From Candidatus Zhuqueibacterota bacterium (GTDB lineage Bacteria > Zhuqueibacterota > Zhuqueibacteria > Zhuqueibacterales > Zhuqueibacteraceae), in contig QEVD01000013.1 of the NCBI GenBank assembly GCA_003576975.1, positions 1 to 32,564 of the forward strand: a stretch of DNA of 32,564 nucleotides, read 5' to 3'. Shown here piece by piece: positions 1 to 32,564 of this stretch (positions within the stretch are counted from its first letter, which is position 1; the number at the start of each line of letters is the position of its first letter). Position numbers and translations under genes: made by a program. The notes under the pieces were generated by a model that worked only from the letters and a program-made list of their open reading frames with translations, was not told where the DNA came from and searched no databases.

Positions 1-24
1 CCAACACTCCCTCACTCCATTTTC

Positions 25-750
25 TCACGCCTGCGGCAATTCCTGAAACAGCTCCACCAATTGGTGCGTTTGGTCGCCAAACAGCTCACGCCGGATCTGG
101 CCGTCTTGCATATAGATCACGCGTCGGGCCCATTTAACTTTGGAAAGCTCATGCGTGACCAAAACGATGGTGGTGCCCTTCTTGTTCAACTCATCCAGAA
201 TTTCCATGATCTCGGTACCGGTTTTGGTGTCGAGATTTCCGGTGGGTTCATCGGCCAGAATAATATCTGGATTAGTGACCAGTGCGCGTGCGATGGCAGC
301 GCGCTGATTTTCACCGCCGGAAAGCTCATTGGGGCGATGGGTGCTGCGATGGCCCAGGCGCACCGCTTGCAGCATTTGCAGGCTAAGCTCCTGGCGCTGG
401 ACGCGATCCATTCCCATGTAGATCAACGGCACTTCGACGTTTTCCAACAGATTGAGCTGCGGAATGAGATTGAAGGTTTGGAACACAAATCCCACTTTGC
501 GGTTGCGCAGCCGCGACAGTTCCTGATCTTGCAAGCCTTCGACCGCGGTGCCATCCAGCCAATACCGGCCGGAGGTGGGGCGATCCAGGCAGCCAAGCAA
601 ATGCATTAGTGTCGATTTCCCGGAGCCGGAAGGGCCGATGATCGCCACAAACTCGCCGCGATTCACGTTCAGCGAAACGCCGCGCAGCGCATGCACCTCC
701 GTCTCCCCCATCATATAGGTTCTAGCCAAATTTTTTATTTCAACAAGCAT
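25..750 (-). CDS. ABC transporter ATP-binding protein, MacB/LolD family
   Basis: This is the cytoplasmic ATPase of an ABC system that drives a MacB- or LolD-type permease. The 241-residue protein has a Walker A motif GPSGSGKST (about residues 39-47), a Q-loop in FQTFNL, a signature LSGGENQRAAIARAL and a Walker B ILADEPTGNLD, followed by the switch histidine in VTHE. The length and the PTGNLD form are typical of the MacB/LolD group. The signature has Glu-Asn where LSGGQQQR is usual. It starts 26 bp after the HlyD-like adaptor gene and follows a TolC-like channel gene, so a tripartite efflux or secretion pump is likely. The matching permease should lie just left of the window, but only 24 bases remain there. 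The family is certain; the substrate is unknown. Confidence 0.95.
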   Translation of the reverse strand: MLVEIKNLARTYMMGETEVHALRGVSLNVNRGEFVAIIGPSGSGKSTLMHLLGCLDRPTSGRYWLDGTAVEGLQDQELSRLRNRKVGFVFQTFNLIPQLNLLENVEVPLIYMGMDRVQRQELSLQMLQAVRLGHRSTHRPNELSGGENQRAAIARALVTNPDIILADEPTGNLDTKTGTEIMEILDELNKKGTTIVLVTHELSKVKWARRVIYMQDGQIRRELFGDQTHQLVELFQELPQA

Positions 751-776
751 CGCATGTCTCCAATAAGATCGAGCGC

Positions 777-2009
777 TTAAATCGCAGCCGGACGGCCGAG
801 CAACACCTCGTCACCTTCCTGCAGGCCTTCTTCGATCACGGCCAGACGGTCGTTGCTCTCGATGATCGTGACCGGGCGAGCTTCAATGCCGCCTCCTTTT
901 TTCTTCACGTAAACGATCGTCTTGTCATGTTCATCGACAAAAATCGCTTCGAGCGGCAGGTAAAGCGCATTCTCATACTCATTGACAACGATCTCAACCG
1001 TGGCGCTCAATCCCGGCTTCAGACGAACGTCTTGCTCATTCACCTTCACCGTTACAGCAAACACTTTTGCCCCGGTCATTTTTCCGGTGAGGCGGCTAAT
1101 TTTGCGCCGCGCCAAATCGGCAATCGTCTTGACTTCGCCTTTAAAAATTGCATCCGGATATGCGTCCAGCCGGATTTCCGCAGGCAGCCCGACTTTAATT
1201 CTGGACAAATCGACTTCACTGATTTCGGTGTCCACCATCATGGAAGAAATGTTGGGCAAGTACATCAAATCCATGCCTTCGAACGGCGTCATACCGATCG
1301 AAACCTTTTGCTGGCTCTCGGCATCGCCATAAGTGGCATAAACCACCAACCCGGAACGCGGCGCCAGCGCCACACCTTCGGCCAATTTTCGCTGCTCTTG
1401 CGCCAGCCCTCTGGCGGCGCGTTCAACGCCGGCGTGGGCGGCATCAACCGCTGCTTGATAAGCCATGGTGCGGGATCGCAACTCCATGTAAGTCAGCCGC
1501 GCCTGCTCAACTTCACTCTCCATCACGAAGCCTTTTTTCGCCAGCTCCGGCAAGGCTTCATAGCTTTTGCGCGCCGCTTCTTCCTTCGTCTGTTGCGCTT
1601 CCAAATCGCTCAAGGCCTTTTTCAAATCAGCTTTTGCCACCAGCAAGCCGGAATGCGCCTCATCACTGGAGATCACGTATTTTTCCGAGGCGTAGATGAT
1701 CAACGTGTCTCCTTCATTAACCCATTGGCCTTCCGGCGCCATCCAGATAAGCTGCTTGTCGTTAATGGCGCTGATGGTGACTTGCTCTTGAGCGCGCAGA
1801 TCGCCGGTTTCTGTGATCTTAATGGCGACCTCACCCTTCTTGACTTTCGTGGTCGGAATATCGGCGGTATCCGAATCAGAGACCAGCAGCGAATTGCCAA
1901 CAAAAAGAATGAAGATAAAAGCGGGCAGAACGATCATCGTCGTTTTCCGGCGATTTTTGTCCGACAGAAACTTCTTCGCCCACTCCGGCTGCAGTGTAGA
2001 AATATTCAT
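777..2009 (-). CDS. HlyD/RND-type periplasmic adaptor subunit
   Basis: This is a membrane-fusion protein that bridges an inner-membrane transporter to an outer-membrane channel. An N-terminal membrane anchor lies at about residues 25-45 (MIVLPAFIFILFVGNSLLV), followed by a biotinyl-lipoyl-like beta segment (GEVAIKITETGDLRAQEQV), an Ala/Glu/Lys-rich alpha-hairpin at about 120-210, and then beta-barrel and membrane-proximal domains with the typical LKPGLSATVEIVV and YLPLEAIF segments. The chosen ATG has AGGTG seven bases upstream; a GTG three codons earlier has no such site. It sits 41 bp after the TolC-like gene and 26 bp before the ATPase gene, in the same direction. The role follows from family and context; the substrate cannot be read from sequence. 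Confidence 0.92.
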   Translation of the reverse strand: MNISTLQPEWAKKFLSDKNRRKTTMIVLPAFIFILFVGNSLLVSDSDTADIPTTKVKKGEVAIKITETGDLRAQEQVTISAINDKQLIWMAPEGQWVNEGDTLIIYASEKYVISSDEAHSGLLVAKADLKKALSDLEAQQTKEEAARKSYEALPELAKKGFVMESEVEQARLTYMELRSRTMAYQAAVDAAHAGVERAARGLAQEQRKLAEGVALAPRSGLVVYATYGDAESQQKVSIGMTPFEGMDLMYLPNISSMMVDTEISEVDLSRIKVGLPAEIRLDAYPDAIFKGEVKTIADLARRKISRLTGKMTGAKVFAVTVKVNEQDVRLKPGLSATVEIVVNEYENALYLPLEAIFVDEHDKTIVYVKKKGGGIEARPVTIIESNDRLAVIEEGLQEGDEVLLGRPAAI

Positions 2010-2050
2010 GCGAGGCACCTGTTTGATTTAGCTTGTTTGGTCCGAACACA

Positions 2051-3595
2051 TCATTGCGCCACCGGCTGGCCGGTCAGACTTTCCAGCAAAGCCAGTTGAA
2101 TATGATAATCAACCAATTCACGCACGTATTGCGTTTGCGCCTTCAACAACGCTTCCTGCGCATCGGTGATATCCAAATTCGAGGCGCGGCCGAGGTTAAA
2201 CATGGTCGTGGCAAAATCAACTTTCTGCTCTGCAGCTTCAATGCTGCGCTGCAACGTATTGATCGCCTCGATGCTGCTGTAAGTATTCCGAATGATACTG
2301 CGGATGCTCACGGCCAGTTGGCGCTTGACATTGAGCACGTTGTCTTGTTGCTGCGACAGATCGATCTGGGCGTTTTCTGCGTTGGCAGCGGCCGTACGAT
2401 CCAAAAAGGGATAACTCAGGTTTATCGTCGTGATAAAACCGGTTGTCCGTAGGTCAATATTTTGGTCAGTATCCTTCTCAAAACTGCCGCTGTAACCGGC
2501 GGTCACGTCAAATTGGGGTAATAACTGGTTCTTTGCCACTTTGAGCTGCAACCGGCTGCGATCAACCGCAGCTTCAGCGCTGTGCAGGCTGGGATTATTT
2601 TCCAGGGCCTGCCGCAGCAAGCGTTCTTCCTGCAGCGAAACTGGCATGTAACTCAATTCTACGTTCACCAGCTCAATCGGCATTTCGATGGGTAAACCCA
2701 TCACCTCTTTGAGCGCATCAAGGGCAAACTCGTAGTCGCTCTGGCTCTTGATTAACGAGGCCTTATCCGTGGCAAGCTGGATTTCCGCGCTCAAAACGTC
2801 GCGGCGCGTCGCCAGTTTGGCCGCCACTTTCGATTCCGAGGCGGCAAACAAGGTCGAATCACGCTGGATGGCCGCCTGATTCACCCGCATCAATTCACGC
2901 TGATACAAAACTTCATAAAAGGCGCTCTTGACCGTGTAAATCGTTTGCAGTTTGGCGTTCAGATAGAGCTTTTCCTGCATTCTGCGATCATGGCGCGCCG
3001 TTCCAATTGCGCTGTTCACTGTGCTCGGCCAGGCATTGCGCAACAGCGGCTGCCGCAGTTGCACCGAGTAGATGCGATTTCTTGTCCGGGTTGGCGCAGA
3101 GCCGAATTTGTCCGGCGAGTTGAGATCGCGCCGAATATCGCCGGAGAAATCGAGCACCGCACCAGTCGGCAGGGCTTGCTGCACTGTGGCCACGAGCGCA
3201 CGATTTTCAAAATCCAACTCCGTCGGATCCGTAGGGTTGGCGATATCCAGCGGCCGCTTTTCCAGAGTATTTTCCTGCGTGCCTTGAATGCTGAACACCG
3301 GGAGATAAGCGCCGTAAGTGCCGGCGTGCGTCGCTTCCGCTTTCGAGAAATCGCCTTGCGCGAGGCGCAGGGCGATACTCTTGCTGAGCGCGATTCCGAT
3401 GCAATCATCCAGCGTCAGCGGTGCTTGCACGGCAGTGCTGATCTCCGCTTCGCTGAAGGATTTGTATGCGGAAATTGAGCCATTGGCTGCCGTACTGTCA
3501 TTTTTTTGAGCCTGCCCCGGACCGGCCGTGAGCAGGGTCATCAGCGCCCCAACAAAAATCGAAACGCCGATCTTGTAGTCGTTTGTGCTGTCCAT
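2051..3595 (-). CDS. TolC-family outer-membrane efflux protein
   Basis: This is an outer-membrane channel of the TolC/OEP superfamily that would trimerise and join the adaptor encoded next to it. It has 514 residues, in the normal family range. An N-terminal signal peptide is visible (hydrophobic IFVGALMTLLTAGPGQAQ, likely cut after AQA). The mature part shows the two-fold OEP pattern of long helices, with LTLDDCIGIALSKSIALRLA at the start and repeated LxxAxxxLxxAKxxL-like stretches, ending in LLESLTGQPVAQ. No clear ribosome-binding site precedes the ATG, so the start is moderately certain. It begins 10 bp after the DUF5666-like gene and is followed 41 bp later by the adaptor gene, which fits one polycistronic unit. 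Confidence 0.93.
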   Translation of the reverse strand: MDSTNDYKIGVSIFVGALMTLLTAGPGQAQKNDSTAANGSISAYKSFSEAEISTAVQAPLTLDDCIGIALSKSIALRLAQGDFSKAEATHAGTYGAYLPVFSIQGTQENTLEKRPLDIANPTDPTELDFENRALVATVQQALPTGAVLDFSGDIRRDLNSPDKFGSAPTRTRNRIYSVQLRQPLLRNAWPSTVNSAIGTARHDRRMQEKLYLNAKLQTIYTVKSAFYEVLYQRELMRVNQAAIQRDSTLFAASESKVAAKLATRRDVLSAEIQLATDKASLIKSQSDYEFALDALKEVMGLPIEMPIELVNVELSYMPVSLQEERLLRQALENNPSLHSAEAAVDRSRLQLKVAKNQLLPQFDVTAGYSGSFEKDTDQNIDLRTTGFITTINLSYPFLDRTAAANAENAQIDLSQQQDNVLNVKRQLAVSIRSIIRNTYSSIEAINTLQRSIEAAEQKVDFATTMFNLGRASNLDITDAQEALLKAQTQYVRELVDYHIQLALLESLTGQPVAQ

Positions 3596-3605
3596 GAAGA
3601 ATAGT

Positions 3606-4196
3606 CTATCTGATGACCGATCTGCTTTTGGTTTGGTTGGTGATCTTGATTGTCATCCCCATCACCGTAAATGTGCTCTTTGCCACGTCGACTTTCTCGA
3701 CTTTCCCCTCAGCCTCAATAGTGTTTTCCAGGCCGGAGTCTTCCGCAAGCTTTTGCGATTCGTCTTCGACTTCTTTGGCTAAAAACGTACCGTCTTTAAG
3801 GTAGGTGCCTTCGACCTCGACAAACGAGCCGACTTTCACCTGTGAAAACCCCTTGAAGGTTCCGGCTTCATTTTCATACTCCGTATCTTTGTGCACCTTG
3901 ACGGGAATGCGCATGATTTCCATCTGTTGCTTTTCCTGGTCAACTTTGCGCACAACGCCAACGAGGCTCCAATCGTCATCCAAAAAATCGCCCGTCATGA
4001 TTTTCAATTGCGTGCACATAACCGTGAGATCCTTCTGAATCGTGCCTTCCATCTGCACCCACTGGCCGGGTTTGAGCGCCGCCATAATTTCCGCCGGCGT
4101 CATCCAAACCTTTGGCTGCGCCCAGCCGGATGAAGCTGCGCCCAAAAGCAACAAACCCAGGGCTGCCGCAAAAAAACGGTTTCGTGTTTTCATCAT
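3606..4196 (-). CDS. Exported DUF5666-like beta-barrel repeat protein
   Basis: This is an exported protein of unknown function, 196 residues. Residues 1-26 form a signal peptide (RNRFFAAALGLLLLGAASSGWAQ). The rest carries two or three repeats of a small OB-like beta module seen in DUF5666 proteins: GVVRKVDQEKQQMEI, then VKVGSFVEVEGTYLKDGTFLAKEVE, then EAEGKVEKVDVAKSTFTVMG. AAGGAG lies just upstream of a double ATG (4196 and 4193), so either could be used. It is the first gene of the efflux operon, suggesting an accessory periplasmic role there, but the family has no assigned biochemical activity. A second, non-exported relative lies at 26552-27016. I recognise DUF5666 by pattern only. Confidence 0.8.
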   Translation of the reverse strand: MMKTRNRFFAAALGLLLLGAASSGWAQPKVWMTPAEIMAALKPGQWVQMEGTIQKDLTVMCTQLKIMTGDFLDDDWSLVGVVRKVDQEKQQMEIMRIPVKVHKDTEYENEAGTFKGFSQVKVGSFVEVEGTYLKDGTFLAKEVEDESQKLAEDSGLENTIEAEGKVEKVDVAKSTFTVMGMTIKITNQTKSRSVIR

Positions 4197-4919
4197 ATGT
4201 CTCCTTGTGACTCTTAGATGATGTGTTGTGGATTGTTCCTCCTGCCTCTACTCTCCAATCCCAATGCGGCTTCGAACAATCTCACACTCTATTTACCGCC
4301 AGGACATCTCGCTGCGCAAATTATGGCTATTTTAGACCACAATTTTACTTGTACCGGATAGTCCCGACGACGGTTTTAGCTGGTTACAACTGCGCTAATA
4401 TACGCCATTTTAAATACTGCGTTGTCACGTCCATGTCTCATGGCCGTTAAATCAACGTCACTGTTGAAGTAAGAAGGAAGGCAAATTAACAGTACCAGAA
4501 CAGAAATCAGATTACTCCCCATTTGTTTTGAAGAATGTACAAAAATCGCATTCCCCCCAGAGTCATCAGCGCGTCATAGTATTGTAAAATCTAGGTAAAT
4601 CCTGTAAGGCAAACTGATGAAAGGTCGATGTTTGGCTCAACAACTGGACCTAAAAGACTGGCCCTATCCGATCATGTCGATTCAGGATGATTCACTGATC
4701 GCCGCCGTAGGCTGTATTCACCCTTGCCCCCTCTGGCCGTAGGTGATTTTCCAAAAGCATGCTTTGCGTTTCGGCAGAAGCCATCTTCAACGACAACTTG
4801 AACGCAAAAGGCCGTCGCCAAGTAAAACCACCGCTGCTCCGCAACAAAAACCGTTTTTGTTGACCTACAGCTTATAGCACAGTAATACGGTAGGTTGGCG
4901 TCAACGGAAGGAATTTGCG
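4197..4919. other. Intergenic region, about 720 bp
   Basis: No convincing gene is seen. The part next to 4196 must hold the leader and promoter of the efflux operon; on the minus strand a weak promoter-like pair (GTGACA and TATATT) occurs near 4400-4430, but the spacing is too long to trust. Short open frames at 4618-4740 (plus) and 4672-4923 (minus) lack a ribosome-binding site and family features. The region lies downstream of the broken asparagine-synthase-like gene and may contain decayed sequence. A 21-bp palindrome lies at 4842-4862. Confidence 0.6.
4842..4862. repeat. 21-bp perfect palindrome, terminator-like
   Basis: Two 10-base arms, CAACAAAAAC and GTTTTTGTTG, flank a single central C. 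It lies about 60 bp past the stop of the asparagine-synthase-like gene. On the minus strand the second arm provides a run of five T's, so it could act as a weak terminator. The stem is A/T-rich and the T's are within the stem, so this is only a suggestion; an operator site is an alternative. Confidence 0.35.
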
Positions 4920-6711
4920 TCAATAATCTCGGGTGATAAAAAAATCTTCGTTGTTATTGACGTACAACTCATACCAGGCTTGCAGCACCAAAAGACCCCA
5001 GGTGCGCTTGCCGGCAGATTTTTTCTTGCTGGCTTTGTCTGCCTCGAGTATCTGCTGCACGGTGTCCGGCCGCAACAAGCCGGTTCGTTTTAGCCCGCCG
5101 GGCGAAAGCAGATACTGCTTCAGATGCTCGACCTCGCCTTGCGTCCAATAATAGCTCGGATAGCCGGTCGGCTCGCGTTCGCTAATCTCCGCGGGCAAAA
5201 TGTCTTCAAAGGCCAATCTCAAAACCGCTTTCAACATATCCTCCGACTCGCTGCCTTTGAAGCGCGCCGGAATCGTGATGGCGTACTTCGACGCCGTTTA
5301 ACACGGCTGTCCGGTCGAGCACCGTGACTGATTTTTCCGTGCCCTGCATTCTCATCGAAATGCCATAAATCAGGTCGGATAGATCCTCGCCCTCCACATC
5401 TTGCCCGTATCGCGTCACAATTGACAACGCGCTTTGGCGCGCATTTGGCGGGGGTTCGACGAGTAGCTCGCTTTGTTCCTCTAAAGAAAACAGTTTGGTG
5501 CGGTTGATCATCACCAATTCATCAACGCTGACACCGGCGCCGGCTTTTTGGCGCGCCTTCTCCACACTTTTTTGCGTCATGCGTTCAAAGGTCACCCCGG
5601 CATTGCAACCGGTGAGGCACAAATGCAGGCCGGCATTCTTCGCCGTTTCCGAAAGAAAATATTTCGAATAGGCATTCGGCGTCAACATCGGCTCATCAAA
5701 TTGACGAAGAATGCGGGGCAGCAGCAGGTTGGGATCATGACTCGGCTCGATGCTGATGGCATGATGAACGCTGCCAAAGCGTTGCGCCGATCGTTCCGCC
5801 CAATAGAGATCACTGTCGAGATGTTTTTTCTCAGGGCTGGTGCGAAAGCCCAGTGTGATGGTGTGTGTTGGCACGCCGAGCATGTTCAAAATGGCGAGTA
5901 CGATGGTGGAATCGATACCGCCGCTGAGAAAAATTCCGAGGCGCTCGGCGCTGCCGGCATGCCGGCGCACCGCTTGAATGACCTGCTCGCGCAATGCCGC
6001 CGCAAATGTTTGCAAATCGCCCGGCGCCGGCCGATAAGGTGGAAAGTGCCAGAACTGGCGCTTCGTCACCCGCGCATCGGAATCCATTTCCACGATTTCG
6101 CCATGAAAAACTTTGTACACATTTTCAAAAATGCTCAGCGGCGCAGGAATGTAGCCAAACGTCAAATACGCTGTCAGCGCCTCGCGGCTCACGCTGCGTT
6201 TGACGGCGGGATGAACGAGAATTCCCTTCAACTCCGAAGCGAAGATTACCGCCCCCTTCTCCACAAGGTGGCACCAATAAAGCGGCTTGCCGCCCAAAGC
6301 ATCGCGCACAATGCGCAAACGCCGCTCGTTCTTGTCCCAAATTGCCAGGCCAAAATTGCCGTCCAATTTTTCTGGAAAATCAGACGGGTTTTGCTTGAGA
6401 TGTTCGAGGGCGGCTGCGGTATCGCGATTTTTGTAATGTTGCCGCCACTGCGGCAGCAAAAAATCCTGGGCATTGAAAAGAGCGCCGTCCAGCAACGCAA
6501 CATGATGTTCGTCTTCATGCCATTGCGGCTCGCCTGGCATTTGTGATACCGGCGCAAACACATGGCCCAGTCCCAAACCGTTCGTTTCATCACTAAAAAA
6601 TCTTCGCGCCGCCGATCCCCGATGCCCGATGGCATCCAGCATCTTAGCCAAAATTTCCCGATTCGCCAATTCGGGATGACGCGGGCTGAAAACCCCGCAA
6701 ATTCCACTCAT
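4920..6711 (-). pseudogene. Asparagine-synthase-like protein, frameshifted
   Basis: The gene encodes an N-terminal glutamine-amidotransferase class II domain (MSGICGVFSPRHPEL) and a C-terminal ATP-dependent synthetase domain with the PP-loop FLSGGIDST. The ATG at 6711 has GGAGGA upstream. The reading frame is broken near 5280-5297: frame one reads TAVLNGVEVR and then leaves the family pattern, while the next frame resumes with SKYAITIPARFKG and continues to the normal end YELYVNN. The expected PFLD-type segment between them is missing, so a small deletion plus frameshift is likely. Even before the break it is unusual. Residue 2 is Ser instead of the nucleophilic Cys, and the region equivalent to SGxGxDExFxGY reads TGCNAGVTFER. 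Such relatives occur in RiPP and exopolysaccharide loci. An assembly error at the junction cannot be excluded. Confidence 0.85.
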
Positions 6712-6824
6712 AAAGCTCCTCCACAGGTTGCAGCAGTGCATTGAGGTTAATTGGAAAACAACCTGATTATCCAACACAAATTGAATGGTCGTTGAAAGGT
6801 AGGCGTTGCAGTTGCGGGCAATAT

Positions 6825-8210
6825 TTATCCCTTCAATACCGCGACCGGACGAACCCGCACAACCGGCCGCGCCAACGACAACGCGGACATGGCGTGAATC
6901 ACTTGGGAAATATCTTTGAACGAGCTGGGCGCCTGCTCAGCAATGTTGTCTGAGCCATAACGATAAAGCCGAATATTTTTGGACTCCATCTCGCTATGAA
7001 CTTCTTGCTCGGTGAAGCGCGCCAGCGCGTCGGGTTTGTCCATCACGCGGCCCGCGCCGTGATTGACTGAGCAAAACGTATCGATCGCCTTCTCATCGGC
7101 CACGCCGATAAAGGAATGATGTCCCATCGAACCCGGAATCGGCACGGGCTGGCCGGTTTGGGAAAACACCGGATGGCCGGCAAAGCGCGAGGGCGGCAAG
7201 GCGCTGCTGGCGCCGTGGCGATGCACCCACAGCTTTTCGCCGTTCCATTGCTCAAATTTGATGCTGACGTGAGCGCAATCATAAAGCAACGGCATCTGCA
7301 GCGCATCATCGCTGAGCGTTTTGCGCATGGCAGCGCGCAGCTTTTCGGTGAGGGCGATGCGGTTGGCAAAACCAAAATTCGAGGCCGCCGAAACCGCGCA
7401 CGCATACTTGACGCCTTCTTCTGAATCCGCCGGTATCGACCAGATCGGCGCGCCATTTTGAGCCGGGCGGAATTTTTCTTCCAACTCTGCCAGATAAAGT
7501 TTCATCATCCGGCTGCCCAGCGTGCGTGAGCCGGTGTGTAACATAAACACGGCTTTGCCCTGGGAAAGTCCCAAGAGCTTGGCAGTGTCGTGATCCAATA
7601 CTTCGATAATTTCCTGCAGCTCGAGAAAATGATTGCCGTCGCCGATGGTGCAGAATGTACGCAAGCCTTTCTTGATCGCCTTCTCCGGCATACTCGCCAT
7701 GATCGTCGCAGCATCGGTTGTGTCCGTCGGCATCGTGGCGCGGTTCTCGATGCAATTCAATTCCTCGTCGCTGAGGCCGTAGCGTTTTTGGCTCCATTTG
7801 CCGCCTTGCACGAGAATCTCTGCGACCTCCTCCTCGTTGAGCGCATTCTGCTCGTGTTCCAACACCGGAATCGTGCGCCGCAACTCGTCAAAAAGCTCGT
7901 CGAGAATGGGCACAGTCAAAGCGCGCACGTCAATATCGCTGCGCACCATGCGCATGCCGCAATTGATGCCGGTATCGACCGCGCGCGGCACGATACGGTT
8001 TTTTGCCGCGACCACCGTGCCGGTCGGGCTAAGATTGCGGCTTTTGCGATGAACGTCCGGCAGCACGGCAACATGATGCGCCAATCCGGTCGCGTTGGCC
8101 AAATCTTCCAATTGCGCCACTGTTGCCGCATCGGGCATCAGTTCCGGCGTTAGGAAAAATTTGATCGGCAAGCCGCCGTTCTTGGATGTCTGTTCGAGAG
8201 GAAAGTGCAT
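6825..8210 (-). CDS. rtcB: RtcB-family RNA ligase, divergent
   Basis: RtcB joins RNA 2',3'-cyclic or 3'-phosphate ends to 5'-OH ends using GTP and Mn2+, in tRNA splicing or RNA repair. The 461-residue protein shows the family landmarks in order: LPDVH (51-54), INCGMR (82-87), GDGNHFLEL, HTGSRTLG, DCAHVSIKFE, VHRHGASSA, PGSMGHHSF, NHGAGRVM (His384 would be the guanylated residue) and the C-terminal APSSFKDISQVI...RVRPVAVLKG. Two sites differ from the usual pattern. The metal-binding Asp of DIxCG is Gly here (DTGINCG, with Asp two positions earlier), and HN after the fourth metal site reads HV. It lies between the HprK-like gene and the broken asparagine-synthase-like gene, an unusual setting. 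The gene looks intact; activity is uncertain. Confidence 0.9.
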   Translation of the reverse strand: MHFPLEQTSKNGGLPIKFFLTPELMPDAATVAQLEDLANATGLAHHVAVLPDVHRKSRNLSPTGTVVAAKNRIVPRAVDTGINCGMRMVRSDIDVRALTVPILDELFDELRRTIPVLEHEQNALNEEEVAEILVQGGKWSQKRYGLSDEELNCIENRATMPTDTTDAATIMASMPEKAIKKGLRTFCTIGDGNHFLELQEIIEVLDHDTAKLLGLSQGKAVFMLHTGSRTLGSRMMKLYLAELEEKFRPAQNGAPIWSIPADSEEGVKYACAVSAASNFGFANRIALTEKLRAAMRKTLSDDALQMPLLYDCAHVSIKFEQWNGEKLWVHRHGASSALPPSRFAGHPVFSQTGQPVPIPGSMGHHSFIGVADEKAIDTFCSVNHGAGRVMDKPDALARFTEQEVHSEMESKNIRLYRYGSDNIAEQAPSSFKDISQVIHAMSALSLARPVVRVRPVAVLKG

Positions 8211-8275
8211 GGCGAACCTGTTCGTTATTGAAGTTTTTGATGTTTGAATCGGTTATTAGGACAGCGTTGCAAGGT

Positions 8276-9391
8276 TTATTGCAGGCCTCCCAAAATATCT
8301 TCTACCACCGCTTCCACGCCGGCGGAACGGTCGATGCCCAGCTCGTAACAACGCACGTTCTCAGTAAAGCGGCGCAACACGTCAACGCGGTTTTGGGCTT
8401 GGCCGATATTGGGCCAATGCATCTCCAGCGCGGCGGCATACCAACTGTAATCATCCAGCTCGCGTGTCAAACGATTGATCGCCACCATTTTTTCCGCGGC
8501 CAGCTCTGAACTTAGCGGCCTTACAAATCGCTGCGGCGTAAACTGCGGCAAAAAGAGCGCGGCCGGTTTGACTTGCTGCGCTTGTCCGTTCGTGCGCAGA
8601 TGAAAGAACCATTTTTTCTTCAATCCTTCCGGAAACGCCATGGGCGCCAAGCCCGCGGGATTTTCACCGAGCATGGCGAGGCTGCCGGCGTCGAGGCGGA
8701 TCGGCTCATTGCACGGATAAATGAAATCGCCGTCGGTGAATATTAAATTTTCAGAAACCAGCGAAATGCCGGGTTGCTGCAACAGCGCAACGCACGTGGT
8801 GGTCTTGCCGACGCCGCCGAGACCACCGATGATGATGCCGCCGCTCGCGCTCGCCAGCGCCGAGGCGTGCAAAATCGTCCAGCCGCGAAAATTTTCCAAA
8901 TACCACATCAGCGGATAGTAAACCAAATAACTCATCAGGCTGAAGTATTTGGTATACTCGTAATCCGGGGTGGTTTCGATTTTTTGGGAATGATACCGGT
9001 ACGCGACGTCAAAGAGCAGCGCGTCTCCTTCACGGCTGAAACGAAGCTGCAAGCCCGGCATGCGCAGCGTATTCAGCCAGATCAGCTCGTGCTCGTTGCC
9101 CAGCATGCGCTTGCCAATCACGTTCAGCGCGCCATCCGCCGGAAAGGGATTGGCTTGCGCGTCCCACTCGCCTTGCGACCACGTACACCGCACCACTAAA
9201 TCCGGTGAGGCCACCGGCGCGCCCGCCAGGCCATTAAGATGCTCGGCGGCATACGCAATCAACGGCGCGTGAGGCGATTCCAGCGTCAACGAGACGCCGT
9301 GCATGCGGACGCCGAGCGCAGTGGTTGGTTGATCAGCGACTTGTTTCTTGTTGCTCGTTGCCAGTTGGTCATTCATATCTTCTAGTTTCAT
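8276..9391 (-). CDS. HprK-like P-loop kinase
   Basis: This 371-residue protein resembles the C-terminal kinase domain of HPr kinase/phosphorylase, as found in HprK-related proteins of RiPP and exopolysaccharide loci. The marker region is WTILHASALASASGGIIIGG followed by the Walker A GLGGVGKTTT (about residues 190-199). The acidic pair after the P-loop in HprK is replaced by LVSENLIF, so catalysis may differ. No HPr gene or PTS component is present, so the substrate is probably another protein or a small molecule. The start overlaps the response-regulator stop by 4 bases (ATGA), which implies translational coupling to the two-component system. Two in-frame ATGs (codons 1 and 6) are possible; the overlap favours the first. 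Confidence 0.78.
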   Translation of the reverse strand: MKLEDMNDQLATSNKKQVADQPTTALGVRMHGVSLTLESPHAPLIAYAAEHLNGLAGAPVASPDLVVRCTWSQGEWDAQANPFPADGALNVIGKRMLGNEHELIWLNTLRMPGLQLRFSREGDALLFDVAYRYHSQKIETTPDYEYTKYFSLMSYLVYYPLMWYLENFRGWTILHASALASASGGIIIGGLGGVGKTTTCVALLQQPGISLVSENLIFTDGDFIYPCNEPIRLDAGSLAMLGENPAGLAPMAFPEGLKKKWFFHLRTNGQAQQVKPAALFLPQFTPQRFVRPLSSELAAEKMVAINRLTRELDDYSWYAAALEMHWPNIGQAQNRVDVLRRFTENVRCYELGIDRSAGVEAVVEDILGGLQ

Positions 9392-10083
9392 TTTGCAATT
9401 TCAAACAAATACCCGGCTCCGCGCACGGTCTTGATGTAACGCGGGTTTTCCGGATCCGGCTCGATATGCTTGCGCAAGCGCAGAATATGGTTGTCGACTG
9501 TGCGGGTAGTCGGATAAACATCGTAGCCCCAAATGTCATCCAAGAGCCGGTCGCGCGTGATTAACTCGCCCGGATGTTGAATGAAATATTCCAGCAAGCG
9601 GAATTCACGATTCGTCAACTCCTGCAGCTTGCCGGCCTTGTAAACTTCATGCCGTTTAAAATCCACCACCACCTCGTCGAAGGAATATTTCTCCGGAACG
9701 GCGGCTGCCGCAGTTGCCGTGCCTTCGCGGCGCAAATGCGCCCGCACCCGCGCCAGCAGCTCCCGCAAGCTGAACGGCTTGGTCACGTAATCATCCGCGC
9801 CTAGCTCCAGGCCGAGAACTTTGTCGTTCTCTTCGGATTTGGAGGTGAGCATGATCACCGGCGTTTTGGCGCCTTCGTCGCGCAGGCGTTTGCAGATTTC
9901 CAGGCCGCTCATGCCCGGCAGCATCAAATCGAGAATGAGCAAATCCGGCTGGCTTTCTTTGGCGAGACGCAAGCCTTCGCCGCCGGTGCGCGCAACGTAT
10001 GTTTCGTAACCTTCATCTTGCAACGCGCCTTCCAAACCCAAAACGATGGCTGCGTCGTCTTCGACGATCAGGATTTTTTTCAT
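9388..10083 (-). CDS. OmpR/PhoB-family response regulator
   Basis: This is a two-component transcription factor of 231 residues. The receiver domain (about 1-120) has the acidic pocket EDD at 8-10, the phospho-acceptor Asp52 in LLILDLMLPGMSG, the conserved Thr/Ser in MLTSK, and Lys in VTKPF. The C-terminal winged helix (about 130-231) has the typical LTNREFRLLEYFIQHPGELITRDRL run, cut here: LTNREFRLLEYF, RTVDNHILRLRKHIE and TVRGAGYLFE. It lies 81 bp after the sensor kinase gene, with a 17-bp palindrome between them, and its stop overlaps the HprK-like start. No ribosome-binding site is evident; an A-rich run directly precedes the ATG. Target genes are unknown; the adjacent cluster is the obvious candidate. 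Confidence 0.97.
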   Translation of the reverse strand: MKKILIVEDDAAIVLGLEGALQDEGYETYVARTGGEGLRLAKESQPDLLILDLMLPGMSGLEICKRLRDEGAKTPVIMLTSKSEENDKVLGLELGADDYVTKPFSLRELLARVRAHLRREGTATAAAAVPEKYSFDEVVVDFKRHEVYKAGKLQELTNREFRLLEYFIQHPGELITRDRLLDDIWGYDVYPTTRTVDNHILRLRKHIEPDPENPRYIKTVRGAGYLFEIAK

Positions 10084-10101
10084 TTTTTTTGACCGTAGAT
10101 T

Positions 10102-10118
10102 CGCTTAACTGTTAAGCG
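10102..10118. repeat. 17-bp palindrome between kinase and regulator genes
   Basis: CGCTTAAC and GTTAAGCG flank one central T, an exact palindrome. It lies in the 81-bp gap, 19 bp upstream of the response-regulator ATG. It could be an operator for the regulator, or an RNA hairpin that tunes the kinase-to-regulator ratio. There is no T-run to support termination. Confidence 0.5.
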
Positions 10119-10164
10119 TGAAGAACATCCGGGACAGCAATTTTTCTGGTCTATGAAGAAATCT

Positions 10165-12417
10165 CTATGGCACAACTTCGATTTCCCGGCCGCTGCGAAG
10201 CGCCTTTTGCGCCTCCTCCCCCAAAGAATTTTCCAGCATAACCGATTCGGGGATCGGCAGTGTAAATGTAAACGTCGAGCCGTGGCCCTCTTCACTGCGG
10301 ACGCTGATTTCGCCGCCGTGCGCGCGAACGATCTGCCGCGCCAGGGTCAACCCCAGGCCCATGCCGCCCTGTTTTTGTGAATTGAGCCTCTGATCGGCGC
10401 GATAAAAATCATCAAATACTTTGGAAAGTTCCGCCGCAGCGATACCGATGCCGCGATCACTCACTTCGATCACAACGTTGGTATTTCTTTGATAGGCGCG
10501 TACGCGAATGTCTTTCATCGCATCGCTGTATTTCACCGCGTTGCTCAACAAGTTCAAAATCACCTGTGAAATCGCGTCTGCGTCCAGGCGCAATTCCGGC
10601 AAGGGTTCGGCAATATCCAGCGCCAGCGTGAAGCCCTGCTCTTCGGCATGCGGGCGGAACGAATCGACTGCCATGCGCACGACGGCTGCCGGGTCTTCAT
10701 ATTCAAAACTATACTGCTTGACGCCGCGCTCGATCTTGGAGAAATCGAGCACGTTCTCGATCAACCGGCCCAGCCGGCTGCACTCGCGCCGGATGATGCC
10801 CAAATAATTCTCCGCCCGCGCTTTGAAATTTTCAGAGGCCGTTGCGGATTGCCCTGCCAATTGCATCTCCAAAAGCTCGGCCAGCATTTTGATCGAAGCC
10901 AGCGGCGTGCGCAGCTCGTGCGAAACATTCGAGACGAACGTTGATTTCATCTGCGAGAGATAAGCTTCGCGCCGCGCGCGGCGGATGAAAATATACGCGC
11001 CCAACAAAATGCTGAGCAATAAAAGCGAGATCAACCACAGTGAGAGCGTCGTGCGAAAATCCCACCGTTGTGCCGCCGGCGCCGCCTCGCTGAGATACAC
11101 TGCGACTTGCCAAAACTCAAACGGCTCTTCCAACGTTCGCACCGCAATCGGCGGTTCTGTCGATCTGGCGGTGCCGATCACATAATCGCCGGATTCGTTC
11201 AATATCGCCAGCGTCACCTGATCGCTGGATTTCAAATTGCGCAGAATCGTCGGAAACAACTTTTGCCGGAGTTGCTCCAAATTGATCTGCAATCCCAGAA
11301 GGCCGGTGGTGTAAATGCCGCTGGGATCGGGCAGCGCCCGGTAGGCGAGCAAGAAGGGATCGCTATCCGCTTCTTCGGAAACATAGCGGAACTTGGCTTT
11401 ATACTCCTTGCGCGCAATCACCATTTCGTAAAGTTTGCGATCCAAAAGCTGCAAGAAATACTTCTCGCGAATGTGCTTCTTGCTCTGCTCGGCGAGCGCT
11501 TCCAGCTCCGCTTGATAACTTTGCGAAGCGGACAACTCCGGCGAGGCTAAAAGTCGCGGCGCCAAATTCCGGATTTGATCCAAGAAAAACGAGTATTGCA
11601 GCGGACTGATGACATCGCTGCGTTCCAGCAAGTCCTGATTGAAGCGAAAAAGCGTCTCGACCGCCTCCTGGTCGCGCTCGAGATTGTCCAGCGCAACTGC
11701 GATTTGATATTGCGCCGGGAAGCGCAGATACATTTTGTTCAAGTCACGCATTTCAGGATATTTCACCAGCAAATCCTGAAACGTTGTCAACGCCTCCGTC
11801 CATTCTCCCTGTTTCATCAACGCGCGTCCAACATAACTTTCGGCCATGGCGCGCAATTGCGAGCTGGTGACTTGCGCGGCAATCTCCCGATACGTCGCAA
11901 TCGCGCCTTTCAAGTCGTAACTAAGGTATTCCAACTCTTCCCCGCGCGTCACAAGCTGATTGAAAAGTTCATGCTCGCGGTGAAACAGTTCGCTCTCCAT
12001 AGGCGCTTGCTCGGGTGGAGAACCGGCCTCACGCAAACTGAGATCAGGAGGATACGCAACTTTGCCCGGCGCGGTGAGCAAATAACACGCGGCAATCAGC
12101 GGCTCTGTTTGTGTCAATTCATCAAGTTCTTCGTGGGCGGGAATACGCTCGTCTTTATCAATAATTCTCTTAACTGTCGAGCTCCAGCGTTTCTCGACAT
12201 CTTCAAGCTCGTCATCGATCTCCCGTGCGGCCAGGCGCGCAAACTGGCTGTAGCTCTCCTGCAACCGTTCTTTCGAGAGTAATTTCTCATTTTCAATGGC
12301 GCGCAAACTGAAATACGCCAAAAGCCCACTGGGAATGAGAATCAGCCCCAAAAAAATCAGCCCCACACGGATTTCATTCCACTGCCTTTTGAGCATTTTG
12401 AATAAGGTGTTCAACAT
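10165..12417 (-). CDS. Sensor histidine kinase with TPR-like sensor region
   Basis: This is the membrane sensor of the two-component pair, 750 residues. Transmembrane helices lie at about 17-38 and 457-478 and enclose a sensor region of about 420 residues. Residues about 165-270 look like TPR repeats (AIATYREIAAQV, YVGRALMKQGEWTEALTTFQ, YQIAVALDNLERDQEAVETL), which suggests protein binding outside the inner membrane. The cytoplasmic part has the HisKA box with His500 in FVSNVSHELRTPLASIK, then the HATPase N-box QVILNLLSNAVKYS, G1 DRGIGIA and G2 GGMGLGLTLARQIVRAHGG. There is no HAMP domain between helix 2 and HisKA. It starts 28 bp after the APH-fold gene at 12446-13849 and is followed by its regulator. 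Confidence 0.95.
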   Translation of the reverse strand: MLNTLFKMLKRQWNEIRVGLIFLGLILIPSGLLAYFSLRAIENEKLLSKERLQESYSQFARLAAREIDDELEDVEKRWSSTVKRIIDKDERIPAHEELDELTQTEPLIAACYLLTAPGKVAYPPDLSLREAGSPPEQAPMESELFHREHELFNQLVTRGEELEYLSYDLKGAIATYREIAAQVTSSQLRAMAESYVGRALMKQGEWTEALTTFQDLLVKYPEMRDLNKMYLRFPAQYQIAVALDNLERDQEAVETLFRFNQDLLERSDVISPLQYSFFLDQIRNLAPRLLASPELSASQSYQAELEALAEQSKKHIREKYFLQLLDRKLYEMVIARKEYKAKFRYVSEEADSDPFLLAYRALPDPSGIYTTGLLGLQINLEQLRQKLFPTILRNLKSSDQVTLAILNESGDYVIGTARSTEPPIAVRTLEEPFEFWQVAVYLSEAAPAAQRWDFRTTLSLWLISLLLLSILLGAYIFIRRARREAYLSQMKSTFVSNVSHELRTPLASIKMLAELLEMQLAGQSATASENFKARAENYLGIIRRECSRLGRLIENVLDFSKIERGVKQYSFEYEDPAAVVRMAVDSFRPHAEEQGFTLALDIAEPLPELRLDADAISQVILNLLSNAVKYSDAMKDIRVRAYQRNTNVVIEVSDRGIGIAAAELSKVFDDFYRADQRLNSQKQGGMGLGLTLARQIVRAHGGEISVRSEEGHGSTFTFTLPIPESVMLENSLGEEAQKALRSGREIEVVP

Positions 12418-12445
12418 TTATGATGACGCCATTCGCATTTCACTT

Positions 12446-13849
12446 TCATGGCAACAGCTTCCACAACGCCGTCAGGTCCGCATCAGCCGTCGTTTTCCGG
12501 CATCCTGCAAACACGGCCTCGGACAGCGCCAGCATACCCTCGACTTTTTGCGCAGCCTCCGCATGAAAATGCTTGAGGTATTTGTACGCTTGCTTTCGAA
12601 TGAGCAAATCTGCCAAAAACCACAGCACCACCTCCGCCGGCACCAGCGCTTTTGCGGCATATCCTGCAATAAAATGACGGACAATGTCATGCCGCTGCGG
12701 TTGCGCAAGACGATTCTGGGTTTCCAGGTAGTATAGGGATGAAAGAAAATTTGCCAGATCACAGGCCGGCTGGCCCATGCGCAAGCTGTCGAAATCGATC
12801 AGCGCCAGGTCGTCACCATGTATAAAAATATGGTTCAAGCGAAAGGTACCGTGCAACAAGACAGTGGACGACTCATCCCACGGCACCGCCTCAAGCTGAT
12901 CGAAGAGCCGCTGCAATCTTGGTTGCAGGTTGGGATAAGCTGCGGCGATTTTTTGTATGACGTTCTGGACGTCGGCCAGCTCGCCCGCGCGCGTAACATT
13001 TCTTTTAACCCGCATGCGTGCGCGGTGAAAATCTGCCAACATCCCTCCGACGGCCGGTATCACCCGCGCCAAATCGATTTCGGCAAGCACACACTCCAGA
13101 TTTTTACCGGGAATTTCTTCGATAAAAACCGTTGCGCTACTCGCCTCCCAAGCCAGGGCTCGAGGCAAACGCGCGGGCAGATATTTTTCATTTCCGGACC
13201 ACGCTTGACGCATCGCCACCAGATCATCGTACTGTCGCCTGGCCTTTTCTGCGCCCGCCAACTGTTTGGCAATGAACGAAATTTCTTTCGACAAGCTCGG
13301 CGCTGATTCTGTTGTCATTTTGATCCGGCAGCGCGTCGTGCAACGTTTAGTCGGAACGTAACGCAGAATCTCCGTTTTCGCCTCCTGTACTTCCCACGCT
13401 TTGCCTTCGAGCACGCCGTTGGCAATCTCATGCAGATGCATTGCAGCCCACCGATGCAGTTCCGCTTCGGTAAGCAGATGCAACTTCTCGTCGTTGGGAA
13501 ATGCCACCACAATCATCTCGGCTTCCGGAACTAGCGCAACCGTGTGGCCCAAAGCCGGCCGGATTTTGGCTTTCGCCGCCATGTTCTCGTGTTCAGCCGC
13601 AAGCCGCTCACGCGGAACAACATATCCGACATACAGCGGCCGCCGCGCTTCAGGGCCTGAATGTTGCAATTCAATTTCATACAGCACAACCGCCCGTTGC
13701 GATGATTCGCCACGATAGAGGATCTCAACCTGAGCGATCGTGCCGGCAATTTCGTTTTCATCCCACAGATAGCGCGGCAGATTTTCTTTGAGCCAGTGGG
13801 TGTTGAGGGCCAGGGGCTGAGATGAATATAGATTTGCGAGCTTGTTCAT
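12446..13849 (-). CDS. APH-fold protein A, catalytic Asp replaced by Thr
   Basis: This 467-residue protein has the aminoglycoside-phosphotransferase/choline-kinase fold pattern. The C-lobe has HGTFRLNHIF at about 333-342 and LALIDFDS at about 348-355, followed by PACDLANFL. The Brenner loop of active members is HxDxxxxN; here the Asp position is Thr, while the DFD metal site is kept. The N-lobe segment reads LRYVPTKRCTTRC...ISFIAKQL, with a plausible ATP lysine in IAKQ. An earlier segment (ILYRGESSQRAVVLYEIELQH) resembles a degenerate copy of the same strand pair. It precedes the sensor kinase gene by 28 bp. It could be a pseudokinase or use another catalytic residue. It is a paralogue of the four genes at 16717-21174 and 25329-26438. 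Confidence 0.82.
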   Translation of the reverse strand: MNKLANLYSSQPLALNTHWLKENLPRYLWDENEIAGTIAQVEILYRGESSQRAVVLYEIELQHSGPEARRPLYVGYVVPRERLAAEHENMAAKAKIRPALGHTVALVPEAEMIVVAFPNDEKLHLLTEAELHRWAAMHLHEIANGVLEGKAWEVQEAKTEILRYVPTKRCTTRCRIKMTTESAPSLSKEISFIAKQLAGAEKARRQYDDLVAMRQAWSGNEKYLPARLPRALAWEASSATVFIEEIPGKNLECVLAEIDLARVIPAVGGMLADFHRARMRVKRNVTRAGELADVQNVIQKIAAAYPNLQPRLQRLFDQLEAVPWDESSTVLLHGTFRLNHIFIHGDDLALIDFDSLRMGQPACDLANFLSSLYYLETQNRLAQPQRHDIVRHFIAGYAAKALVPAEVVLWFLADLLIRKQAYKYLKHFHAEAAQKVEGMLALSEAVFAGCRKTTADADLTALWKLLP

Positions 13850-14201
13850 GTTCGGCTATCTAATCCGCCAGTTTTTCCAGTAAACTATCGCCTCCATCCG
13901 TGGCAAAAATAGTCCAGCAGACAGCAACAGCGCAGCGGATGAAATGCTTTTATCCGTTGCGCTGTTTCGCGCCACTGGAAAAAACTTGTTGCATACACGG
14001 AGAATCTCAACTTTCAAAATCTACGCCAGATTTCAGACAAGATGAAATCCGAAGCTCTTCGAGCAGCGTTGAAGACTTCGCCCACAGAAGCAGAACTGCC
14101 ACAGAAAGAAAAAGCCTTTTCGGTGGGATTTCATTTGTATGGGCGAAACACTTTCAGTCCCGCCGCTGCAGGATTATTCCAACTTTGATAAGCTAATTGC
14201 C
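13850..14201. other. Intergenic region with hairpins, 352 bp
   Basis: No gene is seen. The region separates the glycosyltransferase group from the APH/two-component group and contains the nested hairpin described at 13871-13984. A further pair of 9-base inverted repeats, ATGAAATCC (14042-14050) and GGATTTCAT (14126-14134), lies closer to the glycosyltransferase stop codon. The promoter for the downstream genes would be expected here, but I cannot point to one. Confidence 0.6.
13871..13984 (-). terminator. Nested strong hairpin, putative transcription terminator
   Basis: The inner arms AACAGCGCAGCGGAT (13926-13940) and ATCCGTTGCGCTGTT (13952-13966) pair over 15 positions with one G-T wobble, and the neighbouring AAA and TTT extend the stem, leaving a small loop. 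Outer arms TTTTTCCAGT (13872-13881) and ACTGGAAAAA (13974-13983) enclose it. It lies downstream of the glycosyltransferase at 14202 and upstream of the APH-fold gene at 13849. No T-run follows the inner stem directly on the minus strand, so termination is inferred from position and stem strength; a dispersed palindromic element is an alternative. Confidence 0.5.
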
Positions 14202-15404
14202 CTATTCACGTTTTCTTCTTGACGATTCATCCAGGATCGTTTCATAGACCCCCAGCCAATCGCTGAATTCCCGTGCAGGCGTCATCGCGGAGACGGTTGC
14301 AGCAGCGTTGGCTGCAAGACGTTCCCGCAATGCCGGGTTCTCCATCACCTCGACGAGGGCTTGGGTGATTTCTTCCGACGATCCCGGGTTAACCAACAAG
14401 CCATTTTTATGGTCACGAATGATTTCCGGAATCGCACCAGCGCGGCTGCCAATGATCACTTTTTTCATCGTCATGGCTTCCAGCATGGAAAGCGGACAGC
14501 CTTCAGAGAACAATGAGGGAAAGACCAAAACGTCAAAAAGCTGTAAATAGTCAGCCATACGGTCCGATGGAATTTTCCCGGTAATAACAGTGCGCTGCTG
14601 CAAACCGTAGTCGTGCAGCATTTGCAGGTGCGGCTGCCGGTCATCCTCGCTGAAGAAATCTCCTGCCAGCAGTAGACTGAAATCAAAACGATTGCCGATA
14701 TCAGCCAGGGCTTTGAAGAGATAAACCAGACCTTTCTTATATCGAAACAGCCCGGCGGTACCAATAACTGTACCCTTGAGATTCAATTCGGGACGCGCTT
14801 GCGGCCGCAGCCGCGTGAGATCGACCGAATTGAGAATCGTTTTGGCCTTGCCAGCAATCGGCGTGATCGCGCGATCGGCTAAATCCGTCAAGCTCGTGGC
14901 TACCGAAGTGACATAGTCGGCGTTTTCCAACGACGAGCGAATGAACGGCAGGCGCAGCGGGTCAAAGGCATACTTGCCAATGTCATTGCCGCGGATCGAA
15001 GCGATCATCTTCACGCCGTGCAGCCGCCCGACCAGTCCCGCGACAAAAGCCGCGGGGTAAAGAAAAAACGCATGTAAGACGTCATAATGATAACGCTGCT
15101 GAAAATGTTCGAGCGCGTGAAACATCTCGCGATTGTAGCGCGTCAAGACCTCGCCATCCACAAAGGCAACGCCCTCTTCGCGTTTGGGATGAAAAACTTT
15201 GACACGATGCACGAGCACCTCGCCCTCCTGCGTGCTCGAACAGCTTTCATCAAACGGCAACGGTGTGGGATGTTTTTGCAGCGCGACCACGTGAACCTGC
15301 ATGCCCCGGCTTGCCAAAATATTTGCCACGCGAAACGCCGAATGTCCGACTCCGCCGACTTGCGGCGGATACTGGCCAGTAACGATGCAGGTTTTTATTT
15401 TCAT
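14202..15404 (-). CDS. GT4-type glycosyltransferase
   Basis: This is a retaining, GT-B fold glycosyltransferase of 400 residues. The N-terminal half has the Gly-rich acceptor loop GQYPPQVGGVG (residues 10-20). The C-terminal half has a GTAGLFRYKKGL segment and the EX7E-like motif in EGCPLSMLEAMTMKKVIIG, followed by AGAIPEII and NGLLVNPGS, which bind the nucleotide sugar in this family. It starts 62 bp after the previous glycosyltransferase gene and is the last gene before the hairpin at 13871-13984. It probably adds a sugar in a polysaccharide or glycolipid pathway. The donor and acceptor cannot be told. Confidence 0.92.
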   Translation of the reverse strand: MKIKTCIVTGQYPPQVGGVGHSAFRVANILASRGMQVHVVALQKHPTPLPFDESCSSTQEGEVLVHRVKVFHPKREEGVAFVDGEVLTRYNREMFHALEHFQQRYHYDVLHAFFLYPAAFVAGLVGRLHGVKMIASIRGNDIGKYAFDPLRLPFIRSSLENADYVTSVATSLTDLADRAITPIAGKAKTILNSVDLTRLRPQARPELNLKGTVIGTAGLFRYKKGLVYLFKALADIGNRFDFSLLLAGDFFSEDDRQPHLQMLHDYGLQQRTVITGKIPSDRMADYLQLFDVLVFPSLFSEGCPLSMLEAMTMKKVIIGSRAGAIPEIIRDHKNGLLVNPGSSEEITQALVEVMENPALRERLAANAAATVSAMTPAREFSDWLGVYETILDESSRRKRE

Positions 15405-15466
15405 GGTACTTTCAAGTCTTGTGATTATTGGAGCGAGATACGTAAAACGTAAGTCGTCATAGCGCT

Positions 15467-16720
15467 TTACGCTTTACACTTTATGCTTTCAGCAATCTGC
15501 ACCACCTGCCGCGCATTGCTGTCCCACGTTCGTTCGGTTTCCACCCACGCGCGGGCATTTTCACCGAGGCGGCTGCACAGCGGTGAATCGCTCACAAGCT
15601 GCGCGAGCGCGGCTTGCAGCGCCGCGATATTTCCAGGCTCGAACAACACACCGGTTTCGCCGTTGGCGATCACTTCTTCCACCTGGCCGATTCGTCCGCC
15701 AACCACCGGTTTGCCCATCGCCATGTACTCAAAAATTTTGATGGGCGAGTAATAAAAATTTTCGCTGGGAATGTACGGCGCGACGGCAATGTCCATCGCC
15801 GCGATGTAACGCGGGATGTCGTCATAAGGCACATTGCCGGTAAACGTCACTGCGCCGTTCAAATCGTGCATTTGCGCATAATTCTCCAACTGCGTCCGGC
15901 CTGGCCCATCGCCGACGATCAGCAAATGCGCATTGGGTGCCGTAGTGTGCAACGCGCGAAATGCGGCGAGCAATGTTTCGGTGCCATGCCACGGCTTGAG
16001 GCTGCCGACGAAACCGATGACCCGCTTGCCTTCGAGTTGATGCCGCGCCCGCACGCTGTGATCGCCGCGCGCTTTGGCAAAGCGCTGCGGATCGACCGAA
16101 TTGGGCAAAATCTGAATGCGTGAGGGCGGCACGCCGCATGAAATCACAAATTCCTGCAACTGCCGCGAGACCACGATGACCTGATCGGCGTCGCGAAAAA
16201 TGCGGCGCTCGGTTTCTGCCGCCAGATCTTTCATTTCCATGCCGCGCGTTTTTTCCTGCTCGTACGCCAACGGCGCATTCACTTCCAAAATATGCGGCAC
16301 ACTAAGCTCGCGCGCCAGTCGGATGCCGGCGGCAGCGAACAGCGTGTAACGTTCATAAATAAAATCAACCGGGTGCGCGCGCAGATATTCACGGACTTTT
16401 TCGTACAGGGTCAAATTGTAGAGCAAATTGCGCAACTCCTGGCGGACGCGCGTTTTCATGCCCAAAAACTCGTCGAGCGCTTCCAGCTCTTGCGCAACGA
16501 GCAGATGCCGCTCTGCCGCAGGAACGGGCAGCAATGCCACGCTTTCATCAAGCACCTCCCTCACCCTTGCGTCTCCCAGCTCTTCGATTGCCGGTGAAAC
16601 GATAGAAACCGCATGGCCGGCTTTGCGCAGCGCAGCCACCATTTCGCGCACGTGGATGGAGGCGCCTTTGTAGCCAAAAATGGGAACGCCAAAATCGGCG
16701 CTGATATAAGCAATGTTCAT
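15467..16720 (-). CDS. GT4-type glycosyltransferase
   Basis: This is a second GT-B fold glycosyltransferase, of different sequence from its neighbour. The true start is taken as the ATG at 16720, giving MNIAYISADFGVPIFGYKG, because it overlaps the stop of the GHKL-APH fusion gene by 4 bases (ATGA); a longer in-frame extension would overlap that gene by 50 bases. Key segments are FGYKGASIHVREM near the start, IGFVGSLKPWHG in the middle, and FYYSPIKIFEYMAMGKPVVGG with GVLFEPGN near the C-terminus. The protein is about 417 residues, normal for the family. The overlap predicts that it is co-translated with the fusion protein and may work with it. Confidence 0.92.
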   Translation of the reverse strand: MNIAYISADFGVPIFGYKGASIHVREMVAALRKAGHAVSIVSPAIEELGDARVREVLDESVALLPVPAAERHLLVAQELEALDEFLGMKTRVRQELRNLLYNLTLYEKVREYLRAHPVDFIYERYTLFAAAGIRLARELSVPHILEVNAPLAYEQEKTRGMEMKDLAAETERRIFRDADQVIVVSRQLQEFVISCGVPPSRIQILPNSVDPQRFAKARGDHSVRARHQLEGKRVIGFVGSLKPWHGTETLLAAFRALHTTAPNAHLLIVGDGPGRTQLENYAQMHDLNGAVTFTGNVPYDDIPRYIAAMDIAVAPYIPSENFYYSPIKIFEYMAMGKPVVGGRIGQVEEVIANGETGVLFEPGNIAALQAALAQLVSDSPLCSRLGENARAWVETERTWDSNARQVVQIAESIKCKA

Positions 16721-18258
16721 AACGCTTGTTCGCATTGTCGCAGTAACGCGTCCACGCCCGCTTCCCACTTTTTCCCGGCTTGTTCAAAAACCTGAGGCAG
16801 GCGTCGAAGCAACGCGTCGATCATGAAAAACGGCAAGTCTTCCTGCCACGCCGCCGGCGCGTTGGCAAAATAAGCTTCCAGAAAAACCTTGCGGCCGGCA
16901 TAATAAAAATCCGGATCCGCTTTTTTGCGAAGTACGTAGAATCGCAACAAATCAGCCAGAAAACCGCCGAGATCAAATCCTGGATGAGAGTACCGGCATT
17001 TGTCAAAGCGATAGAAGTAGAATCGGCCGTCGTCATATAGGATCGAACGCCATTCTAATGCGCCATGAATGGGAACCCGTTCATAACTTCTCAGCGTGGC
17101 GAGGCGTGCCGAAAGATGATCATAAAGTTGCTGAGCCCGCTCGGCCAGCCGCGGGCTGGCTTGCGCCAATTTAGCCAGGACCATTTCCCCCTCTGAACGA
17201 TGCTCTGCAAGCACGTCCTCCAAGCCATCGTCGTCCTTCATGACAATCATACACTGGTGCCAGGCGCGCAAGCTGTTGGCAACCATGTGGATGACCTTCG
17301 CGACTTCTTGAAAATCAAATTGATTTTGCAGATACTCTTGCAGGCCCATCGCGGGGTTGAAATTGAAGAGCACTAGCGAGGGATGCTTGAAAACCGCCAC
17401 GGGTGGCGGAATGTGGATGCCGGTTTTGCCTTCCAACAGCTGCATGTAGAGCTGTCCGGCCACGGAAAACTCGCCTGCGGCAGCATGCTCCGGCGACAGT
17501 CTTCCAGCTAAGATGAATTGGCCTACTGCTTCTGATTCAGCCTTGCGATACCCGAGAACATATTTGATCTCTGGCCGATCCTCGAACTGCTGCTCAGGCA
17601 TGTCAATGCGACAGGACGCAAGTGTCGCTTTATTCTCTTGAAACCAGGCCAACTCCGCTGCCAAAAAGGATTTCATGAATTCTTCGTCGCCTGCCAGCCC
17701 GAGGGCGGAATCTTCCCTCGCCATAAGAGCTGTTCCAGACGCTTGCGAGCACAAGAAACGAATAAGCAGCGTGCGGCCGCCGTGGGCATAACTAATGATT
17801 GATTTTGTTCGGTTAAAATATACAAAACCTGAGCCGCCATGCGTAAAATAATGTTCATTGCCGTTAAAACGGTGAAGAATGCCTTGGACATCGAAACCAT
17901 CTCCTTCATCGGAAATGGCGACGACGGTACCGGTGTTGGTGGCGACAACCTCCACAGTAATTTGCCTGGCCGGGTCTTTTCGGTTTCCCCATTTGTACGC
18001 GTTGCCAAGACCTTTCTTCAGGGGATAGATGAGATCGCGGATCAATTGATCCGATGGAGTGTTTGCGAATCGCTTTGCCAGCGCACGATTGAGCAGCGGC
18101 AATAGGTTGTCCGGCGTCTGCCCGCGAATAACGAGACGCGCCTCGTCCAGTGAAGCGAACAGCGGATCAGTCGGATCGTTTGAACATACTGACAACATGT
18201 TCCCTGAAGCGCTGATCTCAGCTAGCATTTGCTCCCTGGTGTAATTCAAAGCTATCAT
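16717..18258 (-). CDS. GHKL ATPase / APH-fold fusion protein B
   Basis: This 513-residue protein appears to join two domains. Residues about 70-170 look like an RsbW/anti-sigma-type HATPase: an N-box GLGNAYKWGN (83-92), G1 SDEGDGFD (116-123) and a G2-like THGGSGFVYFNR (139-150). Residues about 200-513 look like an APH-type C-lobe: YERVPIHGALEW with His398 of the Brenner loop, then FYFYRFDKC, with Arg-Phe-Asp (417-419) in place of Asp-Phe-Asp, then HPGFDLGGFLADLL. The catalytic Asp position is Ala, so the C-terminal half is probably not a working phosphotransferase. It lies 37 bp after APH-fold protein C and overlaps a glycosyltransferase gene. The GHKL call rests on motifs only; I know of no described protein with this arrangement. 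Confidence 0.75.
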   Translation of the reverse strand: MIALNYTREQMLAEISASGNMLSVCSNDPTDPLFASLDEARLVIRGQTPDNLLPLLNRALAKRFANTPSDQLIRDLIYPLKKGLGNAYKWGNRKDPARQITVEVVATNTGTVVAISDEGDGFDVQGILHRFNGNEHYFTHGGSGFVYFNRTKSIISYAHGGRTLLIRFLCSQASGTALMAREDSALGLAGDEEFMKSFLAAELAWFQENKATLASCRIDMPEQQFEDRPEIKYVLGYRKAESEAVGQFILAGRLSPEHAAAGEFSVAGQLYMQLLEGKTGIHIPPPVAVFKHPSLVLFNFNPAMGLQEYLQNQFDFQEVAKVIHMVANSLRAWHQCMIVMKDDDGLEDVLAEHRSEGEMVLAKLAQASPRLAERAQQLYDHLSARLATLRSYERVPIHGALEWRSILYDDGRFYFYRFDKCRYSHPGFDLGGFLADLLRFYVLRKKADPDFYYAGRKVFLEAYFANAPAAWQEDLPFFMIDALLRRLPQVFEQAGKKWEAGVDALLRQCEQAL

Positions 18259-18295
18259 ATCTTGCGCTTTTCATTCCCGCGTTGTGTTTTATGCC

Positions 18296-19696
18296 TTATG
18301 CTTTTCTTTTCGCAACCTCAAGCCACTCTGCAATCAGATCAAAGGCCAGCGGCATGTTAGCTAGAGCTTTCACTTCAGAGCGCTTGAGCGACGAATGCAT
18401 TTTCCCCAAAAGAAACGCAACGAGATACCAAGCCAGGCGCCGCCGATCACAATGCCAGGAAACTCGTTGTTGATATTCAGCCCAAAAGCTTTCGAGACTC
18501 TCACGGATCGGCGTCGCCGGAATGCCGTCACTCACAATCAAATAAAGAATGGAAGCAAAGAATTCCGCGACATCATAAAGCGGATCCCCGCGTGAAATCG
18601 AATCGAAATCCACCAACGCCAACTCTTCCTCGCGGCACAAAAGCTGCGCCACTTTAAACGAGCCGTGAATCGTCGCAACCGTGGAATGATTGGCGATCTC
18701 GGGCGCCAACTCCGCCAAGGTTTTCGCCGCCGCCGTCAAAACCGCCTGCTTCTCCGGCAGGAATGCCGCAATATCATCGGCATCGCCGTAGGCGTTTTCA
18801 ATTGCCTTTGCCGGCGCGGGGCCATCGGCAAGAGGCACATGAGGAATTTCAACCTGGTGCAAGGCCGCCAGCATCGCCGCAATTTTGGGCATGAACCCGG
18901 AGTGCGGCAGACTGACCCAGCCGCGCTCGCGCATAACAGAACCGAACTTCGTTCCTTGCCACGCCTGTTGCCAAAGCGTATTCGCGGTATCGAGATTGGC
19001 AATCGGCGCCGGAATATTCAGCACGCCGTTGTTGCACGCTGGGCTGGCGCAGACGGCGCTCAGGACGTCGTAAACATAACGGCTGTTCGCGCTGTTGTAG
19101 GTTTTGCTGTAAAAAACAATCTGCCGTTGCTGGTTCACCGCGCCAGCCACCACGAACTCGTAGCGCAAAACGCAACGCCGCGTCGGCATGTATTTGATTT
19201 TGTGGCAAGTCACTTCGCGGCACGTCCACTCGCGCGACAATCCGAAATTGGGCAGCCGCTCTTCAATCTGCCGCTTGACAAATTCCGGCTCCAAGAGCTG
19301 GCCGAGATACGGCATCTTAACATCATAAGGAAAGGCGTGCAACTCCATGTTCATTTCCTGCCACGCGCTAACGGGCTTCCAAAAATCACAGCCCGGCCAT
19401 TGCAGCGGTTTTTCTTTCAGCACCGCTTTATGATTTTCGCCGTTGGCCGACATCTTGGCAAAAATCCATTGATCGTACGAACGGCGGTCGCGATCGTGAC
19501 CGGACACGCGATAAGTGATGTTGCACTCTTTGCCCGGCCGGTGCTGCAATCGGCTGATTTGGCAATCATTTACTTTCAAGCCGCGGCTGGGATATTGGTT
19601 GCGAAAATAGTCCTCGAATGCCGCCGCCATGATTTTAGTGTCGGTTGCCTGCTGCAATTGCGGCAGCTTATGGTCATGAATCGTGCCGTTTGTCAT
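18296..19696 (-). CDS. APH-fold protein C with repeated N-lobe motif
   Basis: This 466-residue APH-fold protein is a close paralogue of its upstream neighbour. The C-lobe has TIHGSFKVAQLL (His344) and LALVDFDSISRGDPLYDVAEF; the catalytic Asp position is Ser and the usual Asn is Gln, while DFD is kept. The N-lobe pattern occurs twice: RPGKECNITYR...QWIFAKMS (about 53-82) and MPTRRCVLRYE...IVFYSKTY (about 170-200), each with a strand-final Lys (81 and 198). The C-terminal motif SWHCDRRRLAWYLVAF is shared with protein D. The start codon has no clear ribosome-binding site. It may be a pseudokinase or a kinase with altered chemistry. It is flanked by protein D (41 bp) and the GHKL fusion (37 bp). 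Confidence 0.82.
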   Translation of the reverse strand: MTNGTIHDHKLPQLQQATDTKIMAAAFEDYFRNQYPSRGLKVNDCQISRLQHRPGKECNITYRVSGHDRDRRSYDQWIFAKMSANGENHKAVLKEKPLQWPGCDFWKPVSAWQEMNMELHAFPYDVKMPYLGQLLEPEFVKRQIEERLPNFGLSREWTCREVTCHKIKYMPTRRCVLRYEFVVAGAVNQQRQIVFYSKTYNSANSRYVYDVLSAVCASPACNNGVLNIPAPIANLDTANTLWQQAWQGTKFGSVMRERGWVSLPHSGFMPKIAAMLAALHQVEIPHVPLADGPAPAKAIENAYGDADDIAAFLPEKQAVLTAAAKTLAELAPEIANHSTVATIHGSFKVAQLLCREEELALVDFDSISRGDPLYDVAEFFASILYLIVSDGIPATPIRESLESFWAEYQQRVSWHCDRRRLAWYLVAFLLGKMHSSLKRSEVKALANMPLAFDLIAEWLEVAKRKA

Positions 19697-19737
19697 AATA
19701 ATTTTCGTTCGTGTTGTGAGTCAAAGGCTGTGACGAT

Positions 19738-21174
19738 TTACATCGCGCCAACGGTGTTGAGCCAATCTTCGCAAATGGCTTTGCCGGCCGTTTCGATTTG
19801 CTGCAAAGCGCGGCGCTCAAGATTTTTGGTGGAGGAATAGAATTTCGTCATCAAAAAAGCCAGAGCATACCAGCCGATGCGGCGGCGGTCGCACGCCCAG
19901 GGCACTTGCTCGGCGTAGCTGCGATAAAACGCCTCAGAGGCAACGGCGATGCGTTCGCTGTCCAGGCCGCGCGTCAATCCCATGTACTGCAAAGAGGCAA
20001 TCAGCTCGGCGACATCGTGAATCGGATCGCCCAACGTCACCGCATCAAAATCCACCAGCGCCAGCTCGTTGCCGCGCGCCAGCATTTGTTCGATCCGGCA
20101 GGCGCCGTGAATCGGCACAGCCGGCATTTCCTGTTTGTCAAAAACAGGCTTCGTCGCGTGCAACAGCTCGAGCACGCGGCTCACCAACGCCTGCTGTTGC
20201 GGCCACAATCTGAGCAGCTTCGCCGCGTCTTCATCGGCTTTCTCCAAAACCTCGTTGAGATCAGGAGCGGCATCGAAGCCATTGGCCGGGCTGCGATGGA
20301 ACGAGGCCAGAACCAAAGCGACGCGCCGGAAAATATCCTGCCAATCATACTGATCAATGACATCGAGCAAAGCATGTCCCGGCCACTCTTCCTGCCAGAA
20401 CGTGTGCAAACCGTCAAAGTGCAGCAGCGGGCGGGGAATGTTGACAGCCGCACTCTTCACGGTCAATTGCTCGTAAGCCGATTTGAGCATGTCAAAATGG
20501 TAGCGGCTATTCCCATTATTATAAATTTTGCAGTAGAACGTTTTTTCGTGTGATTTGCCGGACGGGTCGAGCAGATTGACGTGATAGCGCAAGACGCAGC
20601 GTTTGCTCGGCATGAATTTGATGCGATCGTAATAGAATTCGGGGCAACGCCATTGGGCTGCCGAGCCGTTGGCAGACACGCCGAAGGCCTCGAGATTGGC
20701 TTCAACTTGTTGGCGGACATAAGCCGAATCCACGGACTGCGGCAGCGTTTCCAAATCCGGATCCTGCGGAAAAACCCAGAGAATCATGTTCAAATCGCGC
20801 CAAAAGCTAATGGGCGGCAAGGGCCGCAAAAACTCATGCGCTGAGGGCGTTGGTTTAAGCCCGGCCAGCGCTTTTTCAAAGCGTTCTTCTTCGGTACCGG
20901 CGGGCACCGTGCGGCCATAAATCCATTCGTCGGTTTCGGCGCCGGAAACGTGACGGAGCGCCAGACGATAGAGCACGCCGCAATGCTTTCCCGGCCGATA
21001 GTAGACTTTTTCAATGGCGCATTTCATCACTTGCCATTTGGGATCGACGCCCGAAGCGTGCAAATAGCGCGTGAATTGCTCCGGCATGGCGTTGACATCC
21101 ATGACCGTAGCAACTAATGGAAGCGTGGGGTCGTCGAACAAGCCCAGCCGGCTGTTGTACGAAGGTGTTGACAT
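19738..21174 (-). CDS. APH-fold protein D with repeated N-lobe motif
   Basis: This is a 478-residue APH-fold protein, starting at MSTPSYNSRLGLFDD because GGAG lies seven bases before that ATG; an upstream TTG is less likely. Two N-lobe-like units are visible: RPGKHCGVLYR...EWIYGRTV (about 60-90, Arg88 at the lysine position) and MPSKRCVLRYH...KTFYCKIY (about 188-218, Lys216). The C-lobe has PIHGACRIEQML (His356) and LALVDFDAVTLGDPIHDVAEL. The Brenner Asp is Ala and the Asn is Gln, but DFD is intact. The WACDRRRIGWYALAF segment matches protein C, so the two likely arose by tandem duplication. It is separated by 231 bp from the ABC exporter gene upstream, where a hairpin lies. Confidence 0.82.
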   Translation of the reverse strand: MSTPSYNSRLGLFDDPTLPLVATVMDVNAMPEQFTRYLHASGVDPKWQVMKCAIEKVYYRPGKHCGVLYRLALRHVSGAETDEWIYGRTVPAGTEEERFEKALAGLKPTPSAHEFLRPLPPISFWRDLNMILWVFPQDPDLETLPQSVDSAYVRQQVEANLEAFGVSANGSAAQWRCPEFYYDRIKFMPSKRCVLRYHVNLLDPSGKSHEKTFYCKIYNNGNSRYHFDMLKSAYEQLTVKSAAVNIPRPLLHFDGLHTFWQEEWPGHALLDVIDQYDWQDIFRRVALVLASFHRSPANGFDAAPDLNEVLEKADEDAAKLLRLWPQQQALVSRVLELLHATKPVFDKQEMPAVPIHGACRIEQMLARGNELALVDFDAVTLGDPIHDVAELIASLQYMGLTRGLDSERIAVASEAFYRSYAEQVPWACDRRRIGWYALAFLMTKFYSSTKNLERRALQQIETAGKAICEDWLNTVGAM

Positions 21175-21300
21175 GATGATCTCCATATCCAAAGTTGCGC
21201 GTGCTCAAGTTGCTTAAGGTGATGAAGAGTGCTTGCTCAAAAACTTTTGAGAAAGCAAAACGACTTCAGACAAAATTATTGAGAAGCATTAGGCAGGATT

Positions 21301-21339
21301 ATTTGACCAGAATAATTTTAAATCATTCTGCCGTCAAAT
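21301..21339 (-). repeat. Bulged hairpin in the exporter/APH gap
   Basis: ATTTGACCAGAAT (21301-21313) pairs with ATTCTG plus GTCAAAT (21325-21330 and 21333-21339), with a 2-base CC bulge and an 11-base A/T-rich loop. It lies in the 231-bp gap after the ABC exporter gene. Neighbouring bases to about 21390 carry similar words (TTTTCTG, TTCTGCC, TTTTGCC), as in degenerate tandem units. It may be an attenuator, a weak terminator or a remnant of a dispersed repeat. Confidence 0.5.
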
Positions 21340-21405
21340 TATTTTGCCATGCCGCTTTTAAAAATTTTCTGTCCAACATTTTTCTGCCATTATGAAATGC
21401 AAAGG

Positions 21406-23325
21406 CTAACTCGCCACGGCCTGCTCTTCACGCAAAACCGCGGTTTCGTTTTCAATCATGAGGGCTGCGGTTGCCGCTTCCAGCGGCGGCCGTTGCTGCA
21501 GCTCGTAAAGCTCACGATATTCCCGATTCGTGCGCAGCAATTCTTCGTGCGTGCCATAGGCCGCGAGCTTGCCCGCTTCCAGCACTAAAATTTTATCCGC
21601 GTTGGCAATGGTGGAAAATTTGTGCGCGATGATGAACGTCGTTCTCCGATTCGTCAGTTCATCCAGGGCTTCGTGAATTTGCGCCTCGGCTTTGGCGTCC
21701 AATGCGGTGGCCGGCTCATCCAAAATCAAAATCGGGGTGTTGCGAATAATGGCGCGCGCGATGTTGAGGCGCTGCCGCTGGCCGCCGGAAAGATTTTCGC
21801 CGCCTTCTTCGATCACGGTGTCGTAGCCCTCCGGCATTTGCATGATGAAATCATGCGCATGCGCCAGCTTGGCGGCGTTAATGATTTCCTCCTCGGTGGC
21901 ATCGACTTTACCGAAGCCGATGTTTTCGCGGACGGTTTTGTTGAAGAGCTTGGCGTCTTGCATCAAGATTGTGACTTGATCACGCAGCGATTTAAGGGTG
22001 ATTTCGCGGAGATTGTGGCCATCGATCAGGATTTGCCCTTTTTGCGGATCGTAGAAACGCAAAAGCATGCTGATGAGCGTTGATTTGCCCGCGCCGCTGT
22101 GGCCGACGAGCGCAACCGTCTCGCCCGGCTCCGCAGCGAAGCTGAGATTTCTGATAACCTCGACGCCCGGATGATAGCCAAAACTCACCTCGCGAAATTC
22201 GACCCGGCCGGTAAACGGCGGTGCGGGGATGGCGTTGGGCACGTCTTGCATGACCATGTCGCATTCGACCAAATCCAGCAGCCGCTCGCCGGCAACCTGC
22301 GCTTTGGCGACATCGAGCATCATTTCGGCGAACTTGTCGATGGGGCGATAGAGATTGCGCAGATACGCAGCAAACAAAACCAGCGTGCCCGGCAGCAGCA
22401 ATCCATCCAACGCCAGCAGGCCGCCGTAACCGACGACCAAGCACGTGCCGATGGCGGCGAGATTGTCGCTAATGCGCTTAAACAGTTTGGCAAGCCGCCG
22501 CGCTTCGATTTCAGAGTGCAGGCTTTCGCGATTCTCCGAGGCAAAGCGCGCTTGTTGCAAATCTTCGCGGCCATACGCCTGCACCAGCGCCATCGCCGTG
22601 ACGTTTTCGGCGATGATCGAACTGACTTCGGTTTCTTTGTTGCGTTTTTTCGCGGTGGCTTCTTTCACATCGCTGCCCATGCGGCGATTGATGAAATACA
22701 AAACCGGGATGATGCTGAACGCGAGCAGCGCCAGCCGCCATTCCAGCACTAGCATCAAAGCCATGTGGCTGACAATCATCACGACGCGATAGATGAAATT
22801 GTCCGGCAACTGCACGAGAATGATTTTCGCGTCGTCGATGTCCGAGGTCAGCCGGTAAATCAGATCGCCCGAGCGCGCCGATTCCTGGAACGACAGCGAC
22901 AGCCGCTGCAAATGGATGAAAACGCGCTCACGAATGTCGGTGGCGATCATCTCGCCGGCGCTGAGCAACCCGACTTTGTGCACCGTGTTGGCGAGGCTCT
23001 CGAAAATCCGTAACAGCAAAAACGCCAGCGCCAGCGCCACAAGCAGAACGAGCGGATCCGTGCCGAGCCATTGCGTCACAAAGGCTGCCTGGGGCGGCAG
23101 CGGCGTTTTCAGAATCACGTAATCCAGAATGAGCTTCAGCGGCCACGGAATGAGCAGCGCAATGAGAATAGTGAGCAGCAGGCCGGTATAAACTTTGGCA
23201 AAAAGCTTCCAGTGCTTTTTGTAGTGGCGCCCGAATACTTTATACAAGCGCATAAGCGTGCGAAAGCTGACACGCTTGCGCTCCTTTTTCGATTTTGAGG
23301 TTTTGGATTTCTCCTTACTGCTCAT
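21406..23325 (-). CDS. MsbA-like ABC exporter half-transporter 1
   Basis: This is an ABC half-transporter of 639 residues: a Lys-rich cytoplasmic N-terminus, about six transmembrane helices (about 45-340), and an ATPase domain with Walker A GHSGAGKST (about 409-417), Q-loop MQDAKLF, signature LSGGQRQRLNIARA, Walker B ILILDEPATALD and switch histidine in IIAHKFS. The glutamate after the Walker B Asp is present, so this ATPase site looks canonical. The ATG at 23325 is preceded by GAGG; a TTG one codon earlier is not needed. The gene follows its paralogue by 69 bp, and the pair likely forms a heterodimer. Among glycosyltransferases, it could flip or export a lipid-linked glycan or a peptide. Confidence 0.95.
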   Translation of the reverse strand: MSSKEKSKTSKSKKERKRVSFRTLMRLYKVFGRHYKKHWKLFAKVYTGLLLTILIALLIPWPLKLILDYVILKTPLPPQAAFVTQWLGTDPLVLLVALALAFLLLRIFESLANTVHKVGLLSAGEMIATDIRERVFIHLQRLSLSFQESARSGDLIYRLTSDIDDAKIILVQLPDNFIYRVVMIVSHMALMLVLEWRLALLAFSIIPVLYFINRRMGSDVKEATAKKRNKETEVSSIIAENVTAMALVQAYGREDLQQARFASENRESLHSEIEARRLAKLFKRISDNLAAIGTCLVVGYGGLLALDGLLLPGTLVLFAAYLRNLYRPIDKFAEMMLDVAKAQVAGERLLDLVECDMVMQDVPNAIPAPPFTGRVEFREVSFGYHPGVEVIRNLSFAAEPGETVALVGHSGAGKSTLISMLLRFYDPQKGQILIDGHNLREITLKSLRDQVTILMQDAKLFNKTVRENIGFGKVDATEEEIINAAKLAHAHDFIMQMPEGYDTVIEEGGENLSGGQRQRLNIARAIIRNTPILILDEPATALDAKAEAQIHEALDELTNRRTTFIIAHKFSTIANADKILVLEAGKLAAYGTHEELLRTNREYRELYELQQRPPLEAATAALMIENETAVLREEQAVAS

Positions 23326-23394
23326 CAATAAGCCTCGATGTTATGCGCATTCGTAGTAACGTCGTTCGTCGTGATGCGTTCAGGCAGAGAGTCT

Positions 23395-25332
23395 TCAAGA
23401 ACTGGCCAGCGTTGCCACAGCCTGCGATTCAAATTGTCCATTCTTGCCGTTGGCAATAACCTCCTCACGCGCGATTTCCTTTTGCCGGCCGAATTGCAGT
23501 TCATACAACTCGCGATATTGCGGGCTTTCGCGCAGGAGTTGTTCGTGCGAACCATAATGCGCCACCTCGCCCTCTTCCAGCAAGAGTATTTTTTCGGCGG
23601 CCGCGATGGTGGAAAATTTATGGGCGATGATGAACGTTGTCTTGCCGCGCGTGAGCCGGTGGATGGCCGCGTTGATTTGCGCTTCGGCGCGCGCATCCAA
23701 ACCCGTCACCGGTTCGTCGAGAATCATCAGCGGCGTGTTGCGGATAATGGCGCGCGCGATGTTGATGCGCTGTTTCTGGCCGCCGGAAAGATTGTCGCCG
23801 CCCTCGTACATCATGGTGTCGTAGCCTTCCGGCATGCGCATGATGAAATCGTGCGCCTTGGCCAGTTTGGCCGCCTCAATGATGTCTTCTTCGGTCGCGC
23901 CGGATTTGCCAAAGGCAATATTCTCGCGCACGGTTTGGCGAAACAGCTTGGCTTCCTGCAAGACGATCGTCATCTGATCGCGCAAGGATTTGAGCGTGAA
24001 TTGGCGCAGATCCTGGCCATCGATCAAAATCTGGCCCTGCTGCGGATCGTAAAAACGCAGCAGCAAACTGATGAGTGTTGATTTTCCCGCGCCACTGTGG
24101 CCGACCAGGGCCACGGTTTCACCCGGCTCGACTGTGAAATTCAGATTCTTTAGAACCTCGCGGCCTTTTTTATAAGCAAAGCTGACGTTCTTGAATTCGA
24201 CGCGGCCCTGAAACGCCGGCGCCGGCGCGGCCTTCGGATCATCCTGCACGATCATGTCGTTTTCGACCAGCTCGAGCAAGCGCTCGCCGGAGACTTGCGA
24301 CTTGGCAATGCCGAGAAAAAGCTCGCTGAACTTCTCAAAGATGCCGTAGATGTCGCGCATGTAAGCCATGAACACGACCAGCGTTCCCGGCAGAATGGCG
24401 CCCTCGAGCGCATAGAGGCCGCCGAAGTAAAGCACGCCGGCGGCGCTCAAGGCCACCAAAAATTCCACAATACGGGCGAACGTCCGGCTCAAGCTCAGGG
24501 CGCGTAGCTGCGCCTGCAAACTTTCCTTATTGCCGGAGGTGAAGCGCGCGCGTTCGGTTTCTTCGCGGCCATAGGCCTGCACCAGCGCCATAGCCGTAAC
24601 GTTTTCGGCAATAATCGAAGCGACCTTGCCTTCCTGCTTGCGCTTTTTCGTGATGGCAGTGCGCATGCCGCCGCCGAAATACTTGGTGAAAAAATAAATC
24701 AGCGGCATGGTGCACAGCCCGATGAGGCCGAGGCGCCAGTCGAGCGCCAGCATCAAACCGGCATAAACCGCGAAGCTCACCACGCGGTTGGTCAAGTCCT
24801 GTGGAAAATCGATTAGCACCTTTTTCATCTCTTTCACATCGGCGGTCAAGAGATAAATCAGGTTGCCGGATTGCATCGACTCGTGAAAAGACAACGACAA
24901 TCGCTGCAAATGCGAGAACACCCGCTCACGAATGTCGGCATTGATGCGGTCGCCGGTGGCGGAAACCCAAAATTTGTTAAAGTACGAAAACGTCGCTTCC
25001 AGAAACGCGATGACGACGATGGACAGCGCGAGCAACAGCAGGAGCAGCCGGGGATTGCCGGAGTAGAGCGGATTGAGAAATGAAAAAAAATCCGGCAGCG
25101 GTTGTTTCAGAATGATGTGATCCAAAATCAGCTTGAGCGGCCACGGCGTCAACACCATTACGCCGATGGTGCCGAACAGGCACAAATAGGCGACCGTCAG
25201 GATTTTCCAGTATTTCTTGTAATGACGGCCAAATACTTTGTATATCCTGACCAGCCCTTTAAAATTGAGCTTTTCGCGCTCATTTTTGCCACCCATTTGC
25301 CGTAATTTTGAGAGGTTGTCGAACAAACTCAT
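23395..25332 (-). CDS. MsbA-like ABC exporter half-transporter 2
   Basis: This 645-residue half-transporter is a paralogue of the next gene; both begin with a shared segment (RIYKVFGRHYKKYWKIL here, RLYKVFGRHYKKHWKLF in the other). It has about six transmembrane helices, then Walker A GHSGAGKST, Q-loop LQEAKLF, signature LSGGQKQRINIARA, Walker B LMILDEPVTGLD and IIAHKFST. All catalytic residues are present, so neither partner shows the degenerate site common in asymmetric heterodimeric exporters. Its ATG overlaps the stop of the APH-fold kinase gene by 4 bases (ATGA), which couples translation of the exporter to that kinase. The substrate is unknown. Confidence 0.95.
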   Translation of the reverse strand: MSLFDNLSKLRQMGGKNEREKLNFKGLVRIYKVFGRHYKKYWKILTVAYLCLFGTIGVMVLTPWPLKLILDHIILKQPLPDFFSFLNPLYSGNPRLLLLLLALSIVVIAFLEATFSYFNKFWVSATGDRINADIRERVFSHLQRLSLSFHESMQSGNLIYLLTADVKEMKKVLIDFPQDLTNRVVSFAVYAGLMLALDWRLGLIGLCTMPLIYFFTKYFGGGMRTAITKKRKQEGKVASIIAENVTAMALVQAYGREETERARFTSGNKESLQAQLRALSLSRTFARIVEFLVALSAAGVLYFGGLYALEGAILPGTLVVFMAYMRDIYGIFEKFSELFLGIAKSQVSGERLLELVENDMIVQDDPKAAPAPAFQGRVEFKNVSFAYKKGREVLKNLNFTVEPGETVALVGHSGAGKSTLISLLLRFYDPQQGQILIDGQDLRQFTLKSLRDQMTIVLQEAKLFRQTVRENIAFGKSGATEEDIIEAAKLAKAHDFIMRMPEGYDTMMYEGGDNLSGGQKQRINIARAIIRNTPLMILDEPVTGLDARAEAQINAAIHRLTRGKTTFIIAHKFSTIAAAEKILLLEEGEVAHYGSHEQLLRESPQYRELYELQFGRQKEIAREEVIANGKNGQFESQAVATLASS

Positions 25333-26438
25333 CTGTGTGCCTCGTCTCGAACATCCCCGTTGAGCAATTCCGCCACCGCCGCATCAATTAATGAACGGCG
25401 GAGACCGACGGAGCGACAAGACTCTGCAACCGTCTCAACCGCCGCGATGCCCTGTTCAATTAAATATTGCGCCTGCTCATGCCAGCCTTCGGCTTGCAAG
25501 CGAAAACTTTTGCAGGCGCGGCGCAAATAACTCAATCCTTCATACAGCGGAACTCTGGCGGCGATGCCGCGATCCATCAAGGAAAAATATTCCTCCAGAA
25601 AAACCTGAATCAGCTCGGTAATCACGGGATTCGTACGAGCCTTGCTCTTCATGAACACCAGCAAATTTCCCAGATCGGTGGCGGGATCGCCATAACTCAG
25701 CACATCGAAGTCGATCAACCAGGTATGGCCGTTTTCCAAATGAACCTGGCCGAGATGGAAATCGGCATGCACCGGCGCGAGTTCGATATCTCCGAACGCG
25801 GCTTCGCTATCAAAGGCTTGCTCCACCAGGTAATTGATTGACGGCGCCAGTTCCGGACAAGCACTTGCCAAAACCTCGTGGCCCGGATGACAGCGCAATA
25901 AATGTTCTTTGACGGTGAACAGGCGGCTGGGAACGATTGGGCATTTGTGCAATTTCGCCAGGGCGCGGGCTAACTGGCGGAAATGCTCTTTTTGCGCCGA
26001 TTGCTTCAACAGCATCTTGAGCGACAGCCCCGGCACTTCTTCCTGCAAGAGCATGGAAAGTGAGGGCAGGAATTCGATCGGCTCCGGAATGCTGATGCCA
26101 TCGGCAGCCGTGCGCGAAAAGCCGCTCGACCAAAGTTGCCGCATATTATCGAACAGCAAAATTCCCAGATTAGTGTTGAGCACTTTGCCGATGACGCGCC
26201 ATTGCACGTCTGCGCCGCGCTCCGGATCAAAGGCAGAGATATGATAACGCAGCACGCAGCGGTAGGTATGGCGTTGAAGGACTTCGAGGCGGAAGTCCTT
26301 GACCTGCAGATTATGTCCAAAGCGCTGTTTGAGCTTCGCAGCGAAGACGGCTCTCATCCGGTCTTGGTCCAACGCGTTTTGGATGGCGCGCAACGTATCT
26401 TCGCGCTCACGTTCATAAGGGACTGTCGCCACAGTCAT
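25329..26438 (-). CDS. APH-fold kinase E, canonical catalytic loop
   Basis: This 369-residue protein is the only one of the five APH-fold proteins that keeps the catalytic Asp. The loop reads PVHADFHLGQ (His224, Asp226), with Gln at the usual Asn position, followed by TWLIDFDVLSYGDPATDLGN (DFD at 243-245). The N-lobe occurs once: QRHTYRCVLRYHI and WRVIGKVL with a likely ATP-binding Lys85. GGGAG precedes the ATG. It should phosphorylate a small hydroxylated molecule or sugar; nothing points to antibiotic resistance. The stop overlaps the exporter start, so kinase and exporter are probably made together. It lies 113 bp after the DUF5666-like gene. Confidence 0.85.
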   Translation of the reverse strand: MTVATVPYEREREDTLRAIQNALDQDRMRAVFAAKLKQRFGHNLQVKDFRLEVLQRHTYRCVLRYHISAFDPERGADVQWRVIGKVLNTNLGILLFDNMRQLWSSGFSRTAADGISIPEPIEFLPSLSMLLQEEVPGLSLKMLLKQSAQKEHFRQLARALAKLHKCPIVPSRLFTVKEHLLRCHPGHEVLASACPELAPSINYLVEQAFDSEAAFGDIELAPVHADFHLGQVHLENGHTWLIDFDVLSYGDPATDLGNLLVFMKSKARTNPVITELIQVFLEEYFSLMDRGIAARVPLYEGLSYLRRACKSFRLQAEGWHEQAQYLIEQGIAAVETVAESCRSVGLRRSLIDAAVAELLNGDVRDEAHR

Positions 26439-26551
26439 GTCGCAGCTCCCAGAGGTTTATGGCATGTCTGGAATGACGCAGTCCCTTGCGCCTGAAGTGT
26501 CAGTGGTTGAAGTGTATTTGCACTTAGCCGGTGAAATCCAATTCCCACTTT

Positions 26552-27016
26552 TCAATCATCGTAAAACATGGTCCTTTCATCAACGACTACGGTAAAACCG
26601 AGCACTTCCAAAGCCCTTTTCTCACAATCAACCCTGTCGATCTCGCCCTGCAGTTCTGCAACGTTGAAGCCCTGGGGATCTTTCATCTTGATTTTCTCCG
26701 GCACAAACTTCCCGGATTCTAGATGCTTGCCGATTAGCTTCACTCGATCTCCGGCCTTTAGGCCATGCAAGCTGATTTTATTGCGCAGCAAGTCTTTGAT
26801 CGTGACTGCGCCTGGCAATGCGATTTCGTGATCGAGGATGCACAAGGCGCTTTGTTCATATGCGATGCGCTGTATCACACTCTCAATTACCGCCTCCTCG
26901 GCTGCACTGTTCAGGGTAATCGAGTGCGCCACAAATACACCACCGTCTCCGGGCTTCCCCTTCATCTTCACCTTCTGTCCGGCCTTGCAGTCATTGAAAC
27001 CGGTGAACTCCGGCAT
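26552..27016 (-). CDS. Cytoplasmic DUF5666-like protein
   Basis: This is a 154-residue protein of unknown function starting at MPEFTGFND; GGAGG lies eight bases upstream of this ATG, which decides it over an ATG six codons earlier. There is no signal peptide or membrane segment. It shows three short beta-rich modules of the DUF5666 type: AGQKVKMKGKPGDGGVFVAH, then AGDRVKLIGKHLESGKFVPEKI and ELQGEIDRVDCEKRALEVLG. This pattern matches the exported protein at 3606-4196, but this one appears cytosolic. It sits between a glycosyltransferase (66 bp upstream) and the canonical APH-fold kinase. No biochemical role can be assigned. Confidence 0.7.
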   Translation of the reverse strand: MPEFTGFNDCKAGQKVKMKGKPGDGGVFVAHSITLNSAAEEAVIESVIQRIAYEQSALCILDHEIALPGAVTIKDLLRNKISLHGLKAGDRVKLIGKHLESGKFVPEKIKMKDPQGFNVAELQGEIDRVDCEKRALEVLGFTVVVDERTMFYDD

Positions 27017-27082
27017 GAAAATCATCCTCCACATGAATTGATGTACACAGGTCTGAGTTGGGCAGAGCCCCCACGATCCGCA

Positions 27083-28285
27083 TCACAGCGCGGATAACAT
27101 CAAGGCGGCGGCGTTCGAGGCGCCATTGAGATCCGGAAGCATCGCTTCATTCATTCCGTTGCCGTTCTCGAGCTTGTGAGAAATGTTCTCAGCCAGGTAC
27201 TCCGCGTTCAAATCTTGCAGTTGAATGGTGTCGAATAAACCGCGCTCGGTCATGATGCGGCACCGCATGGTTTGTTCCGCGCTCGGTCCCGGGCGCGGAA
27301 CAATGATGGCATTCTTGCGAAATCGCATGATTTCAGCGATGGTATTGTAGCCCGCCATGGAGACAACCAGATCGGCGCGCCGGAGAAAGCGTATGCTATC
27401 TTGGCCCAGCCTTGTAACAGTGACCGGCAAGCCTTTGGCCTTTTGCGTCAGAAGCTGGCGCTGGTCTTCGTGCATGAAAGGACCGGTTGAGACCAAAGCA
27501 TTAAAAGAGGCACGTGGGGCCAACAGTCGAACCGCATCCAAAAAAGAATCCATAAAGTAGCTGGCATCGGCGCCGCCACCTCCGGTGACCAGAACGAATT
27601 TTTTGCGAGGCTCCGCAAAAAAGTTCTTCAGGAAACCATTTTCGGAAGTCGTTTTGACATCTTCGCGGCAGACATAGCCGCAGTATTGTGTCTTGGCAAC
27701 CAGTTCCGGCGTGAATTGATATTCCTCGGTCGAGTTAAAAACATCCGGGCATCCGTAAATGCAGACATGATCATAAAAAGACATGGCCGCTTCGAAAGCG
27801 CCTTCCCTTTTCCATTGTTTATGTATGGTATCGGGCGCGCCCAGGATGTCACGCAGGCCCAAGACGATCTTGGTTTCCGGGCACTGCTCTCTCAGCGCCT
27901 GCAGGGGAACGGCTAATTCTCCCAAAGCCCCGTGCGGCATATGGTCCACCAGGAAAAAGTCGGGTCGAAAGCCCAGGGCTGCACTTTGAATGATCTCCGA
28001 GCGGATTTTCAATACCTCTTGATAATTCATCGGAAGTCGGTTCGGACGCCAGACTCCGGAATCGATCTTCACGATGGTCGGGATCTTGATGAAATCACAC
28101 TGGGCCGGCAGCTTGAAAAAGGGGGCCACTGGAGAGTCGGCGATAATTAAGATTGAGGCGCGGGGGCTGCGTTTGACAATCTGCAAACAGATGTTGAGAT
28201 TGCGCCGCAAATGGCCCAAGCCGAAGCCGTCTTGAGAGTAAATCAGAATCTTCACCGCTACGCTGCGAGTCATAAAAGCTCTCAT
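27083..28285 (-). CDS. COG4671-like predicted glycosyltransferase
   Basis: This is a GT-B fold protein resembling MurG/GT28 and the COG4671 group of predicted glycosyltransferases. The N-terminus has VKILIYSQDGFGLGHLRRN, typical of the group, and the C-terminal half has FVLVTGGGGADASYF, ADLVVSMAGYNTIAEIMRF and AIIVPRPGPSAEQTMRC, matching the nucleotide-sugar-binding site. Several starts are possible (28315, 28285, 28273, or a GTG at the VKILIY segment) and none has a strong ribosome-binding site; I chose 28285. It is a paralogue of the gene before it. The pair probably acts early in the glycoconjugate pathway. The sugar and acceptor are unknown. Confidence 0.88.
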   Translation of the reverse strand: MRAFMTRSVAVKILIYSQDGFGLGHLRRNLNICLQIVKRSPRASILIIADSPVAPFFKLPAQCDFIKIPTIVKIDSGVWRPNRLPMNYQEVLKIRSEIIQSAALGFRPDFFLVDHMPHGALGELAVPLQALREQCPETKIVLGLRDILGAPDTIHKQWKREGAFEAAMSFYDHVCIYGCPDVFNSTEEYQFTPELVAKTQYCGYVCREDVKTTSENGFLKNFFAEPRKKFVLVTGGGGADASYFMDSFLDAVRLLAPRASFNALVSTGPFMHEDQRQLLTQKAKGLPVTVTRLGQDSIRFLRRADLVVSMAGYNTIAEIMRFRKNAIIVPRPGPSAEQTMRCRIMTERGLFDTIQLQDLNAEYLAENISHKLENGNGMNEAMLPDLNGASNAAALMLSAL

Positions 28286-28365
28286 GAAGTTTTCTCTATG
28301 AGGACTCGAATACATTGATTTGCAACGAGGCCCTGCTCGTCGATGTCTTGAACAAAAGCCGTTTT

Positions 28366-29589
28366 TCAGACGGCCTGGCGCAGCGCTCGAGATTTCAGCC
28401 CGCCCAGAACCGTAATGCGCTCGACGATTTTATCCAATCCGTTAAGAGGTACTCGCACATCGTCCAGAGGAGCAGTCAACTCGGGGCCGCCAAACAGACT
28501 CGAATGCACCATCTCGTTCAAGCGCTCCGCTGACAATTCTCTGGGGGGCAGGCGCCTAACGATGCCGAGTTGTTGAAAAATCTCGGCACGGAGCAAATGT
28601 TCATTGGGAGGCGCGAGAGGAGGAGCTATGACTGCCCTTTTGCGATAGGATAGAATTTCACAAAGGCCATTATAGCCTCCGTTGCTTACCACCAAATGAG
28701 CATGTTTCACGTACTGGCCAACATTCTTGCTGAAGCGGTGAAGAATCACGCCCGGCAATTTGTCCGCGCGATCCTTGAGCAAGGCTTTCTCTCGACTTGG
28801 CATCATCGGGCCAGTGACGATCACACTCTGAAAGTGTGCTGCATTGCCATTGCGTTCGAGTGAACGGAGGTAGTTGTCAATGAGTTCAAACCCCTGCGCT
28901 CCGCTGCCGGTCGTGAGCAACACAGAAGGCTTCTTGTTTTGCCTCATGCCGATAATATCTTTATGGACGCGGGACGAGGTCGCGCGCGGTGGACGCAAAT
29001 ACCCGGTGTAGTAGCACTTTTTCGCAACAGTCGCTGGCATTTGGTAATTGTGGGATTGATCAAAGATCTCCTGCGATCCATAGATCCAAACTTCGTCACA
29101 ATACTGCTCTAGCGCGCGATAAAAGTCCTCGCGATTCCAATCGCGACGTATCATATCCGGATCACCAATGACGTCGGACAAACCCCAAATCAGCTTTGTC
29201 TTCGGCAGGTGTTCCCGCACAAACGCCAAGAGTCGGGGCATTTCTTCCTGCATCCCAATGGGATCCCGCTCGACAATAAAAAAGTCCGGGTGAAAAGTTT
29301 TGATCGCACTCTTGGTGATCTTGCGGCGAATTGTCAGCGTTTCATCCAGCTCAATATTCAGGTTGCCCCGGTATTGATAGGAATTGTATTTGTTCGCTAT
29401 GCCCGGCAAGTGAACGTAATCAACGTTTCCTGGGAATTTGAGACGGCCAATAATCGAAAGGTCCGTCAATACCAGAATGGAACAGTCCGCCAGATTCTCG
29501 GCAAGATGTGAAGCCACCATCATAGTGCGCATGGTATGGCTGAGTCCTGCCCGGTCATGGCAGTACATCAAAATCCGTAGCGAGCTCAT
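28366..29589 (-). CDS. COG4671-like predicted glycosyltransferase
   Basis: This 407-residue GT-B protein starts MSSLRILMYCHDRAGLSHTM, parallel to the YSQDGFGLGHLRR segment of its neighbour but with Ser in place of Gly before His. The C-terminal half has SVLLTTGSGAQGFELI, AHLVVSNGGYNGLCEILSY and AVIAPPLAPPNEHLLRAEI, the MurG-like donor site. Segments such as HPDFFIVERDPIG and WGLSDVIGDPDMIRRDW align along the length with the other copy (RPDFFLVDHMPHG, LGLRDILGAPDTIHKQW), which shows tandem duplication and divergence. It is the first gene of the long minus-strand run, so the promoter should lie within 29590-29900. GGGA is the only weak ribosome-binding signal. Confidence 0.88.
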   Translation of the reverse strand: MSSLRILMYCHDRAGLSHTMRTMMVASHLAENLADCSILVLTDLSIIGRLKFPGNVDYVHLPGIANKYNSYQYRGNLNIELDETLTIRRKITKSAIKTFHPDFFIVERDPIGMQEEMPRLLAFVREHLPKTKLIWGLSDVIGDPDMIRRDWNREDFYRALEQYCDEVWIYGSQEIFDQSHNYQMPATVAKKCYYTGYLRPPRATSSRVHKDIIGMRQNKKPSVLLTTGSGAQGFELIDNYLRSLERNGNAAHFQSVIVTGPMMPSREKALLKDRADKLPGVILHRFSKNVGQYVKHAHLVVSNGGYNGLCEILSYRKRAVIAPPLAPPNEHLLRAEIFQQLGIVRRLPPRELSAERLNEMVHSSLFGGPELTAPLDDVRVPLNGLDKIVERITVLGGLKSRALRQAV

Positions 29590-29665
29590 TCAGATCCCGT
29601 GGTTTGATTTCGGCGCAGCGAAGCCTCACGACTTGCTTGCTGTAACGAAAACACCGATCCTATCC

Positions 29666-29708
29666 GCCAAACTTGCAAAGCAATCGCTTTGACAAAACCA
29701 AGTTTGGC
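29666..29708 (-). promoter_or_regulatory. Leader hairpin upstream of the glycosyltransferase run
   Basis: GCCAAACTTG (29666-29675) pairs perfectly with CAAGTTTGGC (29699-29708), and inside it CAAAGC (29676-29681) pairs with GCTTTG (29686-29691) around a 4-base loop; a 7-base bulge separates the two stems on one side. It lies about 80-120 bp upstream of the first gene of the long minus-strand run, so it may be a leader RNA hairpin or a regulator-binding site. No known riboswitch is recognised. Confidence 0.4.
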
Positions 29709-29993
29709 TCGCCAAACAACCGATCAATCCTTTGATACGGCTATGAAATATATGGGAGGTAGGAACCGCACTGCCTGCACGAATAGTTGTGTGCGTATGG
29801 TGTTGCCACACATCCATTGTGCAGTCCACTGCGAATGAGGTGCGCCGGCAGGTGAAAGCAATCCTGGTGCAATTGCTGCGTCCGACCGGAACTTCCAAGA
29901 ACGAGAAGGGAAAGCCCTTTCGAAAGCATCACTGATGAATGCTATTCACCAATCATTCATCGTGGTGCGATCTATACAAACTACTGTACAGCG

Positions 29994-30110
29994 ATGCGGA
30001 AAGCACAATCATTGTCCGCCAAACCCAAAATTCCGAATTTATTTTGGTTTGCAATCGTTCTGGCATTACTTGGTAGTTGTAAGGATACGCCGCAATGTAA
30101 AGGAATGTGA
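29994..30110 (+). CDS. Possible small lipoprotein, 38 residues
   Basis: The frame encodes a basic start (MRKAQSLSAKPKIPN), a hydrophobic core (LFWFAIVLALLGSC) ending in a lipobox-like LGSC, and a short tail KDTPQCKGM. This is the exact layout of a type II signal peptide, which is why it is listed. There is no ribosome-binding site before the ATG. In the +1 frame the sequence continues at 30106-30192 with CEIGCGLAGTLGLPANS and then LLAYGILMGGC, so a single-base shift would give a 66-residue Cys/Gly-rich product. It may be a broken gene, or chance. Confidence 0.25.
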   Translation: MRKAQSLSAKPKIPNLFWFAIVLALLGSCKDTPQCKGM

Positions 30111-30306
30111 AATAGGGTGTGGCTTAGCAGGCACGCTAGGTCTGCCTGCCAATTCGTTATTGGCTTATGGTATTCTTATGGGAGGATGCTAACGCGGAGG
30201 GTGAATGTGGAGAAGGACAAGGCCAAGAGGTGTGGCTGGAAACGCGGTGTTTCTTGGAACCGTCACAAATAAGTATTTCTTTTCGGAAATCACTTAGGAG
30301 TGCCAT

Positions 30307-30418
30307 TTAAATAACTTACTCATTTTTGAAACCGCGAATGAACGCAAATATTCGCTAATTTCAAAATTCGCGTTTATTAGCGTCCATTCGCGGTTTGTGA
30401 TATGGGCAAGTTATTTAA
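30307..30418. repeat. 112-bp imperfect palindromic element
   Basis: The ends TTAAATAACTT (30307-30317) and AAGTTATTTAA (30408-30418) are exact inverted copies. Inside them AAACCGCGAATG (30329-30340) and CATTCGCGGTTT (30385-30396) are also exact inverted copies, and the bases between pair with several mismatches. The whole could fold into one long hairpin. The GCGAATGAACGC and TTAGCGTCCATTCGCGG words resemble dispersed intergenic palindromes in other genomes, as I recall, so a miniature mobile or REP-like element is likely. No flanking target duplication was established. Confidence 0.65.
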
Positions 30419-30797
30419 GCGAGAATCCTTATTGCCCAAAAAGACTTTCCGGCTATGCCTCTAGAAATCAGCAAACCAGAGTTACGCCTCCTTTTCCGCA
30501 AAATCCAGGATCAAGCGTCGTGACTCTTCAGAGCAAGCGATAGCCACCACGAGGGCTTTTAGAAAAGACAGCCCGGGCATGCCTGGAATTTTACTCACAA
30601 TTTGCAACCTTAAGACCTCCCCATGACATCTTGCGGTTGCATTCTTCGTATATTGCCCGGGCGCATACAAAAACATCGTGTGCAATGCAGGTATACCGCC
30701 ACGCATGCTGAATACGACGTTCATGCATCAAGAAGAGTTTCTTCAATAATGGCTTTCGCAGGTACAACATCTCCGAACTTTCTAACTGAGGTGTGAA

Positions 30798-31316
30798 ATG
30801 ATCCCAAAAACCAACGTCGTGTCCGCCATGCTGATACTGGGGCTATCGGCCTCCATGTCAGTGGCGGGAAACCCCTCCGGGTTGACCCGGCAAGATTGCC
30901 GGCAGATTTTTCCAGGCACGAATTCTTCGGAGGCTGTCAGAACACTCGCTTCCGGCGTGCAGTGGACCGAAGCTTGGGAGCGAGGTTCGTGGGGACCAGC
31001 CGAAGAATTCCGCGGCTACATTTTGCTGAAATCCCTGCAACACGAGGGCAAGACGATTACCGTTCTGCTGGGCGTGACGAATACAGGCGTTATTTCCAGC
31101 GCGAAAATTAAAGGCAACGGCGGCGCTGAAGAGGAATTCCTCAGCCAATTTCACGGAAAATCCGTGCGGCAGAATTTTGCCTTGGCGCGGACACCGGAAG
31201 ATCTCTTGTCCGTGCCCGCCAAAATTCGGATGATGCAGGGCAACCTCTCGCTTTCCGAAAGCCTGGTGCAGGCTGTAAACGACATCGCGCTTGCCGCTGT
31301 CAACGTGATGAAGTAG
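30798..31316 (+). CDS. Exported FMN_bind-like protein
   Basis: This 172-residue protein has a signal peptide (VVSAMLILGLSASMSVAG) and GAGGTG upstream of its ATG. The middle resembles the FMN-binding domain of RnfG/NqrC-type proteins: FRGYILLKSLQHEGKTITVL, then LGVTNTGVISSAKIKGNGGA and FLSQFHGKSV, where such proteins have an opening strand, a GxI strand and a QFxGK segment. The flavinylation motif SGATxT is not present; the matching stretch reads QGNLSLSESLVQAVN. It therefore probably lacks covalent FMN. It is followed 213 bp later by a TolC-family lipoprotein in the same direction, with a likely terminator between. The family assignment is moderate. Confidence 0.55.
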   Translation: MIPKTNVVSAMLILGLSASMSVAGNPSGLTRQDCRQIFPGTNSSEAVRTLASGVQWTEAWERGSWGPAEEFRGYILLKSLQHEGKTITVLLGVTNTGVISSAKIKGNGGAEEEFLSQFHGKSVRQNFALARTPEDLLSVPAKIRMMQGNLSLSESLVQAVNDIALAAVNVMK

Positions 31317-31332
31317 CGTTTGCGAATTGCGT

Positions 31333-31376
31333 GAGTTTTCCATGCGAGCCTGTTGTCGTGCTGGCATGGAAAACTC
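31333..31376 (+). repeat. 13-bp perfect stem downstream of the FMN_bind-like gene
   Basis: GAGTTTTCCATGC (31333-31345) and GCATGGAAAACTC (31364-31376) are exact inverted copies around an 18-base loop, starting 16 bp after the stop codon. No T-run follows, so it may stabilise the mRNA 3' end rather than terminate transcription alone. Confidence 0.5.
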
Positions 31377-31407
31377 TTGCATGCACTTTCATTAGCATGC
31401 TATTCCG

Positions 31408-31442
31408 GCAAATTCACGGCAAATCAATTTGCGCGTTTTTTT
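31408..31442 (+). terminator. Putative rho-independent terminator
   Basis: GCAAATT (31408-31414) and AATTTGC (31426-31432) form a short stem, followed after GCG by seven T's (31436-31442). The position, about 90 bp past the FMN_bind-like stop and 88 bp before the next gene, fits a terminator. The stem is short and A/T-rich, so the efficiency is doubtful. Confidence 0.4.
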
Positions 31443-31529
31443 CGGTTATCAGGTACAAGCATGAAGATTTAACGATGCCACCAACGGCAAGGCGCTTGAA
31501 TTGAAATTCAAAATCAATGTAGAGTACTT

Positions 31530-32564
31530 ATGTTTCGCGTTTTTGCATTCCTAGCAATCCTGATCTTCGCGGGTTGTGCCGCGCGCTCCCCTTACAATCG
31601 CGATTATGTTTCCTCTTCAATTGCTCAGCATACCGGATATCCGCTGATAACAGAGCAGCAAACTGGCGAGTGGCATTTGCCGCCCGGTGTCGTGTTGGCG
31701 GATGGGCTCACCGAAGATGAAGCGGTTGCACTCGCGTTATGGCATAACGCCCAGTTTCAGGCCGATCTCGCTGAACTTGGTTTTGCACGCGCCGACCTGA
31801 TCGAAGCCGGTTTGCTGCGCAATCCGATGTTGTCGCTGCTTTTTCCCGTTGGCCCGAAACAACTCGAAGCCACATTAACCTTGCCGATCGAAGTATTGTG
31901 GCAGCGGCCGAAACGGGTGGCCGCCGCCAAGCTTGAGACGCAACGAGTTGCCGAAAATTTGGTGCAACATGGCCTCGACCTCGCACGCGATGTGTACGTC
32001 GCGTATGCCGATCTGGTGCTGGCGCAGACGCAAAATCAGATCGCTGAAGAAAATTCTCACTTGCAGACTGAAATTGCAGAAATTGCTGCGGCGCGTCAGC
32101 GCGCCGGCGACATCAGCGCGTTGGAAGCTTCCACCGCGCGCCTCGAAGCGCTACGAGCACAAGAGGCCGCAGTGAATTTTGCCGCAGGCGCTGAGCTTCT
32201 TCGCACGCGATTAAACACTCTATTGGGAATGAACCCATCGGATACGAGTTTTACCCTTTCGCCCGAACCGGAAGTAAAATTGCCTCAGCAAAACCTCACA
32301 GAGCTTTTGCGCGCCGCCTTTGCCTCACGGCCGGACTTGCGCGCGGCAGAGCTCGCCATCGAAGCGGCCGGCAAACGACTGAGCTGGGAACGCGCAAAGA
32401 TCCTCAACCTAACCGGCGTTCTCGACGCCAATGCTGCGGGCAAAGAAGGTTTTGAGTCGGGGCCAGGCGCACAAATCGAGCTTCCACTGTTCAATTGGAA
32501 CAACGGCAAAATCGCGCGCGCACAAGCACAAATCGAGCAAGCCGCACGGCAATATCTCGCCGTG
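31530..32564 (+). CDS. TolC-family outer-membrane lipoprotein, cut by right edge
   Basis: An open frame of 345 codons runs off the right edge without a stop. It begins MFRVFAFLAILIFAGCAARS, a lipoprotein signal with FAGC lipobox. The following sequence has the outer-membrane efflux pattern: LTEDEAVALALWHNAQFQAD, AGLLRNPMLSLLFP, LARDVYVAYADLVLAQTQNQ, ARQRAGDISALEA, LNTLLGMNP, LRAAFASRPDLRAAELAIEA and IELPLFNWNNGKIARAQAQI. This matches the CusC/NodT side of the TolC superfamily, whose members export metals or drugs with an RND pump. About 80-120 residues are probably missing. A pump or adaptor gene would be expected beyond the edge. Confidence 0.9.
   Translation, partial: MFRVFAFLAILIFAGCAARSPYNRDYVSSSIAQHTGYPLITEQQTGEWHLPPGVVLADGLTEDEAVALALWHNAQFQADLAELGFARADLIEAGLLRNPMLSLLFPVGPKQLEATLTLPIEVLWQRPKRVAAAKLETQRVAENLVQHGLDLARDVYVAYADLVLAQTQNQIAEENSHLQTEIAEIAAARQRAGDISALEASTARLEALRAQEAAVNFAAGAELLRTRLNTLLGMNPSDTSFTLSPEPEVKLPQQNLTELLRAAFASRPDLRAAELAIEAAGKRLSWERAKILNLTGVLDANAAGKEGFESGPGAQIELPLFNWNNGKIARAQAQIEQAARQYLAV

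Follow-up and report, generated by a model that had tools for sequence, protein, structure and literature searches.

The window, that is, the whole 32,564-nucleotide stretch analyzed here, is assigned to candidate division KSB1 and contains 16 genes in one same-strand array, with intergenic spacing of -52 to 352 bp according to the gap table. All features described below lie on the minus strand. Five APH-like open reading frames, singled out by the first-pass annotation and recovered open at the coordinates it gave, make up the subject of this analysis: K1 (12446 to 13849, 467 aa), K2 (16717 to 18258, 513 aa), K3 (18296 to 19696, 466 aa), K4 (19738 to 21192, 484 aa), and K5 (25329 to 26438, 369 aa). 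Pfam assigned the genes among and beyond them chiefly to glycosyltransferase and transport families: GTa (14202 to 15404) and GTb (15467 to 16768, its ORF overlapping K2) are family 4 glycosyltransferases; GTc (27083 to 28315) and GTd (28366 to 29589) are glycosyltransferases with a GT28 C-terminal domain; and ABC1 (21406 to 23328; membrane and ATPase domains, ABC_membrane and ABC_tran) and ABC2 (23395 to 25332, with a 4-bp overlap with K5) are exporters. Gene maps, drawn by a longest-ORF rule so that start codons are approximate, added several recurrent neighbors: a 160-aa DUF5666-type protein (26552 to 27034) conserved with the module in one or two copies, a sensor histidine kinase (10165 to 12417) found beside K1 in other loci too, a response regulator with a DNA-binding C terminus (9388 to 10083; Response_reg and Trans_reg_C), a module-conserved HPr-kinase-related P-loop protein (8276 to 9391; below the cut-off of NCBIfam TIGR04352), and an RtcB-family protein (6825 to 8210; Pfam RtcB E value, 8.3e-97). 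Efflux genes occupy positions 25 to 3595: an ABC ATPase (25 to 750, ABC_tran) that we take to be MacB-like, an HlyD-family protein (777 to 2018, HlyD_D23), and an outer membrane efflux protein (2051 to 3595, OEP). An Rfam scan of the window gave 0 matches, and no tRNA genes were found in it.

Reading of the catalytic loops bore out the central observation of that annotation, namely, that only K5 retains the catalytic Asp of HxDxxxxN. The loops read HGTFRLNH in K1 (H333 to H340; 12830 to 12853), HGALEWRS in K2 (H398 to S405; 17044 to 17067, degenerate), HGSFKVAQ in K3 (H344 to Q351; 18644 to 18667), HGACRIEQ in K4 (H362 to Q369; 20086 to 20109), and HADFHLGQ in K5 (H224 to Q231; 25746 to 25769). 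The metal-binding DFD that follows is intact in K1, K3, K4, and K5, as had been claimed, and is replaced by RFD in K2. The same four proteins carry the beta-3 Lys, the catalytic-loop His, and DxD of the APH/choline kinase-like (CAK) fold family, and all scored above the curated Pfam APH (PF01636) cut-off of 23.2 bits (54.2, 38.3, 55.3, and 53.4 bits for K1, K3, K4, and K5, respectively). A chance reading of a single loop was rejected by a control on the rest of the genome's PF01636 matches: with their translations read by eye, 7/7 had Asp; three of these seven resemble protein kinases (HRD...DFG).

K2 stands somewhat apart. Pfam APH did not match K2 itself, and residues 260 to 511 matched the family profile with 76 bits; its N-terminal part is probably GHKL type, resembling HATPase_c_2 (21.7 bits, E value of 2.2e-4, against a cut-off of 27.4). 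A Myxococcota relative (L122:281-1906) exceeded both cut-offs (APH, 35.1 bits; HATPase_c_2, 28.1 bits). Relatives were seen in G081, G006, and the Myxococcota genome G082; the site corresponding to D381, the first DFD Asp, is R in 3/3 K2 rows, and many columns are invariant between KSB1 and Myxococcota. The AF2 model of K2, built from a 4-row alignment, was too poor to decide the fold (pLDDT, 45.1; pTM, 0.34). Full-length relatives turned up in just three KSB1 genomes (including that of the window) and one Myxococcota genome, which puts K2 outside the module core.

The remaining Asp-less proteins, K1, K3, and K4, fell within one clade, whose 52 sequences represent KSB1, Calditrichota, Myxococcota, Planctomycetota, and Rokubacteria, with support (UFBoot/SH-aLRT) of 100/98 in a 94-row tree and 98/98 in a 100-row tree. 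The Asp position of this clade is Ser, Ala, Thr, or Gly in 51/52 rows, the small residue varying by subclade (Thr or Ser in 13/13 rows of the K1 clade). Homologous copies neither carry the usual Asp in most cases nor decay freely, and the substitutions are conserved across species, as anticipated. The His and both Asp residues of DxD were kept in 52/52 rows and the beta-3 Lys in 50/51, in agreement with the expectation that ATP- and metal-site residues persist. Given the usage in which a pseudokinase is without one or more of Lys, HRD-Asp, and DFG-Asp, as worded in the available text of PMC12599244, the clade qualifies by sequence as one of pseudokinases, Asp being absent from 51 of its 52 rows. 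The residue two positions after the Asp site (Asp+2) is Arg or Lys in 51/51 Asp-less rows, Gln in the single Asp-bearing row of the clade, and His in K5 rows (15/15). Six of 10 Asp-bearing long relatives already have Lys there, so that a basic side chain at this site may be an inherited trait rather than one tied to the loss.

Repeated loss of the Asp, which had been proposed for the window genes, was not supported for K1, K3, and K4: because all three fall in one clade, their loss is best read from the trees as one shared ancestral event. Repeated loss may have occurred in the wider family, since Asp is missing here and there also in more distant long relatives. The best trees place K2 apart, but the AU test does not reject a tree in which K2 is constrained into the clade (P = 0.42), nor one in which the Planctomycete HAN rows are (P = 0.58). 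Tree rows were profile matches of at least 75 bits that reached model position 370. Changes of Asp state numbered 7 in the first tree (103 rows), 5 in the second (94 rows), and 6 in the third (100 rows). For the second tree, nine rows that were long or peripheral were omitted: the Asp-less L134:12646 (HGM) and eight others that retain Asp. The third added six Planctomycete rows to the second. One of the sequences omitted from the second tree, L133:18304 (HGD), had sat beside subclade cF on a very long branch in the first. Also outside the trees were ORFs below 75 bits, namely, three that kept Asp (L084:6130, L085:5364, and L137:2-421), the Asp-less L120:4237 (HGS), and L137:479-1912 (loop unread), along with three truncated ORFs, the same-species copies L082 and L083, and the truncated duplicate L113:19170.

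K1, K3, and K4 are tandem-N-lobe proteins. An AF2 model of K4 (mean pLDDT, 91.6) has two N-lobes in tandem: an extra N-lobe 1 (residues 54 to 153; 20734 to 21033), delimited by AF2 secondary structure and with an FPxD motif close to its end, and N-lobe 2 (residues 182 to 281; 20350 to 20649), which bears the conserved Lys222. The two aligned with each other at an hhalign E value of 1.7e-12, a value that is uncalibrated, both being parts of the same 34 proteins. The extra N-lobe is an internal duplication of the N-lobe and is new here; a literature search, at the level of its listings, found no example of a duplicated N-lobe in a bacterial kinase. Within the FPxD motif, P142 was conserved in 51/51 rows and D144 in 50/51. 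In the VIA summary, by contrast, at least a fifth of the rows cover K4 residues 141 to 484 only, which leaves that analysis with little coverage of the extra N-lobe. The best Foldseek E value of the K4 model was 2.9e-11, for 4u94, one of the mycobacterial maltokinase and glucosamine kinase group, though the full-length comparison gave a TM of only 0.46 and an rmsd of 13.3, and TvaE (8jsu) and LxmK (9dk2/9dk3), which are also weak sequence matches, were among the ten best structural matches.

The pseudokinase clade is tied to an intact kinase. K5-family kinases (E values of at most 7e-136) were found in 10/82 KSB1 genomes, exactly those with the pseudokinase clade, and among 377 Myxococcota genomes a strong K5 match (2e-131) was found only in the one genome with that clade. 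Both the shared synteny and the coupling to one intact kinase that had been suggested are supported. Asp is present in 15/15 rows of the K5 clade and in 24/24 K5 and K5' rows, K5' being a second Asp-bearing kinase found in nine other genomes examined (9 rows). The description of K5 as the single live kinase therefore holds within the window but fails for those nine genomes. Two fusion ORFs indicate association at most. In a Rokubacteria locus, an in-frame ORF of 1,076 aa joins an ABC exporter to a cF pseudokinase, and in G006 an ORF of 834 aa joins a family 4 glycosyltransferase to K5; both halves of each exceed Pfam cut-offs. The exporter fusion is a single case, on a contig that also has a K4-like gene split between frames, a fragment of which retains Asp. 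Long Myxococcota ORFs (L112) overlap in different frames and were excluded as fusions. Among Asp-bearing long relatives from the phylum of the Rokubacteria genome, ABC1/ABC2-like exporters are present in 6/8 loci and GTb/GTc-like genes in 5/8. Genes neighboring the module differ between genomes and include an NRPS ORF in G004 and, in G005, phosphopantetheinyl transferase and sulfotransferase ORFs, ATP sulfurylase, APS kinase, and Asn synthase.

Spore coats and RiPP pathways already provide examples of APH-fold pseudokinases. The spore kinases CotS, CotI/YtaA, YutH, and YsxE are similar in their CAK fold, in the lack of Asp in several members, and in the linkage of some to glycosyltransferases, but motif loss among the spore pseudokinases is wider, as far as the available text of PMC2860764 describes it, whereas Lys, His, and DxD are retained here. 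K1 to K5 also fall far under the cut-offs of the CotS/YsxE models TIGR02906 (172.7) and TIGR02904 (263.55), the best score being 19.3 bits for K5 against TIGR02906, and the window differs further in its duplicated N-lobe and ABC exporter pair. TvaE/KinH and LxmK share the APH fold and a biosynthetic locus in which an active kinase has an inactive paralog next to it (PMC9415263, available text), their similarity to the window proteins being weak in sequence and good in fold. In contrast to the TvaE/KinH systems, no convincing precursor peptide was seen among the small intergenic ORFs compared, nor a lyase or decarboxylase partner among the 23 window proteins covered by Pfam, and the LxmK model NF038156 gave K1 to K5 only 39.2, 20.2, 27.1, 32.0, and 36.7 bits against a cut-off of 315. 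Pfam SelO returned no row for K1 to K5 at E values of up to 1. Filing these proteins as LxmK, spore kinases, or SelO was thus ruled out by NCBIfam and Pfam scores. The mycobacterial maltokinase and glucosamine kinase are APH-like kinases with an extra N-terminal domain, as seen in the K4 model too, although the two extra domains may or may not be homologous. Maltokinase is active, with an HGD motif, whereas Asp is absent in K1, K3, and K4; its cap, proposed as an anchoring point, is cystatin-like and resembles no known protein in sequence according to the available text of PMC4306142, in contrast to the recognizable N-lobe copy found here. A literature search for KSB1 together with phosphotransferase, glycosyltransferase, and ABC transporter found no reports.

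Our preferred reading, to which we give about an even chance, is that K1, K3, and K4 bind ATP without phosphorylating and serve as pseudokinase subunits in a system that assembles and exports an envelope glycoconjugate. ATP binding, complex formation, and what K5 does are inferred here, as is the nature of the product, which is based on the neighboring genes. The ancestor would have been a kinase with its N-lobe already duplicated, beside an ABC exporter and glycosyltransferases; the catalytic Asp would then have been lost and the gene multiplied into four subclades (K1, K3/K4, cR, and cF, the last two absent from the window). Lys222, DxD, and the basic Asp+2 residue may hold a nucleotide that fixes the conformation, while the extra N-lobe and the C-lobe might dock the intact K5, the glycosyltransferases, and the ABC pair, docking that would couple product building, phosphorylation, and export. 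The family is of interest because it has both a before state, in Asp-bearing long relatives that mostly adjoin similar ABC and glycosyltransferase genes, and an after state, Asp-less, multiplied, and spread to other phyla, and because the Asp-less family and an Asp-bearing kinase are tied together, genome by genome. The role of a pseudokinase in a biosynthesis and export machine becomes a directly testable question, and the proteins needed are probably soluble and not unusually large.

Neutral decay following duplication is the alternative with the least credit, and we consider it extremely improbable. The loss of the DFD Asp in K2 would fit it, as would dN/dS ratios against the same-species G081 of up to 0.47 (K1), obtained on very few changes. 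Against G006, however, dN/dS was 0.247 for K1, 0.227 for K2, 0.129 for K3, and 0.116 for K4, compared with 0.175 for K5 and 0.101 for GTa; K1 and K2 lie above the transporters, and all four genes, at 0.12 to 0.25, are under purifying selection. Frames are intact, the genes are conserved across phyla, and K2 itself has its many invariant columns. For K1, K3, and K4, decay is refuted by these ratios together with the clade-wide residue conservation, and the suggestion of selected retention stands. That the proteins are still phosphotransferases, through another base or substrate-assisted catalysis, is quite unlikely: motif residues other than Asp are nearly all retained, and atypical catalytic functions survive in some pseudokinases (PMC12599244, available text), yet Asp is kept in 24/24 K5 and K5' rows from these loci and in the 7/7 other PF01636 matches, which argues that it is in demand where kinase activity is expected.

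Binding and presentation of a substrate (a peptide leader or glycan) in the manner of TvaE/KinH seems somewhat less improbable, although still rather unlikely. Both the fold matches and the weak sequence matches to TvaE and LxmK speak for it, TvaE and KinH being inactive kinase homologs that act with a partner enzyme according to the available text of PMC9415263. A RiPP precursor was sought among 128 small ORFs from six intergenic stretches compared with 41 loci, and no convincing conserved one was seen; very divergent precursors would escape, and the three weak overlapping matches were all at one G006 site. The Pfam scan, which covered 23 proteins of the window, likewise showed no lyase, decarboxylase, or flavoprotein family; glycosyltransferases and exporters predominate. 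A minority possibility that deserves slightly more weight is that the proteins without Asp catalyze some new ATP-dependent reaction, such as nucleotidyl transfer or ATP-driven dehydration or condensation, in which the catalytic base is dispensable, the ATP and metal sites are retained, and Arg or Lys at Asp+2 reorients the phosphates. SelO, an AMPylase, has a kinase fold in which the usual catalytic Asp is absent and nucleotide-binding residues are retained. The near invariance of Lys, His, and DxD, the basic Asp+2 residue, and natural-product genes near some loci (G004 and G005) favor such chemistry, but the missing Pfam SelO match weighs against it, and the alternation of Ser, Thr, Ala, and Gly by subclade is more in keeping with a function removed than with a catalytic residue newly gained. 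A related and more speculative reading, which we hold to be doubtful, envisages the tandem-N-lobe APH-fold proteins as a family spanning phyla, with the signature H-G-[STAG]-x-[RK] and retained Lys and DxD, in which phosphoryl transfer gave way to a different reaction that uses ATP and acts on a glycoconjugate or lipopeptide-like product. Several specialized paralogs would work in a set order together with the kinase that remains; if that were true, the locus would be an assembly line built of pseudokinases.

The efflux genes of the window also have a counterpart elsewhere: homologs of all three adjoin a K3 homolog in the Calditrichia locus L113.

A dead family of APH-like proteins, to which K1, K3 and K4 of the window belong, spans several phyla and is under selection; it lost the catalytic Asp, kept the nucleotide and metal residues, duplicated its N-lobe, and is tied to one Asp-bearing kinase, to glycosyltransferases and to exporters. 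The five APH-like genes of the window all lie on the minus strand: K1 (12446-13849), K2 (16717-18258), K3 (18296-19696), K4 (19738-21192) and K5 (25329-26438). The first-pass annotation had read the Asp of HxDxxxxN in K5 only, and its five loop readings were borne out exactly, as was its report of four intact metal motifs: a DxD lay downstream of the loop in K1, K3, K4 and K5, and K2 had RFD. The Pfam APH cut-off was exceeded by K1, K3, K4 and K5. As a control, the Asp was kept in 7/7 other PF01636 matches of the same genome, three of them protein kinase-like in appearance.

Residues are numbered as in K4. The dead clade (52 rows) included K1, K3 and K4 together with two further subclades, cR and cF, that are absent from the window. 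At the Asp position it carried Ala (19), Ser (18), Thr (12), Gly (2) or Asp (1); His362, Asp381 and Asp383 were each present in 52/52 rows, Lys222 in 50/51 (the exception being one Arg), and position 369 was Gln (30) or His (22). The residue replacing Asp differed by subclade: Ser in cF (9/9), Thr or Ser in K1 (13/13) and K3 (7/7), Ala or Gly in cR (8/8), and, among 15 K4 rows, Ala in 13, Thr in 1 and Asp in 1. The loop is therefore a set of fixed states and not a random scatter. The Asp was retained in K5 (15/15) and in K5' (9/9), a second Asp-bearing kinase present in other genomes. Two residues beyond the Asp (Asp+2), Arg or Lys was found in 51/51 Asp-less dead-clade rows, Gln in the sole Asp row and His in 15/15 K5 rows; the equivalent residue in protein kinases, Lys168 of PKA, contacts the gamma phosphate. 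Since Asp+2 was also Lys in 6 of 10 Asp-bearing long Methylomirabilota rows, the basic residue may be inherited.

Trees were built from columns of N-lobe 2 (the second of the tandem N-lobes) and of the C-lobe after removal of the catalytic loop. In them the dead clade formed one side of a branch, supported at 100/98 with 94 rows; with 100 rows the support was 98/98 and the branch was present in 100% of 200 bootstrap trees. Because K1, K3 and K4 all fall within this one clade, the repeated loss that had been proposed was not shown for them. Overall, the three trees needed 7, 5 and 6 changes of Asp state, and AU tests gave p values of 0.42 for K2 sharing the dead-clade loss and 0.58 for the HAN type described below. 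Every dead-clade subclade mixed phyla, so loss and multiplication appear older than the spread.

The sole Asp row of the clade (L119:3568-4287) was a fragment of a K4-like gene, its two halves in different frames, in Rokubacteriota genome G086, whose phylum we take to be Methylomirabilota. Of 23 Methylomirabilota rows in the first tree, 19 had the Asp and four read HGS, HGG, HRS and HGM; a fifth Asp-less sequence (L120:4237) was below the score limit. HAN replaced HGD in 3/6 further long Planctomycetota relatives (L158:7953-9359, L159:8635-10014 and L161:447-2738), all three adjoining an ABC transporter and a histidine kinase and two of them also a response regulator. Full-length Asp-bearing relatives (e.g., L132:9054, L133:9449 and L120:5328) matched the profile from about 6 to 410; hence the long form exists with Asp. 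At L134:8189-12636, from a Rokubacteria-phylum genome, three long Asp-bearing APH kinases stood in tandem, with a GTc-like gene and an ABC exporter alongside.

Named matches came from MAGs of candidate division KSB1, an alias of Zhuqueibacterota in a passage of PMC11683472. Others came from Calditrichia/Calditrichaeota, Myxococcales, Planctomycetota and Rokubacteriota, plus a single weak Deltaproteobacteria match whose loop was HGD. A 34-row profile matched 10/82 KSB1 genomes at E <= 1e-20 and, at E <= 1e-40, 2/40 Calditrichota, 7/95 Methylomirabilota, 1/377 Myxococcota and 6/392 Planctomycetota genomes (at most four candidates scored per genome in the last two). Dead-clade rows were found only in G086 among the 7 Methylomirabilota and only in G084 among the 6 Planctomycetota genomes, the remainder having more distant long relatives. 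This patchiness is what a horizontally moving module would give.

Sixteen genes formed a single-strand array, spaced -52 to 352 bp apart: GTd and GTc (GT28 C-terminal-domain type), a DUF5666-type protein, K5, the ABC exporters ABC2 and ABC1, K4, K3, K2, the family 4 glycosyltransferases GTb and GTa, K1, a histidine kinase, a response regulator, an HPr-kinase-related protein and RtcB. Upstream on the plus strand, a 172-aa ORF (30798-31316) had no Pfam match at E <= 0.01. The shared synteny expected by the first-pass annotation was found, with most of the set (including K2 only in G006 and G081) recurring in G001-G004, G006, G008 and G011, often over several contigs, and part of it in G082-G086. 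G005 (78% complete) had K5, GTb, GTa, K1 and the regulators and no K3/K4 match, and G001 and G002 had a single ABC1/ABC2-type gene within the stretches read. Homologues of the four genes at the left end of the window (an ABC ATPase, an HlyD-family protein, an outer membrane efflux protein and a DUF5666 gene) adjoined a K3 homologue in Calditrichia locus L113. Extra genes of some loci point to a product that is exported and decorated: an NRPS ORF in G004, alginate-export and halogenase-like ORFs in G003, and in G005 (L055:6149-18054) a polysaccharide deacetylase, two sulfotransferase ORFs, the sulfate-activation genes for ATP sulfurylase and APS kinase, a phosphopantetheinyl transferase and an asparagine synthase, hinting at a sulfated product. 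In G001, a 498-aa ORF among the dead kinases (L043:14812-16308), flanked by cR and K3 homologues, had no Pfam match at E <= 0.01.

The first-pass annotation had argued for selection. Pairwise Nei-Gojobori dN/dS against G006 was 0.247 (K1), 0.129 (K3) and 0.116 (K4), and for the neighbors 0.089 (ABC1), 0.115 (ABC2) and 0.101 (GTa); the ratios of K2 (0.227) and K5 (0.175) are rough owing to high dS (1.41 and 1.03). In the conspecific genome G081, all five genes were intact at 97.7-99.8% identity, with dN/dS from 0.05 (K4) to 0.47 (K1) based on very few changes. K5-family kinases (E <= 7e-136) occurred in exactly the same 10/82 KSB1 genomes as the dead clade. Among 377 Myxococcota, for each of which up to five candidates were scored, the only strong K5 match (2.1e-131) was in the dead-clade genome; seven others had weak ones (7e-27 to 5e-39). 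A 1,076-aa Rokubacteria ORF joined an ABC exporter (13-601) to a cF pseudokinase (636-1074), and an 834-aa ORF in G006 joined a family 4 glycosyltransferase to K5 (486-810), both halves of each passing Pfam cut-offs. The joined ORFs support, without proving, physical association.

APH-fold pseudokinases as such are already known. PMC2860764 infers more than one loss of the Asp among spore kinases and ties some of them to glycosyltransferases; in PMC9415263, TvaE and KinH are inactive partners within RiPP pathways. Compared with these, the window proteins differ in their duplicated N-lobe, fixed loop and transporter link. Identity with LxmK or CotS was rejected, the dead-kinase proteins scoring below both family cut-offs. 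We infer, at a probability of about one-half, that the family binds ATP without phosphorylating and provides putative docking or control subunits of an assembly and export machine. The kept nucleotide and metal residues could also serve a new ATP-dependent chemistry, which we consider unlikely; that the proteins present substrate, as TvaE/KinH do, seems quite improbable, and residual phosphotransfer is very doubtful.

An asparagine-synthase-like gene (4920-6777, minus strand) was apparently split into two frames that overlap (5206-6777 and 4920-5237); the second of these matched the terminal part of the Pfam model. Its G005 homologue was unbroken (607 aa, L055:16231-18054), and the split is either a sequence error or a real break. 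In G006, a phytase identified by Pfam and carrying a FlgD-like sorting tail (L041:1577-2953) lay between a K4 homologue and GTb.

K2 had no APH match in Pfam; its APH-like part was detected by the family profile (76 bits, residues 260-511), and its N-terminus gave a sub-threshold HATPase_c_2 match. It combines an N-terminus resembling GHKL ATPases with an APH-like half that has lost the catalytic Asp and, in DFD, the first Asp. K2 relatives (3 rows, without Asp) had Arg in place of Asp381 and a nonbasic Asp+2. Relatives occurred in G006 and in Myxococcota genome G082, where the protein (L122:281-1906) exceeded the Pfam cut-offs for both HATPase_c_2 and APH.
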